From an uncultured Eubacteriales bacterium (GTDB taxonomy: Bacteria > Bacillota > Clostridia > Oscillospirales > Oscillospiraceae), in NCBI GenBank assembly GCA_900319275.1, contig ONNS01000004.1, forward strand, positions 1 to 61,214: 61,214 nucleotides of DNA, given 5' to 3'. The translations under genes were made by a program, and so were the position numbers. The notes beneath the pieces were generated by a model. The model ran no database searches. It had not been told where the DNA came from and worked only from the letters and a program-made list of their open reading frames with translations. Below, in pieces: positions 1-61,214 of the stretch. Each line of letters starts with the position of its first letter. The stretch's first letter is position 1.

Positions 1-453
1 CCGCGTCCTCTCCATCTTGAAAAGGCCCTTTTTTGATGGGCTTGGTTTTGTGCGCCCTTTTTTCGGTATGGTGCTCAGATTACAATGTTTCAACCTTCTT
101 CCTCCATTCTCATATCCGGCGAGTATGGATGACCGCACTGTCACACGGCCCATGAGAGACCGTACCGCACAAAGCTGCGCCTGTCGGAGGGCGCGCCCTT
201 TGTGGGGCCGACCGGACAGTCCGGCAGCGGTGCCGCCGTCGGCGGCGTATGCTTCTCGCCTATGGAATCATTTCCGGTTTATTCCCCGGCTCTCCGGCAC
301 AGCAAAAAGCCGGACAGATAGGGACCAACACCGTAATAATACAACTTCTCAGCGCTTTCGTCAAGTATCTGCCCGCCAAAATAGCCCGAGATTCCGGGAA
401 ATATAGCCCCGAATTCCCCACTTTTCTGCCATTTACGGCGAAAACAGGCCGAG
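1..453. other. Window edge with no recognisable gene
   Basis: I see no convincing gene here. A short open frame covers most of it but the composition looks mixed and no motif is recognisable. There are small GC-rich dyads, for example CCGCCGTCGGCGG near 233-245 and an AAGGCCC/GGGCTT pair near 20-46 that could be the 3' terminator of a gene lying left of the window. The stretch lies downstream of the leftward glycosyltransferase gene. It may hold gene debris; I cannot tell. Confidence 0.4.
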
Positions 454-1410
454 TTATCGGTCCTCCCAGGTGCGCTCGGAGATAATGTAGCGCGGGCGCT
501 GCTTGACCTCAAGATAGATTTTCCCCACATATTCGCCCAGGATCCCCAGCGAGATCAGCTGTACGCCGCTGATGAAGCACACGATGCTTGTGGTGCTGGC
601 CCAGCCCGCCACGGAATGACCGCGAAGGGCGGTGACGACCGCCCAGATCACGCCGAGAAAGCTCAGCAGCGCGACGGCGACGCCGAGGGATGTGATCAGC
701 CGCAGGGGCTTGACCGAAAGGCTCGTGATGCCGTTGATCGCCAGCGCGAGCATTTTGCTCAGCGGGTAGTGGCTCTCACCGGCCAGGCGCTCGCTGCGCG
801 TATAATAGACCGAGCTGCTCTTGAAGCCGACCAGCGGCACAAGGCCGCGCAGAAACAGGTTGACCTCGCGGAAGTTGGCGAGCTCCCGGAGCACGCGCGC
901 ACTGATCAGGCGGTAGTCGGCGTGGTTATAGATGACCTCGGCCCCCATGGCCGAGAGAAACTTATAGAAGCCCTGGGCGGTAGTCCGCTTGAAGAAGCTG
1001 TCGCTGTCACGGTTGTCGCGCACACCGTAGACGACCTCACTGCCGGAGAGATACTCGTCCACCATGGCATCCATGGCGTTGATGTCGTCCTGTCCGTCAC
1101 AGTCGATCGAGATCGTGATATCGCAGCGGTCCTTGGCCTCCATCAGCCCGGCCAGAACGGCGTTCTGATGCCCGCGATTGCGGCTCTGGGCAATGCCGAG
1201 ATAGTGCTCGTCCTGCGCGGCCAGATCGCGGATGATCTGCCAGGTGTCGTCCCGGCTGCCGTCGTTGACAAAGAGGATGCGGCTCGTTTCCGCTATTTTG
1301 CCCTGTCCGGCCAACTGCTGCAGCTTGCCGAGAAAGAGCGGCGCTGTGATTGGCAGCACGGCCTGCTCGTTGTAGCAGGGGATCACGATGTACAATACCG
1401 GAGGCGTCAT
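454..1410 (-). CDS. Family 2 glycosyltransferase (DPM1/GtrB-like), membrane-anchored
   Basis: A 318-aa GT-A fold glycosyltransferase of the polyprenyl-phosphate sugar transferase type. The N-terminal half has VIPCYNE (about residue 8), the nucleotide-binding VNDGSRDDT and the metal-binding DCDGQDD motif. The C-terminal third has two hydrophobic membrane segments (about residues 230-290), the usual GtrB/DPM1/ArnC-like plan. The known family role is to move a sugar from a nucleotide-sugar to undecaprenyl phosphate at the inner face of the membrane; the sugar here is unknown. The ATG is preceded by GAGGGAGTGAGAGC, and only 4 bases separate it from the stop of the HAD gene upstream, so the two are probably co-transcribed. 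Confidence 0.9.
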   Translation of the reverse strand: MTPPVLYIVIPCYNEQAVLPITAPLFLGKLQQLAGQGKIAETSRILFVNDGSRDDTWQIIRDLAAQDEHYLGIAQSRNRGHQNAVLAGLMEAKDRCDITISIDCDGQDDINAMDAMVDEYLSGSEVVYGVRDNRDSDSFFKRTTAQGFYKFLSAMGAEVIYNHADYRLISARVLRELANFREVNLFLRGLVPLVGFKSSSVYYTRSERLAGESHYPLSKMLALAINGITSLSVKPLRLITSLGVAVALLSFLGVIWAVVTALRGHSVAGWASTTSIVCFISGVQLISLGILGEYVGKIYLEVKQRPRYIISERTWEDR

Positions 1411-1414
1411 GCTC

Positions 1415-2068
1415 TCACTCCCTCAAAAAGCTGTCCAGTTCCTCAACAGTTTTGAAATACCGGTCGCAGTTTGCGCGCATGAAGCGCTCGATCGGCGCGA
1501 CGTCGTTGGCCCAGCCGACCGCGGCAAAGTCTACGCCGCATGCCTTTGCCATGTCATAGCCCGGCTTCGCGTCGTCGATCATCAGAATGTCCTCGGCGCG
1601 CAGGTCAAGCTGCTCCATAATGGAGCGCAGCGGGAAGGGGCTGGGCTTGCGTCTGTCCTCGGGCTGCTCCCAGCCGAATACCAGCTCCGGCGCAGGCAGG
1701 CCGTTCGCGGCATAGTCCCGGCGGATGTTGAAGTCGTACGAGTGGCTGACCACACAGATGTGGCCTCCCTCGGCGCGCTGGCGCTCCATGATCTCACGGA
1801 TGCCGGGATAGGCCTCGGGGATCCGCGACTCGACGTAGCGGCGCCAGTATTCGACCTCGATATCGAGATCCGCGTCCGTCATGCCGTAGTCTTCGCGGCA
1901 CATGGCGAGGAAGCCGGGGGTGAAGTTTTTCAGAAAGTAGTCCTCCAGCGTACAGGTCCGGCCGGGGTAGAACTCCTGCAGAAAATCCACAAAGCAGGGG
2001 TGGTGGATCGTGGCGGTGCTGTTGACGACGGTGTCGTCGTGGTCAAAGACAAGGCATTTATATCTCAT
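1415..2068 (-). CDS. HAD-family hydrolase (phosphoglycolate phosphatase-like)
   Basis: A 217-aa haloacid dehalogenase-superfamily phosphatase. The N-terminal DHDDT motif (FDHDDTVVNS) holds the nucleophile Asp, a helical cap follows (about residues 20-90), then VVSHS (motif II), a Lys in RRKPSPFP (motif III) and MIDDAKPG (motif IV). I chose the ATG at 2068 because it begins exactly at the conserved strand; the open frame extends further upstream but that part lies inside a repeat element (2085-2249). The gene runs into the glycosyltransferase with a 4-base gap. Substrate unknown. Confidence 0.88.
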   Translation of the reverse strand: MRYKCLVFDHDDTVVNSTATIHHPCFVDFLQEFYPGRTCTLEDYFLKNFTPGFLAMCREDYGMTDADLDIEVEYWRRYVESRIPEAYPGIREIMERQRAEGGHICVVSHSYDFNIRRDYAANGLPAPELVFGWEQPEDRRKPSPFPLRSIMEQLDLRAEDILMIDDAKPGYDMAKACGVDFAAVGWANDVAPIERFMRANCDRYFKTVEELDSFLRE

Positions 2069-2084
2069 AGCGTCTGTCCGATCT

Positions 2085-2249
2085 AAGGAAACGCTGAATA
2101 AATCGCCGCGCACGTCTTGACGGCATCTTTTCCGTCTGATTTTGTCTCGAAATCTTGAAATACACAAAGTATTCCTGCGATTTCTCACCTTCATCAGGCG
2201 AAAAATCTGCTCGCCAATCCGCACACTTCGATTTAATCAGCGCTTCCCT
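2085..2249. mobile_element. MITE-like element, 165 bp, imperfect 21-bp terminal inverted repeats
   Basis: The left end (2085-2105, AAGGAAACGCTGAATAAATC...) and right end (2229-2249) are inverted copies matching at about 18 of 21 positions. The interior has no gene. A core at about 2150-2183 (ATACACAAAGTATTCCTGCG) recurs in opposite orientation inside the 163-bp element at 20998-21160, so both belong to one family. It sits directly upstream of the HAD gene start, so it may carry or displace that promoter. Confidence 0.75.
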
Positions 2250-2292
2250 AAAAAACTACGGGGCACGGAATACGCGCCCCGCGCTTGATGGA

Positions 2293-3249
2293 TTAGTAAA
2301 AGGTTGCGACCTCGGGATTCGGCGCCTTGCCGGGCGTGGCCTCGATAAAGGTCAGAACAGGCCCTTTTTTGCCATAGGCGCGGCTGAACTTGAAATTCAC
2401 CTTCGCTGTCAGCGTCATCCAGGTCTCGTCCTGCACGGCGTCCGCCTGATCCCACTGGCACACCAGTCCGGCAAACTGGATGTCCTGCACGCAGCAGGTC
2501 ATCACATGGCGGCCGACGATGAAGCTCTTCGGCGGCAGGCGCTTGCGCACCAGGGCCTTGCCCTTGAAGCGCACGGTCTTGTTCTCGTAGTTCTGCGGCT
2601 GCTCGGACAGGTCGCGGTACCACACGGCATAGTCCTCGTCGCCGATCTCGATGACCGGGGCGCTGAGATCAAAGGGCAGGGGATCGACGATGTCGTCATA
2701 GCTCACCGTGCCGTCCATCGCCTCATAGGCGATATCGCTGCGGCGGGAGGCGCCGCGGACGATCTTGTGCAGCTCCATCTTGTCGATCTTGTCGCTGCAG
2801 CGGTTGAACACCACCAGCTCACAGCTTTTGAGTTTATCATAGACGAGCTGTCGCATGTTGGCGTTATAGCTGACAAAGGTGTTGGCGTCGGCAAACATGA
2901 ACTCCTGATAGACCATCCAGTTCTCCGGCATGGCCTGGTAGAGCGCGTCGAGCAGCCACATCCCGTTGTACTCGACAACAACGCGCTCGGCGTCGCACTC
3001 TGCCAGCCACTTGTCAAGGTTTTCGGCGGTCAGCGCGGACTGCTCCTCGACCACGCGGATATAGACGCGCTTGTCGGCAAACTGCTCGGGAGCGTACTCC
3101 TCCTCGCCCTCCTCACAGACGAGCAGCAGCGTGCGCTCGCCGTTGCAGAAGCGCTTGTCCTCCAGCGTCTCCTGGATGAATCTGGTCTTGCCCGCTTCCA
3201 GAAAGCCCGTAAAGAGGTAGACCGGAATATCTTTCTTTTCCTTGCTCAA
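2293..3249 (-). CDS. CobW-type P-loop GTPase fused to a YcgQ/DUF1980-like C-terminal domain
   Basis: A 318-aa protein. The N-terminal part (residues 1-190) resembles the CobW/COG0523 GTPase fold, with an unusual P-loop TGFLEAGKT. The C-terminal part (about 205-318) resembles the YcgQ/TIGR03943 domain: it has FIVGRHVMTCCVQD followed by a GLVCQW strand, as in that family's 'R..TCC..D' signature. I see no transmembrane segments. The start is TTG at 3249, overlapping the TGA of the upstream cobW gene (TTGA) with AAGGAG about 10 bases upstream, so the two genes are translationally coupled. CobW proteins and the YcgQ/YcgR pair both occur in metal contexts; a role in zinc handling is inferred from family and operon. 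Confidence 0.8.
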   Translation of the reverse strand: MSKEKKDIPVYLFTGFLEAGKTRFIQETLEDKRFCNGERTLLLVCEEGEEEYAPEQFADKRVYIRVVEEQSALTAENLDKWLAECDAERVVVEYNGMWLLDALYQAMPENWMVYQEFMFADANTFVSYNANMRQLVYDKLKSCELVVFNRCSDKIDKMELHKIVRGASRRSDIAYEAMDGTVSYDDIVDPLPFDLSAPVIEIGDEDYAVWYRDLSEQPQNYENKTVRFKGKALVRKRLPPKSFIVGRHVMTCCVQDIQFAGLVCQWDQADAVQDETWMTLTAKVNFKFSRAYGKKGPVLTFIEATPGKAPNPEVATFY

Positions 3250-4474
3250 ACCTGAAACAGCTCCTTCAGCGCGTCCTCGCGGATCTTCGAGCCGATCACG
3301 CAGAAGCGGCCCGTGACAGCGGCGCCGCCGCGGCGCACTTCGATCTCGCCGGGGACATAGTCAAAGTACAGCCAATCGCCCTCACCGGAGTCGACCAGGC
3401 CCTTCGCACGCAGGATCACGCCAAAGCGCGCCTCGTCCTGCAGCGCCGCGAGCATCTCGCGCAGCGCCTGCTCGCTGAACTTCTTCGGGGTCTCCATGCC
3501 CCAGCTCGTGAAGATCTCGTCGGCATGGTGATGGTGATGATGGTGGTGATGCCCGTGCCCCTCGTCATCGTCATCGTCGTGATGGTGGTGGCACTCGCAC
3601 TCGGGATCGTCGCACTCGTCCTCGTCGTGGTCGTGGTGATGGTGGTGATGCTCATGCTCGTCGTCATCGTCATCATCGTGGTGATGGTGGTGGCACTCGC
3701 ATTCGGGATCGTCGCACTCGTCCCCGTCGTGGTCGTGGTGATGATGGTGGTGATGCCCGTGCCCGTCCTCGTCATCGTCGTCGTGATGGTGGTGGCACTC
3801 GCATTCGGGATCGTCACACTCGTCCTCGTCGTGGTCGTGGTGGTGATGATGGTGCTCGTGTTCGAGCTCCTCCTTCATCTTCTCAAGGGCGTTGCGGTCC
3901 ATGACCTCGCGGATCTGCGCGCCGCTGAGCTGCTCCCAGGGCGTCGTGATCAGGCTGGCCGTCGCGTTGAGGCCACGCAGCAGCTCGACCGCGTTGAGCG
4001 TTTTCGCGTCGTTGGTCGAATCGGTGCGGCTGAGGACAATGATGTCCGCCGTGGAGACCTGGTCGTTGAAGAACTCGCCGAAGTTGCGCGCGTACATCTT
4101 GGCCTTGTTGGCATCCACGACCGTGACCTTGGCGCCGATCACCGCGCATCCACGCGCTCGACGGCCTTCGCCACGTCCGAGAGCTTGCCGACGCCCGAGG
4201 GCTCGATCAGGATGCGGTCAGGGGCGTAGTCGTCCATGACCTTTTTCAGCGCTTTGGTGAAGTCGCCCACCAGCGTGCAGCAGATGCAGCCGGAGTTCAT
4301 CTCGGTGATCTGCACCCCGGCGTCCTGCAGAAAGGCGCCGTCCACGGCGATCTCGCCGAACTCGTTTTCGATCAGCACCAGCTTTTCACCGTGATAGCCC
4401 TCACGGATCAGCTTGCGGATCAGCGTCGTCTTGCCCGCGCCGAGAAAGCCGGAAAATATATCAATTCTTGTCAA
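3246..4474 (-). pseudogene. CobW/ZNG1-type zinc-metallochaperone GTPase, frameshifted, with His-rich metal-binding repeats
   Basis: The gene is in two frames. 4474 to about 4150 encodes SGFLGAGKTTLIRKL (P-loop), ENEFGE, SGCICCTL (the CxCC metal motif) and LIEPSGVGKLSD. 4142 to 3246 continues with GAKVTVVDA, the NKxD-like LSRTD and the C-terminal CobW_C domain. The frames join at GATGCGCGGTGATC; one added G would read D-A-A-V-I-G and restore about 410 aa. The linker holds His/Asp runs and three copies of DECDDPECEC. The start is TTG at 4474 behind GGAGGTAATTTCC. COG0523 proteins with SGCICCT hand zinc to client enzymes. It may be truly broken or a sequence error; because the rest is intact I lean to a recent mutation or an error. 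Confidence 0.85.
3520..3870 (-). repeat. Coding tandem repeat: His/Asp/Cys-rich metal-binding linker
   Basis: Inside the frameshifted cobW gene, roughly 35-40-codon units recur. Each is a run of 5-9 His with Asp/Glu, then DECDDPECEC, then HHHH and a poly-Asp stretch. Three full DECDDPECEC blocks are seen, and a fourth His run ends the array. The DNA units are similar enough to expand or contract by slippage. The residues (His, Cys, Asp) suit zinc or nickel storage or buffering. Confidence 0.9.
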
Positions 4475-4508
4475 GGAAATTACCTCCATTTCATTTTTCC
4501 AACGGCAC

Positions 4509-4537
4509 ACTATACCATATATTTATGAACAAAACAA
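4509..4537 (-). promoter_or_regulatory. Sigma-70-type promoter of the cobW operon
   Basis: On the minus strand TTGTTT (4537-4532), a 17-base spacer and TATAGT (4514-4509) form a good vegetative promoter, about 35 bases upstream of the TTG start of cobW. A 23-bp palindrome (4552-4574) lies just upstream of the -35 box. Confidence 0.65.
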
Positions 4538-4551
4538 GTATCCGGCAAAAG

Positions 4552-4574
4552 AATTTGAGAATGAAAATCAAATT
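4552..4574. promoter_or_regulatory. Putative Zur/Fur-family operator upstream of cobW
   Basis: A 23-bp palindrome beginning AATTTGAGAA and ending TCAAATT. Its centre reads as a Fur-type 7-1-7 box (TGAGAAT-G-AAAATCA, 12 of 15 matches to TGATAATNATTATCA). Its outer arms AATTTGA.../...TCAAATT are identical to those of the palindrome at 15458-15480 in the zur promoter. It lies 14 bases upstream of the cobW -35 box. Binding by the Zur at 15517-15951 is inference. Confidence 0.6.
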
Positions 4575-4607
4575 CGACGGAAGACAGAGGGGAAGACAAA
4601 GGAATGG

Positions 4608-4636
4608 TTGACTTGTAACGCAATCAGCGTTACAAT
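4608..4636 (+). promoter_or_regulatory. Toxin-antitoxin promoter with embedded operator
   Basis: TTGACT (4608-4613), a 17-base spacer and TACAAT (4631-4636). The spacer holds a perfect inverted repeat TGTAACGC-N5-GCGTTACA (4614-4634) that runs into the -10 box. This is the classic layout for autorepression by the antitoxin or the toxin-antitoxin complex. Confidence 0.8.
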
Positions 4637-4659
4637 AACGGCAAAGGAGTGTGATCGTC

Positions 4660-4968
4660 ATGGAAAAGACCGCGACATTGAACCTTCGTGTGAATCCGAT
4701 TGCGAAGCAGAGGGCAGAGAGCGTCCTCAAACAGCTTGGCATTCCGATGTCCACCGCGATGGATATGTACCTCAATCAGATTGCTCTTGTGGGTGGAATT
4801 CCTTTCCCTGTTACGCTTCCTAAGGCTCCGCACGCTGTTGATGCGGATCGGATGACGGATGAAGAACTGGCTGCAAAGCTCGATCGTGGGATTGAGGACG
4901 CCAACGCAGGACGGACGCGCCACGCGGAAGAGGCTTTCCGCGAACACAGGAACAGACGCGCAGAATGA
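4660..4968 (+). CDS. RelB/DinJ-family antitoxin
   Basis: A 102-aa protein with an N-terminal ribbon-helix-helix (TLNLRVNPIAKQRAESVLKQLG, then STAMDMYLNQIALVGGIPF), the RelB/DinJ signature, and a charged C-terminal tail that would wrap the toxin. The ATG at 4660 has AAAGGAGT about 9 bases upstream; a GTG at 4651 is too close to that site. The last four bases overlap the toxin start (ATGA). It should bind DNA at the dyad in its own promoter and neutralise the partner encoded next. Confidence 0.88.
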   Translation: MEKTATLNLRVNPIAKQRAESVLKQLGIPMSTAMDMYLNQIALVGGIPFPVTLPKAPHAVDADRMTDEELAAKLDRGIEDANAGRTRHAEEAFREHRNRRAE

Positions 4969-5282
4969 AATATACAGTAGACATCACGGAGGCCGCGCTG
5001 CAGGATATGGACGAGATTTACGACTATATCTACTACACGTTCAAGGCTCCGGACACAGCTGCGGCGCAGTATGACCGCATTGCGGATGAAATCCTCTCGC
5101 TGGAAGAAATGCCGCTTCGTTTTGGCATCCCACAATTTGAGCCATGCATTTCAACACAGCTCCATCGGATGCCTGTGGATCATTTCTCCGTTTTCTATCT
5201 CGTGCGCGGCGAAACCGTCATTGTGACGGATGTTCTTTACAGTGCCTCAGATCTGGAGACGCGCCTTGGCGCACGGCACTGA
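4965..5282 (+). CDS. RelE/ParE-superfamily toxin
   Basis: A 105-aa protein of the RelE/ParE fold: an N-terminal strand MKYTVDITEAALQDMDEI, a helical hairpin with DYIYYTF and PDTAAAQYDRI, and a C-terminal sheet with HRMPVDHFSVFYLVRGETVIVTDVLYSASD. The pattern looks closer to ParE/YafQ-like plasmid stabilisation toxins, so the target (ribosome-bound mRNA or gyrase) cannot be stated. It overlaps the antitoxin gene by ATGA, so the two are translated together. Confidence 0.87.
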   Translation: MKYTVDITEAALQDMDEIYDYIYYTFKAPDTAAAQYDRIADEILSLEEMPLRFGIPQFEPCISTQLHRMPVDHFSVFYLVRGETVIVTDVLYSASDLETRLGARH

Positions 5283-5311
5283 TTGAAGAGGCGTCCCCCT
5301 GCCTTTCACGG

Positions 5312-5340
5312 TTGCCATTTTCCGCCCGGAGGCGTATGAT
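5312..5340 (+). promoter_or_regulatory. Promoter of the MFS transporter gene
   Basis: TTGCCA (5312-5317), a 17-base spacer and TATGAT (5335-5340), ending 45 bases upstream of the start codon. Confidence 0.6.
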
Positions 5341-5385
5341 ATCCTCAGGATGTTCCTATCTTTTGTCTGAAAGGGGATCCCTGTG

Positions 5386-6789
5386 ATGAAAACCGAAGCC
5401 CAGATCCGTCAGCGCGAGCAGAGGGAGCTGCAGCGTCTCGACCGCGAGGCCCAAAAGCCCAAAACCGGGCGCTATCTGCTGTTTGTGATGATCATCCTCA
5501 CGGTCATCTATGTGGAGGACGAGATCACCTCCAACATGAACGCGGCCATGCAGCCCTATGTGCTGTTCGACCTGTTCGGCATCTCCTCCCGCAGTGTCAG
5601 CTCGCCGGCCTATACCGCCGCCATCAACACCGTGGCCCCCTGGCAGGTGGCCTCCAACCTGTTTCTGATCATCTCCCCGTTCTACAAGGCCCTGTCGGAC
5701 AAGTACGGCCGCCGGGTGTTTCTGATGATCAACACCGTGGGCATGGGCGTGGGCATGCTGATCGTCATGACCAGCCAAAGCGTGATGCAGTACATTCTGG
5801 GCATGCTCTTTATGCTCTTCTTCACCCCCAACGACATGCAGGTGCTCTATATCATGGAGACCGCCCCCAAGGAGAAGCGGGCCACTTACAGCTTTGTCGC
5901 CAAGGGCATCGCCCTGATCAGCGTGTCCCTCATCGGCGTGCTGTCCAAGACTTTTCTGCGGCAGGACCTGCCCTCCAGCTGGCGGATGGTCTATCTGATC
6001 CCGGTGGCGGTGGCCATCGCCGTGGGCGCCGGATCCTTCTTCCTGGTGCGGGAGACCCCGGTGTTCGTGGAGCAGCGCCGTGCCTTTCTCTCGCTGACGC
6101 CAGAGCAGCGCCGCGCCCGAGCCGCCGAGGATTTAAAAAGCGGCGCCGCCGACGAGGGCGGCGTGTGGAAGGCGCTGAAGTTCATCTTCAGGACACCCCA
6201 GCTGCGCTGGATCCTGATCGCGGGCTTTCTGTTCTTTGCCACCACCTTCTACACCTCTTACTATGCCACAGTGCTGGAGGGGGCCATGTCCACGGACATG
6301 GTGGCCAGCGCCCTGATCATCTATCCCATCTTCAACGGCGTCGTCACGATTGCCAGCGGCTTTTTCTCCGACCGGCTGGGGCGGAAAAAGGTCTGTGTGC
6401 TGCTGGGCAGCCTGGCGCTGGTGGGGCTGGCGCTGTTTGTGGCGGCCTGCCGGCTGGGCTGGGGCCCGGTGGCGGCGGGCGTCGCCTACGGCTGCTCCAT
6501 CGGCGGGCTGTGGTCCATGTCCGATACCATCATCCTCACCATGCCGGCCGAGTCCTCCCCGTCCGGGATGCGCTCCTCGGTCATGGGCACCATCTCCGTG
6601 ATGATCGGCGCGGGCATGTTCATCGGCCAGATCCTCTTTATCGTGCTGCAAAACTTCCTGTCCATGGATCTGCTGTTCCTGTTCATCTGCGTACCCTTCA
6701 TGGCCCTGTCGCTGCTGGTGCTGCTGACCAAGGTCAGGGAGACAAAGGACGTGGATCTCGACAGCATCACCGCGGACACCTATCGCTGA
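5386..6789 (+). CDS. Major facilitator superfamily transporter
   Basis: A 467-aa, 12-segment membrane protein. The loop after TM2 has SDKYGRRVF and the loop after TM8 has SDRLGRKKVC, the two copies of the MFS motif A. The N-terminus is a charged cytoplasmic helix (EAQIRQREQRELQRLDREAQK). The substrate cannot be read from sequence; the form resembles sugar or organic-acid porters. The ATG at 5386 follows AAGGGGATCCCTGTG; a GTG one codon earlier is possible. It has its own promoter and a terminator, so it is monocistronic. Confidence 0.85.
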   Translation: MKTEAQIRQREQRELQRLDREAQKPKTGRYLLFVMIILTVIYVEDEITSNMNAAMQPYVLFDLFGISSRSVSSPAYTAAINTVAPWQVASNLFLIISPFYKALSDKYGRRVFLMINTVGMGVGMLIVMTSQSVMQYILGMLFMLFFTPNDMQVLYIMETAPKEKRATYSFVAKGIALISVSLIGVLSKTFLRQDLPSSWRMVYLIPVAVAIAVGAGSFFLVRETPVFVEQRRAFLSLTPEQRRARAAEDLKSGAADEGGVWKALKFIFRTPQLRWILIAGFLFFATTFYTSYYATVLEGAMSTDMVASALIIYPIFNGVVTIASGFFSDRLGRKKVCVLLGSLALVGLALFVAACRLGWGPVAAGVAYGCSIGGLWSMSDTIILTMPAESSPSGMRSSVMGTISVMIGAGMFIGQILFIVLQNFLSMDLLFLFICVPFMALSLLVLLTKVRETKDVDLDSITADTYR

Positions 6790-6821
6790 GGGTTCTTTCC
6801 TTCTCTACACAACGTAAAACA

Positions 6822-6864
6822 GGGACTGCAGAGTTTCCTCTGCGGCCCCGGCCTTTTTTGTTTT
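6822..6864 (+). terminator. Rho-independent terminator of the MFS gene
   Basis: GGGACTGCAGAG-TTTC-CTCTGCGGCCCC stem followed by CTTTTTTGTTTTT. Confidence 0.8.
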
Positions 6865-6945
6865 TAATGGCAAAGGACGGATCTTCTGTCTTTTGTTATG
6901 AAGACAATAGCTCTGTCCCCCTTTGTCTTTCACTTGACAAAACAC

Positions 6946-7186
6946 GGGCGTGTTGCAAAATGAGGGAAATCGTGTAAAGCCCGGTCACGCCCGTAGGGGA
7001 GGGGCTCGCCCCTCCCGGCAGTACGGTGTTGTTATTTGAAGGCAAAGTACGGCGCAATGGCAGCATTTAGCGGTTACGCCGTACTTTTTTCTGAAATAAA
7101 AGATTCGTGCGCACGGGAGGGGACGAGCCCCTCCCCTACGATCAACCCATCATTTTTGCAGCTAATTCACATTTTGCAACACGCCC
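6946..7186. mobile_element. MITE-like element, perfect 17-bp terminal inverted repeats (TTGCAAAAT family, copy 1)
   Basis: Ends are GGGCGTGTTGCAAAATG (6946-6962) and its exact complement (7170-7186). Inside are two inverted blocks of the form GGGGAGGGGCTCGCCCCTCCC and a central hairpin built on ACGGCG/CGCCGT. No gene. Related copies lie at 10546-10666, 34218-34458 and 39735-40158. The rest of this intergenic stretch (7187-7390) holds the leader of the histidine kinase gene and nothing else I can identify. Confidence 0.85.
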
Positions 7187-7390
7187 GCTGTTGAAACCGT
7201 ACTCCGATTGTTTTTTCTCTGTTGGGGATAGACGGCTATCCCTGTTTTGTGATAGAATACGGACAGTTATGATAACACACGGATTACAGCCAAAGTATAT
7301 ATTTCCGCAGGATGATGGTTTCCGGCTCATGACAGCCCTGACTTTGAAAGCTGCAATTCGTTAAACTGTGAAGAAAAAGGGGGACCTGAC

Positions 7391-10300
7391 ATGAACAAAC
7401 AGAGGTCTCAAAATCGAATGACAATTAACATTGCCGTTATCGGCGGCTTGTTGGTTGCGCTTGTCTTAATCATGACGACAGTCTGGACCGGGGTCAGTGC
7501 GCAACGCGGCACAAACAAGGCTGTTCACTCTGTCAGTAATTTCTATCTCCGGGAATTGGCCGGGCGCCGTGGGCAGGTCGTTGCGTCGAATCTTCAAAGC
7601 AACATCCAGAACATGCGGGACGCGCTGGATCTGCTGGATGAAAATGACTTATACGATCTGGAGCACCTGCAGGCTTTCCAGGCCAGGATGAAAAAGCTCT
7701 ATAAGGCGGAGAAATTTGCATTTGTGGATGCCAATGGACTGATCTATACCTCGCTGGGGCTGCTTGACAACATTGAGGAGTATGACTTCGACTATCTCTC
7801 GATTTCCGGCCCGGAGGTATCCATCAAGGACATTGAGAGCGAGGAGAAAAAGGTCGTGATCGCGCTTCCCATCAATCATCGGCCATTCAACGGTCAGACT
7901 CTGGTGACCTGCTTCATGGAGATCGATATGGACGTGCTGTTGGAGGGGCTGTCGCTCCAGTCCGACGCCAATGAAGCGACCTTCTGCAATCTCTACGACA
8001 GGAGCGGTATCTCCCTCACCAACAAGGTGCTCGGCGGCACCTCCAGCGACGTAAACCTGCTGGATGCCCTCAAAGATGCCAGATTTGAAAAAGACTCCTC
8101 CTATGAACGGGCAGTGGGAGACTTTACAGCGGGGCGGGAGGGCGTTATTACCTTCAACTATTCAGACATTGACGAGACAATGTATTATTTCCCTGTCGAG
8201 GGCACCGATTGGATGCTCACGTATCTGATCCGCGAGAGCGTTATCAGCGATCAGATCAACATGATTTCCCAGGGCATCATCATCCGCAGCCTGATCCAGA
8301 GCATAATCACCGTGCTCGTCATGCTCGGCATATTTGCCATGCTGTTGATGCAAAACCGGAAAAACGCGAAGCTCATCCTGGACAAGGAGACGGTGGAGGC
8401 GGAGAACCGGGGCAAGCAGGCGGAATTTGAGGCGCGTCTGAAGCTCCAGGATCAGCTGTTGGCGCAGGAGCGTCAAAACGAATCCCTGACCGTCATGCAC
8501 GAGATGCTCGATTCCGGCCCCTGGTTCATGGATTTCAACGAGCAGGGCCAGATGATCAGCGTGACCTGGTCGGACACCTTCCGAAGGATGGTCGGCTATA
8601 CCAGCGAGGAGGACTTTCCCAACGCGCTGGAATCCTGGTCGGATCTGCTGCATGAGGAGGACAAGGATCGCGTATTGAAGGCTTATGCCGACGCCATCAA
8701 CGACTATACCGGCCAGACGACCTACGATGTGGAGTACCGGCTCAGGACGAAAAACCAGGGCTGGCGCTGGTTCCACGCCATGGGACAGCTGACCCGCCGC
8801 CCGGACGGCACGCCAATCACCTACATCGGCATCTTCGTGGACATCACGGAGCGGAAGGAAATGGAGCAGACGCTGGCCCGGCAGCAGGAGGCGCTTAAGA
8901 TCGCGCTGGCCCAGGCGGAGGCGGCCAATGCTGCCAAGACCTCCTTCCTGTCCTCCATGAGCCACGAGATCCGGACGCCCATGAACGCCATCATCGGCCT
9001 GGACACCATCGCGCTGAAGGACCCCAGCCTGTCCGAGGAGACCCGGGACCGGCTCCAGAAGATCGGCGGCAGCGCAAAGCACCTGCTCTCCCTCATCAAC
9101 AATATCCTCGACATGAGCCGCATCGAGAGCGGGCGGATGACCCTGAAAAATGAAGAATTCTCCATGCGGGAGACGCTTGAACAGATCAATACCATGATCA
9201 ACAGTCAGTGCCAGGAAAAGGGTCTGAACTATGATTGCCGGATCATAGGCAAGGTGGATGACTATTACATTGGTGATGACATGAAGCTCAAGCAGGTCCT
9301 CATCAATATACTGGGCAATTCCGTGAAGTTTACGCCGAAGGGCGGGAACGTCTCCTTCACGGTGGAGCCCATGACGATCTTCGAGGATAACGCCACGCTG
9401 CGATTCATCGTGAAGGACACCGGCATCGGCATGGACAGCGACTTTCTGCCGAAGATATTCGAGCCTTTCTCGCAGGAGGATGAACACAAGAGCAATAAAT
9501 ACGGCAGCACGGGATTGGGCATGGCCATCACCAAGAACATCGTGGAGATGATGAACGGCAATATCGCCGTGGAGAGCGAGAAGGGCGTCGGCTCCGTCTT
9601 TACCGTGACTGTCACGCTGCGGACCTCGGACAAGCGGGCGCAGGACGATGCGAAGATGCGGCCCCAGGATCTGCGCGTGCTGATCATCGACGATGACCCG
9701 GTCGCATGCGAGCATGCCAAGCTGGTGCTGGAGGAGGTCGGCATCGTGTCGGATGCCTGCTTAAGCGGCGACGAGGCCATGGAAATGCTGGCGCTCGCAA
9801 ACGCCCGGATGGAGGCCTATAACCTCGTCCTGGTGGACCTCAAAATGCCAGATCAGGACGGCGTGGAGGTCACGCGGCGTATCCGGGCACAGTATTCCGA
9901 TGAATCCACCATCATCATACTGACGGCTTACAGTTGGGATGACATCATGGAAGACGCGCTGGAGGCCGGCGTGGACAGCTTTATCGCGAAACCCCTGTTC
10001 GCATCCAATGTGCTGGACGAGTTCAAACAGGCGATTTGCAGGCGGCTGGAGACCCGCCGGGAGGTCCACAAGGCGGAACTGGCTGGAAGGCGCGTCCTGC
10101 TGGCGGAGGATATAGAAATCAATGCCGACATTATGATGGACATATTGTCCCTGAGGGAGATAGAGGCGGATCACGCCGAGAACGGACAGATCGCCGTTGA
10201 GATGTTTCAGAATAGTGCGGTTGGTGAGTACAGCGCGATCCTGATGGATGTGCGCATGCCCGTGATGAACGGGCTGGAGGCGACGAGGGCGATCCGGAGC

Positions 10301-10462
10301 CTGGATCGAGCAGACGCGAAAGAGATACCGATCATCGCTCTGACAGCGAACGCTTTTGACGAGGATGTACAGAGATCGCTGCAGGCAGGCATGAACGCAC
10401 ATCTGAGCAAACCGGTGGAATCCGAGCATTTGTTTGAAACCCTGGAACAGCTGATTAGATAA
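7391..10462 (+). CDS. Membrane hybrid sensor histidine kinase with two receiver domains
   Basis: A 1023-aa protein. TM1 at about 12-32, an extracytoplasmic sensor domain (about 35-295, Cache-like by size), TM2 at about 299-319, a coiled coil, PAS/PAC (about 372-493), HisKA with phospho-acceptor His525 (SHEIRTPMN), HATPase (about 627-750), REC1 (phospho-acceptor Asp816 in VDLKMPD, Lys in FIAKPL) and REC2 (Asp953 in MDVRMPV, Lys in LSKPV). No output or Hpt domain and no response regulator gene next to it, so the end of the relay must be encoded elsewhere. It has GGGGG 8 bases before the ATG. The gene is flanked on both sides by MITE-like elements. Confidence 0.93.
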   Translation: MNKQRSQNRMTINIAVIGGLLVALVLIMTTVWTGVSAQRGTNKAVHSVSNFYLRELAGRRGQVVASNLQSNIQNMRDALDLLDENDLYDLEHLQAFQARMKKLYKAEKFAFVDANGLIYTSLGLLDNIEEYDFDYLSISGPEVSIKDIESEEKKVVIALPINHRPFNGQTLVTCFMEIDMDVLLEGLSLQSDANEATFCNLYDRSGISLTNKVLGGTSSDVNLLDALKDARFEKDSSYERAVGDFTAGREGVITFNYSDIDETMYYFPVEGTDWMLTYLIRESVISDQINMISQGIIIRSLIQSIITVLVMLGIFAMLLMQNRKNAKLILDKETVEAENRGKQAEFEARLKLQDQLLAQERQNESLTVMHEMLDSGPWFMDFNEQGQMISVTWSDTFRRMVGYTSEEDFPNALESWSDLLHEEDKDRVLKAYADAINDYTGQTTYDVEYRLRTKNQGWRWFHAMGQLTRRPDGTPITYIGIFVDITERKEMEQTLARQQEALKIALAQAEAANAAKTSFLSSMSHEIRTPMNAIIGLDTIALKDPSLSEETRDRLQKIGGSAKHLLSLINNILDMSRIESGRMTLKNEEFSMRETLEQINTMINSQCQEKGLNYDCRIIGKVDDYYIGDDMKLKQVLINILGNSVKFTPKGGNVSFTVEPMTIFEDNATLRFIVKDTGIGMDSDFLPKIFEPFSQEDEHKSNKYGSTGLGMAITKNIVEMMNGNIAVESEKGVGSVFTVTVTLRTSDKRAQDDAKMRPQDLRVLIIDDDPVACEHAKLVLEEVGIVSDACLSGDEAMEMLALANARMEAYNLVLVDLKMPDQDGVEVTRRIRAQYSDESTIIILTAYSWDDIMEDALEAGVDSFIAKPLFASNVLDEFKQAICRRLETRREVHKAELAGRRVLLAEDIEINADIMMDILSLREIEADHAENGQIAVEMFQNSAVGEYSAILMDVRMPVMNGLEATRAIRSLDRADAKEIPIIALTANAFDEDVQRSLQAGMNAHLSKPVESEHLFETLEQLIR

Positions 10463-10545
10463 GCTGTTGGCATAAATCAGACAACGCAAGCAATTTCCAT
10501 GCCATAATCGCGCATACCGCGTGCACAAGGATCTGGCCCGGAAGA

Positions 10546-10666
10546 GGGCTGTTGCAAAACGTTTTTTCTCACACAAAAACAGCGCTGACTCGCAGGGGCG
10601 CTTCACGAAGCGCCCCTGCCGTAATACTGCTTCTTTTCCAGAAAAACGTTATTATGCAACACGCCC
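10546..10666. mobile_element. MITE-like element (TTGCAAAAT family, copy 2, 121 bp)
   Basis: GGGCTGTTGCAAAACG (10546-10561) is inverted at the right end as ...ATTATGCAACACGCCC (10651-10666). The middle has the palindrome GGGGCGCTTCACGAAGCGCCCC in place of the GGGGAGGGGC block of copy 1. It separates the histidine kinase from the pheST transcription unit. The bases between 10463 and 10545 hold nothing recognisable. Confidence 0.75.
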
Positions 10667-10754
10667 TTTTGCCCGTATTTGATAATACCACGAAGACGGC
10701 GTTATTCATCTATCCCTTTGTTCAAAGATTTTCGCCGGCGGGCCTATTTTGCCC

Positions 10755-10783
10755 TTGATTCCCCGGGCGGAATGTGCTAAAGT
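10755..10783 (+). promoter_or_regulatory. Promoter of the pheST operon
   Basis: TTGATT (10755-10760), a 17-base spacer and TAAAGT (10778-10783), placed just upstream of the T-box leader. Confidence 0.65.
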
Positions 10784-10789
10784 ACAACT

Positions 10790-11022
10790 GTTATTGCGAG
10801 GAACGGGAAAATAGCGCAGGTTTACCCACAGAGAGCCGGGGTCGGCGGCTGGAAGCCCCGGTGGGAGGAGACGCGCTTGGTTCGCCCGGGAGCACCGGCC
10901 AATCCCCGGCGGCAGGACGCCGTTACCGTCCGAACAAGTGGCGGCCTGTTGGCCGAAGCCGGGTGGTACCGCGGAAGGCAGACTTTCGTCCCAGTTTGTG
11001 GGATGAGAGTCTGTTTTTTTGC
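10790..11022 (+). ncRNA. T-box leader (tRNA-Phe sensing) of pheST
   Basis: The leader has the conserved T-box sequence GGGTGGTACCGCGG (10961-10974), a stem I region with AGAGAGCCGGGG...CCCCGGTG, and a TTC triplet (10881-10883) placed where a specifier codon is expected. TTC is a Phe codon, matching the downstream pheS and pheT. Uncharged tRNA-Phe should pair with the specifier and the T-box bulge and stop terminator formation. The specifier position is inferred, not folded. Confidence 0.93.
10979..11020 (+). terminator. T-box attenuator terminator
   Basis: CAGACTTTCGTCCCA-GTTTG-TGGGATGAGAGTCTG stem (one mispair) followed by TTTTTTT. It lies between the T-box motif and pheS, so it is the conditional terminator of the leader. 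Confidence 0.9.
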
Positions 11023-11072
11023 CCGGCAACCAACTGTATATTGGATTTTATATCAATAGAGGGAGAGGAAAC

Positions 11073-12098
11073 ATGAAAGAACTGATGCAGAAGCTGAGAG
11101 ACGCGAGTCTCCAGGCCGTATCCCAGGCCCCCAGCATGGAAATGCTGGAGGAGATGCGCGTGAAGTATCTGGGCAAAAAGGGCGAGCTGACCGCCGTTTT
11201 GCGCCAGATGGGCAAGCTCTCCGCCGAGGAGCGCCCCGCGATGGGGCAGCTGGCCAACCAGCTGCGCGGAGACATCGAAGCCGCGATCGAGTTGCGCCGC
11301 GCGGAGCTCAGCGCCGCGCTGATGGAGGCGAAGCTCGAAGCCGAGGCCGTGGACGTGACCATGCCCGCGAAGGAGCTGCGCCAGGGCCACAAGCACCCGA
11401 TGTACAACGTGCTCGACCAGATCAAGGACATCTTCATCGGCATGGGCTTTGAGATCCAGGACGGCCCCGAGGTCGAGCGCGCCGAGTATAACTTCGACAA
11501 GCTGAACATCGACGAGGGGCACCCCTCCCGCGACTGGACCGACACCTTCTATTTCACCGAGGACAGCCAGATCCTGCTGCGCACGCAGACCTCCGGGATG
11601 CAGATCCACGCCATGGAGACGCGCGAGCTGCCGATCCGCATCGTGGCTCCGGGCCGCGTCTACCGCAAGGATGAGGTCGACGCCACGCACTCCCCGATGT
11701 TCCACCAGATCGAGGGCCTGGTCGTCGACAAGGGCGTGACGATGGCCGACCTGAAGGCCACGCTCAACCTCGTCGTCGAGCAGCTCTACGGCAAGGGCAC
11801 GGTCACGCGCTTCCGCCCCCACCACTTCCCCTTCACCGAGCCGAGCTGCGAGCTGGATATCCAGTGCCACAAGTGCGGCGGCAAGGGCTGCCCCACCTGC
11901 AAGGGCCAGGGCTGGATCGAGGTGCTGGGCGCCGGCATGGTGCACCCCAAGGTGCTCTCGGGCTGCGGCATCGACCCGGACGTGTACTCCGGCTGGGCCT
12001 TCGGCATGGGGCTTGAGCGCCTGGCCATGGGTGAGTACAAGATCACCGACCTGCGATTGATTTTTGAAAACGACGAACGCTTCCTGCAGCAGTTCTGA
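11073..12098 (+). CDS. pheS: Phenylalanine-tRNA ligase alpha subunit
   Basis: A 341-aa class II synthetase catalytic subunit of the normal length. The N-terminal coiled-coil arm (residues 1-90) is followed by GHKHPMYNVLDQI, the motif 2 region GRVYRKDEVDATHSPMFHQIEGL and the motif 3 region SGWAFGMGLERLAM. The Cys cluster CHKCGGKGCPTCKGQG is a variant of the usual loop before motif 3. It charges tRNA-Phe as part of an alpha2-beta2 enzyme. The ATG at 11073 follows GGGAGAGGAAAC. It is controlled by the T-box just upstream and runs into pheT 17 bases later. Confidence 0.97.
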   Translation: MKELMQKLRDASLQAVSQAPSMEMLEEMRVKYLGKKGELTAVLRQMGKLSAEERPAMGQLANQLRGDIEAAIELRRAELSAALMEAKLEAEAVDVTMPAKELRQGHKHPMYNVLDQIKDIFIGMGFEIQDGPEVERAEYNFDKLNIDEGHPSRDWTDTFYFTEDSQILLRTQTSGMQIHAMETRELPIRIVAPGRVYRKDEVDATHSPMFHQIEGLVVDKGVTMADLKATLNLVVEQLYGKGTVTRFRPHHFPFTEPSCELDIQCHKCGGKGCPTCKGQGWIEVLGAGMVHPKVLSGCGIDPDVYSGWAFGMGLERLAMGEYKITDLRLIFENDERFLQQF

Positions 12099-12115
12099 GA
12101 GAGGAGACGGAGAAA

Positions 12116-14800
12116 ATGGTATTATCCAGAAAATGGCTGACCGAGTTTGTCGACCTGCCCCTGAGCGAGGTCGGCGACCGTGAATTTGACGAGGCTATGA
12201 CCGTCTCGGGCTCGAAGGTGGAGACCACCGAGGATCTGAGCCGGAGCATGAAGAACGTGAAGGTGGGGCGCATCCTGTCGATCGAGCGCCACCCGAACTC
12301 CGACCATATGCTGGTGCTGCAGCTCGACGTGGGCGAGGAGGAGCCGGTACAGATCTGCACCGGCGCCTGGAACGTCCATGTGGGCGATCTGGTGCCCGCG
12401 GCGCTGCACAACGCGCGCCTCCCCGGCGGCGTGACGATCACGAAGGGCAAGCTGCGCGGCGTCGTGTCGAACGGCATGCTCTGCTCGCTCAAGGAGCTGA
12501 ACATGACCGAGCACGACTTCCCCTACGGCGTCATCGAAGCGGCCGCGATCCTCGGCGACTACAAGGCCATCGACCCCGAAAAGCCCTCGATCCGCGCCGA
12601 TATCCAGCCGGGCGATCGCATTTACGGCAAGGTCGTCGCCGCAAAGGTCGAGAGCGTCGAAAACGCCGGTGTGAACCTGTGGAAGCTGCGTCTCAACCCC
12701 GAGGCCGAGCTCATCACGCGCTGCCAGAACCTGCACGAGGGCGACCTCGTGGCCTACGACACGGCGAAGAACAGCGTCTGCACATTGGCCGACCTGCACG
12801 CCGAGCAGCGCGAGTTCCCGCACTGCATCCCCGACGGCATCCTGATTCTGCACGAGGACGTGAAGCCCGGCGACGACGTGGCCGCGCTCCTCGGCTATGA
12901 CGACCATATCGTCGAGTTCGAGATCACCCCGAACCGCCCCGACTGCCTGTGCATGATCGGTCTCGCCCGCGAGGCGGCCGCGACCTTCCATAAAGAGCTC
13001 AAGCTGCACACGCCCGTCGTCCGCGCCGAGGCCGGCGGCGATATCAACGAACTGACGAAGATCGTCATCGAGGACCCCGAGCTCTGCCCGCGCTATACGG
13101 CCCGCATGGTCAAAAACGTGAAGATCGAGCCCTCGCCCGCGTGGCTGCGCGAGCGTATCCGCGCCGCCGGCATGCGCCCGATCAACAACATCGTCGATAT
13201 CACGAACTACGTCATGCTCGAATACGGCCAGCCGATGCACGCTTTCGATTTCAGCTGTGTCGAGGGGCAGGAGGTCCACATCCGCCGCGCGAGGGAGGGC
13301 GAGAGCATCCAGACGCTCGACGGCACGGCGCGCGAGCTGAACACCAGCATGCTCTGCATCTGCGACGTGAACAAGCCGATCTGCGTGGCCGGCGTCATGG
13401 GCGGCGCCAACTCCGAGATCGTGGGTGACACGGCCATGGTGCTCTTCGAATCGGCCAACTTCAACGGCCCCTCGGTCCGCCGCACGGCCACGAGTCTCGG
13501 CATGCGCACCGACGCCTCCTCCCGCTATGAGAAGGGCCTTGACCCCCAGAATACGCTCAAGGCCGTGCAGCGCGCCTGCGAGCTGATCGAGCTGCTGCAC
13601 TGCGGCGAGGTCGTCGAGGGCGTGATCGACGTGATCCCCCAGCCGCTGAAGGAGACCACCGTAAAACTCGAGAGCGACAAGATCAACGCCCTGCTCGGCA
13701 CCGATATCGACGAGGGAACCATGCGCGAGATCCTGGAGCGCGAAGGCTTCACGCTCGAGGGCGACACGATCCACGTCCCCTCGTGGCGCGGCGATGTCAG
13801 CCACTACTCCGACGTGGCCGAGGAGGTCGCCCGTTTCTACGGCTATAACGTGCTGCCGACCGCCTTCTCCGGCGGCATCAGCACGGCCGGCGGCTACAGC
13901 CCGATCCAGCAGTACGAGCGCGAGCTCGGCACGGTCTGCCGCGGCCTCGGGCTCGACGAGATCATCACCTATTCCTTCATCAGCCCCAGCTACTATGACA
14001 AGATCCGGATGAGCGCCGACGATCCGCGCCGTGACAGCCTGCGCATCCTCAATCCGCTCGGCGAGGACACCTCGATCATGCGCACAACGATCCTGCCCTC
14101 GATGCTCGAGATCCTGAGCCGCAACTACAAGGTCCGCAACAAGGAAGCTTGGCTTTATGAGATCGGCAAGATCTACCTTAAGCGCCCGGACGGCATGGCC
14201 GACGAGCCGAAGATCGTCTCGTTCGGCGCCTACGGCGAGGGCGTGGACTTCTTCACGCTCAAGGGCTGGGTTGAGACGCTGCTCGGCACGCTGCGCGCCG
14301 GAGAGGCCCGCTTCGTCGCGGACAAGACGAATCCCGCCTACCATCCCGGCCGCTGCGCCAAGGTCTATCTTCAGGGCAAAGAGATCGGCACGCTCGGCCA
14401 GATCCACCCCGAGGTCGCGAAAAACTACGGCGTCGACGCCGAGCTCTACTGCGCCGAGCTGAGTTTTGAGACCATGTTTGCCTGCAAGAGCGGCACGCCG
14501 GTCTTCAAGCCGCTGCCGCGCTTCCCGGGCACCAGCCGCGACATCGCGGTCATCTGCCGCGCCGACATCCCCGTCGGCGAGCTGCGCGACTGCATATTGA
14601 AAAACGGTGGACAGTATCTGGTCGACTGTACGCTCTTTGACGTCTACACCGGCCATCACATCGCCGACGGCATGAAGTCCGCGGCCTTCTCGCTGCGTAT
14701 GCGCGCCGAGGATCAGACCCTGACCGACGAGCACGCCGAAGAGACCGTTAAGGCTGTTCTTACGGCACTGGAGCGCCAATTCGGCGCGGTTCTGCGCTGA
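12116..14800 (+). CDS. pheT: Phenylalanine-tRNA ligase beta subunit with an extra domain
   Basis: An 894-aa protein, about 95 residues longer than the usual 790-810. Order: N-terminal region, EMAP/tRNA-binding OB fold (about 45-125, GVVSNGMLCSLKEL), an extra segment (about 138-236), the B3/4 editing domain, the B5 domain, the class II-like core and the C-terminal FDX-ACB anticodon-binding domain. The extra segment contains GKVVAAKVESVENAG and LITRCQNLHEGDLVAYDTAK, which read like a second OB fold copy; the normal sequence resumes at IPDGILILHEDVKPG. It is the structural and editing partner of PheS. Confidence 0.95.
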   Translation: MVLSRKWLTEFVDLPLSEVGDREFDEAMTVSGSKVETTEDLSRSMKNVKVGRILSIERHPNSDHMLVLQLDVGEEEPVQICTGAWNVHVGDLVPAALHNARLPGGVTITKGKLRGVVSNGMLCSLKELNMTEHDFPYGVIEAAAILGDYKAIDPEKPSIRADIQPGDRIYGKVVAAKVESVENAGVNLWKLRLNPEAELITRCQNLHEGDLVAYDTAKNSVCTLADLHAEQREFPHCIPDGILILHEDVKPGDDVAALLGYDDHIVEFEITPNRPDCLCMIGLAREAAATFHKELKLHTPVVRAEAGGDINELTKIVIEDPELCPRYTARMVKNVKIEPSPAWLRERIRAAGMRPINNIVDITNYVMLEYGQPMHAFDFSCVEGQEVHIRRAREGESIQTLDGTARELNTSMLCICDVNKPICVAGVMGGANSEIVGDTAMVLFESANFNGPSVRRTATSLGMRTDASSRYEKGLDPQNTLKAVQRACELIELLHCGEVVEGVIDVIPQPLKETTVKLESDKINALLGTDIDEGTMREILEREGFTLEGDTIHVPSWRGDVSHYSDVAEEVARFYGYNVLPTAFSGGISTAGGYSPIQQYERELGTVCRGLGLDEIITYSFISPSYYDKIRMSADDPRRDSLRILNPLGEDTSIMRTTILPSMLEILSRNYKVRNKEAWLYEIGKIYLKRPDGMADEPKIVSFGAYGEGVDFFTLKGWVETLLGTLRAGEARFVADKTNPAYHPGRCAKVYLQGKEIGTLGQIHPEVAKNYGVDAELYCAELSFETMFACKSGTPVFKPLPRFPGTSRDIAVICRADIPVGELRDCILKNGGQYLVDCTLFDVYTGHHIADGMKSAAFSLRMRAEDQTLTDEHAEETVKAVLTALERQFGAVLR

Positions 14801-14869
14801 TTTCTGGCTTTTATCCTCCACTTTCCCAAAATTTTAATGAAAATTAAGGGCTTTATTCACAATTTCGAC

Positions 14870-14897
14870 TTTACTTGACAGCGAAACATGCTATAAT
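14870..14897 (+). promoter_or_regulatory. Candidate ireB promoter
   Basis: TATAAT (14892-14897) with TTTACT (14870-14875) 16 bases upstream. A TTGACA at 14875-14880 is only 11 bases from the -10 box, too close to serve. The 60 bases before this are AT-rich. Confidence 0.5.
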
Positions 14898-14957
14898 AAG
14901 CACAAGTAATGAATAGTCCACGGATTTACTTTCAAGGACAGAGGAGGGAATCAGGCC

Positions 14958-15203
14958 ATGGAGGATGCAACAAGGAAGTTTACCGCGCTCGACAACAAAG
15001 CGGAGATGAAGGAGATCCTTTCATCCGTATATAACTCCCTGATGGTGAAGGGCTATAACCCCATCAACCAGATCGTCGGGTATATTCTCTCTGAGGACCC
15101 CACCTACATCACCAACTATAACGGCGCCCGCACGCTGATCACGCGGATCGACCGGGACGAGCTGATGCAGGAGCTGGTGCGGACCTACCTTGATAAGAAA
15201 TAA
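14958..15203 (+). CDS. ireB: IreB-family regulatory phosphoprotein (UPF0297)
   Basis: An 81-aa protein matching the small conserved Firmicute family UPF0297/YrzL/IreB over its whole length ([45 protein letters not shown]-like [23 protein letters not shown]). In Enterococcus, IreB is phosphorylated by the PASTA kinase IreK and limits cephalosporin resistance. In many Firmicutes it precedes ruvX and a DUF1292 gene; here it stands alone, followed by an inverted-repeat element whose first base is the last base of its stop codon. AGGAGGGAATCAGGCC precedes the ATG. Confidence 0.93.
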
Positions 15204-15365
15204 TACTAATACCTGATAAGAAGCTTTAAAAAGATTTCGAGTCAGAATTGTGCCAGACAAGGCGCCTTCCGCAGAGCATAATGGACATATATGGTCAAGG
15301 AAGGCAACGCAGTATGACGCAATTCTGGCCGAAAGATATTAAAGATTTCTATTAGGTATTAGTAT
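15203..15365. mobile_element. MITE-like element, 163 bp, terminal inverted repeats ATACTAATACCT
   Basis: The left end ATACTAATACCTGATAAGAA (15203-15222) is inverted at the right end (15347-15365), differing at a few positions. Internal complementary blocks (CAGAATTGTGCC with GCAATTCTGGC; GCGCCTTCC with GGAAGGCA) allow the whole element to fold as one long imperfect hairpin. There is no gene. It begins at the ireB stop codon and separates ireB from its terminator. Its sequence is unrelated to the other two element families in this window. Confidence 0.8.
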
Positions 15366-15386
15366 AAGGAAGCCCCCAAATTACCG

Positions 15387-15418
15387 CTGCCGCAGGCTGA
15401 ACGCCTGCGGCAGTTTTC
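15387..15418 (+). terminator. Rho-independent terminator after ireB
   Basis: CTGCCGCAGGC-TGAAC-GCCTGCGGCAG, perfect 11-bp stem, followed by TTTTCTATT. Confidence 0.85.
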
Positions 15419-15432
15419 TATTCGCTTTTTTC

Positions 15433-15460
15433 TTGACTTTTCCGCTTTCTATGCTATAAT
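15433..15460 (+). promoter_or_regulatory. zur-znuACB promoter
   Basis: TTGACT (15433-15438), a 16-base spacer and TATAAT (15455-15460). The first operator-like palindrome overlaps the last three bases of the -10 box and covers the expected start point. Confidence 0.75.
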
Positions 15461-15480
15461 TTGAAAACAGTTTTCAAATT
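15458..15480. promoter_or_regulatory. Putative Zur operator 1 (perfect 11-1-11 palindrome)
   Basis: A perfect palindrome: AATTTGAAAAC, one central A, GTTTTCAAATT. The outer seven bases on each side match those of the palindrome in the cobW promoter (4552-4574). Its place over the -10 box and start site suits repression. Confidence 0.65.
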
Positions 15481-15485
15481 ACTTT

Positions 15486-15500
15486 TGATAATGATTCTCA
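15486..15500. promoter_or_regulatory. Putative Zur/Fur operator 2
   Basis: TGATAAT-G-ATTCTCA is a Fur-family 7-1-7 box (14 of 15 matches to TGATAATNATTATCA). Its centre is 24 bases from the centre of operator 1, so two dimers could bind side by side. Its right half ATTCTCA also occurs in the cobW-promoter site read on the minus strand. Confidence 0.65.
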
Positions 15501-15516
15501 ATTCTGGAGGCCCCGT

Positions 15517-15951
15517 ATGGGAGATAAAGGACAGTATAAAACCCGACAGCGCGAGGAGGTGCTCTCCTATCTGCGCTCGGCGGCCGGACAGCATGTGACG
15601 GCCAACGACCTTTGCAGCTATTTCAAGCTGCAGGGCCGCCCGATGGGCACGGCCACGGTCTACCGCCAGCTGGAGCGCATGGTGGACGAGGGACTCGTCA
15701 GCAAGTACATCATCGACGCCAACACGCCCGCCTGCTTTGAATACACGCCGCGCGAGAGCCATGTGAACGAGGGACAGTGCTTCCACTGCCGCTGCGAGGT
15801 CTGCGGCACGCTCTTCCACATCCACTGCGACGAGCTGGAGTGTCTGTCCGGGCACCTCTCCGCCGAGCATGGCTTTACGATCGACCCGCTGCGCACGGTT
15901 TTCTACGGCGTCTGCGGCGAGTGCCGCCGCAGAGAGGAGGCGGATGAATGA
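15517..15951 (+). CDS. zur: Fur-family metal-responsive repressor, probably Zur
   Basis: A 144-aa Fur-superfamily protein: winged helix (GQHVTANDLCSYF, then MGTATVYRQLERMVDEGLVSKY), a dimerisation and metal region (HCRCEVCGTLFHIHCDELE) and the structural zinc site CxxC...CxxC (C-R-C-E-V-C and CGEC). It opens a unit with a zinc-type ABC importer and overlaps znuA by ATGA, so zinc sensing is the best reading; Fur or PerR cannot be excluded from the protein alone. Two operator-like palindromes sit in its promoter, which suggests autoregulation. CTGGAGG precedes the ATG. Confidence 0.88.
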   Translation: MGDKGQYKTRQREEVLSYLRSAAGQHVTANDLCSYFKLQGRPMGTATVYRQLERMVDEGLVSKYIIDANTPACFEYTPRESHVNEGQCFHCRCEVCGTLFHIHCDELECLSGHLSAEHGFTIDPLRTVFYGVCGECRRREEADE

Positions 15952-16901
15952 GACCTACGCTTTCTCTGCTCCTCGCGGCCGTGCTGCTGCTCGGTACGCT
16001 CTCGGGCTGCGGCAGCACCCCGGCACAGAAGGAGGACGGCAAGCTCCAGATCGTCGCCACGATCTGGCCGATTTACGACTGGGTGCGGAATCTGACTGCC
16101 GGGAGCGACGGCGTCTCGCTGACGCTGCTGCTGGACAGCGGCGTGGACATGCACTCCTTCCAGCCCACGGCCGCGGATATCATTAAAATTTCCGACTGTG
16201 ACGTGCTGCTGTATGTCGGCGGTGAGAGCGACGAGTGGATCGGTGACGCGATCGAAGAGGCTGTCAACCGCGAGCTTGTCGCGGTGAATCTGATGGAGGT
16301 CCTCACACCCCGGCTGCAGAACGAGGAGTACGTCGAGGGCATGCAGCACAGCGAGGAGCATACCGGTGCGCCGGAGAGGGACGAGCACATCTGGCTCTCG
16401 CTCGAGAATGCCCGGCTCTGCTGCGCGGCGATCGCGCAGACGCTCGAGGAAAAGGACCCGGCACACGCGGCCCTGTACGCGGAAAATGAGGCAAAATACG
16501 CCGAAGCCCTCGCCGCGCTCGACGGCGCGTACCGCAGCGGTATTGAGAGCGCCGCAAGAGATACGCTGCTCTTTGCCGACCGCTTCCCGTTTCGCTATCT
16601 GACCGAGGACTATGGCCTGCACTATTACGCGGCCTTCGCCGGCTGCGAGGCCGAGACCGAGGCCAGCTTTGAGACCCTGGCTTTCCTTGCCAACAAAACG
16701 AAGGAGCTTGCGCTCCCCGCTGTGCTGGTGATCGACGGCTCGGATCAGAAGCTCGCCCGCGCCGTGGTACAGAGCGCCGGCGTGACCGGCTGCGAGATAT
16801 GCTGTCTCAACTCGATGCAGTCCACGCGCCCCACGGACGCAAGCACATATCTCTCCATTATGGAAGAAAATCTCGCCGTTTTGAAAACGGCGCTGAACTG
16901 A
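15948..16901 (+). CDS. znuA: Zinc/manganese ABC transporter substrate-binding lipoprotein
   Basis: A 317-aa cluster A-I (ZnuA/AdcA/TroA) metal-binding protein. A lipoprotein signal ends at LSGC with lipidated Cys21. Metal ligands expected in the family are seen as His in VDMHSFQPTAADI and in DEHIWLSLENA; at the third site the sequence is FADRFPFRYLTEDYGL, where many ZnuA proteins have His, so Asp or Arg stands there. The short His/Glu stretch (MQHSEEHTG) is a modest zinc-loop. It overlaps zur (ATGA) and is followed by the ATPase 13 bases later. Confidence 0.92.
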   Translation: MRPTLSLLLAAVLLLGTLSGCGSTPAQKEDGKLQIVATIWPIYDWVRNLTAGSDGVSLTLLLDSGVDMHSFQPTAADIIKISDCDVLLYVGGESDEWIGDAIEEAVNRELVAVNLMEVLTPRLQNEEYVEGMQHSEEHTGAPERDEHIWLSLENARLCCAAIAQTLEEKDPAHAALYAENEAKYAEALAALDGAYRSGIESAARDTLLFADRFPFRYLTEDYGLHYYAAFAGCEAETEASFETLAFLANKTKELALPAVLVIDGSDQKLARAVVQSAGVTGCEICCLNSMQSTRPTDASTYLSIMEENLAVLKTALN

Positions 16902-16914
16902 AGGATGCTCCTGT

Positions 16915-17622
16915 ATGGCACAAATCATCTGTGATCAACTGACCCTGGGCTATGAAAACACCCGGCTGCTGAGCGGGCTGAGTTTTCAGGTGAACGCCGG
17001 GGATTATCTCTGCATTGTGGGCGAAAACGGCTCCGGCAAGTCCACGCTCGTGCGCACGCTGCTGGGATTGCAGCCGCCGGTCAGCGGGTCGATCCGCTTT
17101 TCCGACGGCCTGAGCGCGCGGGAGATCGGCTATCTGCCGCAGCAGACCGAGGTGCAGCGCGACTTCCCGGCCTCGGTGCGCGAGATCGTGCTCTCGGGCT
17201 GCCAGAACCGCATGGGGCTGCGCCCCTTCTACCGCAGGGAAGAGCGCGCCCTGGCCGAGAGCAACATGGAAAAGCTCGGCATCCAGAACCTCGCCGAGCA
17301 CTGCTACCGTGAGCTTTCGGGCGGACAGCAGCAGCGCGTGCTGCTCGCGCGCGCCCTGTGTGCCACCCGAAAGCTGCTGCTGCTCGACGAGCCCGTCTCG
17401 GGACTCGACCCCTTTGCCACCAACGAGATGTACCATCTGATCGCGGGGCTCAACGACGAGGGGATCAGCATCATCATGGTCTCGCACGATATCGACGCGG
17501 CCCTTCGCTATGCCAGCCATATCCTGCACATCGGCGGCGGCACCTTCTTCGGCACCGCGGCGGATTACGCGGCCAGTCCCGTCGGACGCCGCTATCTCGA
17601 TCTGGGAGGCAGCGGCGTATGA
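16915..17622 (+). CDS. znuC: Zinc ABC transporter ATP-binding protein
   Basis: A 235-aa ABC ATPase with Walker A GENGSGKST, Q-loop PQQTEV, signature LSGGQQQRV, Walker B LLLLDEPVSGLD and the switch His in MVSHD. The family length is normal. It powers the znuA/znuB importer at the membrane. Its stop overlaps the permease start (ATGA). Confidence 0.93.
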   Translation: MAQIICDQLTLGYENTRLLSGLSFQVNAGDYLCIVGENGSGKSTLVRTLLGLQPPVSGSIRFSDGLSAREIGYLPQQTEVQRDFPASVREIVLSGCQNRMGLRPFYRREERALAESNMEKLGIQNLAEHCYRELSGGQQQRVLLARALCATRKLLLLDEPVSGLDPFATNEMYHLIAGLNDEGISIIMVSHDIDAALRYASHILHIGGGTFFGTAADYAASPVGRRYLDLGGSGV

Positions 17623-18452
17623 ATATGATATGGGAATACCTGCAATACCCCTTTGTCCGCTATGCGCTGATCGTCGGCACGCTGATCGCGCTGTGCTCCT
17701 CGCTGCTGGGCGTGACACTGGTGCTCAAGCGCCTGTCGTTTATCGGTGACGGGCTGAGCCATGTGGCCTTCGGCGGAATCGCGATCGCCTCGGTGCTCAA
17801 TCTGTCCGACCAGATGCTGCTGGTACTGCCGGTCACGGTGTTCTCGGCGATCCTGCTGCTGCGCGGCGGGCGCCAGAGACGCATCAAGGGCGATGCCGCG
17901 ATCGCCATGCTCTCGGTCGGTGCGCTCGCGATCGGCTATCTGTTGATGAACCTGTTTTCGACCTCGACCAATCTCTCGGGCGACGTGTGCTCGACGCTGT
18001 TCGGCTCCACCTCGATCCTGACACTGACCAAGACCGAGGTCTGGCTGTGCGTCGTGCTGAGCGTGATCGTGCTGGCTGTGTTCGTCCTGTTCTATAACAA
18101 GCTCTTCGCCGTCACCTTTGACGAGAGCTTTGCCCAGGCCACCGGTCTGCCGACTGCGCGCTACAATCTGCTGATCGCGGTCGTCATCGCCGTGATCATC
18201 GTGCTTGCGATGAACCTCGTGGGCTCGCTGCTGATCTCCGCGCTCGTGATTTTCCCGGCGCTCTCGGCCATGCGTGTGTTCAAAAGCTTCCGCTCGGTCA
18301 CAGTCTGCTCGGGCATCCTCTCTCTCGTGTGCGCGCTTGCGGGCATACTGATCTCGATTCTGGCCGGTACGCCCGTCGGCTCCACGATCGTCGCCGCCGA
18401 TATCCTGGCCTTCGCCGTCTTCTCGCTGCTCGGACGAAAGAAAGCCGGATAA
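17619..18452 (+). CDS. znuB: Zinc ABC transporter permease
   Basis: A 277-aa ABC-3 family permease with about eight membrane segments, beginning MNMIWEYLQYPFVRYALIVG. GDGLSHVAFGG and the later ALVIFPALSAM are typical of ZnuB/TroC/MntB proteins. The ATG at 17619 overlaps the TGA of znuC. It completes the zur-znuA-znuC-znuB unit, which probably imports zinc under zinc limitation. Confidence 0.93.
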   Translation: MNMIWEYLQYPFVRYALIVGTLIALCSSLLGVTLVLKRLSFIGDGLSHVAFGGIAIASVLNLSDQMLLVLPVTVFSAILLLRGGRQRRIKGDAAIAMLSVGALAIGYLLMNLFSTSTNLSGDVCSTLFGSTSILTLTKTEVWLCVVLSVIVLAVFVLFYNKLFAVTFDESFAQATGLPTARYNLLIAVVIAVIIVLAMNLVGSLLISALVIFPALSAMRVFKSFRSVTVCSGILSLVCALAGILISILAGTPVGSTIVAADILAFAVFSLLGRKKAG

Positions 18453-18518
18453 AAAACGCGCCTTTTTCCGCACAGCGATATATTCACGTTTTCATTTACC
18501 CATGCCAGGGGGATCTAT

Positions 18519-19190
18519 ATGACGCAGACAATCCGCGATTTCAAATACTGTATACCGAAGCTTCTGATCCTGCTGGTGACACTGTACGCAATGCTTATGA
18601 TGCTCCACTGGCCGGTGGGCTTTACGTTTTTTACGCAGCTTTCGAACCTCTATGCGGCGCTCGTCGCCGGTCTGCAGATCGCAAAGCCGCGCAGCGCAGG
18701 GCTTGCCGTCGTAAAATACACTGCTACGGTGTGCATCACGGCGACCTTTCTTGTGTTTCTGACGGTCCTTGCGCCGCTCGATCCGCGGGGCCTTGTGGCA
18801 GCCTATACGCAGGATCACTGCGCAAGCCTGTGTATGCACTTTATTACCCCCGTTTTGACGGCCTGGGATTTTCTCGCCAACGACGCGGGGGATCTGCGTC
18901 CCGACAGGAAACTTGTACCGTTCGCAGTTTTGCCGCCGCTGCTGTATTATCTGATGATACTCATGCTCTCGATGAGCGGCTTTCGCTGGAACGGCAAGAC
19001 AGCGCCGTATCCGTTTCTCAATTACGATGCGCCCGCCGGCTGGTTCGGCTTTATGCCGGAGACGGCGGACTATACGACGCTGGGGATCGGCGTCGCCTAT
19101 GCCGTGCTGGGGATGGTCGGCGTTTTCCTGCTGCTTGGCTGGCTGCTCGCCGCCGCGGCGCGAGCCGTGCGGAACAAGCGCGGAAAATGA
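18519..19190 (+). CDS. Pr6Pr-family integral membrane protein
   Basis: A 223-aa protein with about six hydrophobic segments. FTFFTQLSNLYAAL, LCMHFITPVLTAWDFL and PYPFLNYDAPAGW match the Pr6Pr (FAR-17a/AIG1-like) family seen in Firmicutes and Actinobacteria. In eukaryotic relatives the fold includes fatty-acid ester hydrolases using Thr and His; function in bacteria is not established. It has GGGGGATCTAT before the ATG. It follows znuB by 66 bases on the same strand and could be read through, but a zinc link is not implied. Confidence 0.75.
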   Translation: MTQTIRDFKYCIPKLLILLVTLYAMLMMLHWPVGFTFFTQLSNLYAALVAGLQIAKPRSAGLAVVKYTATVCITATFLVFLTVLAPLDPRGLVAAYTQDHCASLCMHFITPVLTAWDFLANDAGDLRPDRKLVPFAVLPPLLYYLMILMLSMSGFRWNGKTAPYPFLNYDAPAGWFGFMPETADYTTLGIGVAYAVLGMVGVFLLLGWLLAAAARAVRNKRGK

Positions 19191-19397
19191 TCGGCCCTGC
19201 AGGGGCCGCCGAGGAGCTTGCCACCCATATTTCAAAAGAAAACGGTCAAAGTTCAGAACGACCATGGAAAAGAAATCTTTTCGTTGGCAACTCTGCAAAA
19301 CGAATTTCTAAAAAGATACGTCGATTGTTCTGGTAAACGATCAAATCCGTACTATAATCATAACAGCATCTATCGTAACGATTAGGGGGGTGACTGT
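19191..19397. other. Intergenic region
   Basis: Holds a small GGCCCTGCAGGGGCC palindrome just after the Pr6Pr stop and a TATAAT (19353-19358) without a strong -35 box ahead of the next gene. Confidence 0.4.
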
Positions 19398-20012
19398 ATG
19401 GCGACACAAGTTTTGACATTTCACATGGCTTACACAGGGCTGGAGGATCGCATTTGGCGTGACGTTGAGGTTTCGTCCAAAATGAGATTGGATCAACTCG
19501 GGTATGTGGTTCTGGCCACCTTTGACACAATGGCCTATCATCTGTTTGAGATCGAGTTTCGTGGCAAGGTTTACTCCGTCCCAGATATGGAAACGCCGAC
19601 ACAGCAGCGCGACCCTGCCGACTTCACATTGGGGGAGCTCGCGCCGGAGGTCGGCGAAACGATGGAATTGATTTACGATTTCGGAACCGAGCAGCATTTT
19701 CTGCTGATACTTACCGCTGTTCGGGATATGAAGCGCGGAGAGGGACGACATTTTCCCTGGGTGACAGCCATGAACGGACGGGGCATCATCGACGATATGC
19801 CTGTCCGGGAATTGGAAGAGCTGATCAAGCAGATCGACAGAAACGGCAAGACGGACGAGCCCGTTTATTACAGCCGGGACGGCATAGAGGATCGTTCTTT
19901 TCTCCCCGCTCCATGGGACATCAATCGGTTTGATCTGAAAACTGAAAACGCCTTGCTGAAATACGATGTGGAGAAAATCGAGCAGGGCTATTCGCCGTTT
20001 TGGGAAGACTGA
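19398..20012 (+). CDS. Plasmid pRiA4b ORF-3-like protein
   Basis: A 204-aa protein with the pRiA4b ORF-3 fold. VLTFHMAYTGLEDRIWRDVEV, LDQLGYVVLATFDTMAYHLFEIEF and YDFGTEQHFLLIL match the family pattern (IWR.i.v, L...i...f.W...HLf.F, YdfGD.W.h.i). The family is common on plasmids and mobile elements and often sits near transposons; its function is unknown. GGGGGGTGACTGT precedes the ATG. Its position among repeats suits an acquired passenger gene. Confidence 0.8.
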   Translation: MATQVLTFHMAYTGLEDRIWRDVEVSSKMRLDQLGYVVLATFDTMAYHLFEIEFRGKVYSVPDMETPTQQRDPADFTLGELAPEVGETMELIYDFGTEQHFLLILTAVRDMKRGEGRHFPWVTAMNGRGIIDDMPVRELEELIKQIDRNGKTDEPVYYSRDGIEDRSFLPAPWDINRFDLKTENALLKYDVEKIEQGYSPFWED

Positions 20013-20172
20013 CATCTGATGGAATACCCGATCATCATTCACGACGGCCCCGCTCCGCAATGGCGGCAGGATCAGGGAATCGGGAAGCCGATCGAGGCGT
20101 GTCAAAAATGAGCGAGCTTCACAGATATGGTTTGTGCGGTGTTGCCTAAATTTTTAAAACAGGAGAAATACG

Positions 20173-20634
20173 ATGGATAAACAATCATTGATTGCGATAT
20201 TTGAGAAATATTGCAAGAAACTGCGGATTACACCTGCGTGGGACATAAGACTTGCGTTTGTTGAAGACCCGGAATGGAAGAAAACAGGCGATTTCAAAAT
20301 TGATTGTGAGGATAGAAAGGCAATTTTACTGTTGAATGCAGCTAATCCGAAGCAAGAGAACCTTGAAGAGGTCATCATTCATGAGCTTATGCATATCAAG
20401 ATGTACCCCTTAGATCAGGTGACGGAATCGCTGATTATCAATTGCTTTGAGGAAGGATCGGCAGCAAGTAACTTTGCCTATCAGCAGTTTTTCACAGCCC
20501 TTGAGCAGACCGTTGAAGAATTGGCAAAATGTTTTTTACTGGAGTTTGGGGATAACAGGGAATTCTCCTATGGAAGGTGTAAAAACGGCAGGTCTTTCAA
20601 TGACCTGTATGACGGCTTAAAAGGTATTAAATAA
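20173..20634 (+). CDS. HExxH zinc-metallopeptidase-like protein, probably acquired
   Basis: A 153-aa protein with HELMHIK (residues about 72-78), an HExxH zinc signature, and a downstream Glu-rich helix (NCFEEGSAASNFAYQQFF) that could give a third ligand. I cannot place it in a named family; proteins of this size and type occur on phages and conjugative elements. It is clearly more AT-rich than its neighbours and ends next to the hairpin array at 20644-20976. AGGAGAAATACG precedes the ATG. Confidence 0.65.
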   Translation: MDKQSLIAIFEKYCKKLRITPAWDIRLAFVEDPEWKKTGDFKIDCEDRKAILLLNAANPKQENLEEVIIHELMHIKMYPLDQVTESLIINCFEEGSAASNFAYQQFFTALEQTVEELAKCFLLEFGDNREFSYGRCKNGRSFNDLYDGLKGIK

Positions 20635-20643
20635 TATATGTTC

Positions 20644-20976
20644 GTCTCCAATCGCTGAAAGCGATTTAGGAAAAACATTGTTTTTCCCGATCCTTTGCAT
20701 GTCTTCATGCAAAGGATCGGAGACTACCATGCAATTTATTCCCAATACACGCTTTACGGCGTGTATACAGAGAAGTTTTAACTTCTCTGTGGCGGCGTTT
20801 CGCCGCCTGGGGAAGAAATGTATAACTATGTCTCCACGTCCGCCGCTGGCGGACGTGGAGACATAGTTATACATTTCTGCAAATAGTGGGCGAATTCACA
20901 GATAATGTTGCGAATTCGCCCACTATTTGTACACAAATCAGATTCTGCCGCACGGGCCGCCGGGGGCGGCGGCCCC
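20644..20976. repeat. Hairpin array A: eight or nine back-to-back perfect palindromes
   Basis: Successive hairpins: 20650-20666, 20669-20687, 20687-20720 (15-bp arms), 20745-20766, 20767-20790, 20791-20807, 20814-20878 (31-bp perfect arms, 3-base loop), 20880-20929 (18-bp arms) and 20954-20976. Several abut with no spare base. GTCTCC (20644-20649) and GGAGAC (20719-20724) bracket the first three as an outer stem. None is followed by a T-run except by chance, so they are not ordinary terminators. No gene lies here. Confidence 0.9.
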
Positions 20977-20997
20977 TACAAAGTCAAGCGTTGTATT

Positions 20998-21160
20998 AAG
21001 GCAATACCGCATAATGTGGCAAGAGCAGATTCCGAGAAAAACCGAGTTCTGATGATGGCACTTTTTCGCAGGAATACTTTGTGTATTGCAAGAAAAAGTG
21101 ACGAAATCAGGGCGCGGTTTTTCCGGAAGATGCCGCAGGCGTATTATGCGGTGTTGCCTT
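20998..21160. mobile_element. MITE-like element, 163 bp, TIR AAGGCAAYACCGCATAAT
   Basis: Left end 20998-21015 and right end 21143-21160 are inverted copies of AAGGCAATACCGCATAAT with one mismatch. It shares an internal core (CGCAGGAATACTTTGTGTAT) with the element at 2085-2249. Its right end supplies the first two bases of the stop triplet (as read on the plus strand) of the DUF255 gene. A lone matching end (GCGGTGTTGCCTAA) at about 20137-20150 may be a remnant of another copy. Confidence 0.85.
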
Positions 21161-23144
21161 AAATCTCCGTCACCGGCAGCTGGCAGGTGCCGCCGGAGCA
21201 GATATAGTAGCAGGGGCGGCCGTCCTTCGGCTCGAAGGCGGCTGTATAGGCGGCGGCGTCGCCGAGCGCGGCGGCGTTCGACGGCGTTTTTACCATCAGC
21301 GTCAGCTCCGGTGCGTAGCGGCCGCGCACGCGCGCGAGCGCGGCGGGAATCGTCTCGTCCGGCAGCGCGGCCACGAGCTCGCGGCCGGGGAACACATCGC
21401 AGAGCATCGCCGTCAACCCCGCGCAGCTCCCGGCCGGATAGTCGCCGAGTACGGCGCGCAGGCATTGCTTCACCCGGTCGCTATCGTCGCGCCAGCGCGG
21501 TTCGGCCGTCAGACGGAAAAGCGTGTCGAACAGCAGCGCCGCGGCGCTGTTGCCGCAGGGCAGGGCGCCGTCGCGCAGCTCCTTCGGGCGCAGGATCAGC
21601 GCCTCGCCGTCCGAGGGCGTCATAAAGAAGCTGCCGTCGGTATCGGCAAAGCGGGCGAGGAGCTGTTCGGCCAGCCGCTTCGCCTGGACAATGTGCGTCG
21701 GATCGAAGTCCGCGCGGTAGAGTTCCAGCAGTCCCAGGGCGTAAAAGGCGTAATCGTCGAGCCGTCCCTCCTGGCTGCACTTCCCCTCGCAGTATACGGC
21801 GGAGAGCCGCTCGCCGTGCAGCAGCGTCCCGGCCATAAAGTCAGCCAGTTCATGCGCCGCATCCAGTAAGCGCGTATCGTCAAAGGCCCAGGCGGCACGC
21901 GCCAGCGCGCAGAGCAGCAGGCCGTTCCAGCCTGTCAGCACCTTACCGTCGCGCGCGAGCGCCATGCGCTGCTGTCGGAAGTGGCGCAGCTTTTCGCGGT
22001 GGACGCCGTAGCCCTCGGGCACGAATTGCCAGCGGTTGTTCAGCAGCAGATTGGGGATACTTTTGCCGTGAAAGTTGCCCTCGGGTGTGATGTCATAGCA
22101 CTCGCAAAAGTGCTTGCCCTCGCTCTCACCGAGCACGGCGGCGACCTCGTCGGGCGTGAGCAGGTAATAGGCGCCCTCCACGCCGTTCGCGTCGGCGTCC
22201 TGGGCGCTCGCAAAGCCGCCGGACTCGGTTTTCAACTCGCGCAGGCAGTAGTCGAGCGTGCGCTCGGCCACGTCGCGGTAGAGCGCCATATGCCCGTCCT
22301 GCCAGGCCTCGGTATAGCAGAGAGCCAGCAGGGCGTTGTCGTAGAGCGTCTTTTCAAAGTGCGGCGCCAGCCACTCGCGGTCGGTGGAGTAGCGGGCGAA
22401 GCCGCCGCCGAGATGGTCGAAAATGCCGCCCCGGTACAGCTGCTGCAGCGTCCGGTCCACCTGATGGCGGGCCGCCTTGTCGCCGGATAGCTTTGCATAG
22501 CGCAGCAAAAACAGCAGGTTGTGCGGCGAGGGAAACTTCGGCGCCGTGCCGAAGCCGCCGTACTCCTCGTCAAACGAGTCGGCAAGCTGCGCCGCTGCGG
22601 CCCGGATGGCGGTTTCTGCATCGTCGCCTTCGGAGAGGGGAGACCCGCCGCGGCGCAGAAAGTCTGTCAGATCGTCCGCGGCCTTGAGAAAGCTGCCAGT
22701 ACCGTCGGCCCAGCGCGCGGCCACCTGGCGCAGCAGCGGCAGCAGGCCGAGCTGGCGGCCGCGGTTGTCCTTCGGCAGATAGGTCGCGGCGAAAAAGGGC
22801 TTTTGCTCCGGGGTCAGCAGCAGCGTCATCGGCCAGCCGCCGCTGCCGTTCATGGCCACGCAGGCGCGCATATACACGCTGTCGAGATCCGGCCGCTCCT
22901 CGCGGTCGACCTTGACGGGGATAAACGCAGCGTTGAGCACATCGGCCACCTCGGCATCGGAAAAGCTCTCCTCGGCCATGACGTGGCACCAGTGGCAGCT
23001 GCTGTAACCGATCGAGAGAAAGATCGGCTTGTTCTCCCGCACGGCGCGGCTGAGCGCTTCCTCGCCCCAGGGATACCAGTCCACCGGATTGTCGGCATGG
23101 CTGCGCAGATAGGGGGATGTCTCCCGGCTGAGTCTGTTGGGCAT
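21159..23144 (-). CDS. DUF255/YyaL-type thioredoxin-domain protein
   Basis: A 661-aa protein of the YyaL/spermatogenesis-associated protein 20 family. The N-terminal thioredoxin-like domain (about 1-165) starts [24 protein letters not shown] and has the CxxC site SCHWCHVM. The rest (about 190-660) is an (alpha/alpha)6-barrel resembling N-acylglucosamine 2-epimerase or glycoside hydrolase folds. Function is not established. The TAA stop is formed at the junction with the inverted-repeat element 20998-21160, so the natural C-terminus may have been slightly altered; TCDSGTCQLP-like [13 protein letters not shown] is the end. Confidence 0.88.
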
Positions 23145-23262
23145 AGTGGGCCTCCACTTAAAAAATCAAAGGATAGTATTCGAATCGAGTGGCTGTATTA
23201 TACAACGCAAGCTGGGAAAAAACAACACTCACGCATTTCTCGGCGGAGGCAGGATTCCGCTC

Positions 23263-23292
23263 TTGATTTTCCGATTGGCTCCATGATATACT
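23263..23292 (+). promoter_or_regulatory. Promoter of the ArsC/Spx-like gene
   Basis: TTGATT (23263-23268), an 18-base spacer and TATACT (23287-23292), 54 bases ahead of the ATG. Confidence 0.6.
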
Positions 23293-23346
23293 AAATCAGT
23301 TAATGTAGTATTTTATGCAGTTTTTGTCGATAGAACAGGAGAGTAT

Positions 23347-23697
23347 ATGCTATTCATTGAATATCCCGCGTGCAGCACCTGCCAGAAGGCCGGAAAATGG
23401 CTGGACGCCCACGCGCTTGTCTATACCGACCGCCACATCAAGGAGCAGCCGCCTACCGCGGACGAGCTGCGCGCCTGGCGACAGCGCAGCGGCCTGCCGC
23501 TCAAACGCTTTTTCAACACCAGCGGCCGGGTGTATCAGTCCCTGGGGCTGAAGGAGAAGCTGCCGACTATGGACGAGGCCGGGCAGCTCCGCCTGCTCGC
23601 GAGCGACGGCATGCTGGTCAAGCGCCCCATTCTGGTGACAGACGACGCTGTTCTTGTGGGCTTCCGGCAGGCGGAGTGGGAGGAGGCGCTGTTGTGA
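23347..23697 (+). CDS. ArsC/Spx-family thioredoxin-fold protein
   Basis: A 116-aa ArsC-like protein. CSTCQKAGKWL carries the CxxC pair at residues 9-12. LKRFFNTSGRVYQSLGLKEKLP and LVKRPILVTDDAVLVGF are the ArsC/Spx/MgsR signatures, with the Arg of the KRP loop present. The family includes arsenate reductases and redox-responsive regulators; the annotated name in Clostridia is usually arsenate reductase family protein, and activity cannot be told from sequence. AGGAGAGTAT precedes the ATG. It overlaps the next gene (GTGA). Confidence 0.85.
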   Translation: MLFIEYPACSTCQKAGKWLDAHALVYTDRHIKEQPPTADELRAWRQRSGLPLKRFFNTSGRVYQSLGLKEKLPTMDEAGQLRLLASDGMLVKRPILVTDDAVLVGFRQAEWEEALL

Positions 23698-24350
23698 GTG
23701 ACCTGACACTCGACAAGCTGAAGCTGATCTCCGCCAGCAACATCATCAATCTGCGCACAACTGCGGGGCTGACCCAGGCCGAGCTCGGCGCGAAGCTCAA
23801 CTATTCCGACAAGACCATCTCCAAGTGGGAGCGCGGCGACGCGATCCCTGACGCCTTTGTGCTCACACAGCTGGCCGAGATCTTCGGCGTGGATGTGAAC
23901 TATCTGCTCTCCGAGCACACCAAGTGGGAGCCCTCGGAGGCGGAGCAGCCCGACCCGGGACCGAGCTACAGCTACAGTGCCAGCGCCATCATGGCGATCT
24001 CGGTGCTGGGCACGGTCACGCTGGGCCTTGCGGTGTTTATCACACTCTGGCTGATGAATACCGTCGAATGGCGCGTCTTCCTCGTGACGGCGCTGATCGC
24101 GATCTTAGTGTACATGATCCTCGACTGTGTATTCAAAAAGGCCCGGCACCTGCAGCCGGTGCTGCTGCTGTTTGTGGCGATGGTGTTCGTGAACATCTAT
24201 TTCTTTATCCCGCTGCAGAATCCCTGGCAGCTCTTCCTGCTGCTGATCCCGGCTGAGCTGCTTGTGCTGCTGAGCTTCCGCATCCGCCGCCGTCCGCACA
24301 AAAAGCACAGCGAGGCTGAAAACAAAGAGAATCCTCCATCCGCTCAATGA
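23694..24350 (+). CDS. Membrane-anchored XRE-family transcriptional regulator
   Basis: A 218-aa protein with an N-terminal HTH (residues about 12-70: IINLRTTAGLTQAELGAKLNYSDKTISKWERG) and four hydrophobic segments after residue 95, ending in a basic tail. This HTH plus membrane layout is common in Firmicutes; the DNA-binding half would act at the inner face of the membrane. The GTG start at 23694 overlaps the ArsC-like stop and has GGAGGAGGCGCT upstream. Targets unknown. Confidence 0.82.
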   Translation: MSDLTLDKLKLISASNIINLRTTAGLTQAELGAKLNYSDKTISKWERGDAIPDAFVLTQLAEIFGVDVNYLLSEHTKWEPSEAEQPDPGPSYSYSASAIMAISVLGTVTLGLAVFITLWLMNTVEWRVFLVTALIAILVYMILDCVFKKARHLQPVLLLFVAMVFVNIYFFIPLQNPWQLFLLLIPAELLVLLSFRIRRRPHKKHSEAENKENPPSAQ

Positions 24351-24375
24351 CGCCCGTCATTGAGCGGATTTTTGC
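24341..24375 (+). terminator. Terminator overlapping the regulator stop codon
   Basis: CCGCTCAATGACG-CC-CGTCATTGAGCGG followed by ATTTTTG; the left arm includes the TGA stop of the preceding gene. Confidence 0.85.
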
Positions 24376-24389
24376 CTAAATAGCGCGGT

Positions 24390-24424
24390 TTTGCCCCACT
24401 CTACGATTCGTAGAGTGGGGCAGT
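24390..24424. repeat. Perfect palindrome between regulator and degV
   Basis: A long perfect dyad, GCCCCACTCTACGA paired with TCGTAGAGTGGGGC, with no T-run on either side. It is not a normal terminator and not explained by the flanking genes. It resembles the single hairpin modules of the arrays elsewhere in this window. Confidence 0.7.
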
Positions 24425-24448
24425 AGAGTGTGGAATCGGGGCAGTAGC

Positions 24449-24477
24449 TTGCCCTTGAGGACGGTAACCGCTAAAAT
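24449..24477 (+). promoter_or_regulatory. degV promoter
   Basis: TTGCCC (24449-24454), a 17-base spacer and TAAAAT (24472-24477). Confidence 0.5.
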
Positions 24478-24522
24478 GATTATATCGAATCGCAGCAAGC
24501 GGATACGGAAGGAGTCAAACCA

Positions 24523-25410
24523 ATGAGCGATTACATTTTAAGCTGCTGCTCCCCGGCGGATCTGTCGAAGGAGCATTTTGAAGCGCGGGATATCCACTAC
24601 ATCTGCTTCCACTATTTCCTGGACGGCGTGGACCATCTGGACGACCTGGGGCAGACCGTCCCGTTCAAGCAGTTCTATCAGGCCATGCGCGACGGGGCCG
24701 ACACCAAGACCTCGCAGATCAGCATCACCGAGTATGTGGAATACTTTTCCGCTTTTTTGAAAGAGGGGAAGGACGTCGTCCATGTCACGCTCTCCTCGGG
24801 TATCTCCGGCACGGTCAACTCGGCCAGGAACGCCGCCAACGTCGTGATGGAGCGCTTCCCGGGCCGCAAGATCTATGTGGTCGACTCGCTCGGCGCGTCC
24901 TCGGGCTACGGCCTCATCATGGATGGCGCCGCGGACAGACGCGACGAGGGGATGAGCGCCGAGGAGCTTGTCCACTGGCTCGAGACGAACCGCCTGAAGC
25001 TGCACCACTGGTTCTTCTCGTCCGACCTGACCTTCTTCGTCAAGGGCGGCCGCATCTCCAAGACGGCCGGCGTCTTCGGCGGTCTGCTGGAGATCTGCCC
25101 GCTGATGAATATGGACAACGAGGGCCATCTGCGCCCGCGCTTCAAGATCCGCACGAAAAAGCGCGTCATCCGCGAGATCGTCAAAAAGATGGAAGAAAAC
25201 GCCCGCGACGGCCTGAACTACGACGGCAAATGCTATATCTCGATGTCCGACTGCCTTGACGACGCGAAGGCGGTCGCGCAGCTCGTGGAGGAGCGCTTCC
25301 CGAAGCTCAACGGCAAGGTTGAGATCAACGACATCGGCAACCTGATCGGCAGCCACACCGGCCCGGGCACTGTGGCTCTGTTCTTCTGGGGCAGCGAGCG
25401 CGTGGATTGA
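24523..25410 (+). CDS. DegV-family fatty-acid-binding protein
   Basis: A 295-aa DegV protein. KTSQISITEYVEYF, VHVTLSSGISGTVNSA, VDSLGASSGYGL and FVKGGRISKTAG are family signatures, and the C-terminal SHTGPGTVALFFWG is complete. DegV/FakB proteins bind a fatty acid and present it to the FakA kinase for lipid synthesis; no fakA lies here, so the link is by family only. GGAAGGAGTC precedes the ATG. Monocistronic. Confidence 0.93.
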   Translation: MSDYILSCCSPADLSKEHFEARDIHYICFHYFLDGVDHLDDLGQTVPFKQFYQAMRDGADTKTSQISITEYVEYFSAFLKEGKDVVHVTLSSGISGTVNSARNAANVVMERFPGRKIYVVDSLGASSGYGLIMDGAADRRDEGMSAEELVHWLETNRLKLHHWFFSSDLTFFVKGGRISKTAGVFGGLLEICPLMNMDNEGHLRPRFKIRTKKRVIREIVKKMEENARDGLNYDGKCYISMSDCLDDAKAVAQLVEERFPKLNGKVEINDIGNLIGSHTGPGTVALFFWGSERVD

Positions 25411-25421
25411 TATACACCAAT

Positions 25422-25472
25422 AACAGATAAGCGGCGGGTCCGTTCAACGGATCCGCCGCTTATCTGTTTTAT
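25422..25472. terminator. Bidirectional terminator between degV and the amidohydrolase gene
   Basis: ACAGATAAGCGGCGGATCC-type arms: ACAGATAAGCGGCGG(G)TCCGTT pairs with AACGGATCCGCCGCTTATCTGT and TTTTAT follows. It lies between convergent genes. Confidence 0.85.
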
Positions 25473-26731
25473 AGCGTTCGTACAAAGGCGTTGGCCTCGG
25501 CGTAGATTTTCGCCGGTTCATCCCCGACAAAGAACGCGCCGTTTTCGTAGAGGACCTTTCCGTTGACCATGGTCAAACGCACATTCTCCTTGCTCCCGGC
25601 GTAGACCAGGTTTTTCGTCAGGTTGTGGAGCGGCTGCATGTTGGGCCGCTGCAGGTCGATGACGATCAGGTCGGCCCGCTTGCCCTCGGCGATGTCGTCG
25701 CAATCCGCAAGCCCCATCGCCCGGGCCCCGCCGACGCATGCCATCTCGAGCACGCTGTCGGCGGCGCAGACCGAGGCGTCCTTCTCCGCGACCTTCTGCA
25801 GCGCGGAGACGAGATACATCTCGCGGAACATATCGAGCGCGTTGTTGCTGGCCGCACCGTCGGTGCCGATGGCGAGCGGGACGCCGGCCCTCTGCAGCTT
25901 CACGATCGGCGCGATACCGCTCGCGAGCTTGAGGTTCGAGGCGGGGTTGGTCACGGCCCAGAGCTGCTTGCGCGCAAACAGGGCGATATCCTCCTCGCTC
26001 ATATAGCAGCAGTGATAGCCGCCGCCGCCGTAGTCGAAAAGCCCGAGCGAATCGAGCACCTGGGGCGGCGTCGTGCCGTAGCGCTCGATGCAGCCGTCCA
26101 CCTCGGATTTTGTCTCGCTCAGATGGGCAAAGCAGGGGGAGCGGTATTTCTTCACCAGCGAGGCCATGTACGCCATGCGCTCGCGGCAGGTGGTGTACTC
26201 GCCGTGGATGCCCATGGTCATCGAGATCAGCTCGTGCAGGGAATTGTACTTGATGTAGTCGCGCTCGACCTGGGTGATGTCCTTATCAAAATCGTTGAAG
26301 CCCGAGCACAGCACGGCCTGAAAGCCCGCGTCGATGCAGGCGGCCGTGAAGGCGTCGTTGTGGACGTACATATCAAAGCAGGCTGTGATGCCGCTCGATA
26401 CATACTCCATGATGCCGAGCTTCGTGAAGGTATAGACGGCCCCGTCGGTGAGCTTGGCCTCGTTCGGCCAGACCTGCTCGCTCAGCCAGTTCTTGAGCGG
26501 CATATCGTCGGCCTTCGAGCGCAGGAAGGTCATAGCGGTGTGCGTGTGCGCGTTTTTGAAGCCCGGCAGCAGCAGATCGCCGCGCAGGTCGATCGTGCGA
26601 TCAAAGTGCGGCGCATCCGCGCGCGCAGCCCCGACATAGACGATCCGGCCGCCGTCGATCCAGACTTCATCTTCGGTCACGCGCATCTCCGGGGCAAAGC
26701 GCAGCACCCGACCGTTAAAGAATCGTATCAT
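25469..26731 (-). CDS. mtaD: Amidohydrolase, probable S-adenosylhomocysteine/5'-methylthioadenosine deaminase
   Basis: A 420-aa metal-dependent amidohydrolase of the MtaD/SsnA type. Metal and catalytic residues: HTHTAMTFLR, HGEYTTC, HLSETKSE (the HxxE after strand 5) and GTDGAASNN. The family deaminates SAH, MTA or adenosine. The ATG at 26731 is preceded by AAGGACTTGCCA; a TTG two codons earlier is too close to that site. It follows gatD by about 10 bases in a leftward unit with murT, but the shared transcription does not imply shared function. Confidence 0.85.
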   Translation of the reverse strand: MIRFFNGRVLRFAPEMRVTEDEVWIDGGRIVYVGAARADAPHFDRTIDLRGDLLLPGFKNAHTHTAMTFLRSKADDMPLKNWLSEQVWPNEAKLTDGAVYTFTKLGIMEYVSSGITACFDMYVHNDAFTAACIDAGFQAVLCSGFNDFDKDITQVERDYIKYNSLHELISMTMGIHGEYTTCRERMAYMASLVKKYRSPCFAHLSETKSEVDGCIERYGTTPPQVLDSLGLFDYGGGGYHCCYMSEEDIALFARKQLWAVTNPASNLKLASGIAPIVKLQRAGVPLAIGTDGAASNNALDMFREMYLVSALQKVAEKDASVCAADSVLEMACVGGARAMGLADCDDIAEGKRADLIVIDLQRPNMQPLHNLTKNLVYAGSKENVRLTMVNGKVLYENGAFFVGDEPAKIYAEANAFVRTL

Positions 26732-26741
26732 TGGCAAGTCC

Positions 26742-27470
26742 TTACTCTAATTTTTTGCACATCTCGTCGTGCGCGGCGAGCTCGGCGGCATCGTCAAGCG
26801 GCGCGAGCTCGGCCTTTCCGTATTTCCGCTCGAGCGCGGTTTTCAGCAGCAGGTCGCAGAAGGCCGGGTTTTTCGGCAGAAGGGGCCCGTGGCTGTAGGT
26901 GCCGAATACGTTCTTGTAGTGGGCGCCCTCGGTGCCGTCCTCGCCGTTGTTGCCAAAGCCCTTCAGCACGTGGCCGAGCGGCTCGAGCGAGGGGCCGAGG
27001 TACGTCTTGCCGCTGTGGTTTTCAAAGCCGACGATCACGCTGCCCCCGGCGCTCTCGCTGCACTGAAATTTGTAGTTGCCGATCATGCGCGTGTCCGAGC
27101 CCTTCGTGTACAGGTCCAGCGCGCCGATGAAGTCGCAGCGCTCGCCGGTGTGGGTCTCGTAATAGGCGCCGAGCATCTGATAGCCGCCGCAGATCGTCAG
27201 AAACGGCAGGCCGTCTTCAACCGCGGCCAGGATCTCTTTGTCGCGCCCTCGGTGCAGATCGTCGAGCAGCACCTGCTGCTCAAAGTCCTGGCCGCCGCCG
27301 ATGAAGACAAGGTCGTATTGGGAAAGGCCGAGCGGCGAGCCGATCGGGGCGTTGGTGACGCTAACGCCAATGCCGCGCCACTGCAGGCGGCGGCTCATGC
27401 ACAGGATATTGCCGGTATCCCCGTAGAGATTCAGCACGTCGGGGTAGAGATGGCAGATTTTCAGTTCCAT
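26742..27470 (-). CDS. gatD: Lipid II isoglutaminyl synthase, glutamine amidotransferase subunit GatD
   Basis: A 242-aa class I glutamine amidotransferase-like (CobB/CobQ type) protein. LNLYGDTGNILCM is the family opening. The nucleophile Cys94 (TICGGYQ), Arg128 and His194 (TYSHGPLLP) line up with Cys94, Arg128 and His189 known in Staphylococcus aureus GatD. It releases ammonia from glutamine for MurT, which amidates D-Glu in the lipid II stem peptide. The ATG at 27470 has GGGGG upstream. It follows murT by 21 bases. Confidence 0.95.
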   Translation of the reverse strand: MELKICHLYPDVLNLYGDTGNILCMSRRLQWRGIGVSVTNAPIGSPLGLSQYDLVFIGGGQDFEQQVLLDDLHRGRDKEILAAVEDGLPFLTICGGYQMLGAYYETHTGERCDFIGALDLYTKGSDTRMIGNYKFQCSESAGGSVIVGFENHSGKTYLGPSLEPLGHVLKGFGNNGEDGTEGAHYKNVFGTYSHGPLLPKNPAFCDLLLKTALERKYGKAELAPLDDAAELAAHDEMCKKLE

Positions 27471-27491
27471 GGTGTTCAACCCCCTTCGCCC

Positions 27492-28868
27492 TCATTCCCA
27501 GAATTCACTGCCGCCCACGTGGCGCACCACGGTGGAGCGCAGCTCCAGCATGGCGGTATAGGTCGGCATCAGCACGATTGGCAGCGTCTCGTCATTCAGC
27601 TGCGAGACGATCGTCTCATAGCTGCGCTCAAGCGTGAGACGCTCGGCCGGCACACCGGCGTACTTGATACGAAGCAGCATGTCGGACGCGCGGTCGCCCG
27701 AGACGATGACCTTCTCCAGCCGCGGCCCGAGCGCGCCGAGCTTTTCAAATTCCGCGTCCCAGATCCAGCTGATGTCGGTGCCGTCGGCCCCGCGGTCGTT
27801 GAGACAGACGACGAGCACAAAGTGTTCCTGCATCTCCTGCAGGAAGTTCAGTACCTGGCTGCAGCCGGCGGGATTTTTCACGAGCACCATGCGCGCCCCG
27901 GCCTTGCCGAGCGGGAACTGCTCCATGCGCCCGAAGCCGCAGTTAAAATGGCCGAGCGCCGCAATGCCGGTGTCAACGTCAATGCCCATCTCGGTGACAG
28001 CCGCGAGGGCCCCGGCGGCGTTGTAGATGTTATAGACCGCGGGCAGGTTTGTCCGGACGAGCTTGCGCTCCCCGCGCACGTCCATGACGACCGTGCTGCC
28101 GTCCAGCTTCTGTTCGACGATCTCGGTCACGGCCACGTCGGCGGCGTGGCGGGCATAGCCGCACTTCGGGCAGCGGAAGCCGCCGAGATGGGCGTAGGTG
28201 CGGTAGTCATAGTCGTATTTCGTCTTGCAGCGGATGCAGTGCGTCGCGTCCGAGACCGGCGGCTCCGGCGCATCGTGCGCCGCGGCGGATTTCTCAAGCC
28301 CGTACCAGATCACTTTGTTCGGCAGATCCCCAGCGAGAGAAGCCGTCAGCGAGCAGTCGGCGTTGAGGCACAGCGTAGTCTCGGGCAGGCCGGTCAGCGC
28401 CGTGCGGATGTTCGAGAGCGTGTGGGTCACCTCGCCGTAGCGGTCCAGCTGGTCGCGAAAGAGGTTCGTCACGATCACGACCTTGGGCCGCAGCTGCGGG
28501 AAAACCTTGACGGCGGCGGCCTCGTCGCACTCGATCACGGCGTAATCGCATTTCGGCTTGCCGGTGAGCGTGGCGTTCATGATGAACTCGGTCGTGATGC
28601 CGGAGATCAGGTTGGCGCCGGAGCGGTTGGAAAAGTAGCTGAGCTTGGCGTCGGCAAAGGCCTGCTCCACCATGCGCGCGCTGCTGGTCTTGCCGTTGGT
28701 GCCGGTGATGGCGACGGCTTTGACGTCCTTCGCGAGATAGCGCAGCAGCTGCGGACAGAGCTTTAAGGCCATGCGGCCGGGCATATCGGTGCCGCCGCGG
28801 TGGATGACGCGCGAGATCCAACGCACCAGCCGCCCCAGCAGCAGGGCAAAAAAGACTTTGATTTTCAT
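27492..28868 (-). CDS. murT: Lipid II isoglutaminyl synthase, Mur ligase-like subunit MurT
   Basis: A 458-aa Mur-ligase family protein with the ATP site ITGTNGKTSSARM (about residue 50), the MurT-specific Cys4 zinc ribbon (CIRCKTK ... CPKCGYA, about residues 215-245) and the C-terminal DUF1727 domain ending in the GatD-contacting region. With GatD it converts D-Glu at position 2 of lipid II to D-isoglutamine at the cytoplasmic membrane. The ATG at 28868 follows GGAGAACTGT; the frame is open further upstream but runs into a repeat element. Confidence 0.95.
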   Translation of the reverse strand: MKIKVFFALLLGRLVRWISRVIHRGGTDMPGRMALKLCPQLLRYLAKDVKAVAITGTNGKTSSARMVEQAFADAKLSYFSNRSGANLISGITTEFIMNATLTGKPKCDYAVIECDEAAAVKVFPQLRPKVVIVTNLFRDQLDRYGEVTHTLSNIRTALTGLPETTLCLNADCSLTASLAGDLPNKVIWYGLEKSAAAHDAPEPPVSDATHCIRCKTKYDYDYRTYAHLGGFRCPKCGYARHAADVAVTEIVEQKLDGSTVVMDVRGERKLVRTNLPAVYNIYNAAGALAAVTEMGIDVDTGIAALGHFNCGFGRMEQFPLGKAGARMVLVKNPAGCSQVLNFLQEMQEHFVLVVCLNDRGADGTDISWIWDAEFEKLGALGPRLEKVIVSGDRASDMLLRIKYAGVPAERLTLERSYETIVSQLNDETLPIVLMPTYTAMLELRSTVVRHVGGSEFWE

Positions 28869-28901
28869 ACAGTTCTCCGTTCTGTCGGGAAAGATAAAGG
28901 A

Positions 28902-28930
28902 AGTATACCATAGACCTATGCGTTTGCCAA
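28902..28930 (-). promoter_or_regulatory. murT-gatD promoter
   Basis: Minus strand TTGGCA (28930-28925), a 17-base spacer and TATACT (28907-28902), 34 bases before the murT ATG. Confidence 0.7.
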
Positions 28931-28945
28931 CGGAAAAATACCATC

Positions 28946-29150
28946 CTTGGCTCGCCCCCGAGCGAAAGCGAGAGGGGAGAGCTGGCGCGATAGCGCCTGA
29001 GAGGGGCTGCCGCGCCCACGCCGCCGGTGGCGGATGAAGTGGGCCCGGCAGCTCCGCAGCCGCGCCATTGGCGGGCCGTCGCGTAAGCAGGCCCGGGAAT
29101 GGCATTCGCGGCAAGGCGGCCTGCCTCCCTACGGCGGGGCGAGGCAAGAG
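28946..29150. repeat. Dispersed repeat R4, copy 1 (about 205 bp)
   Basis: Starts CTTGGCTCGCCCCCG and ends GGGGCGAGGCAAGA, which are near-complementary ends. Inside are GAGAGCTGGCGCGATAGCGC, CACGCCGCCGGTGGCGG and CGCCATTGGCGGGCCGTCGC, all near-identical to the copy at 45634-45892. It lies between murT and the GNAT gene, which are both transcribed leftward. Confidence 0.85.
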
Positions 29151-29153
29151 CCT

Positions 29154-29927
29154 TCAGTCAAACGCGAGATCCCACACGGTGTCCGCCGGCAGCGCGGTAT
29201 CGAGCGCCATATAGGGTTCGTCCCCGCCCGCGGACATCAGGCGCACGCGCTCACAGCCGAGCGCCTTGCCGAGCGCGGCGGCGGCGCGTTCGCGGTCGGG
29301 ACCCAGACACTCGCGGACGGTCAGTATTCCCTCGTCAAAGCTCGCGGCGCAGAGACATTCGCCGACCGCGTACAGCCCGCCGCCAAAGCTGCGGCAGTTG
29401 AGCGCCTCGGCCTCGATCGCGGTTTGACCGAGGCAAAGATGCGGCCGCCCGGCGAGCAACTCCTCACGCCGGGCATTGTACGCCGCGGCGTCGAGCGAGC
29501 GCACCGGCAGCGCACCGCCGGCGTCCAGCGTCTCCCAGCCACGGTAAAGAGCATGGCGCGTGCCGATGATTTCCCGGTACCAGATACGCAGCGGCTCGCT
29601 CGCGGGCAGGGTCGCGATCACGCGGCCCTCGCGCCGCCCATCCTCGGCGCAGGCGCGGCAGAGCGCCGCCCCGAGACCGCGGCGGCGGCAGTGCTCGTCG
29701 ACGGCCACGGCGTAGAGATATCCTACACGCCGCCCATCGGTGAGACTCAAATCACAGATCAGGTACGCCATGCCGACGATGGCTCCGTCCTCCACCGCCG
29801 CGTAGCCGAAGCCCAGCCGCTCGAGCAGCGAGAGAAAGCCCAGCGCATAGTCCTCACTGTCGCCAAAGGCGCGGTGCCACAGCGCGGCCAGGGCGGGGTA
29901 GTCCCCGCGCTCAGTCCGCCGCAGCAT
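29154..29927 (-). CDS. GNAT-family N-acetyltransferase
   Basis: A 257-aa protein with the GNAT acetyl-CoA fold in the N-terminal 130 residues: AIVGMAYLICDL, VGYLYAVAVDEHCRRRGLGAALC (motif A, R-x-x-G-x-G/A) and a C-terminal half that looks like a second degenerate GNAT or SCP-type domain. Substrate unknown. Its ATG lies inside the end of the DUF2156 gene (17-base overlap), so it is the last gene of the leftward cca-udg-DUF2156-GNAT unit. Confidence 0.82.
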   Translation of the reverse strand: MLRRTERGDYPALAALWHRAFGDSEDYALGFLSLLERLGFGYAAVEDGAIVGMAYLICDLSLTDGRRVGYLYAVAVDEHCRRRGLGAALCRACAEDGRREGRVIATLPASEPLRIWYREIIGTRHALYRGWETLDAGGALPVRSLDAAAYNARREELLAGRPHLCLGQTAIEAEALNCRSFGGGLYAVGECLCAASFDEGILTVRECLGPDRERAAAALGKALGCERVRLMSAGGDEPYMALDTALPADTVWDLAFD

Positions 29928-30846
29928 GGTTGTCCACCCAGTGCGCCGTGTATTTCTTCAGCTTGTAGGCGGGGCGGTAGCTCTCCTTCGAGCGGCGCAG
30001 CGACTCGAGCCCCATGTCGTCCTCACGGTTGATGTAGGTGAGCTGCGGATATTTTTGCATGAGCATCCTGGTAAACTCCCTGCATACCATGGGGTAGGCT
30101 CCGTTGATGCTGCCCTCGGCCTTCTCAAAGTGGACGTCGAAGGTGTCGCCGCAGATGAGCTCACCGACCGTGAAGCCGACGATGCGGCCGTTGGCAAACA
30201 GCACGCCGCCGTCCATGTTCAGATATTCATACACGGCAAAGCAGCGGATCAGCGCGTCGTGCTCATAGACCACGCTGCGGTCGAGCCGCTCGCGGTTTTC
30301 CTCCTCCCAGAGATCCAGCATGTCGAGACAGTCGGGGATCAGCTCACGCGTCAGCGGCTCAAACGACCAGTCGTTTTCCGCCTCAAAGCGGTTGGCGTGG
30401 TTCTTCTTGGAATGGAGCGACTTCCCGGCATAGGTGCTGAGCTTTTCGGCGAGATAGATGTAGTCGGCGTTGTCCTCGTCCTCCTGATAGGAAAAGCAGC
30501 CGGGGTACTCCTCTTCCAGCAGCGCGCGGTGTTCCTCGGTGATGCCGCGCAGGCAGAAGCAGGTACTCTGCGCCTCGGCGTAGGCGCGCAGCGCCTCGAT
30601 GGCCGGGCGGAGCGGCCCGCTGCCGATCGGGAAGACGAACATCGGCCGCCCGGCATAGCGCAGCTTGACGAGCAGCCGGTCGCCGAGCCGGGCCGCCAGC
30701 TGACGATAGCGCTTGTCCCAGATATAGATGTTGCCGAAATTGAAGTCGGCGCTGCGGCTGTTTTCGGCCATGACGATGGCGTCCACCCAGTCCTTGTCTC
30801 GCAGCGTGAATTTTTTGAATTCGATCATAGAAGCATCCGTCTCCAT
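29911..30846 (-). CDS. DUF2156 (phosphatidylglycerol lysyltransferase C-terminal-like) protein
   Basis: A 311-aa soluble protein of the DUF2156 family, built of two GNAT-like halves. FNFGNIYIWDKRY, AEKLSTYAGKSLHSKKNHANRF and the ending INREDDMGLESLRRSKESYRPAYKLKKY are hallmark stretches. Relatives form the catalytic part of MprF-type aminoacyl-lipid transferases, but this one has no membrane domain and its substrate is unknown. The ATG at 30846 overlaps the uracil-DNA glycosylase stop (TAATG); a second ATG six codons in is an alternative. Confidence 0.85.
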   Translation of the reverse strand: METDASMIEFKKFTLRDKDWVDAIVMAENSRSADFNFGNIYIWDKRYRQLAARLGDRLLVKLRYAGRPMFVFPIGSGPLRPAIEALRAYAEAQSTCFCLRGITEEHRALLEEEYPGCFSYQEDEDNADYIYLAEKLSTYAGKSLHSKKNHANRFEAENDWSFEPLTRELIPDCLDMLDLWEEENRERLDRSVVYEHDALIRCFAVYEYLNMDGGVLFANGRIVGFTVGELICGDTFDVHFEKAEGSINGAYPMVCREFTRMLMQKYPQLTYINREDDMGLESLRRSKESYRPAYKLKKYTAHWVDNHAAAD

Positions 30847-31442
30847 TATTCGTCGGAGTCATAGACCTCGGGGCAGTTGTCCCGGATCAGCGTGCGCAGC
30901 ACCATCAGATCCTCAAAGGCGTCCGGCCGCTTCGAGGGATCGCGCAGCAGGGCCGAGGGGTGGAAGGTCGCCATCCAGAGGATGCCCTGCCGCTCCTGCC
31001 AGGTGCCGTGCTCGCGCGTGATGCGCAGATCGGCGCGCAGCAGCCCCTTCCCGGCGATCCGGCCGACGCAGACGATGATTTTCGGCTGCACCAGCTTGAT
31101 CTGCCGGTCCAGCCACTCGCTGCAGGCGTCCATCTCCAGCTGCTCGGGGTCGCGGTTGTGCGGCGGACGGCATTTGACCATGTTGGCAATATAGACCTTT
31201 GTGCGGTCGAGGTCGATGATCGCGAGCATTGTATCTAATAGCTGGCCCGCCGGGCCGACAAAGGGTACGCCCTGCTTATCCTCCTGTTCGCCCGGCCCTT
31301 CGCCGATCAGCATGACGCGCGCGTGCCGGTTGCCGGTGCCGAAAACCAGACTGTTCCGGCTCTGCCCCAGCGGGCAGCGCATACAGCCGCGGCAGCTGTG
31401 CTCGAGCTCTTCCCAGCTGTCAGTGTTTGTTCTCTCGTCCAT
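30846..31442 (-). CDS. Family 4 (iron-sulfur) uracil-DNA glycosylase
   Basis: A 198-aa UDGa-type glycosylase. Iron-sulfur Cys residues: Cys17 and Cys20 (CRGC), then KCRPPHNRDP and DACSEWL. The catalytic motif A is GEGPGEQED and motif B is FHPSALLRDPSKR. It removes uracil from DNA. The start touches the cca stop (TAAATG). Its partner in base-excision repair is not encoded here. Confidence 0.92.
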   Translation of the reverse strand: MDERTNTDSWEELEHSCRGCMRCPLGQSRNSLVFGTGNRHARVMLIGEGPGEQEDKQGVPFVGPAGQLLDTMLAIIDLDRTKVYIANMVKCRPPHNRDPEQLEMDACSEWLDRQIKLVQPKIIVCVGRIAGKGLLRADLRITREHGTWQERQGILWMATFHPSALLRDPSKRPDAFEDLMVLRTLIRDNCPEVYDSDE

Positions 31443-32633
31443 TTATTCTTCAGTTCCTTTGGCCAGATTCAGCAGGATCTCCCGGGTGTTGTTCCCGGGG
31501 AAGGAGATCACATAGTCCAGCAGAAAATTCAGCATATCGCCCAGCGTCCGCCCGCGCAGGCCCAGGGCGAGCAGATCGTCGCCGCTGACAGCCAGGTGCT
31601 TCATCGAAAAGCACTCGCCGCTCTTGAGCACCGCCGCGAGCGCACGCTCAGAGCGGCCGCCGCGCAGCGCGTCGCGCAGCTTCGCGCTGCAGCGCACGGT
31701 CTCAACGCCATAATCTCGCAGCTGTCGCTTCCATTCGACGGCGCTTTTCGGCACAGACGCTTCCAGCAGCGCCGCGGCGTCGGCACTGCAGCGGATCGTG
31801 CGGTTGTCGAGCCGCAATGCGGCGAGAAAGTCCTGCACCGAGGCGATGCAGCCGGCTTCCTTCAACAAAACGGCCGCGGCGCACCAGCGCGGCAGCGCCT
31901 TGCGCGGCAGCAGCGCGATGCGCGAAAACGGCGCTTCGCCCTCCGGCCGCCGCCGAAGATAGCGATCGAGCAGCCCGGCCGAGATCAGCGTGCCCAGCAG
32001 CTCGGGATGGGAGCTCAGCAGCAGCTTCTCCAGCTCGTCGCGCACACGCTCGACCGCCAGCGCGGCAGAGAGCGGGGCAAGCTTATAGATGGCGGCCAGT
32101 GTCTCCGCCTCGATCGTAAAGTTCAGCTTTGCGGCAAAGCGGATGGCGCGGAACATCCGCAGCGCGTCCTCCTCAAAGCGGCGCTCCGGCTCGCCCACGC
32201 AGCGGATCAGCCGGTTTCGGATGTCGTCCACGCCGCCGAAGGGGTCGGCGATCAGACCGTCCGGCGGCAGGGCGATCGCGTTCATTGTGAAATCCCGGCG
32301 GCTCAGGTCGGTGCGCAGATCGGCGACAAAGCATACGGCATCGGGGTGGCGATGGTCGCTGTAGCTGCCCTCGGTGCGAAAAGTCGTGACCTCGACGGCG
32401 CGTTTGTGCTCCCATACGGTCACGGTGCCGTGCTTGAGCCCGGTCGGCTCGGCGTGGGGAAAGATCGTGAGCACCTCCTCGGGCAGGGCGGAGGTGCAGA
32501 TATCCCAGTCGTGGGGGGTGACGCCCAGAAGCATATCCCGGACGCAGCCGCCCACGAGATACGCCAGATGCCCCCTGGCCTGCAGGGCCGTCAGGACCTG
32601 ACGGACGGCGCTCGGCGGCGTGATTGCGGACAT
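31443..32633 (-). CDS. cca: CCA tRNA nucleotidyltransferase
   Basis: A 396-aa class II nucleotidyltransferase of the poly(A) polymerase/CCA-adding superfamily. Head domain: LVGGCVRDMLLG and the DxD pair in HDWDICTSA; then RRDFTMNAIA and the neck motif EDALRMFRAIRFAAKLNF. It lacks a recognisable HD domain. It builds or repairs the 3' CCA of tRNAs. I chose the ATG at 32633 because AGGAGGGGTCGT precedes it and it starts just before the head domain. First gene of a leftward four-gene unit. Confidence 0.9.
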   Translation of the reverse strand: MSAITPPSAVRQVLTALQARGHLAYLVGGCVRDMLLGVTPHDWDICTSALPEEVLTIFPHAEPTGLKHGTVTVWEHKRAVEVTTFRTEGSYSDHRHPDAVCFVADLRTDLSRRDFTMNAIALPPDGLIADPFGGVDDIRNRLIRCVGEPERRFEEDALRMFRAIRFAAKLNFTIEAETLAAIYKLAPLSAALAVERVRDELEKLLLSSHPELLGTLISAGLLDRYLRRRPEGEAPFSRIALLPRKALPRWCAAAVLLKEAGCIASVQDFLAALRLDNRTIRCSADAAALLEASVPKSAVEWKRQLRDYGVETVRCSAKLRDALRGGRSERALAAVLKSGECFSMKHLAVSGDDLLALGLRGRTLGDMLNFLLDYVISFPGNNTREILLNLAKGTEE

Positions 32634-32657
32634 ACGACCCCTCCTGATATATATTTC

Positions 32658-32686
32658 TTGCATTTCGCAAAAAAGCAAGGTATAAT
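32658..32686 (+). promoter_or_regulatory. murC promoter
   Basis: TTGCAT (32658-32663), a 17-base spacer and TATAAT (32681-32686). The untranslated leader to the ATG is about 125 bases and includes a GC-rich CCCCGGCGGGGA dyad. Confidence 0.7.
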
Positions 32687-32817
32687 ATTCAAAATTGCAA
32701 ATCGTGCAACTGCATTGTTTATACTATTGATTTTACCATTTCTTGGCCCGCACATCAACAGAAATTTTGTCTCCCCGGCGGGGAGCGGCGGGCTGATCAA
32801 AGAAACGGAGTGTTTAT

Positions 32818-34194
32818 ATGATCGAATTTGATAACTATATGTCCCCGGGCCGCCACGGCCATCTGGTCGGTATCGGCGGCGTTTCCATGTCCTCCCTGGC
32901 CGAGGTACTGCGGGGCATGGGCCTTGTCATCACCGGGTCCGATACCAGCACGGGCAGCAACGTCCAGGCGCTGAAGGCCAAGGGCTTCACGGTATTTGAG
33001 GGCCACCATGCCGCGAACATCACCGACGATATCGACTTTCTGGTGCGCACGGCCGCCGTCCACGACGACAATCCCGAGATCGCCGAGGCCCGCCGGAAGG
33101 GGATCCCGGTGTTCGAGCGCTCCCAGGCCTGGGGCGTCATCTCGAAGGACTATAAAAACGCCCTCTGCATTTCCGGTACCCACGGCAAGACGACCACGAC
33201 CTCGATGTGCACGCACATCCTGATGGCCGCCGACAAGGACCCGACCGTGATGATCGGCGGCACACTGCCGCTCTTAAACGCCGGCCACCGCGTGGGCCAC
33301 GGCAATACGATCATCATGGAGAGCTGCGAGTATTACGACTCCTTCCTGTCTTTCCACCCGACCGTCGCCGTGATCCTGAACGTCGAGGCCGACCATCTGG
33401 ACTATTTCAAGAATCTTGACAACGTCAAAAAATCCTTCCGCGCCTTTGCCGAGCGCACGCCCGCGGACGGTTTTGTGATCGCCAATTGCGAGGATGCGAA
33501 CACCATGGAGCTGCTGCGCGGCATCGAGCGCAAGGTCATCACCTTCGGTTTGACCGATAAGGCCGACGTCTATGCCGAGAACATCGAATTTGTCGGCGCC
33601 AACTCCAGCTTCGACGTGATGTACAAGGGCACAAAATTCACCGACGTGACGCTGCACGTCCCCGGCATGCACAATGTGAAAAACGCGCTGGCCGCCACGG
33701 CCGCCTCTATCTGCCTGGGGATCCGTCCGAACGCCGTGAAATACGGTCTGGCCGGCTTCAACGGCGCCGGCCGCCGCTTTGAGTTCAAGGGCAAATACAA
33801 CGGCGCCGACGTCTATGACGACTATGCCCACCATCCCGGCGAGCTGAAAGCCCTGCTGGACGCGGTCGAGCTGCTCAACTACCAGCGCACGCTGCTTGTG
33901 TTCCAGCCCCATACCTACAGCCGCACCCACGCCCTGTTCGAGGATTTTGTGGAGCAGCTGCGGCGGCCCGAGCGCGTCCTGCTGGCTGAAATCTACGCTG
34001 CCCGCGAGAAGAACACCATCGGCATCTCCTCGAAGGATCTGTGTGAGCGGGTGGAGGGCGCCAGCTTCTATCCGGATTTTGACGCGCTTGAGGCGGCCCT
34101 GCGCGCCGAGGCCCGCCCCGGCGACATCATCCTGACCGTCGGCGCCGGCGACGTCTATAAGCTCGGCGAGCACCTGGTCAAAGAGACAGAATAA
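32818..34194 (+). CDS. murC: UDP-N-acetylmuramate-L-alanine ligase
   Basis: A 458-aa Mur ligase: N-terminal Rossmann domain (HLVGIGGVSMSSLAEVL, GSD), ATP site SGTHGKTTTTSM (about residue 118), the substrate site MESCEYYDSFL, and the C-terminal DDYAHHPGELKALLDA and FQPHTYSRTHAL typical of MurC. It adds L-Ala to UDP-MurNAc, the first peptide step of peptidoglycan synthesis. AACGGAGTGTTTAT precedes the ATG. Divergent from cca. Confidence 0.96.
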   Translation: MIEFDNYMSPGRHGHLVGIGGVSMSSLAEVLRGMGLVITGSDTSTGSNVQALKAKGFTVFEGHHAANITDDIDFLVRTAAVHDDNPEIAEARRKGIPVFERSQAWGVISKDYKNALCISGTHGKTTTTSMCTHILMAADKDPTVMIGGTLPLLNAGHRVGHGNTIIMESCEYYDSFLSFHPTVAVILNVEADHLDYFKNLDNVKKSFRAFAERTPADGFVIANCEDANTMELLRGIERKVITFGLTDKADVYAENIEFVGANSSFDVMYKGTKFTDVTLHVPGMHNVKNALAATAASICLGIRPNAVKYGLAGFNGAGRRFEFKGKYNGADVYDDYAHHPGELKALLDAVELLNYQRTLLVFQPHTYSRTHALFEDFVEQLRRPERVLLAEIYAAREKNTIGISSKDLCERVEGASFYPDFDALEAALRAEARPGDIILTVGAGDVYKLGEHLVKETE

Positions 34195-34217
34195 TACAAC
34201 GATACAAGCCCAAAAAA

Positions 34218-34458
34218 GTGCTTGTTGCAAAATGCAGGAAACCGAGTAAAAGAAGGTCGCTTATGTAGGGGAGGGGCTTGCCCCTCCCGCGCACGCAAAT
34301 GCACTAATTCATAAAAAATGTACGGCGTAATCGCAAAATGATGCGATCACGCCGTTTTTTGTCGGCAAAAATAACATGGTACCGCCGGGAGGGGCGAGCC
34401 CCTCCCCTACGGCAGAACCATCATGTGTGCATGCTAAACCGTATTTTGCAACAGCCCC
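34218..34458. mobile_element. MITE-like element (TTGCAAAAT family, copy 3, about 241 bp)
   Basis: Left GTGCTTGTTGCAAAATG and right GTATTTTGCAACAGCCCC are imperfect inverted ends. The internal plan is the same as copy 1: GGGGAGGGGCTTGCCCCTCCC, a central hairpin TACGGCGTAATCGCAAAATG...GCGATCACGCCGT, then an inverted GGGAGGGGCGAGCCCCTCCCC. It fills most of the gap between murC and the convergent sugar permease gene. Confidence 0.85.
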
Positions 34459-34486
34459 TTGTGCAGTATTCTGTGGGAGAATGGTA

Positions 34487-35329
34487 TCATCCCTTGACTG
34501 CGCCGCCGGTGACGCCCTCGACATAGTACTTCTGCAGGCACATGAAGAGGATCGTGACGGGAACCGCGACCAGGATGCCGCCCGCGCAGAAGCGGGTGAA
34601 AAAGCCCTGATAGTCGTTGGTCCAGACCCAGCGGGTCATGGCGACGGCCACGTTGTAGCCCTTCTCATAGCCGAAGGCGACGTAGGAGGCAAAGATATAG
34701 TCGCACCAGGGAGCCATGAAGGCCACGAGCGCGGTGTAAATGATGATGGGCTTGGAGAGCGGAATGATCATCTGCACAAGGATCTGCGCGCGCGACGCGC
34801 CGTCGATGATCGCGGCCTCGTCGAGCGATTTGGGGATCGTGTCAAAGTAGCCCTTGCAGACGTAGTAGCCCATGCCGGAGCTTGCGACCGAGATCAGGAT
34901 CAGGCCCGGAACCGCGCCGGCCATCGTCAGGCCCATCTGCTTGAGCAGGAAGTACAGACAAATCATCGTCAGGAAGCCCGGGAACATGCCCAGCACAAGC
35001 CAGATGTTCATGAGCGCCTTGCGGCCGCTAAAGCGCATACGAGAGAGGGCATAGCTGACGCAGATAATAATAATCGTCTGCAAAACAGAGACAAAAATGG
35101 CGATAATCAGCGTGTTGACATACCATAGCGGGAAATTGCAGTCTCCGCTGAAGAGATACAGATAGTTCTTGAACGAGAACTCCTTTGGCACCAGATACTG
35201 CACCATGCCGCCGCTCTCGCCGCGGAAGCTCTGCAGCACCAGCCCCACGAACGGGAAAAGCCAGATAATGCTCATGATAATCAGAATGCAGTAGATGGCG
35301 GCATTCCCTAATTTTCTTTTCTTTGCCAT
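34487..35329 (-). CDS. Sugar ABC transporter permease (MalG-like)
   Basis: A 280-aa permease with six membrane segments and the EAA loop with KSLDEAAIIDGASRAQILVQMIIPLSKP about 90 residues from the C-terminus. It matches MalG of the carbohydrate uptake CUT1 class. Its ATG overlaps the stop of the MalF-like gene by one base. No matching ATPase is encoded nearby, so a shared MsmX-type ATPase is likely, as in many Firmicutes (inference). Confidence 0.92.
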   Translation of the reverse strand: MAKKRKLGNAAIYCILIIMSIIWLFPFVGLVLQSFRGESGGMVQYLVPKEFSFKNYLYLFSGDCNFPLWYVNTLIIAIFVSVLQTIIIICVSYALSRMRFSGRKALMNIWLVLGMFPGFLTMICLYFLLKQMGLTMAGAVPGLILISVASSGMGYYVCKGYFDTIPKSLDEAAIIDGASRAQILVQMIIPLSKPIIIYTALVAFMAPWCDYIFASYVAFGYEKGYNVAVAMTRWVWTNDYQGFFTRFCAGGILVAVPVTILFMCLQKYYVEGVTGGAVKG

Positions 35330-36693
35330 TACTGGAAGCCCTCCTCATCCTTGACCGACGGCATCGTGTTATACACGACCAGCGAGATCACAGCGGTGAC
35401 CAGGAAGACCATGATACCGATGACGGCGGCGATCTTGTAGTTGGAGTCGTTGATGGTCATTTTGTACAGCCAGGTGACCAGCAGGTCGGTCGAGCCGGCG
35501 TTCTTCGCCAGCGACATGCTCTTGGGGTTGCCCTGGTTGAGCAGGAAGATGACGTTGAAGTTGTTGAGGTTGCCGATAAACTGCGTCAGCAGGAAGGGGC
35601 CGGTGACGAAGAGCATATAGGGCAGCGTGATCTTCCGGAAGGTCTGGAAGGCGTTGGCCCCGTCGATGCGCGCGCTCTCGTAGAGCTCGGCGGGGATGTT
35701 CATCAGCAGACCGGTCACGATCAGCATCGTGTAGGGGATGCCGATCCACAGGTTGATCAGAATAATCAGGATGCGGGCGTAGGTGGCGTTCTGCCAGAAC
35801 GGGATCGCTGTCTGGATCCAGCCCCACTTGAGCAGCAGGCCGTTCACCAGTCCGTCTGCCGCGAACATCTTGCCGACGTACAGCAGCGAAACGAACTGCG
35901 GCACCGCGATGGTCATGACGAGAATCGTGCGCCAGAGTTTTTTGAGCTTGATGCCCTTCTTGTTGATCATGATGGCGACGGCCATGCCAAGGAAGTAGGT
36001 CAGGAAGGTCGCAAAGAAGGCCCAGACCAGCGTCCAGCCCAGCACATAAAAGAAGGTGCTGCCGAAGCCCTCGCCGCCGATGCCGAAGAGCTCCTTGAAG
36101 TTTGACAGCCCCACCCAGGTGAACAGCTTGGCGGGCGGCTGATGGTTGACGTCGTAATTCGTAAAGGCGATGCAGATCATGAAGATGATCGGCAGCACCG
36201 TGAAAACAAAGATACCGAACACGGGCAGGGCCAGCAGGGTCTTGTCAAAGTTCTTGTCGAGCAGCGAGGCAAGATCTTCGCGGTTTGTCGGCAGGCGCTT
36301 GCCGCGCTTCAGACGCAGCTCAGCCTCGCGGTTCTGACGGACGTTGACGCGCCAGAGGAAGATGAGTGCTGCGATGATGACGATGGTCAGCAGGCCGTAG
36401 AGCAAAATCAGGAAGCTGTTGTCGCCGTAGACGGTCTTGCGGCCCTCCTTATGCGTCTCGACCGTGCCGAGCGTCAGGATATCTGAAAGGTAGTTCCAGC
36501 CGAAGCTGATCAGGTAGAACAATATACCGCCCTCAAGCCCGAGCATCGTGAGCCCGCGCACAAGCTGCCCGCGCACAAGCTGCCCGAAGCCCATAATGAG
36601 GAAGGAGAGCCTGGTTGCCCAGCTCCCCTCGGCAAAGGTCAGGCCGATCTCGTGGAGATCCTTGCCAAGGGCGCGGAAAAAGCGAGAGATCAT
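35329..36693 (-). CDS. Sugar ABC transporter permease (MalF-like)
   Basis: A 454-aa permease with about eight membrane segments. The N-terminal 170 residues hold two extra segments as in MalF-type maltodextrin permeases; the core has the EAA loop IPAELYESARIDGANAFQTFRKITLPYM. It pairs with the MalG-like protein to form the import channel. It follows the binding-protein gene by about 70 bases containing a strong hairpin (36720-36749). GGGGGGAATACACAG precedes the ATG. Confidence 0.92.
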   Translation of the reverse strand: MISRFFRALGKDLHEIGLTFAEGSWATRLSFLIMGFGQLVRGQLVRGLTMLGLEGGILFYLISFGWNYLSDILTLGTVETHKEGRKTVYGDNSFLILLYGLLTIVIIAALIFLWRVNVRQNREAELRLKRGKRLPTNREDLASLLDKNFDKTLLALPVFGIFVFTVLPIIFMICIAFTNYDVNHQPPAKLFTWVGLSNFKELFGIGGEGFGSTFFYVLGWTLVWAFFATFLTYFLGMAVAIMINKKGIKLKKLWRTILVMTIAVPQFVSLLYVGKMFAADGLVNGLLLKWGWIQTAIPFWQNATYARILIILINLWIGIPYTMLIVTGLLMNIPAELYESARIDGANAFQTFRKITLPYMLFVTGPFLLTQFIGNLNNFNVIFLLNQGNPKSMSLAKNAGSTDLLVTWLYKMTINDSNYKIAAVIGIMVFLVTAVISLVVYNTMPSVKDEEGFQ

Positions 36694-36719
36694 CTGTGTA
36701 TTCCCCCCTAAATACAGAT

Positions 36720-36749
36720 GGGGAGGTGCGGCAGCTGCCGCATCTCCCC
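36720..36749 (-). promoter_or_regulatory. Intra-operon hairpin between binding-protein and permease genes
   Basis: GGGGAGGTGCGGCAG paired with CTGCCGCATCTCCCC (one A-C mispair), no T-run. Probably stabilises the upstream mRNA or dampens read-through, giving more binding protein than permease; this is inference from position. Confidence 0.6.
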
Positions 36750-36762
36750 GAAACAGGTATTC

Positions 36763-37971
36763 TTACTTCGCGGCTTCGCAGGCAGCCTGGAAGGTCTGCA
36801 GCGCGGCGAGCAGAGCGGCGTCATCCGCATCGGCGTACTTGCCGGCGATGATATCGTCGCCCAGGCCCTCAGCCAGACCCCAGTATTCGCCGGGATACTG
36901 ACCCTGCGGGATCGTGAACGCGAGCTGCGCGCCGAGAGCGGAGAGCGCCTCGTCAGCCTGGACGGCCTCGCTGGCCTTGGCCTCAAGGTTGGAGGGGCCC
37001 CAGCCGACTGCATTGTAACGGGCCAGCTGCACCTCGCCGCTGGCGAGATAGTAGGCGAGCGCGTCGCAGAAGGCGAGCTTGTCGTCATCGGTCTGCGGCT
37101 TGACGCCGAGCAGCTTGAAGCCGCCGAAGCCGCTCAGCTGCTTGGCTTCGCCGTTGATCTCAACGGTGGGGAGCTTTGCACAGGCATAGTTGTCGCCAAA
37201 GGTCTCTTTGACAGCACCGGCATCCCAGGTGCCGTCGATGATGGCGCCGACATTGGTGGCGCTGCTCATCGAGGAGCCGTTGACGAAAGCGGGGGACTTG
37301 ACCAGCGCGACCAGCGCCTTCATCGCACCAACGCCCTTGTCGGAGGCGTAGTCGATGTTGCAGCCGGTATAGGCGCCCTCAGAGTCGGTGTCATAGGTCA
37401 GCGTGCAGCCGGCGCCGAAGAAGAAGGCGGGCTGATACCAGCCGCTGCGCAGATCGTAGTAGAAGCTCTTGCCGGCGGCCTCGCAGCCGGCCAGGATGCC
37501 CTCAAGCGTGGAGGGATCGGAGACAACGCTCTTGTCATAGTACAGGAAATAGCCGTTGTCAGAGGTCATCGGGTAGGCATACATCAGATCGCCCAGCGTG
37601 GCGGCGGCAACGGAGCCGGCGTCGTTCTCAGCGGCGACCTGCTTGGCGACCTCTTCATCCAGCTCCAGCAGGGAGTTGGCGGCGACCAGACGGGCCAGCT
37701 GGTCCTGGGGGAAGCCGAAGATATCGGCCGCGGCGTCCAGATCGGTCAGCACGTTGGAGGCGGCGTCGCCCTCGCCGACGGGCTCGACGGTGACGACAAA
37801 ATCAGCATACTCGGGGTGGGCGGCCTGGAAATCGGCGATCTGCGCCTTGGTGAAATCCACGACGTTTTCCGCAACCCAGACCTTCACGGCCTTGTTGTCC
37901 GCGGCGTAGGCGGGAGCCGCCAGCGCGACGATCATGACAAGCGCCAGTGCGATAGCCAGAATCTTTTTCAT
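36763..37971 (-). CDS. Maltose/maltodextrin-type extracellular solute-binding protein
   Basis: A 402-aa family 1 solute-binding protein with a MalE-like fold (IADFQAAHPEYADFVVTVEPVGEGDAASNVLTDL, AADIFGFPQDQLARLV, TSDNGYFLYYDKSVV). The signal peptide is MKKILAIALALVMIVALAAP followed by AYA-ADN, a signal peptidase I site. There is no lipobox Cys, unlike ZnuA here, which is odd for a monoderm importer. It lies divergent from a secreted amylase, so alpha-glucan oligosaccharides are the likely ligand. Confidence 0.9.
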   Translation of the reverse strand: MKKILAIALALVMIVALAAPAYAADNKAVKVWVAENVVDFTKAQIADFQAAHPEYADFVVTVEPVGEGDAASNVLTDLDAAADIFGFPQDQLARLVAANSLLELDEEVAKQVAAENDAGSVAAATLGDLMYAYPMTSDNGYFLYYDKSVVSDPSTLEGILAGCEAAGKSFYYDLRSGWYQPAFFFGAGCTLTYDTDSEGAYTGCNIDYASDKGVGAMKALVALVKSPAFVNGSSMSSATNVGAIIDGTWDAGAVKETFGDNYACAKLPTVEINGEAKQLSGFGGFKLLGVKPQTDDDKLAFCDALAYYLASGEVQLARYNAVGWGPSNLEAKASEAVQADEALSALGAQLAFTIPQGQYPGEYWGLAEGLGDDIIAGKYADADDAALLAALQTFQAACEAAK

Positions 37972-38030
37972 ACTGTGTACATCCTTTCTTACTACTTTTT
38001 TTGTCGCTCTCGCGACTGTTCACATTCGCT

Positions 38031-38059
38031 ATTGTAGCATCCGGGTAGAAGCACTTCAA
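38031..38059 (-). promoter_or_regulatory. Promoter of the sugar ABC operon
   Basis: Minus strand TTGAAG (38059-38054), a 17-base spacer and TACAAT (38036-38031), 60 bases ahead of the binding-protein ATG. Confidence 0.7.
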
Positions 38060-38075
38060 CTGTTGGATGCTACAA
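38032..38075. promoter_or_regulatory. Inverted-repeat operator pair around the sugar-operon promoter
   Basis: TTGTAGCATCC (38032-38042) and its perfect complement GGATGCTACAA (38065-38075) lie 22 bases apart. One arm overlaps the -10 box and the other lies just upstream of the -35 box. Neither direction gives a terminator. A sugar-responsive repressor or activator is the likely ligand; no regulator gene lies next to it. Confidence 0.65.
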
Positions 38076-38141
38076 AAAATCAATTCAATTTTTGTTAAAA
38101 TCGGCAATACGCTTTGACCGGTGCCGCGCGTGTTTTGACCC

Positions 38142-38170
38142 TTGCGCGCGGCGTACGGCTGCGCTATACT
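38142..38170 (+). promoter_or_regulatory. Candidate amylase promoter
   Basis: TTGCGC (38142-38147), a 17-base spacer and TATACT (38165-38170). The -35 box is weak, so an activator may be needed. Confidence 0.5.
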
Positions 38171-38201
38171 GACAGTAACCAGTCTGAAAGGGGCGAATGT
38201 C

Positions 38202-39692
38202 ATGAAAAAACGTGTGATTTGCTGTGTTCTGTGTCTGGCTGTGCTGCTGTGCCTGTGTCCCGCCGGCTTTGCCGAGGGGGCGGAGCAGCCCGTCAACTGG
38301 TACGAGGTCTTTGTGCGCTCGTTTCGTGACAGCGACGGCGACGGGCTGGGGGATCTGCGCGGCGTCACAGAAAAGCTCGACTATATCCGCACGCTCGGCT
38401 GCGGGGGGCTCTGGCTCATGCCGATCATGCCCTCGCCGAGCTATCACAAGTATGATGTGGTGGACTATTATGCGGTGGACGGCGAATACGGCACGCTCGA
38501 CGATCTCCGCGAGCTGCTTGACGAGGCGCACGCGCGCGGCATGTGGGTGATCCTCGATCTGCCGCTCAACCACTGCTCCAGCCGGCACCCCTGGTTTCTC
38601 AGCGCCGCGTCCTCGGCCGACGCGCCATATCGCGACTGGTTCAACTGGAGCGACACCCCCGCAAAGGGCTATACGGCGTGCGGCGGGGCGTATTATGAGA
38701 GCCGCTTCGTCGATTCCATGCCCGACCTGAACCTCGACAATCCCGCCGTGCGCGCCGAGATCGAAAACATCCTGCGCTTCTGGCTGGAGGAGGTCGGCGT
38801 GGACGGCTTCCGGCTCGACGCGGTGACAAGCTTTTACACCGGCAATACGGACAAAAACGTGGAAACGCTGAATTGGCTGGCCGATACCGCGCACGGCATA
38901 CGGCCCGACTGCTATCTCGTCGGCGAGGCCTGGGAGAGCCTTGCGACAATTGCGCGCTATTCGGAGAGCCGCATCGACAGCTTTTTCACCTTCCCGGTCT
39001 CGCAGGCCGAGGGCATGATCGCCAAGGTGCTCGGCGGCCGTGCCAAACAGCCTGGACGGAAGCTCGGTGAAATGATCACGCAGCTGGAGGAGACGCTGCC
39101 GGAGACGACGGTGCCCGCACCTTTCCTGGAAAACCACGACACGGGCCGCACGGTCGGCTTCACAGGGCGGGATAATCCCGGCAAGACCAAGATGGCCTTT
39201 GGACTGCTGTGCCTGCTGCGCGGGAATGTGTTCGTCTATTACGGACAGGAGATCGGCATGGTCGGCAGCGGCGAAGATCCAAACAAGCGCATCGGCATGC
39301 TCTGGACAGACGACGAGGAGCCCTGCCTCCCGCCCCCGGGCACGACAAAGATAGAATACGCCTATCCCGCCGTCGCGGAGCAGGAGGAGGACCCCTCCTC
39401 GATCTTGAATTACTATAAGCAGGCGCTCGCCCTGCGCGAGACCTTTCCGGCCATCGCCCGCGGCAGGGGCAAAGTGCTGCCCTGCAAACAGGACGATGTC
39501 TGCCTGATCCGCAAGCAATACGGGAGCGAGACGCTTCTGCTGGCCGTGAACCCCTCGAAGAGCGAACAGGTGCTCGCCCCGGAGGGCTTCACGACCCTCG
39601 CAGCCTCGCTCTGCGCCGAGGCAGCGGACGAAGCTGTTATTACCGACGGTGTGTTGAAGCTCCCGCCGTACAGCATCGCCATTTTAAAATGA
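38202..39692 (+). CDS. Secreted GH13 alpha-amylase family enzyme
   Basis: A 496-aa glycoside hydrolase family 13 enzyme. The signal peptide (about 1-24, CPAGFA) suggests secretion. The catalytic triad is Asp206 (DGFRLDAV), Glu242 (GEAW) and Asp313 (ENHDTGR); ILDLPLNHCSSRHPWF is region I with His present where Asn-His is expected. The mature protein starts at once with the barrel (VNWYEVFVRSFRDSDGDGLGDLRG). It likely cuts starch or maltodextrin outside the cell to feed the divergent ABC importer. GAAAGGGGCGAATGTC precedes the ATG. Confidence 0.93.
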   Translation: MKKRVICCVLCLAVLLCLCPAGFAEGAEQPVNWYEVFVRSFRDSDGDGLGDLRGVTEKLDYIRTLGCGGLWLMPIMPSPSYHKYDVVDYYAVDGEYGTLDDLRELLDEAHARGMWVILDLPLNHCSSRHPWFLSAASSADAPYRDWFNWSDTPAKGYTACGGAYYESRFVDSMPDLNLDNPAVRAEIENILRFWLEEVGVDGFRLDAVTSFYTGNTDKNVETLNWLADTAHGIRPDCYLVGEAWESLATIARYSESRIDSFFTFPVSQAEGMIAKVLGGRAKQPGRKLGEMITQLEETLPETTVPAPFLENHDTGRTVGFTGRDNPGKTKMAFGLLCLLRGNVFVYYGQEIGMVGSGEDPNKRIGMLWTDDEEPCLPPPGTTKIEYAYPAVAEQEEDPSSILNYYKQALALRETFPAIARGRGKVLPCKQDDVCLIRKQYGSETLLLAVNPSKSEQVLAPEGFTTLAASLCAEAADEAVITDGVLKLPPYSIAILK

Positions 39693-39734
39693 TGATTGGG
39701 GGCTGTGAAAAAAGTCCGGAAATTGTGGTTTCTA

Positions 39735-40158
39735 GGGGCTGTTGCAAAATGCGGATTAGCTGCACAAAAGACGGTTCTGCGGTAGGGGAGGGGCTTGTCC
39801 CCTCCCGTGCGCGCAACGGTTTCAATTTGCAAAAATATACGGCGCAATCGCAAAATGCTGCGATTACGCCGTATATTGTTTTAAAATAATAACTAAATCC
39901 CCGCGCGCATGAAATGCGCGCATGCGAAACGCTGTTTCGCATGAAAAACACAGAATAATCTGTGTTTTTTGGGGATATCGTTGCAACGTCGTCTCCAGCT
40001 GACGCGCGTTGTGCGTCAGCTGCGGGCTATTGCCCGCTTACGTCCGCCAACGGCGGACGTGGAGACAAAGTTATAACATTGTACTGCCGGGAGGGGCAAG
40101 CCCCTCCCCTACGTGAATGACCGGCTTTTCGCGATTTCTTGTATTTTGCAACGCGCCC
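39735..40158. mobile_element. MITE-like element (TTGCAAAAT family, copy 4) with a hairpin array inserted
   Basis: Ends GGGGCTGTTGCAAAATG (39735-39751) and TATTTTGCAACGCGCCCC (40141-40158) are inverted copies. The left half (GGGGAGGGGCTTGTCCCCTCCC, the ACGGCG hairpin to about 39874) and right half (GGGAGGGGCAAGCCCCTCCCC at about 40088-40110) match copies 1 and 3, but about 190 extra bases (39893-40080) sit between them. That insert is hairpin array B. Confidence 0.85.
39893..40080. repeat. Hairpin array B, nested in a MITE-like element
   Basis: Hairpins: 39903-39921 (GCGCGCAT/ATGCGCGC), 39922-39942 (ATGCGAAAC/GTTTCGCAT), 39944-39969 (11-bp arms), all inside an outer ATCCCC/GGGGAT stem; then 39996-40022 (CAGCTGACGC arms), 40022-40037 (GCGGGC/GCCCGC) and 40040-40060 (ACGTCCGCC/GGCGGACGT) inside an outer GTCTCC/GGAGAC stem. 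The last hairpin and the GGAGACAAAGTTATAACAT that follows match the large hairpin of array A. Confidence 0.9.
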
Positions 40159-40186
40159 CATTACTGGACTTTTTTCACAGCTTCGA

Positions 40187-41071
40187 TTACCGGATGTCCT
40201 CTCTAACCGTTGTGGGCGCGGTGGCCAGCATGTCCGGGTGCTGGAAGATGTAGCGGAAGGCCTGCAGGAACTGGGCATAGTAGTGGCCGTCACAGATGCC
40301 CTCGTCCAGGACCATTTTCATGTCGACGTACTTGCACTTCTCAACCTTGCCGGCATCGGTGATCTCATATTTGTGATATTTGGCGCCGAAGGCGAGGAAC
40401 AGCGGCAGCGTGCCGAAGTTGTAGATGTGGTGGTAAACCGGGCCGATGCGCAGCGAGCCGAGGTCGGTGACGATCATCGAACCGTGGAAGGGGCTAATCT
40501 CCAGCAGCGAGGCGGGGAGCCACCCGAAGTAATCCCCGATGCGCAGCACAGTCAGCGCAAAGCGGATCAGGAAGCGGGGCAGACGGGCGATTATGTCGGC
40601 AAACTGGTCTGTGTCGTTGGGCTCGCCCGAGCCGCTCTTGACCTCGTCGGTGGCGGCCTTCATCTTGCGGTACACATCATAGATCGTGTCGGTCGGCTCA
40701 AAGCGGACCTTGACGGAGGTCTCCTCGGCGTTGATCGACATTTCCTTCTTGACGGTCATGATCACCTCGACGCTGTTGCGCGCATAGATGCGCCGCCCGG
40801 CGATGAAGCGGTTGATGCCTGGCAGGCTGCACAGGCAGCGGATGTAGGCGGCAATAATGAAATGTAAAAGCCCGATGCCCTTGTAGGCGTCGTCCTGACG
40901 CAGAGCACGCAGAAAACGGTCGGCCTTGGTGATCTCAAAGCTCTCCTCGTAATTGATGAGTCGGTCGTTGCGCTGCGGCATGATGAAAGGCACGAATTTC
41001 GAGTAGGGCGAGATACTGCGGATCAGACGCCCGTCCTTTCGATCTCCGGCGCGGTGTGTGTTCTTAGCCAT
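40187..41071 (-). CDS. Chloramphenicol-acetyltransferase/2-oxoacid dehydrogenase E2-fold protein
   Basis: A 294-aa protein. The C-terminal half (VTDLGSLRIGPVYHHIYNFGTLPLFLAFGAK, then VDMKMVLDEGICDGHYYAQFLQ) resembles the catalytic domain of dihydrolipoamide acyltransferases. There is no lipoyl or subunit-binding domain and no E1 or E3 gene nearby. The usual HxxxDG active site is changed: DG is followed by His rather than preceded by it. It is a stand-alone acyltransferase-fold protein of unknown role. The ATG at 41071 follows GGAGGTAGCC. Confidence 0.75.
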   Translation of the reverse strand: MAKNTHRAGDRKDGRLIRSISPYSKFVPFIMPQRNDRLINYEESFEITKADRFLRALRQDDAYKGIGLLHFIIAAYIRCLCSLPGINRFIAGRRIYARNSVEVIMTVKKEMSINAEETSVKVRFEPTDTIYDVYRKMKAATDEVKSGSGEPNDTDQFADIIARLPRFLIRFALTVLRIGDYFGWLPASLLEISPFHGSMIVTDLGSLRIGPVYHHIYNFGTLPLFLAFGAKYHKYEITDAGKVEKCKYVDMKMVLDEGICDGHYYAQFLQAFRYIFQHPDMLATAPTTVREDIR

Positions 41072-41115
41072 GGCTACCTCCAAGGATGTCATAATCATGA
41101 AATCGAACTATTCGT

Positions 41116-41144
41116 ATTATACAGACCTGAGGGGTGGAATACAA
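41116..41144 (-). promoter_or_regulatory. Promoter of the acyltransferase-fold gene
   Basis: Minus strand TTGTAT (41144-41139), a 17-base spacer and TATAAT (41121-41116). Confidence 0.7.
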
Positions 41145-41234
41145 GCCTTTTTTCACATTTGCAAGCGAAAAGAGACGGAAAAAACCCAATTTTGCGCAAA
41201 TGCATACGCGAAAATGACGGAAGGCTGGAGCGCT

Positions 41235-42224
41235 TTATTGTGCCTTCAACAGGCGGATGTCCTTGCCCACAAAAGGCAGATGCAGGAATTCCCCTTCAAG
41301 CCGCGAGCAGATCTGCTGGGGGTAACGGCGGCGCAGCTCCTCGTCGGTGAGATTCGTGCTGATCACGGTGCGCCGGCCGTTGACAAGGCGCGTGTTGAGC
41401 AGCGTGTAGAGCGCGCTCGTGCTCAGGCTCGTCACCATCTCAGTGCCGAGGTCGTCGAGCAGCATCAGATCACACGAGAGCATCCGCTCCGCGCGCGCCG
41501 CGGCCGCCTCGGCCGTGTCGGCGTCGCGGCTGAAGCGCTGCCGCTCAAAGGTCTCAAGCGCGGCGGCTGCGCTGTCATAGCAGACAGAATAGCCCTTGTT
41601 GGCCACAACGCGCGCAATACAGGCCGAGAGATAGGTTTTTCCGAGCCCCGTCCCGCCCTGAAACAGCAGGTTCGAGGAGACGTTCGGGAAATTCTCGGCG
41701 TATTTTTCGCAGGCGGCCTTCACACGGCGCATGACCTCGCGGGGGACCGTGCCGCTCTCGTTGGGTGCGTCGCTGTAGAGCGCAAGATCGAAGCGCGCAA
41801 AGCTCTCGTCCCCGCGCAGCAGCGTGCTGAGCTCCCGGGTGAGCTCGCGGTTGTAGAGCCGGACCAGACATTCACAGGGCTGTCCCTCGTACACGCCGGT
41901 ATCGCGGCACCTGGGGCAGGAGACGATCTCATCGAGATAGTCGATCGGCCAGCCGTGTTCGACCAGCAGCTCGGCGCGGCGCGCCTGTGCATCGAGATTG
42001 GCCCGGCGCAGCCGCTCCAGCTTTTCGGGCATATCCGCGCCGCCGGCGATCGTGACGCGCACAAGCTCCGTCATCTGTCGGCGCATCTGCTGATCGAGCT
42101 GCCGGATCTCCGGCACGCGCGCGTATACGGTGCGCACTCGGCTCTCGTGCTCCGCCTGGTTGTCAGCGCGGCGCGCCTCCAGTGCGCTGCGGGCACGCGC
42201 GAGCAATTTTCCGTCGTAAGCCAT
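41235..42224 (-). CDS. dnaC: DnaC/DnaI-type replicative helicase loader ATPase
   Basis: A 329-aa AAA+ protein. N-terminal helices are followed by a zinc site (CPRCRDTG ... PCECLVRLYN, about residues 100-120) as in DnaI-type loaders. Walker A is FQGGTGLGKTYLSACIA, Walker B LLDDLGTE, sensor STNLT. It should load the replicative DNA helicase, and it follows the DnaD-like gene, its usual partner. GGAGGAGCC precedes the ATG. The 5' leader of this gene consists of a 91-bp tandem repeat. Confidence 0.88.
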   Translation of the reverse strand: MAYDGKLLARARSALEARRADNQAEHESRVRTVYARVPEIRQLDQQMRRQMTELVRVTIAGGADMPEKLERLRRANLDAQARRAELLVEHGWPIDYLDEIVSCPRCRDTGVYEGQPCECLVRLYNRELTRELSTLLRGDESFARFDLALYSDAPNESGTVPREVMRRVKAACEKYAENFPNVSSNLLFQGGTGLGKTYLSACIARVVANKGYSVCYDSAAAALETFERQRFSRDADTAEAAAARAERMLSCDLMLLDDLGTEMVTSLSTSALYTLLNTRLVNGRRTVISTNLTDEELRRRYPQQICSRLEGEFLHLPFVGKDIRLLKAQ

Positions 42225-42236
42225 GGCTCCTCCAGT

Positions 42237-42327
42237 GGTTAGTGATTAGTGGTTAGTGGTTAGTGGTTAGTGGTTAGTGGTTAGTGATTAGTGGTTAGTG
42301 ATTAGTGGTTAGTGATTAGTGGTTAGT
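42237..42327. repeat. Tandem 7-bp repeat, 13 units of GRTTAGT
   Basis: Thirteen head-to-tail heptamers, either GGTTAGT or GATTAGT, from 42237 to 42327. The order by second base is G-A-G-G-G-G-G-A-G-A-G-A-G. It lies between the dnaD-like stop and the ribosome binding site of the dnaC-like gene, so it is transcribed as ACTAACC/ACTAATC in the shared mRNA. Confidence 0.95.
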
Positions 42328-42350
42328 GATTGTTTCAGCACAAAAGCAAC

Positions 42351-43328
42351 TTATATATTACTGATAAGCGTGTCGAGCGCCTCGGTGTTCACGCTTTTGT
42401 CCGGCGCGCCGCGGCGCGAATCGTTTCCGCGGCCGCGGCGGGGCTCGGCAGAATCGATCTCGGCGGGGGTGTGCAGCTTTTTCTCGTGCCAGGAGCGCAG
42501 GATCGTGTCCATATACGCCCACTTGAGACGGCCGGTGTTGGTCACGGTCCGGTCATAGGCGATCGCGATGCTGTCGATCGGGAAGCCTAGTTCCAGCCAG
42601 GACTCGACGTATTTACGCTCGCTGGAGGACAGTCGCCGCCCCTGCAGTCCCAGCAGGCGCTGCACCTGGAAGCTGTTCTCCTGCAGCTCGCTGAGATGGC
42701 GGATGTGGGCGTCGGCCATGTCGATCGTGTGGATCTCGAGCTCTGCCCAGTGCTTGCCCTCGGCATAGACCCAGCGGTAGGGCGGCTTGCGGTGGCCGTC
42801 GCGCTCAAAGCGCTCCTCACAGTAGTGCAGCAGCATCAGCAGCACGGCGACCGGCAGCCCGTAGCCGTCGTGCAGATCGAGCAGCAGGGCCATTTCCTCT
42901 TTAGTCGTGTGGCGGCCCAGCACGGCGTCGGATTCCCGGAACAGGGCTTCGAGCTCGGGGCTCTCGCTGACACGGCGCACAATGGTCTCCGCGCCAAACT
43001 GCGGCGGCTCCTGCGCGGCGGGCGGCTCGTCACGGACGGCGGTCTCCGTCTCTGCGCCGGGCGCGGCGTCCGTCTCTCTCTCCGGGGACGCTGCGGCGAC
43101 AGGCTCCGGGCTGCTCAGCTCCGGCAGCGCGAGGCGCGCGAGCTTTTCCTCCGCGCTCTCAATGTCGCGCAGTGTGCGGCAGAGTACGCCGGCCGCGGCC
43201 TCGCGGTCGAGCGCGCCGGGGTGAGCAAGGCGGTACAGGTAGAGAAGAGCCACGTCCCCGTCGTGGGCGGACAGCAGCCGCTCCGCAGCCGCGGCGGGAA
43301 TGGCATATATGTTTTCGAAATCAGTCAT
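42351..43328 (-). CDS. DnaD-domain primosome protein
   Basis: A 325-aa protein. The N-terminal region (1-90) resembles the DnaD/DnaB winged-helix domain, followed by a Pro/Ala/Glu-rich linker (about 90-135), then two DnaB_2/DnaD-type helical domains (about 140-210 and 215-285, the second with YVESWLELGFPIDSIAIAYDRTVTNTGRLKWAYMDTIL). The tail is basic. It helps load the helicase at origins or restart sites with the DnaC-like ATPase. I chose the ATG at 43328, with GAAGG upstream and the N-terminal domain starting there. Confidence 0.88.
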   Translation of the reverse strand: MTDFENIYAIPAAAAERLLSAHDGDVALLYLYRLAHPGALDREAAAGVLCRTLRDIESAEEKLARLALPELSSPEPVAAASPERETDAAPGAETETAVRDEPPAAQEPPQFGAETIVRRVSESPELEALFRESDAVLGRHTTKEEMALLLDLHDGYGLPVAVLLMLLHYCEERFERDGHRKPPYRWVYAEGKHWAELEIHTIDMADAHIRHLSELQENSFQVQRLLGLQGRRLSSSERKYVESWLELGFPIDSIAIAYDRTVTNTGRLKWAYMDTILRSWHEKKLHTPAEIDSAEPRRGRGNDSRRGAPDKSVNTEALDTLISNI

Positions 43329-43409
43329 AGGGCATACCTTCGAGATCGGAAGAATCGTTGACAAACTGTGAAGAATTTGTTTTTCCAGTATTATATCATC
43401 AAATATGAC

Positions 43410-43439
43410 TTGTCGCAATAGGGATGATTGTGCTATAAT
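43410..43439 (+). promoter_or_regulatory. Promoter of the U32 peptidase gene
   Basis: TTGTCG (43410-43415), an 18-base spacer and TATAAT (43434-43439). The leader that follows (about 95 bases) contains a GC-rich CCCGCCG...CGGCGGGC stem at about 43500-43524 without a T-run. Confidence 0.6.
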
Positions 43440-43538
43440 GCTGTAGTTAAATGGAAGCAGAGCACCTGCCGACAGATGACAACGACTGACAAACCAGACC
43501 CGCCGGACGACGGACGGCGGGCTTCGAGGAGATAACCG

Positions 43539-45626
43539 ATGATGGAACTGCTCTCTCCCGCGGGCTCGCCCGAGGCTGTCATCGCCGCCGTACAGAACGG
43601 CGCCGACGCGGTCTATGTGGGACTGGATGATTTCAATGCCCGCCGCGGGGCGAAAAACTTCACGAACGAGGAATTTGAGAAGGCTGTGCGCTACTGCCAT
43701 GTGCGCGGGGCGAAGATCTATGTGACGCTCAATACCCTCGTCAACGACAGGGAAATGGAAACGGCTGTCAGCGCTGCCCGCATGGTCTCGCGTATGGGGG
43801 CCGATGCGATATTGGTGCAGGATCTGGGCCTTGCCGGCTGCATTCACAGCGCCGTGCCGGACATTGCGCTGCACGCGAGCACGCAGATGAGCATTCACAG
43901 TCTTGCCGGGGTCGAGGCCGCGGCCGAGATGGGCATTACCCGCGCGGTGCTGGCCCGCGAGCTCAGTCTCGAACAGATCCGGCTCATCAGTAAACATGCG
44001 AGCATCGAGACCGAGGTGTTCGTCCACGGCGCACTCTGCTTCTGCCATTCCGGGCAGTGCTATATGTCGGCCCTGATCGGCCGGCGCAGCGGCAACCGCG
44101 GCATGTGCGCCCAGCCCTGCCGCATGCAGTACAGTCTCGGCGGCAATATGGACGATTATCCGATGTCGCTCAAGGATAACTGCCTGGTCGAGTATCTGCA
44201 GGAGCTTGAGGATGCCGGCGTCAGCTGCATCAAGATTGAAGGGCGCATGAAGCGCCCCGAGTATGTCGGCGTTGTCACCGGCATTTATTCGAGGGTGCTG
44301 CGCGATCGTGTCCGCCCGACGCGCGACGATATGGAGACGCTGCGCCTGGCCTTTTCACGCCAGGGCTTCACACAGGGCTATTTCAAGGGCGACAAGAAGG
44401 ATATGTTCGGCGTCCGCGAGGATGCGGACAAGGGCGAGGTCGACCGCCTGTTTGCCGCGGCGCGCAAAAAGTACGCCGACGGCGAGCGGGACCGTGTGCC
44501 GATCCACTTCTATACCGTCGTCAGCGAGGGGAAAAATGTCCAGGCCATCGCCTTTGACGACGACGGCCACCGCGCGGTGGCCGACGGCCCCGTCCCCGAG
44601 CCCGCCCGGCACCAGGGATTGACAGAGACCTATCTGACCGACCAGATGGGCAAGGTCGGCGGCACGCCCTATCGCGTGGTCGAAAACAAAGCAAAGACCG
44701 ATCCCGGCCTCTTCCTGACGGCGGCCTCGATCAACGAGCTGCGCCGCAGTCTGGTATCGGCGCTGAGCGAGCAGCGCGGCGCGCAGCCGCAGCGCCGCAG
44801 TCTGCCGATGCCGCCCGTGCCGAAAAATGTCCCGGCGATCAGCGATCCGCGCACGATCTTTCAGGTGCGCACGGCCGAGCAGCTCACGGCCGAGCTTGCC
44901 GAGCTGCGGCCCGACTATATCTACGTCCCCGTCATGCTGATGGCGGAGGATTACGCCCGTCTGCGCTCCTTTGTCGACCGCGGCGTGCATCCCGTGGCCG
45001 TGCTGCCGCGCGTGATCACCGACGAGGAGGGGCCGATTGTCTTCAACGCCCTGACAAAGCTCTTTGACTACGGCGTCAACGAGGCGCTTGTCGGCAATCT
45101 CGGGCATGTGATGCTGGCCCGCCGCGCGGGGATGAAGGTCCGCGGCGATTTCGGGCTGAACGTCTTCAACGCCTATACGGCCGAGATGCTGCACGGCGCG
45201 GGTTTCCTGTCGGCCACGGCCTCGTTTGAGCTGCGTCTCGCACAGATCCGCACGATGCCCAAGCCCCTGGATATGGAGCTGATCGTCTACGGCCGCCTGC
45301 CGCTGATGGTCTCGGACCAGTGCATCATCCGCGAAAGCTCCGGCCGCTGCAGCTGCCAGAACGGCGCCCAAATGGCCGACCGCATGGGCTCGGTATTCCC
45401 GGTCGTGCAGGAGTTCGGCTGCCGCAACGTCATCTACAACGCGCATAAGCTGTATCTGGCCGATAAGAAGGAAGATCTGCTGTCGCTCGGCGTCTGGGGC
45501 GAGCGCCTGCTCTTTACCACCGAGAGCCCGCGCGAATGCGTCGAAGTGGCCAAGGGCTATCTCGGTCTCAGCGATTACCAGCCCAATACCCTGACCCGCG
45601 GCTTGTACTACCGCGGTGTCGATTAG
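43539..45626 (+). CDS. Peptidase U32-family protein (RlhA/YhbU type) with DUF3656-like region
   Basis: A 695-aa protein. The N-terminal barrel has LLSPAGSPEAVIAAVQNGADAVYVGL, HASTQMSIHS and the Cys-rich family signature EVFVHGALCFCHSGQCYMSALIGRRSGNRGMCAQPCRM (four Cys for an iron-sulfur cluster). The middle part (about 290-400) corresponds to DUF3656. Relatives RlhA, TrhP and UbiU/V act in prephenate-dependent RNA hydroxylation or anaerobic ubiquinone hydroxylation; the long clostridial form most resembles the RlhA type, which hydroxylates C2501 of 23S rRNA. True peptidase activity is doubtful. GAGGAGATAACCG precedes the ATG. Confidence 0.88.
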   Translation: MMELLSPAGSPEAVIAAVQNGADAVYVGLDDFNARRGAKNFTNEEFEKAVRYCHVRGAKIYVTLNTLVNDREMETAVSAARMVSRMGADAILVQDLGLAGCIHSAVPDIALHASTQMSIHSLAGVEAAAEMGITRAVLARELSLEQIRLISKHASIETEVFVHGALCFCHSGQCYMSALIGRRSGNRGMCAQPCRMQYSLGGNMDDYPMSLKDNCLVEYLQELEDAGVSCIKIEGRMKRPEYVGVVTGIYSRVLRDRVRPTRDDMETLRLAFSRQGFTQGYFKGDKKDMFGVREDADKGEVDRLFAAARKKYADGERDRVPIHFYTVVSEGKNVQAIAFDDDGHRAVADGPVPEPARHQGLTETYLTDQMGKVGGTPYRVVENKAKTDPGLFLTAASINELRRSLVSALSEQRGAQPQRRSLPMPPVPKNVPAISDPRTIFQVRTAEQLTAELAELRPDYIYVPVMLMAEDYARLRSFVDRGVHPVAVLPRVITDEEGPIVFNALTKLFDYGVNEALVGNLGHVMLARRAGMKVRGDFGLNVFNAYTAEMLHGAGFLSATASFELRLAQIRTMPKPLDMELIVYGRLPLMVSDQCIIRESSGRCSCQNGAQMADRMGSVFPVVQEFGCRNVIYNAHKLYLADKKEDLLSLGVWGERLLFTTESPRECVEVAKGYLGLSDYQPNTLTRGLYYRGVD

Positions 45627-45633
45627 AAAGAAA

Positions 45634-45892
45634 CTTGGCTCGCCCCCGCCCATGGGCAAGGGGAGAGCTGGCGCGACAGCGCCTGAGAGGGCTGCCGGGC
45701 CCACGCCGCCGGTGGCGGAAGAAGTGGGCCAGGCAGCACCGCAGCCGCGCCATTGGCGGGCCGTCGCGAAAGCAGGCCCGGGAATGGCATTCGCGGCAAG
45801 GCGGGCAGCGTTGGACGTGCAGGGTCATTCGACCAGCGCCCCCCTCTCCGCCACTTCGTGGCACCTCTCCCCGCCGCGGGGAGAGGCAAGAA
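45634..45892. repeat. Dispersed repeat R4, copy 2 (about 259 bp)
   Basis: Starts CTTGGCTCGCCCCCGCCC and ends GGGGAGAGGCAAGAA, near-complementary ends. The first 170 bases are near-identical to copy 1 (28946-29150). An additional segment with CCCTCTCCGCCACTTCGTGG is missing from copy 1. It lies between the U32 gene and maf. Confidence 0.85.
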
Positions 45893-45927
45893 TCATTTGC
45901 TATCAATTATTTCAGAGGAAATCTGCC

Positions 45928-46500
45928 ATGTCGATCATACTCGCGTCCGCGTCTCCGCGGCGAAAGGAACTGATGGAGATGCTGGGCGTAAAGGAGCTGC
46001 GCATCGTTCCTGCAAAAGGAGAGGAGCGCGCCCCGGCCGGTCTCGCACCGGATGCACTTGTGCGCTATCTCTCCCGCCAGAAGGCTGAGGAAGTCGCCGC
46101 TGTGGCCGGCGACGGCGACACCGTTATCGCGGCCGATACGGTCGTCTGGGTCAACGGCCGCCTCTTCGGCAAGCCTCACAGCATGGAGGAGGCTGCCGAG
46201 ATGCTCCGCACACTCTCGGGCCGCGCGCACGAGGTGTTCACCGGCGTCACGGTGATCCGCGGCGGCGTCTGCGTATCCGAAGCCGAGCGCAGCGTCGTGC
46301 ACTTTCGCTCACTGAGCGAGGAAGAAATCGCGGCCTATATCGCCACCGGCGAGCCGATGGACAAGGCCGGCGCCTACGGCGCCCAGGGCAAAGCGGCGCT
46401 CTTTGTCCGCGGCATCGAGGGGGATTTCTTCAACGTGATGGGCCTGCCGCTCTGCAGGCTCGGAGAAATGCTGAAAAAGCAGGGAGTTGGACTTCTTTGA
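45928..46500 (+). CDS. maf: Maf-family nucleoside triphosphate pyrophosphatase
   Basis: A 190-aa Maf/YceF-fold protein starting LASASPRRKELMEMLG. Further motifs are ADTVVW (catalytic Asp), GKPHSMEEAAEML, SGRAHEVFTGV and DKAGAYGAQGKAALFV. Maf proteins remove modified or canonical nucleotides (dTTP, UTP, m5U types) and affect septation in Bacillus. AGAGGAAATCTGCC precedes the ATG. It overlaps mreC, as in Bacillus where maf also leads the mreBCD region. Confidence 0.94.
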   Translation: MSIILASASPRRKELMEMLGVKELRIVPAKGEERAPAGLAPDALVRYLSRQKAEEVAAVAGDGDTVIAADTVVWVNGRLFGKPHSMEEAAEMLRTLSGRAHEVFTGVTVIRGGVCVSEAERSVVHFRSLSEEEIAAYIATGEPMDKAGAYGAQGKAALFVRGIEGDFFNVMGLPLCRLGEMLKKQGVGLL

Positions 46501-47339
46501 AAGAATATCTGAGAAAAAACGGCATCCGTGTCGGTATCCTGGTGCTGGCGGTCGTACTGCTGATCATGCTGGGCGCGGCGACGCGCAACGGGCGTATCGG
46601 CTTCGTGCAGAATGTCACCGGCGTGCTGATCTCACCGGTGCAGAAGGTTGTCAGCGCCACGGTCAACTGGTTTGACACGATCTACGGCTATCTCTACCGC
46701 TATGACCGGATGGAGGCTGAAAACGAATCGCTGCGTGCCCAGCTGGCCGAGGCCCAGCAGTCCGCGCGCGAGGGCATCGAGGCCACCGAGGAGAACGCGC
46801 GATTGCGCGAGCTGCTGAACCTGCGCGAAAAACACAGCGACTATGTGTTTGAGTCGTCCAAGGTCGTACTGTGGTCGTCCTCGAACTGGTCCCACTCCTT
46901 TACGATCAGTAAGGGCAGCAGCAGCGGCATCGAGCTCGGCGACCCTGTCGTCACCGAGTATAACGCCGTTGTCGGCCAGATCACCGAGCTCGGTGCCAAC
47001 TGGGCCACGGTCAGCACGGTCATCGATGTCGATATGTCTGTCGGCGCCTTTGTCGGCAGCACGGGTACCTCCGGTATCGCGCTCGGCGAGTATGCGCTGA
47101 TGAAGCAGGGGCTGGCCAAGCTGACCTATATGGCCGACGGCGCGCAGATCTATGTCGGCGACGAGGTGCTGACCTCCGGCGAGGGCGGTGCGTTCCCGCA
47201 GGGACTGCTGATCGGCCGGATCTCCGCCGTGCAGACCGAGGCCGGCGGCCAGGTCATGTACGGCCTGGTCGAGCCCGCCTGCCCCTTCGATTCGCTGGTG
47301 CAGGTGTTCATCATCAAGGATTACAAAGTGGTGGAATGA
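46497..47339 (+). CDS. mreC: Rod shape-determining protein MreC
   Basis: A 280-aa protein with one N-terminal membrane segment (about 9-27), a coiled coil (about 65-105: YDRMEAENESLRAQLAEAQQ), and the beta-barrel core with FTISKGSSSGIELGDPVV and LTSGEGGAFPQGLLIGRI. It sits outside the membrane and links MreB filaments to PBP2. The start is TTG at 46497, inside the maf stop (TTGA), with GGGAG upstream. mreB is not next to it. Confidence 0.93.
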   Translation: MKEYLRKNGIRVGILVLAVVLLIMLGAATRNGRIGFVQNVTGVLISPVQKVVSATVNWFDTIYGYLYRYDRMEAENESLRAQLAEAQQSAREGIEATEENARLRELLNLREKHSDYVFESSKVVLWSSSNWSHSFTISKGSSSGIELGDPVVTEYNAVVGQITELGANWATVSTVIDVDMSVGAFVGSTGTSGIALGEYALMKQGLAKLTYMADGAQIYVGDEVLTSGEGGAFPQGLLIGRISAVQTEAGGQVMYGLVEPACPFDSLVQVFIIKDYKVVE

Positions 47340-47842
47340 TGACAAAAGAGCTGTTTTCCAGGGCCCGTGTCCGAAAGCTCCTGTGGTATGTGCTCTACCT
47401 GTTTCTGACACTGGTGGCACAGAACATGGTGCTGACAAATCTGCGCCTGGCGGGGGTCTGTCCCTTCATTCTGCCTGCCGCGGCCGTGGCCGTCGGCGTG
47501 TTCGAGGGCAGTGCCCGCGGCGCGATCTTCGGCCTGGTGATGGGCATTTTCGCCGACTTTGCCTTTATCGAAAGCACGGTCGGCTTCACGCTGATGTTCC
47601 CGCTGCTGGGCTTCGGCGCGGGCTTTATCGCCCAGTTTTTTATCAACCGCCGGTTTCTGGCCTATATGCTGGCCGCGGCGGGCGGCCTGCTGACGGTGGC
47701 GCTGCTGCAGATGCTGCGCGTGACCGTGGCCGAGGGCTTTGCACTGCAGATGCTGGGCACCGTGGTGCTGCAGACGATCTGGTCTCTGCCAATGGCGGCG
47801 GTGCTGTATTTTCCGCCAGAGAGACTGAGCAAATACGAATAA
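47336..47842 (+). CDS. mreD: Rod shape-determining protein MreD
   Basis: A 168-aa membrane protein with about five segments, matching MreD by length and position between mreC and the PBP2 gene. VCPFILPAAAVAVGVFEGSARGAIFGLVMGIFADF is the family pattern. It is part of the elongasome. The ATG overlaps the mreC stop (ATGATGA). Confidence 0.9.
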   Translation: MMTKELFSRARVRKLLWYVLYLFLTLVAQNMVLTNLRLAGVCPFILPAAAVAVGVFEGSARGAIFGLVMGIFADFAFIESTVGFTLMFPLLGFGAGFIAQFFINRRFLAYMLAAAGGLLTVALLQMLRVTVAEGFALQMLGTVVLQTIWSLPMAAVLYFPPERLSKYE

Positions 47843-47902
47843 CCCGATTGCGAAACGGATTTCGCAATTGCCGGATTGCCTCCTTCGGAAAGGAACTTGA
47901 CC

Positions 47903-50035
47903 ATGAAACATTTAGTTAAGCCCGGACGGGTTGCGGCTATGGCCATCATTCTGTCGGTGCTGATGGTGGTCTATCTGGTGTTCCTATACCAGCTGCAGAT
48001 CATCCAGGGCGAGGAATATTACAGCCGCGCCAACGCCATCACCAAGTCCGAGCGACGCGTCACCGCCGCGCGCGGCTCGATCCTGGACCGCTACGGCCGT
48101 GTGCTGATCAGCAATAAAGAGTGCTATAATCTCACGATCGACGTGACAAAGCTCTTCAACAGCGAAGACCCCAACGCCACGATCCTCGAGCTCGTGGGAC
48201 TTGTCAACCAGTACGGCGACCATTATAACGACGACCTTCCGATCACGACCGAGCCACCCTTTGAGTACGATCCCAATATGACGGCCATTCAGAATACCAT
48301 GCTGAAGGCCTATTTCAAGGACCACCGGCAGGGCATCGGCAAGGATGAGCCGACGGCGGTCGAACTGCTGAGCTTCATGCGTACACGCTACGACATCGAC
48401 AACAGCTATACCGCCGAGGAGATGCGCATCATCGCCGGTGTGCGCTATTCGATCAACGTGCGCTATGCCATCAATACGGCCGATTACGTCTTTGTCCAGG
48501 ACGCCAGCATGAAGCTGACGACTTCGATCATGGAGCAGAAGCTCGCCGGCATTCAGGTCTCCCGCGCCTATACGCGCGAGTATCACACCGAATACGCGGC
48601 CCATCTGCTGGGCTATGTCGGCTTGATGACGCAGGAGGAATTTGAGCATTACTCCCTCCTCAGCTACGCCAACGACGCCATGGTCGGCAAGGACGGCGTA
48701 GAGCTGGCCTTCGAGAACTACCTCCACGGCAAGGACGGCGTGGTGGAGGAGACCAAAAACGCCGCCGGTACGGTGCTGAGCACTGTATATAAAGAGGAGC
48801 CTGTGCCCGGCAACAACGTGTATCTGACACTGGATATCGCGCTGCAGGAGCAGGTCGAGCGTATTTTGCAAAACGGCGTCGAGATCCTTTCACGTGAGCG
48901 TCTCAATGAAAAGCAGGAGCTGACGGCCACCGGCGAATGGACCATCAAGGACGGCTACTGGGAGATCACCGGCGCCTCGGCGGTCGTCGTCAAGGTCGAC
49001 ACCGGCGAGCCGCTTGCGATCGCGAGCTGGCCGACCTACGACGTGTCGACGATCATCGAAAAGTACGCCGAACTGCTGGAGACGCCGAACGCGCCGCTCT
49101 TCAACCGCGCGCTGATGGGCGCCTACGCCCCGGGCTCGGCCTTCAAGCCCTGCACGGCCATCGCCAGCCTGACCGAGGGCATCATCAATACCGAGGACAA
49201 GATCGACTGCATGGGTGTGTTCAGTAAATACGCGGCCGACGGCTACGCCCCTGAGTGCTGGATCTGGACCAGCATGCTGCCCGAGCACTACACCCACCCC
49301 GAGCTCGACGTGAGCCATGCGCTGCTGCACTCGTGCAATTACTTTTTCTATACCGTCGGCGACCTGCTCGGCATTGACAAGCTCGAGCCCTACGCCCGCA
49401 GCTTCGGCCTGGGCGAGAGCACCGGCATCGAGCTGACGGAGACGCGCGGCAATATGTCCAACAGCCGCAACCACGCCGACTACACCGGCACCGTGTGGCG
49501 TAACGGTGATACGCTGCAGGCAGCCATCGGCCAGTCGGACAGCATCTTTACGCCGCTGCAGCTCGCCGAATACTGTGCCACGGTCGCCAACTCCGGCCAC
49601 CGGCATTCCGCGGCGATCCTCAAGGAGGTCCGCAACTACGACTACAGCGAGAGCATCTTCCAGCGCTCGAGCAAGGAGCTCTCCATCGTCCAGAGCGGCG
49701 ACTACAACTGGGATGCCGTCCATGAGGGCATGCACCTCGTGGCCAACGACATCGGCAATAACCCGTCTGTCGCCAAGTATTTCGTTGACCTGCCCACCTC
49801 AAAGAGCGCCTGCGCCAAGACCGGAACTGCCCAGAAGGGCGAAAACATCGTCAACGACGCTATTTTCATCTGCTATGCGCCCTATCAGAAGCCCGAGATC
49901 GCGATCGCCATGGTGGTCGAGCGCGGCAAGGCCGGCGCCAACAACGCCTTCATGGCCCGCCAGATCCTCGATGCCTACTACAACATCATGAGCTTCACCG
50001 ACGAGTCCGAGCACGAGATGGCACTGCTGAAATAA
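47903..50035 (+). CDS. mrdA: Penicillin-binding protein 2 (elongasome class B transpeptidase)
   Basis: A 710-aa class B PBP: one N-terminal membrane segment, a pedestal/dimerisation domain (RRVTAARGSILDRYGRVL at about 50), and the transpeptidase domain with SxxK serine 412 (APGSAFKP), SCN (HSCNYFF) and KTGTAQ. With MreCD it cross-links peptidoglycan during side-wall growth. The ATG at 47903 follows GGAAAGGAACTTGACC. No rodA follows. A 60-base gap with a GATTGCGAAA/TTTCGCAATTGCC dyad (about 47850-47875) separates it from mreD. Confidence 0.94.
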   Translation: MKHLVKPGRVAAMAIILSVLMVVYLVFLYQLQIIQGEEYYSRANAITKSERRVTAARGSILDRYGRVLISNKECYNLTIDVTKLFNSEDPNATILELVGLVNQYGDHYNDDLPITTEPPFEYDPNMTAIQNTMLKAYFKDHRQGIGKDEPTAVELLSFMRTRYDIDNSYTAEEMRIIAGVRYSINVRYAINTADYVFVQDASMKLTTSIMEQKLAGIQVSRAYTREYHTEYAAHLLGYVGLMTQEEFEHYSLLSYANDAMVGKDGVELAFENYLHGKDGVVEETKNAAGTVLSTVYKEEPVPGNNVYLTLDIALQEQVERILQNGVEILSRERLNEKQELTATGEWTIKDGYWEITGASAVVVKVDTGEPLAIASWPTYDVSTIIEKYAELLETPNAPLFNRALMGAYAPGSAFKPCTAIASLTEGIINTEDKIDCMGVFSKYAADGYAPECWIWTSMLPEHYTHPELDVSHALLHSCNYFFYTVGDLLGIDKLEPYARSFGLGESTGIELTETRGNMSNSRNHADYTGTVWRNGDTLQAAIGQSDSIFTPLQLAEYCATVANSGHRHSAAILKEVRNYDYSESIFQRSSKELSIVQSGDYNWDAVHEGMHLVANDIGNNPSVAKYFVDLPTSKSACAKTGTAQKGENIVNDAIFICYAPYQKPEIAIAMVVERGKAGANNAFMARQILDAYYNIMSFTDESEHEMALLK

Positions 50036-50159
50036 AACTGTGCCGACCGGAAAAGTGCCGGACCGTATAGAAAACCGCAGCTTTTGTACACTCTGCCTTA
50101 TTTTACGAAATAGCGGCGTGAAATCTGTAAAAAAAGCTGATACAATTTCAAAAAATGAT

Positions 50160-50188
50160 TTGTCTTTTCCCGTATAGCATTGTATAAT
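50160..50188 (+). promoter_or_regulatory. Promoter of the MgsA-like gene
   Basis: TTGTCT (50160-50165), a 17-base spacer and TATAAT (50183-50188), in an AT-rich 215-base intergenic stretch that holds nothing else recognisable. Confidence 0.7.
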
Positions 50189-50250
50189 ATCTCTGTAACG
50201 AAAAAAGAGACTTGAAAAAATGGAAAGATGGATTAGAATAGGAGGAGCGC

Positions 50251-50655
50251 ATGAATATCGCCTTGATGGCACACGATCGCAAAAAAGAGCTGATGGTCCA
50301 GTTCTGCATTGCCTATTGCGGAATTCTGGCCGAGCATTCTCTCTGCGCCACGCATGTGACAGGGAAGCTCGTCTCTGAAGCGACCGGGCTGCCAATTACG
50401 CTCTATCTCCATGCAGATCAGGGGGGCGCGCAGCAGATCGGCTCCCGTATCTCCTTCAACGAGATCGACCTGGTGCTTTTCTTCTGCGACCCGGCCAATC
50501 CGAAGGGCTTTGACGACATCAACCGGATCGAACGCCTGTGCGACCAGTATCAGATCCCCTTTGCCACCAACGCGGCCACGGCCGAGGTGCTGGTGCAGGG
50601 ACTGCGCCGCGGTGATCTGGATTGGCGCAATATCGTCAACCCGAAGAGCAGATAA
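50251..50655 (+). CDS. Methylglyoxal synthase-like protein lacking catalytic residues
   Basis: A 134-aa MGS-fold protein starting MNIALMAHDRKKELM, with the expected ATNAATAEVL strand and length of clostridial MgsA. True MgsA converts dihydroxyacetone phosphate to methylglyoxal using Asp71, His98 and Asp101 (E. coli numbering). Here the GGDQQ loop reads GGAQQIG (Asp71 to Ala) and the H-D-P-D stretch reads GFDDIN, so His98 is not present. His19/Asp20 (AHD) remain. It is probably a catalytically inactive or repurposed relative. GGAGGAGCGC precedes the ATG. Confidence 0.85.
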   Translation: MNIALMAHDRKKELMVQFCIAYCGILAEHSLCATHVTGKLVSEATGLPITLYLHADQGGAQQIGSRISFNEIDLVLFFCDPANPKGFDDINRIERLCDQYQIPFATNAATAEVLVQGLRRGDLDWRNIVNPKSR

Positions 50656-50712
50656 CTGCAGGAATCAAAGACCGGAGCAATCCGGCCCGAAGGATGGATG
50701 AAACGTTTGGAC

Positions 50713-50745
50713 ATGAGGCGGAGAGACACAGTGCGTCTCTCCGCC
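50713..50745 (+). promoter_or_regulatory. hisS leader hairpin
   Basis: GGCGGAGAGAC-N7-GTCTCTCCGCC followed by CTTCGTTTG. A strong stem 30 bases before the hisS ribosome binding site. It could be a weak terminator or attenuator; there is no proper U-run. Confidence 0.5.
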
Positions 50746-50775
50746 CTTCGTTTGATGAAAGAAAGGATAAACACA

Positions 50776-52140
50776 ATGCCTAAAGTAACCCCACGCACGC
50801 TCTCGGGCTTTATGGAGCTGCTGCCGCGCGACCAGGTCAAGCTTGAAAAAATGATGCAGATCCTGCGGGAGAGCTATGCCACCTATGGCTTTACGCCGCT
50901 CGACACCCCGGTCATCGAATCGGCCGAGGTGCTGCTGGCCAAGGGCGGCGGCGAGACCGAAAAACAGATCTACCGCTTCCAGAAGGGCGACAGCGATCTC
51001 GCGCTGCGCTTTGATCTTACGGTGCCGCTCGCGAAGTATGTAGCCGCGAACTACGCGAACCTCAGCTTCCCCTTCCGCCGCTACCAGATCGGCAAGGTCT
51101 ACCGCGGCGAGCGCGCGCAGCGCGGCCGCTTCCGTGAGTTCTACCAGGCCGATATCGACGTGATCGGCGACGGCAAGCTCGACATCATCAACGAGGCCGA
51201 GATCCCCGCTATCATCTACGACACCTTCACCCGCCTGGGGCTGAAGAACTTCAAGATCCGCGTCAACAACCGCAAGCTGCTCAACGGCTTCTATGCCATG
51301 AACGGCATGAGCGAGAAGGCCGGCGAGATCATGCGCACGGTCGACAAGCTCGACAAGATCGGCGCACAGAAGGTCAAGCAGCTTCTCATTGACGAGGTCA
51401 AGATGCTCCCCGACAAGAGCGAAAACGTGCTCGATTTCATGGCTATCTGTGGCACGAACGCCGAGGTCATCGAGCGCCTGGAGAACTACCGCGGCATGGA
51501 CGAGACCTTTGATCAGGGGCTCGACGAGCTGATCACCGTTACGAAGTACCTCGCCGATTTCGGCGTCCCCGAGGAGAATTTCGCCATCGACCTGACGATC
51601 GCCCGCGGCCTCGACTACTATACCGGCACCGTGTACGAGACCGTCATGACCGCGCATCCCGAGATCGGCTCGATCTGCTCGGGCGGCCGCTATGACAACC
51701 TCGCGGAGTACTATACCGACAAGCAGCTGCCCGGCGTCGGCATTTCGATCGGTCTGACGCGCCTGTTCTATGTCCTGCAGGAGCAGGGATTGCTGTCGGA
51801 CGAGGTCGTCACGTCCCCCTGCGACGCGCTGATCCTGCCGATGAGCGAGGAGCTCGGCTACGCCGTCGCGGCAGGCCGCGTGCTGCGCGCGGCGGGCGTG
51901 CGCACCCAGCTCTACGGTGAGCAGCGCAAGTTCAAGGCCAAGATGGCCTATGCCGATAAGATCGGCGTCCCCTTTGCCGTGCTGATCGGCGAGGACGAGA
52001 TCGCCGCGGGCGTTGTCTCGGTCAAGGACATGGCGAGCGGCGAGCAGCGCAAGCTCAGCCCCGTCGAGGCCGCTGCCTTCATCAAGGCCGCCGTTGCGGA
52101 AAAGAACCGCGGCGCGCTGATCAAGGAAGGCGTGAAATAA
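50776..52140 (+). CDS. hisS: Histidine-tRNA ligase
   Basis: A 454-aa class II synthetase: motif 1 region TPVIESAEVLLAKGGGETEKQIYRF, motif 2 FRRYQIGKVYRGERAQRGRFREFYQADIDVIG, His-specific ARGLDYYTGTVYE, motif 3 GVGISIGLTRLF and the C-terminal anticodon-binding domain. AAAGGATAAACACA precedes the ATG; the frame is open 26 codons further up but that part is a leader with a strong GGCGGAGAGAC/GTCTCTCCGCC hairpin (about 50715-50743). No T-box motif is seen in this leader. Confidence 0.95.
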   Translation: MPKVTPRTLSGFMELLPRDQVKLEKMMQILRESYATYGFTPLDTPVIESAEVLLAKGGGETEKQIYRFQKGDSDLALRFDLTVPLAKYVAANYANLSFPFRRYQIGKVYRGERAQRGRFREFYQADIDVIGDGKLDIINEAEIPAIIYDTFTRLGLKNFKIRVNNRKLLNGFYAMNGMSEKAGEIMRTVDKLDKIGAQKVKQLLIDEVKMLPDKSENVLDFMAICGTNAEVIERLENYRGMDETFDQGLDELITVTKYLADFGVPEENFAIDLTIARGLDYYTGTVYETVMTAHPEIGSICSGGRYDNLAEYYTDKQLPGVGISIGLTRLFYVLQEQGLLSDEVVTSPCDALILPMSEELGYAVAAGRVLRAAGVRTQLYGEQRKFKAKMAYADKIGVPFAVLIGEDEIAAGVVSVKDMASGEQRKLSPVEAAAFIKAAVAEKNRGALIKEGVK

Positions 52141-52157
52141 CACCGTAATGGTCTCAA

Positions 52158-52278
52158 CCGTAGGGGCGCTTCACGAAGCGCCCGGCGGCAATTTGATCAA
52201 CAGTAAGCACTTCGCCTGGGCGGATTCGTATAACAGAGGGTTATACCGCACGGGCCGTTCATGAACGGCCCCTACGAT
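52158..52278. repeat. Small inverted-repeat element with GTAGGGGC ends
   Basis: CGTAGGGGCGCTTCACGAAG begins at 52160 and GGGCCGTTCATGAACGGCCC is followed by CTACGATG at 52278; the CGTAGGGGC ends are inverted copies. Each end carries its own perfect hairpin (52164-52183 and 52252-52271). Similar hairpins occur at 10593-10614 and 20954-20976. It lies between hisS and aspS. Confidence 0.7.
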
Positions 52279-52346
52279 GTGGGAACCAGACTGGCGAAAG
52301 ATGACACCCAGAGAATTCGATTCAAAATAGAAAAGAGGATACACCC

Positions 52347-54128
52347 ATGGTTCAGTCCCGTACCCATACCTGCAACGAGCTCCGCATGGAGCATGTCGGC
52401 CAGTCCGTCAAGCTGGTCGGCTGGATGGAAAACCTGCGCGAGGTCGGCAACAACTTCGGCTTCGTCGTACTGCGCGACTATTACGGCACCACCCAGATCG
52501 TCATCGAGAACGAGGAAATGATGTCTGTCGTCAAGGCACTCAACAAGGAGTCCACGATCTCTGTCGAGGGCACTGTCCGCGAGCGCGCCAGCAAAAACCC
52601 CAGGCAGGACACCGGCGACATTGAAGTCGTCCCTGAGAAGATCGAGGTCCTGGGCCGCTGCCGCTATAACGAGCTGCCCTTCGAGATCAACCGCAGCCGC
52701 GAGGCCGACGAGGCCCAGCGTCTGAAATACCGCTTCCTCGATCTGAGGAACCCCGCCGTCAAGAAGAATATCGTCCTGCGCTGCCAGGTTGTGGCCGCGC
52801 TGCGCGCCGCCATGACGGCCCACGGCTTCCTCGAGATCACCACCCCGATCCTGACGGCCTCCTCGCCCGAGGGCGCGCGCGACTATCTGGTGCCCTCCCG
52901 CAAGCACCCCGGCAAGTTCTATGCCCTGCCGCAGGCGCCGCAGCAGTTCAAGCAGCTGCTGATGACCTCCGGCTTCGACCGCTATTTCCAGATCGCGCCG
53001 TGCTTCCGCGACGAGGACGCCCGCGGCGACCGCACCCCCGGCGAGTTCTACCAGCTCGACATGGAGATGGCCTTCGCCAACCAGGACGACGTGCTCGGCG
53101 TGCTCGAGGACGTGCTGGTGCCAATCTTTGAGCAGTACGGTCTCTATAAGCGCGTGACGCCGGCCCCCTTCCGCCGCATCCCCTTCCGCGAGGCGATGGA
53201 GAAATACGGCACCGACAAGCCCGACCTGCGCATCGATCTCGAGATCCAGGACGCCACCGCGCTGCTGCAGGGCATCGGCTTCGGCCCCTTCGAGGGGAAT
53301 CTGATCAAAGCCATTGTGGTCTCGGATTTCAACGCCACGCGCAAGCAGATCGACAAGCTCTGCGCCGACGTCGAGGTCCAGAGCGCCGAGAAGAGCTACT
53401 GGTTCCGCGTGGACGAAAAGGGCGAGCTCGTGGGCGGCATTGCGAAGTTTGTCCAGCCGATCCGGGAGCAGGTCATCGAAGCGCTCGGATTGAAGAGCGG
53501 CGACTTTGTCGCTCTTGCGGCCAACGCCAAGCTCGAAACCGTGCAGAAGACGGCCGGTGTACTGCGCTCGAAGCTTGGTCTGCTGTGCCCCAACCACATG
53601 GACAAGGAGCAGTACCAGCTCTGCTGGATCGTCGATTTCCCGATGTACGAGATCGGCGAGGAGTCCGGCGAGCTCGAGTTCTGCCACAACCCGTTCTCGA
53701 TGCCGACCGGCGGTCTCGACGTGCTGCTGAAGGCCGAGCGCGGCGAGATCGACCCGCTGTCGATCATGGCCAACCAGTACGACCTTGTCTGCAACGGCTA
53801 CGAGAGCGCCTCCGGCGCTGTCCGCAACCACGATCCCGAGATCATGGTCAAGGCCTTTGAGCTCGTGCGCCTCGGTGAAGAGGACGTGAAGAAGAAGTTC
53901 CCCGCCATGTACAACGCCTTCTGCTACGGTGCGCCCCCGCATGCCGGTGCGGCCCCCGGCGTCGACCGTCTGATCATGCTGCTGACGGGCGAGGAGTCGA
54001 TCCGCGAGGTCATCACCTTCCCGATGAACCAGAAGGCCCAGGACGTGATGATGGGCGCCCCCTCCGAGGTCACCCAGAAGCAGCTCGACGAGCTGCACAT
54101 CGCCTGCGTGGGAGAACTGGAAGAATAA
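52347..54128 (+). CDS. aspS: Aspartate-tRNA ligase (bacterial type)
   Basis: A 593-aa class IIb synthetase: N-terminal OB anticodon-binding domain (1-105), class II motif 1 (FLEITTPILTASSPEGARDYLVPSR), motif 2 (FRDEDARGDRTPGEFYQLDMEM), the bacterial GAD insert (about 290-420) and motif 3 (GAAPGVDRLIMLL). Length is normal. Whether it also charges tRNA-Asn is not readable here. AGAGGATACACCC precedes the ATG. The stop TAA lies within the left arm of a 16-bp perfect hairpin. Confidence 0.95.
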   Translation: MVQSRTHTCNELRMEHVGQSVKLVGWMENLREVGNNFGFVVLRDYYGTTQIVIENEEMMSVVKALNKESTISVEGTVRERASKNPRQDTGDIEVVPEKIEVLGRCRYNELPFEINRSREADEAQRLKYRFLDLRNPAVKKNIVLRCQVVAALRAAMTAHGFLEITTPILTASSPEGARDYLVPSRKHPGKFYALPQAPQQFKQLLMTSGFDRYFQIAPCFRDEDARGDRTPGEFYQLDMEMAFANQDDVLGVLEDVLVPIFEQYGLYKRVTPAPFRRIPFREAMEKYGTDKPDLRIDLEIQDATALLQGIGFGPFEGNLIKAIVVSDFNATRKQIDKLCADVEVQSAEKSYWFRVDEKGELVGGIAKFVQPIREQVIEALGLKSGDFVALAANAKLETVQKTAGVLRSKLGLLCPNHMDKEQYQLCWIVDFPMYEIGEESGELEFCHNPFSMPTGGLDVLLKAERGEIDPLSIMANQYDLVCNGYESASGAVRNHDPEIMVKAFELVRLGEEDVKKKFPAMYNAFCYGAPPHAGAAPGVDRLIMLLTGEESIREVITFPMNQKAQDVMMGAPSEVTQKQLDELHIACVGELEE

Positions 54129-54162
54129 TTGTTTAGTCCCCTTGATGGGGACTAAACAATTA
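54126..54162. repeat. 16-bp perfect hairpin starting at the aspS stop codon
   Basis: TAATTGTTTAGTCCCC-TTGAT-GGGGACTAAACAATTA. The first three bases are the aspS stop. There is no U-run, so it is a hairpin module rather than a standard terminator. Confidence 0.85.
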
Positions 54163-54167
54163 GAGGA

Positions 54168-54412
54168 ATTGCGCCCTGCTGCATGCACTCGCTTGCGTGA
54201 GACGCTCGCATCGTCAAACGAAACTCGCTCCAGTACGCTTCCCCGGTTTCCGTAGGAGCCGGGAAAGCTATACGGAACTTGCGAGGACGCGCAGGGCGTA
54301 AGGAGTTTTTTCCGAGGCGCATGTCCCCGGAAAAAACGTATTTGACTTCTTTTTCGCCTTTCGAGGCGAAAAATCAGAGGCGTTCCCCCTCTGAACTCTC
54401 CCTAAACAAGGT
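54168..54412. repeat. Hairpin array F
   Basis: TTGCGCCCTGC (54169-54179) pairs with GCGCAGGGCGTAA (54290-54302) as an outer stem; inside are TCGTCAAACGAAACTC (54211-54226) and GCTTCCCCGG/CCGGGAAAGC. Then come GTTTTTTCCG/CGGAAAAAAC (54305-54337), TTTTTCGCC/GGCGAAAAA (54350-54373) and CAGAGG/CCTCTG (54374-54392). The last three hairpins align, in reverse, with those of array G (61024-61112) with different loops and partly different stems. No gene lies here. Confidence 0.85.
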
Positions 54413-54439
54413 GGGGACTGATTAGCTGTGAGTAAAAAC

Positions 54440-54474
54440 GAAAGGGGGCACTTGTTAGCGCCCCTTTTTTCGTC
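54440..54474 (+). terminator. Terminator upstream of yifB
   Basis: AAAGGGGGC-N9-GCGCCCCTTTTTTCG; GGGGGC pairs with GCCCC and a T-run follows. It may end transcripts running through array F. Confidence 0.65.
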
Positions 54475-54490
54475 AAGGAGTTGAGATCCT

Positions 54491-55996
54491 GTGTTTTCCT
54501 GCGTCAACAGTCTGGGCGTCAGCGGCGTGGGCGGTTACGGCGTGTCGCTCGAGGTCTTCGTCTCGAACGGCCTGCCGCATTTTGACGTGGTCGGTCTGCC
54601 CGACACGGCTGTGAACGAGGCCCGCGAACGCGTGCGTGCCGCCATCAAGAATAACGGCTACCGCTTTCCCTCCAGCCGCATCACGGTCAACCTGGCCCCG
54701 GCGGACAAAAAGAAATCAGGCACCCTCTACGACCTGCCGATGTTCATCGGCATCCTTGCGGCTTCCGGCGAGATCGAGGCGCCCGCCAAAGACTGCGCTT
54801 TTGTCGGCGAGCTCTCGCTGACCGGGCAGCTGCGTCCGATCCCCGGGGCGCTGCCGATGGCTATGGCCGCCGCGCGCGAGGGCATCCGCCATCTGTTCGT
54901 CCCGGCCGAGAACGCCGGCGAGGCCGCCTTTGCCGAGGGCGTGAACGTCTACGCGGTCGAGACCGTCGCCCAGCTGATCGCGCACCTGAAAGGGGAGCGC
55001 TCGCTGCTGCCGATCCCCGAACCGAGCCTTTCCGCCGACGACCTCATGACGCCGGATTTTGCCGACGTCAAGGGACAGGAGAACGTCAAGCGCGCGCTCG
55101 AGATCGCCGCGGCCGGGGGCCACAACATCCTGATCGTCGGCCCGCCGGGCGCCGGCAAGTCGATGATGGCCAAGCGCCTGCCGGGCATTCTGCCCGACAT
55201 GAGCCGCGCCGAGATGATCGAATCGACCGAGATCCATTCCGTGGCCGGGCTCACCAGCAGCAAGCACCCGATCGTGGCGGTGCGGCCCTTCCGCAGCCCG
55301 CACCACACGGTTTCTGCCGCCGCGCTCGCAGGGGGCGGCACGACACCGCGGCCCGGCGAGATCAGCCTTGCCCACAACGGCGTGCTGTTTCTCGATGAAT
55401 TGCCAGAATTTTCCGCCGCTGCGCTCGAGGTACTGCGTCAGCCGCTCGAGGACGGACAGGTGACGGTCTCGCGCGTGGCCGGAACGGTCACTTTCCCGAG
55501 CCGTTTTATGCTGGTGTGCGCCATGAACCCCTGCAAATGCGGCTGGTACGGGCACCCGTCGGGCCGCTGCCGCTGCTCGGCGGTCGATATCCGCCGCTAT
55601 CACAGCCGCATCTCCGGTCCGCTGCTCGACCGCATCGACCTGATCGTCGAGGTCCCGGCACTGGACTATGAGGAGCTGCGGCGCCGCCAGAGCGCCGAGC
55701 CCTCGAGCGAGATCAAAAAACGGGTCGACGCGGCCCGCGCGGTGCAGGAGCGGCGTTTCCACGACTGCAACGCCCACATGGACAGCAAGGCGCTGCGGCA
55801 GTTCTGCGCGCTGACGCACGAGGGCGAGGAGCTGATGCACCAGGCCTTTGACGCGCTGGGGCTCTCGGCGCGCAGCTATGACAGGATCTTGCGCGTCGCG
55901 CGCACGATCGCCGATCTCGACGGCGCGGCAGACATTGAGCCGCAGCATCTCGCCGAGGCGATCCAGTACCGGACCTACGATTTCCGCGAAGGATAA
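54491..55996 (+). CDS. YifB/ComM-family Mg-chelatase-like AAA+ ATPase
   Basis: A 501-aa protein: N-terminal Lon-protease-like fold (1-170, [31 protein letters not shown]), the AAA+ domain with Walker [17 protein letters not shown] and Walker [25 protein letters not shown] with a Cys cluster ([15 protein letters not shown]), and a C-terminal Mg-chelatase domain. ComM in other bacteria is a hexameric branch-migration helicase used in transformation. The start is GTG at 54491 behind AAGGAGTTGAGATCCT. Confidence 0.92.
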
Positions 55997-56012
55997 AAAG
56001 GAGTATTTTCAA

Positions 56013-57185
56013 TTGAACGATATCATTCTCTGCAAACTGGGCGAGATCGTCCTCAAGGGCCTGAACCGCAAGTCCTTCGAGGCGAAGCTCCTGGCCAATC
56101 TGCGCCGTCGGCTCGAGCCGATCGGCAGCTTCAAGGTCTATTGCCTGCAGTCCACGGTCTATATCGAGGCACAGGAGGACAACGCCGATGTCGACGCGGC
56201 CTTTGAGGCGGCGCGCAAGGTTTTCGGCATCATCAAGCTGGTGCGTGCCGCGGCCTGCCCCAAGGACAAGGACGCGATCGCCGAACTCGCGATCCGCTAT
56301 CTCAAAGACGATATGCTGCGCGCCAAGAGCTTCAAGGTCGAATCCAAGCGCAGCGACAAGAGCTTTCCGATGACCAGCATCGAGCTGAGCCAGTACGTCG
56401 GCGGCGCGCTGCAGGACGCCTACCCGCACACCGTCGTGGACGTGCATGAGCCCGAACTCACCGTGCAGCTCGAGGTGCGCGATCTGGCCGCCTATGTCCA
56501 TGCCTCCCCGGTGCCCGGCGCGGGCGGCATGCCGGTCGGCTCGAACGGCGTAGCTGTCACGCTGCTCTCCGGCGGCATCGACAGCCCCGTGTCGACCTAC
56601 ATGATCGCGCGCCGCGGCGTGCGGCTGATCCCGATCCACTTCTTCTCCTTCCCCTACACCAGCGAGGCCGCCAAGGAGAAGGTACTCGAGCTTGCCCAGC
56701 TGCTGACGGCGTACTGCGGGCGCATGACCGTCGAGGTTGTGCCCTTCACGCACATTCAGGAGGAGATCCGTGACAAGTGCCCCGAGGAGTATTTCACGCT
56801 GATCATGCGCCGCTTTATGATGCGCATTGCCGAGCGTATCGCCGTGGCGAACGGGGCAAAGGCTATCGTCACCGGGGAAAATCTCGGCCAGGTGGCCAGC
56901 CAGACCATGGAAGCCATGGCGAGCACCCAGGCCGTCACCCATCTGCCGGTGCTGCAGCCGCTCGTCGGCATGGACAAGGCCGAGATCGTCACGCTTGCGC
57001 GGCAGATCGGCACCTTCGATACCTCGATCCTGCCCTATGAGGACTGCTGCACGGTCTTCACGCCGCGCCACCCGCGCACCAAGCCCCGTGTGTCCGAGGT
57101 CGAGGCTGTCGAGAAGGCGCTGGACGTCAAGGCGCTGGTGGACGAGGCGCTCAATGGCACCGAGCGTGTCCGGCTTGAAGAATAA
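56013..57185 (+). CDS. thiI: tRNA 4-thiouridine synthase ThiI (no rhodanese domain)
   Basis: A 390-aa protein: ferredoxin-like NFLD (1-60), THUMP (about 60-165) and the PP-loop ATPase with LLSGGIDSPVSTYMIARRG. The C-terminus ends at CCTVFTPRHPRTKPR...EALN without the rhodanese extension of E. coli ThiI, as in most Firmicutes. It thiolates U8 of tRNAs. The start is TTG at 56013 with AAAAGGAG upstream. It follows yifB by 16 bases and sits next to a tRNA gene. Confidence 0.92.
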   Translation: MNDIILCKLGEIVLKGLNRKSFEAKLLANLRRRLEPIGSFKVYCLQSTVYIEAQEDNADVDAAFEAARKVFGIIKLVRAAACPKDKDAIAELAIRYLKDDMLRAKSFKVESKRSDKSFPMTSIELSQYVGGALQDAYPHTVVDVHEPELTVQLEVRDLAAYVHASPVPGAGGMPVGSNGVAVTLLSGGIDSPVSTYMIARRGVRLIPIHFFSFPYTSEAAKEKVLELAQLLTAYCGRMTVEVVPFTHIQEEIRDKCPEEYFTLIMRRFMMRIAERIAVANGAKAIVTGENLGQVASQTMEAMASTQAVTHLPVLQPLVGMDKAEIVTLARQIGTFDTSILPYEDCCTVFTPRHPRTKPRVSEVEAVEKALDVKALVDEALNGTERVRLEE

Positions 57186-57219
57186 TAACGGCGGCAGCAT
57201 AAAAATTGTAAATTAGAGC

Positions 57220-57247
57220 TTGACAAATCGCGGAAATCGTGTATAAT
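57220..57247 (+). promoter_or_regulatory. tRNA-Gln promoter
   Basis: TTGACA (57220-57225), a 16-base spacer and TATAAT (57242-57247), 13 bases before the tRNA. Confidence 0.85.
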
Positions 57248-57260
57248 ATCCCTTGCGTTT

Positions 57261-57334
57261 AGCGGAGTTGTGTAAAGGTAGCACACCGGACTCTGACTCC
57301 GTTTGTGAGGGTTCGAATCCTTCCTCCGCTGCCA
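57261..57334 (+). tRNA. tRNA-Gln (anticodon CTG), CCA encoded
   Basis: Acceptor AGCGGAG (57261-57267) pairs with CTCCGCT (57324-57330); D arm GTGT...GCAC; anticodon stem CCGGA/TCCGT with loop CTCTGAC, anticodon CTG; T arm GAGGG-TTCGAAT-CCTTC; discriminator G and CCA (57332-57334). CTG reads the Gln codon CAG. The last 21 bases are repeated exactly at 57494-57514, and 16 of them again at 57882-57897. Confidence 0.95.
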
Positions 57335-57371
57335 AAAAAGAAGACCACCCGTCGGGTGGTCTTCTTTTTTA
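57335..57371 (+). terminator. tRNA-Gln terminator
   Basis: AAAAAAGAAGACCACCC-GTC-GGGTGGTCTTCTTTTTT, a long perfect stem with a T-run. Confidence 0.9.
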
Positions 57372-57373
57372 CA

Positions 57374-57514
57374 AAGAGGGAGGATTCGAATCATGTCCGC
57401 ACATGCCGGTGGCATGTGCATGAGCCAGTGCAAACACTGGCGAATACATATATTTTGTTTTCCCGTCTCCCGCAAGGGAAAACAAAATGCAAGCGAATCC
57501 TTCCTCCGCTGCCA
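57374..57514. repeat. Hairpin array C bounded by inverted tRNA-Gln fragments
   Basis: The left edge GGAGGATTCGAATC (57379-57392) is an inverted partial copy of the tRNA T-arm region and the right edge is an exact copy of the last 21 bases of the tRNA (57494-57514). Between them are GCACATGCC/GGCATGTGC (57399-57419), GCCAGTG/CACTGGC (57424-57441) and ATTTTGTTTTCCC/GGGAAAACAAAAT (57452-57488). Confidence 0.85.
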
Positions 57515-57515
57515 T

Positions 57516-57547
57516 GAAAAAACCTCGTCGAAAGACGAGGTTTTTTC
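57516..57547 (+). terminator. Second terminator-like hairpin
   Basis: GAAAAAACCTCGTC-GAAA-GACGAGGTTTTTTC directly after the second tRNA 3' copy, mirroring the tRNA-terminator order of the real gene. Confidence 0.8.
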
Positions 57548-57548
57548 A

Positions 57549-57719
57549 ATGAAGTCGCCCCTGCGGGGCGGATGAAGAAATGAAGACGCTTCGCTAATGA
57601 AGAAATGAATGAACGAAGGAACGAAATGAAGGGCGACTTCACTTCATTAGGCAACATCGTTGCCGACTTCATTAAGCCGTCAGGCTTACTTCATTAGGCG
57701 CACTGCGCCGTCTTCATGA
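57549..57719. repeat. Hairpin array D with ATGAAG / CTTCAT spacer repeats
   Basis: Five ATGAAG units (57549, 57572, 57580, 57597, 57626) on the left face four CTTCAT units (57643, 57668, 57690, 57713) on the right. GAAGTCGCCC (57551-57560) and GGGCGACTTC (57631-57640) form an outer stem. On the right, CTTCATTA recurs every 22-25 bases with a different small hairpin between copies: GGCAAC/GTTGCC, AAGCC/GGCTT, GGCGCA/TGCGCC. No gene lies here. Confidence 0.88.
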
Positions 57720-57834
57720 TAACTGTTTTGTCTTACTATTATCTATGGATAGCAAAGAACGAACTGACGAACGGAGACTCTTATTCCGATTGGCTTGACG
57801 ATTTCTCTACTGATGTATTTTTTGACCCTTATAC

Positions 57835-57872
57835 AAAAGAACGGCTCGCCCAACAGGGCGGGCCGTTCTTTT
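57835..57872. terminator. Terminator-like hairpin before the third tRNA fragment
   Basis: AAAAGAACGG...CCGTTCTTTT with an inner CGCCC/GGGCG stem. The third tRNA-Gln 3' fragment follows at 57882-57897, and a further AAGAGCTAT/ATAGCTCTT hairpin (57899-57947) lies next to it, which may end the leftward XRE gene. Confidence 0.75.
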
Positions 57873-57881
57873 CGAGGTGGG

Positions 57882-57897
57882 CGAATCCTTCCTCCGC
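57882..57897 (+). repeat. Third copy of the tRNA-Gln 3' segment (possible att remnant)
   Basis: CGAATCCTTCCTCCGC, identical to 57314-57329 in the tRNA. Both extra copies are preceded by G instead of T, i.e. GCGAATCC rather than TCGAATCC. The stretch 57720-57954 has no convincing gene. Confidence 0.8.
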
Positions 57898-57954
57898 GAA
57901 GAGCTATCTGGTGTGGCTGACTGCTCAGCCGCATCCAAATAGCTCTTGTACTTT

Positions 57955-58194
57955 TTATGGCTCCAGATTTGTCTCATCAAAATAGGGAGAGTCAAAGAAA
58001 TCAGAAATATTGATCTCCAGACCTTGACAGATCTCATGAATTACGCGCAGCTTCACGGAATCATAGGCGCAATTGACGATGTTGCCGATGGAGGACTTGG
58101 GTACGCCGCTTTTGATGTAAAGCTGATACTGTGTCATGTTCCGCCCGCGTAGGAGCTCTTTGAGCCGTGCGCTGACCGCCTCATTCAATTGCAT
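57955..58194 (-). CDS. XRE-family HTH transcriptional regulator
   Basis: A 79-aa protein that is nearly all helix-turn-helix: LKELLRGRNMTQYQLYIKSGVPKSSIGNIV, then the hydrophobic HEICQGLEINISDFF typical of small Cro/C1-type repressors. It is divergent from the 103-aa gene at 58315, with CTGTACTAAT direct repeats between them that could be its operators. GGTGATGAT precedes the ATG. Confidence 0.85.
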   Translation of the reverse strand: MQLNEAVSARLKELLRGRNMTQYQLYIKSGVPKSSIGNIVNCAYDSVKLRVIHEICQGLEINISDFFDSPYFDETNLEP

Positions 58195-58218
58195 ATCATC
58201 ACCACACCGTTCCTGTAA

Positions 58219-58276
58219 CTGTACTAATCATTATAGGAAACAGTTATGCGAAATTAGTCCTTGTAGCTGTACTAAT
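58219..58276. promoter_or_regulatory. Direct and inverted repeats in the divergent XRE promoter region
   Basis: CTGTACTAAT occurs at 58219-58228 and 58267-58276. AATTAGT at 58251-58257 is inverted to the ACTAAT of the second copy, and TAACTG/CAGTTA (58216, 58241) frame the first. A TATAGT -10 box for the rightward gene follows at about 58291. Likely operators for the adjacent XRE protein. Confidence 0.6.
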
Positions 58277-58314
58277 GCTCGCTTTTGTGGTATAGTCATG
58301 TCGAGGTGATATAG

Positions 58315-58626
58315 ATGGAGAATACTTGCTACGTCTTTTTTGTAGAGAGCCCGCGTATTATCGAGGATCTAATGACGCCACACCCGGTCGAATGTGAGAG
58401 GCAGTATGAAATTGTAAAGACTGTGAAGCTGGCAAAGATCGACTATGACAACTTCATCACGGACATGATCGCGGATCGGCATTTCATCGAAGACTATGCA
58501 GCCTTGTGCTCGCAGGGCGAGGTCTGGCGCTGTCTCCTCGTGCAGCAGAGAGGACGCTCGGACGGCGTTCTTGTTGTGCCTATGGACGGCTGCTATGTCG
58601 GTTGGGCCGCATATTATCGCAAATAA
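58315..58626 (+). CDS. Hypothetical protein, 103 aa
   Basis: I do not recognise this protein. It starts MENTCYVFFVESPRIIEDLM and has no signal peptide or membrane segment; the middle (YDNFITDMIADRHFIEDYAALCSQGEVWRCLLVQ) looks like a small alpha/beta domain and the end DGVLVVPMDGCYVGWAAYY is conserved-looking and Tyr/Trp rich. It is divergent from the XRE regulator and has GAGGTGATATAG before the ATG. The pairing with a small repressor next to a tRNA suggests a cargo gene of a lost or degraded element. Confidence 0.6.
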   Translation: MENTCYVFFVESPRIIEDLMTPHPVECERQYEIVKTVKLAKIDYDNFITDMIADRHFIEDYAALCSQGEVWRCLLVQQRGRSDGVLVVPMDGCYVGWAAYYRK

Positions 58627-58705
58627 AGAAAAGCCCCGAAGCGCGCATTAGATTGCTCGCTTCTGGGCTTTCGTTCATATCAAAGATCTTAAATTGAGAA
58701 CAGAT

Positions 58706-59755
58706 TCAGTGCAGCCATTCCGACAGCGTGAACAGCCGCGCTTTTGTCCAGTCGGCGGCGGTGGAGTAGTAGATCAGCGGGTAGATGCTGCCCTCGCGGT
58801 AGAGATCCGAGGCTTCATGGACGGCAGCCTCCTTGCTGTCGATCCAGGCGCGCTCGGCGGCGGTCAGACGCTGGAAATTCTCGGCGTCCAGCATCGCGCC
58901 GAGCTGCTGCCACACGTCGTTCAGGGCCGCGTCCCATGCGGCGTAGATCTCGCCGGCCGTGTCGTTCAGCTCCGTCTGAGAGAGGTCCTGCTGCAGCTTT
59001 GCCTCGAGCGGGGCCGCCGTGCGGACCGCCTCGCTGACGCGCTGCCGGATCGTGCGGCCGCCGTCGGAGAGGCGCATCGAGGAGAAGGCCTGCTGCTCGG
59101 ACTCGTTGCAGAGCGTGTAGAAGCCGAGCTGGTCTTCGGTATACTGCGCGGAATCGCCCTGCGCCCAGCGGACCCAGCCGAGCAGCTCTTCGCTGAGAGC
59201 GCTGCGCAGCGTTGCGGGCGGATAGAGCGTAAAGCGGCCGTCGCCGGTCAGCCCGTAGGGCTGGCTGTAGATCGTGCGGACGCCGTCGAGGATCTCTTCG
59301 CCCTCTTCCTTCAGGCAGTGCAGATCCTCGATCTGCAGGCGGACGGCGCCGCCGTCCAGAAGCTCGGCCTGACCGAAGCGGCCGTAGAACTGGCAGAGAT
59401 ACAGCGTCCCGTTGGGGTAGCCCTCGCCGATGTCGCCCATGTCGGAGTCGTGATACGTGCCCCAGAAGCTGCCGTCGCGGTCGATATACAGCTCGGTGCC
59501 CCAGCCGCCGGCACCGCTGGAGAACTCAAAAACAAGCTCGCTGAGCGCCTGCCACAAGGCCGCCTCGTCCCACTCCGGCTCCTTCGTGGGCGCGGCAGTG
59601 GGAACGGGGGCGGGGGAGGAAGACGCCTCGTCAGAGATCGTGATGACCTCGGCCGGGGCAGGGGTGGCAGCAGGTGCGGCTGCCTGTCCGGCACAGCCGG
59701 AGAGCAGCGAGAGAAAAAGTAATAAAATCAGAATGCAGCTGACGGAATGACGCAT
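58706..59755 (-). CDS. Lipoprotein with a C-terminal LprI-type (DUF1311) domain
   Basis: A 349-aa lipoprotein: signal peptide with lipobox LLSGC (Cys21), an Ala/Pro/Ser/Thr-rich linker (about 22-60), a central domain of unknown type (about 62-225, with IDRDGSFWGTYHDSDMGDIGEGYPNGTLYLCQFYG) and a C-terminal LprI/DUF1311 helix bundle (LSQTELNDTAGEIYAAWDAALNDVWQQLGAMLDAENFQRLTAAERAWI). LprI proteins bind lysozyme in mycobacteria; the role here is unknown. Monocistronic. Confidence 0.83.
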   Translation of the reverse strand: MRHSVSCILILLLFLSLLSGCAGQAAAPAATPAPAEVITISDEASSSPAPVPTAAPTKEPEWDEAALWQALSELVFEFSSGAGGWGTELYIDRDGSFWGTYHDSDMGDIGEGYPNGTLYLCQFYGRFGQAELLDGGAVRLQIEDLHCLKEEGEEILDGVRTIYSQPYGLTGDGRFTLYPPATLRSALSEELLGWVRWAQGDSAQYTEDQLGFYTLCNESEQQAFSSMRLSDGGRTIRQRVSEAVRTAAPLEAKLQQDLSQTELNDTAGEIYAAWDAALNDVWQQLGAMLDAENFQRLTAAERAWIDSKEAAVHEASDLYREGSIYPLIYYSTAADWTKARLFTLSEWLH

Positions 59756-59809
59756 GGCGGTCTATCTCCAATCTGCCAGGTATTTCATATAGCATCTTTC
59801 AGCGCGTAT

Positions 59810-60015
59810 TATAATGAATATTGGATGGCGAAAAGCCAAAAAGCTTTTCGCCGCGCCGCGTTGCGGCGCAGCAAAACAGCACCGCTGTTTTGCTGTATAT
59901 TCATTGCAATGAACATCGGGCGAATGATTCAGAGAATCATTCGCTGCCAAACGTGTCGTTTGGCAGCGAAATCAATCGAATCCTCGATTGATTTCGCCAT
60001 CCGATGGTCATTATA
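59810..60015. repeat. Hairpin array E with terminal inverted repeats
   Basis: Ends TATAATGAATATTGGATG (59810-59827) and CATCCGATGGTCATTATA (59998-60015) are inverted copies (15 of 18). Between them seven hairpins nearly abut: 59827-59852, 59853-59869, 59870-59894, 59900-59913, 59920-59944, 59945-59965 and 59966-59997. Arms are 6-14 bp, all perfect, with 2-6 base loops, and every stem is different. There is no coding potential. Confidence 0.92.
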
Positions 60016-60049
60016 GCCGTGATCGTATGCAGGGTCAACTTAATTAATC

Positions 60050-60943
60050 TTAAGACTGCGTATCGGTGCTGTCCCGGCACAGCGCGGCCAGATCGTCCGG
60101 CAGCGGCGCTTCGAGCGTCAGCAGCGCGCCGGTGACGGGGTGGCGCAGCCGCAGATACGCCGCGTGCAGCGCCGGACGGGCAAGGCGTGTGTCCCCGCCG
60201 TACAGTGTATCGCCCAGCAGCGGATGATCGAGCGCGGCGCAGTGCACGCGCAGCTGGTGCGTGCGCCCGGTCAGCGCTCGCAGACGCAGCAGGGAATAGT
60301 CGGAAAAGCATTGAAGCGTGCAATACTCCGTAAAGGACGGCTTGCCGTCTGCGCGGACCTCCTGCGCGGTCGGATGGTCCGGCGCCTTGGCGATCGGCAG
60401 CTCGATCCGGCCCGAGGGCGGCTCAAAATGTCCCGCGGCGAGTGCGAGATATTCGCGCACAAAAGCGTCGGTGTGCAGCTGCCGCCGCAACAGCTCGTGG
60501 ACGTAGGCGCTTTTGGCTATCACCATCAGCCCGCTGGTGCCGCGGTCGAGACGGTTGACCGCGTGGAAGGCCTGCTCGTGGCCCCAGCGCGCGGCCAGGG
60601 CGTTGGCCACGGTCGGCTGTGTACCGGCGGCCGAGCCGTGGACGGCCATGTCCGCGCGCTTGTTGAGCACGGCCAGATCCTCGTCCTCGTACACGATGTC
60701 CAGCGGCACGGCGATGGCTTCGGCCTCGTTGCGGCCGTCCCAGTCGCTGATCATGACTGTGAGAATATCCCCGGCGCACACACGCTGATTGGTGAAGACG
60801 CGCTGTCCGTTCAGACAGATGCCGTCGGGGCGCAGCTTCAGTGCGGCGATGTGTCCCTCGGCCATATGCAATTCCCGTTTCAGAAGACTTTTGACACGGC
60901 GGCCCTCCCATGCGGGCAGAACCGTCAAAGACAGGGTACGCAT
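60050..60943 (-). CDS. RluA-family pseudouridine synthase
   Basis: A 297-aa protein: an N-terminal S4-like region (about 15-65) and the RluA catalytic domain with HAVNRLDRGTSGLMVIAKS, catalytic Asp133, then ALTGRTHQLRVHCAALDHPLLGD. It converts uridine to pseudouridine in rRNA or tRNA; the exact target (RluD, RluC or YlyB/YjbO type) cannot be told. The ATG at 60943 follows GGAGGCCAGGAAA. Confidence 0.93.
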   Translation of the reverse strand: MRTLSLTVLPAWEGRRVKSLLKRELHMAEGHIAALKLRPDGICLNGQRVFTNQRVCAGDILTVMISDWDGRNEAEAIAVPLDIVYEDEDLAVLNKRADMAVHGSAAGTQPTVANALAARWGHEQAFHAVNRLDRGTSGLMVIAKSAYVHELLRRQLHTDAFVREYLALAAGHFEPPSGRIELPIAKAPDHPTAQEVRADGKPSFTEYCTLQCFSDYSLLRLRALTGRTHQLRVHCAALDHPLLGDTLYGGDTRLARPALHAAYLRLRHPVTGALLTLEAPLPDDLAALCRDSTDTQS

Positions 60944-61023
60944 TTTCCTGGCCTCCTTCACGCAGCTGCGTCAAACGATCAAAAAAGGTAACTATTCAGT
61001 CTTGGCATTCATAGGGGGAAGTT

Positions 61024-61214
61024 CAGAGGGGCTCTCCTCTCTGATTTTTCGCCGCGGACGGCGAAAAACGCATTCAAATCCGTTTTTGACGGGGCTTTGC
61101 CTCGACAAAAACACGCTAAGCCGAGCTGAGCGAGGCCTCGCGCCGTCGTCAAACGAAACTCACTTCATTCCGCTTCCGCCTTTAGGGCGAAAGCTGCATG
61201 TCCGTTCCTTCCGT
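61024..61214. repeat. Hairpin array G (window edge), homologous to array F
   Basis: CAGAGGGG...CCTCTCTG, TTTTTCGCC/GGCGAAAAA and GTTTTTG/CAAAAAC hairpins (61024-61112), then TCGTCAAACGAAACTC (61146-61161) and a CGCTTCCGCC...GGGCGAAAGC hairpin. Each block has a counterpart in array F, but the TCGTCAAACGAAACTC segment has the opposite orientation relative to the rest. The array runs off the window. Confidence 0.85.

Follow-up and report, generated by a model that had tools for sequence, protein, structure and literature searches.

Putative Zur-type operators at zur-znuACB and at the cobW promoter of an uncultured Oscillospiraceae bacterium suggest a recently gained regulatory target

Background

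The Zur box of Bacillus has the form TCGTAATNATTACGA. According to PMC2823685, the consensus in S. coelicolor is TGAAAATGATTTTCA, and the operator in C. glutamicum is a longer, 21-bp palindrome. In S. coelicolor, the regulatory zinc site of Zur is reported to include C79, and zitB is described as a Zur-activated exporter gene in which the region from -78 to -40 is protected, full activation requiring multimeric upstream binding. Genes of the COG0523 group are also among the reported targets, with 68 candidates under Zur mentioned in PMC2770081, and YciC of B. subtilis presented as a COG0523 GTPase under Zur in PMC5007448. In the literature on zinc regulators of the bacterial group studied here, on COG0523 proteins with DUF1980 and on YcgQ/TIGR03943, we found nothing on the genus concerned or on the CobW-DUF1980 fusion described below.

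In this paper, we have analysed a 61,214-nucleotide stretch of DNA (the window) from an uncultured Eubacteriales bacterium of the Oscillospiraceae (contig ONNS01000004.1), in which a first-pass annotation had noticed a palindrome shared by the cobW and zur promoters, and had joined both operons into one putative Zur regulon. From their sequence and setting, the repeated palindromes appear to be true binding sites of a predicted zinc-sensing regulator that acts on its own zinc-import genes. An imperfect copy lies 5' of cobW, a metal-chaperone gene, in two gut bacteria that are close relatives of each other, which points to a target gained recently.

Results

The zur-znuACB operon lies on the forward strand behind a sigma-70-type promoter (TTGACT-16-TATAAT, 15433..15460), which scores 11/12 in a consensus scan and was assigned from that match alone. 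It encodes a Fur-family regulator (15517..15951; PF01475, 63.1 bits, cut-off 23.1), which we name Zur from its context, followed by a ZnuA-type metal-binding protein (15948..16901; PF01297), a ZnuC-type ATPase (16915..17622; PF00005) and a ZnuB-type permease (17619..18452; PF00950), whose best NCBIfam models are AztC, AztA and AztB, respectively, each under its cut-off. Pfam, matrix scans and relatives agree in placing the regulator in an operon with znuACB and behind operators of its own. As it is the single PF01475 match in the genome, there is only one candidate reader for the sites at zur and cobW.

The regulator stays under every NCBIfam cut-off for Zur, Fur and PerR, its top models being Fur and PerR, all far under cut-off; the missing Zur cut-off (NF008646, 28.5 bits against 167) weakens its membership of that family, not the case for a Zur-like mode of working. 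The best Foldseek matches of its structure model (mean pLDDT 83.7) are Fur, PerR and Zur chains, a fold comparison that does not tell Zur apart from Fur or PerR. Two CxxC pairs of the kind expected for the structural zinc (C93, C96, C133 and C136) are invariant in 22 of 22 rows of the regulator alignment (A2). C73 is likewise invariant in these 22 rows; the corresponding residue is W in L025, which is outside this alignment, and in a separate alignment C73 does not fall on the S. coelicolor cysteine C79.

The cobW operon is on the reverse strand. Its first gene is frame-broken in the window and forms an open frame of 393 aa in the sister genome G184; the N-terminal piece (4139..4474; PF02492, 109.9 bits) holds the G3E GTPase domain and the C-terminal piece (3246..4142; PF07683, 33.0 bits) is His-rich, and the two together combine the GTPase domain with a metal-binding tract. 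The adjoining frame (2293..3249) encodes a fusion of a CobW-like GTPase domain with a YcgQ-type DUF1980_C domain (PF21537, 76.1 bits; PF02492, 22.2 bits); 75 of the 150 family genomes searched contain a relative of it at E values up to 0.001. A cobW promoter, TTGTTT-17-TATAGT (4509..4537, reverse strand), was placed by eye from its resemblance to genus relatives; it is absent from the output of the consensus promoter scan, and its -35 is weak.

Operator 1 (15458..15480, forward strand), AATTTGAAAACAGTTTTCAAATT, is a perfect 11+1+11 palindrome. It overlaps the zur-znuACB promoter, whose -10 hexamer (15455-15460) has its final three bases inside the operator. Operator 2 (15482..15504, forward strand) lies in the leader 5' of the ribosome-binding site. 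Both have counterparts in G184, where that of operator 2 reaches a matrix score of 23.6. The third site, AATTTGAGAATGAAAATCAAATT, is in the cobW promoter (4552..4574, reverse strand), its centre being near -61 relative to the inferred start and 5' of the inferred -35. Direct reading and a pattern search bear out the observation that operator 1 and the cobW palindrome have identical 7-base arms and AA at positions 9-10, and in the zur promoter the two sites are spaced by 24 bases from centre to centre (15469 and 15493), as had been noted. The segment 15486-15500 inside operator 2, TGATAATGATTCTCA, had been rightly described as a near-match to a Fur-family box, differing from TGATAATNATTATCA at one base. 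In the cobW palindrome, one half is canonical and the other is off consensus, and position 15, invariant across 34 aligned operators, is altered.

To score these sites, we used a matrix built from the zur promoters of relatives only, its seed being a consensus typed after the window and the relatives had been viewed, and its refinement being done on relatives without the window sites. In the scan of the window the three sites rank highest, operator 1 scoring 32.4, the cobW palindrome 18.8 and operator 2 15.3, and the next best place scores 4.2. A sequence model (R1) gives 21.7 bits for operator 1, 14.6 for operator 2 (15484-15503) and 8.5 (E 0.34) for the cobW palindrome, with 6.1 for the next place in the window; in an R1 search of the whole genome at E up to 10, which scored 150 of 2359 first-look candidates, the cobW site was not among the five matches. 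The exact pattern AATTTGAN9TCAAATT is found at nine places in six of 102 genomes of the genus, four of these places being accounted for by the window's genome and G184, each with its zur and its cobW site, and a reversed control pattern is found at none in the 102. When up to three mismatches are allowed in the arms, the window holds three matches, a number reached in 5 of 100 shuffles. A first-order Markov background of 20 Mb contains 9 positions that score at least as high as the cobW site, the model having been trained on intergenic DNA of the window (53% A+T), which includes the sites themselves and is maybe less A+T-rich than real promoters. The cobW palindrome is unlikely to have arisen by chance.

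Several other candidates were rejected. Five further exact TTTGAN9TCAAA places in the same genome have matrix scores of -3.2 to -15.0, another R1 match there (C92) scores 0.3, and five of the R1 matches of other genomes away from zur score -1.0, 4.7, 7.7, 10.7 and 14.3. The last of these extends across the beginning of an open frame. The terminator listing contains no terminator at 4552-4574, and it is unlikely that the cobW palindrome serves a divergent toxin-antitoxin pair, since G184 keeps the palindrome without the pair at that place.

A close orthologue of the regulator is encoded by 10 of the 102 genus genomes, and two operators are found 5' of zur in all ten, five of which (the window's genome G000, G184, G004, G223 and G227) are outside the matrix training set. 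A scan of 38 Fur loci (321 kb; L036, L052 and L056 left out) at a matrix score of at least 14 gave 36 matches, 34 of them within 143 bases 5' of fur and the remaining two 5' of znuA in L034, a locus outside the training set; no match at this score was found away from the fronts of fur or znuA. Furthermore, among loci in which fur has relatives of both ZnuC and ZnuB next to it and the upstream DNA is testable, 21 of 21 carry the site, and the paired operators of relatives' loci are usually 45-51 bases apart, around the promoter. The earlier suggestion of a lineage-specific operator is not supported, as the core is identical to the Zur consensus of S. coelicolor and this motif is also found 5' of fur-znu in Lachnospiraceae, Solobacterium and Treponema. 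We infer that the zur-znuACB cassette is patchy in the genus through transfer or repeated loss; 18 of the 25 inner branches of the regulator tree (n=28) are open, leaving it mostly unresolved, so the case for transfer between families is based solely on distribution.

A close cobW relative is present in 55 of 61 sampled genus genomes. Among the 57 genomes examined, the palindrome 5' of cobW occurs in two, the window's genome and G184 (score 19.5); it is absent from the cobW upstream regions of the other 55, including eight zur-bearing genomes of the genus. The genus part of this survey does not include 25 of the genomes in which a close cobW match was found, there being no locus for them, and the family part fetched 30 loci, of which 26 had a usable cobW start (L060, L072, L080 and L082 did not) and 21 had the full 300 upstream bases (84 in L077). 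The putative operator at cobW is present in two of the ten zur-bearing genus genomes, and as both carriers are sisters, they represent one event. In three genomes (G004, G168 and G172), zur and cobW are 16-17 kb apart on one contig and there is no cobW site. Both arms are retained in G184; between the two sisters the palindrome differs at 2 of 23 positions and the adjoining cobW promoter at 3 of about 79, the palindrome being no better kept.

Discussion

These data divide the proposed joint zinc regulon into two parts. A Fur-family operator is conserved at zur-znuACB in all ten zur-bearing genus genomes and a like site exists at cobW, as the first-pass annotation had it, but a conserved joint regulon is not supported, the cobW palindrome being absent from 55 of 56 other genomes. 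Absence from orthologous promoters, which the first-pass annotation had named as evidence against its proposal, is thus seen at cobW but not at zur. From comparative sequence evidence, the zur-znuACB half of the proposal is well supported and the cobW half weaker. The reading that we prefer, with a probability of about 0.58, is that the palindromes are operators of a Zur-like regulator, that zur-znuACB is an autoregulated cassette of patchy distribution, and that cobW is a recently gained target. The protein encoded at 15517-15951 would then be a zinc sensor; we infer both zinc as the metal and repression as the effect. Zinc-loaded dimers would occupy the two operators over the -10, the start site and the leader, switching zur-znuACB off, and at low zinc they would be released and the importer produced. 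In the lineage of the two sisters, the widespread cobW operon would carry one weaker, half-degenerate site near -61, at which Zur may bind and modulate cobW, more likely lowering its expression at ample zinc.

A site near -61, compared with zur sites over the -10 and the leader, does not predict the same regulatory effect, and activation also fits such a position. It is improbable, nevertheless, that the regulator activates cobW at ample zinc, contrary to its effect on znuACB: the site does lie 5' of the inferred -35, but the start is inferred rather than mapped, the -35 is weak, the promoter is missing from the consensus scan output, and COG0523 genes of known Zur regulons are reported to be repressed. 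We regard as a long shot the fuller scenario in which the cassette has just captured the resident cobW operon by way of a new operator near -61, where Zur acts as an activator, so that import and the His-rich chaperone operon respond to zinc-bound Zur in opposite directions.

A doubtful but credible view confines regulation to zur-znuACB and regards the cobW palindrome as an accident or a relic ignored by the regulator. Its absence from eight of the ten zur-bearing genus genomes, three of them with zur and cobW near each other as described, and its half-degenerate sequence with 8.5 bits in R1 all speak for such a view, but the chance of a site this good in one 150-base promoter is about 1 in 15,000 on the Markov background and would be rarer still judging from only four exact-arm places away from zur and cobW in 102 genomes, and G184 retains both arms. 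The metal might also be another one, the regulator sensing manganese or iron, the importer carrying that metal and the palindromes being Mur- or Fur-type operators. The Fur and PerR models at the top of the regulator's NCBIfam results (far under cut-off), the mixture of Fur, PerR and Zur in the fold comparison and the manganese binders among the listed ZnuA-family models are compatible with this, which we consider unlikely because the importer proteins best match zinc models (though under cut-off), the operator core is that of S. coelicolor Zur and the invariant residue set of the regulator is Cys-rich.

The genus offers a natural experiment on the gain of a regulon member, which could be tested among close relatives: a close cobW relative occurs in 55 of the 61 genomes sampled, 10 of 102 encode the regulator, and just two of those ten have the site at cobW. 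In addition, an operator is described for Zur-like regulators of gut and rumen Bacillota and beyond.

Compared with known systems, the operators described here share the core TGAAAATGATTTTCA with those of S. coelicolor Zur, and differ from actinobacterial ones in that most arms reach AAnTTGA/TCAAnTT, the sites are usually paired and the host lineage is another. Like the cobW site, with its centre near -61, the operator of S. coelicolor zitB lies 5' of the -35, whereas cobW has one imperfect, predicted site. The B. subtilis Zur regulon (znuACB and yciC; PMC5007448) likewise has a Fur-family zinc regulator whose targets include an ABC importer and a GTPase of the COG0523 group. The operator found here is unlike the Bacillus box TCGTAATNATTACGA, the cobW target is limited to two genomes, and the partner of the chaperone is a CobW-DUF1980 fusion.

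Operators of zur-znuACB

The symmetric 23-base operator matrix was trained on the DNA upstream of the Fur-like gene in the loci of 30 relatives, with the window and L017 (rumen MAG RUG11160) excluded, and was refined from 40 sites (37 unique). Its highest scores in the window were at 15458 (32.4), 4552 (18.8) and 15482 (15.3), followed by 58391 (4.2), and so the three palindromic sites of the first-pass annotation (15458-15480, 4552-4574 and 15486-15500), which direct reading and pattern matching confirm, rank at the top under a matrix refined without the window. In 38 Fur loci (321 kb), the matrix gave 36 matches of at least 14, the majority being the training sites themselves; 34 lie at most 143 bases upstream of fur (the relative of zur in these loci), and the other two precede znuA in L034, 1958 and 2007 bases before fur. 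The untrained L017, L034, G004, G223 and G227 show the same operator pattern. No match of at least 14 was found in L019, L022, L028 and L039, orthologue loci whose fetched DNA lacks a znu relative, or in any of 11 distant Fur loci, and L045, another orthologue locus of this kind, holds two weak ones (18.3 and 14.6); the motif thus tracks the importer. Since its core equals the S. coelicolor Zur consensus given in PMC2823685, there is no need to invoke the previously suggested lineage-specific operator.

Close orthologues of the regulator (at least 217 bits) occur in 10 of the 102 genomes of the genus, with matches of at most 91 bits in five more, and two operators precede zur in all 10. Their starts are 50-51 bases apart in eight, and in the five of these whose promoters were read one operator lies beside the -35 and the other over the -10. 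In the window's genome (3.04 Mb, 161 contigs, 97.7% complete) and G184, its nearest relative found, they are 24 apart, one over the -10 and one in the leader; the short linker has diverged between these two genomes while the palindromes are kept. G184 is very probably RUG11160, since the Fur-like proteins of both are 97% identical to that of the window. A terminator-like hairpin lies directly upstream of the zur promoter in the window. Autoregulation of zur-znuACB is very likely.

The regulator and variant loci

The regulator, the single PF01475 match in the source genome, has a predicted Fur fold, and its CxxC pairs plus further Cys and His residues are invariant in 22 aligned rows. It passed none of the curated Zur, Fur and PerR models, and its candidate regulatory cysteine did not align with that of known Zur; operon and operator suggest that it is a Zur.

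The orthologues of L019 (5001-6687), L022 and L028 are 55-59% identical, without adjoining znu genes or operator; by eye, a folP-like gene is nearby in all three, and a cation-efflux-like gene adjoins the regulator in L019. A small membrane-like protein with an HxCxGxxCxxC-type stretch is encoded between fur and znuA in L033 (5396-5797), L038 (5434-5766) and L041 (5384-5728). In L040 (5001-6419, a Lachnospiraceae MAG), a Fur-like regulator and a ZnuA lipoprotein share one 472-aa open frame, which may reflect a fused sensor and importer part, a lost stop or an assembly fault.

The palindrome upstream of cobW

Of a sample of 61 genomes of the genus, 55 have a close cobW relative (at least 79% identity); a tally of 59 in the same sample takes in weaker paralogues. 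Regions upstream of cobW were inspected at 26 loci of the family draw, at 30 of the genus draw and in three further zur-bearing genomes (57 distinct genomes after removal of two repeats). The palindrome occurs in two, the window's genome (18.8) and G184 (19.5); the other 55 regions, among them those of the eight other zur-bearing genus genomes, lack it, with a best score of 8.7. The single regulon proposed in the first-pass annotation is therefore borne out in the promoters compared for zur (10 of 10) and not for cobW (2 of 57). G004, G168 and G172 have no cobW site although 16-17 kb of a single contig separates zur from cobW in each, and so neighbourhood need not mean shared control.

By eye, a cobW promoter (TTGTTT-17-TATAGT, minus strand, 4537-4509) resembles those of genus relatives; a consensus promoter scan did not list it. 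If transcription began 7 bases beyond the -10, the palindrome centre would lie near -61, upstream of the putative -35. At S. coelicolor zitB, a gene that Zur activates, protection spans -78 to -40, likewise upstream of the -35, and full activation needs multimeric binding there. A site near -61 may thus serve activation at cobW, and repression from it is possible as well; known COG0523 targets of Zur are repressed (PMC5007448).

Homology between the two genomes upstream of cobW stops two bases outside the palindrome. The adjoining ~2.6 kb (4577-7200), between cobW and a histidine kinase gene, holds a toxin-antitoxin pair and, by eye, an MFS-like gene, and is absent there in G184. Within it, 18-nt perfect inverted repeats flanking a 21-nt inner pair (6945-7187) resemble a small mobile repeat, with a looser similar stretch, seen by eye, near 10545-10670. 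In G184 (L178, 1460-1525), a stretch of ~25 bases that contains one palindrome arm forms a tandem duplication immediately upstream of the cobW site. A CobW-like GTPase domain fused to DUF1980_C (2293-3249) has relatives in half of the family genomes (75 of 150).

Chance or gain

Under a first-order Markov background, a match to the cobW-site score in one 150-base promoter would be expected about once in 15,000. The exact arms occur at nine places in 102 genus genomes (none for a reversed control pattern): the zur and cobW sites of the two genomes make four, one precedes zur in G223, two are inside open frames and two outside frames, with no zinc gene recognised at these last two; the four places unrelated to zur or cobW would give a still lower chance estimate. 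Against these low odds we count that position 15, invariant across 34 aligned operators, is changed in the cobW site, that the separate sequence model R1 gives this site 8.5 bits, and that in the R1 search of its own genome (E at most 10, 150 of 2359 candidates scored) it was not among the five matches listed.

That cobW is a recently gained Zur target is plausible from these comparisons. To the reading as a whole, an autoregulated zur-znuACB with cobW as a gained target, we give a probability of about 0.58, slightly lowered from about 0.6 by the missing cobW site in that search and the unaligned cysteine. The cobW frame is broken in the window versus a 393-aa open frame in G184; unless faulty assembly created the break, the regulated operon would be damaged in the source genome. 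The system would be of a known kind, with a single evolutionary twist.
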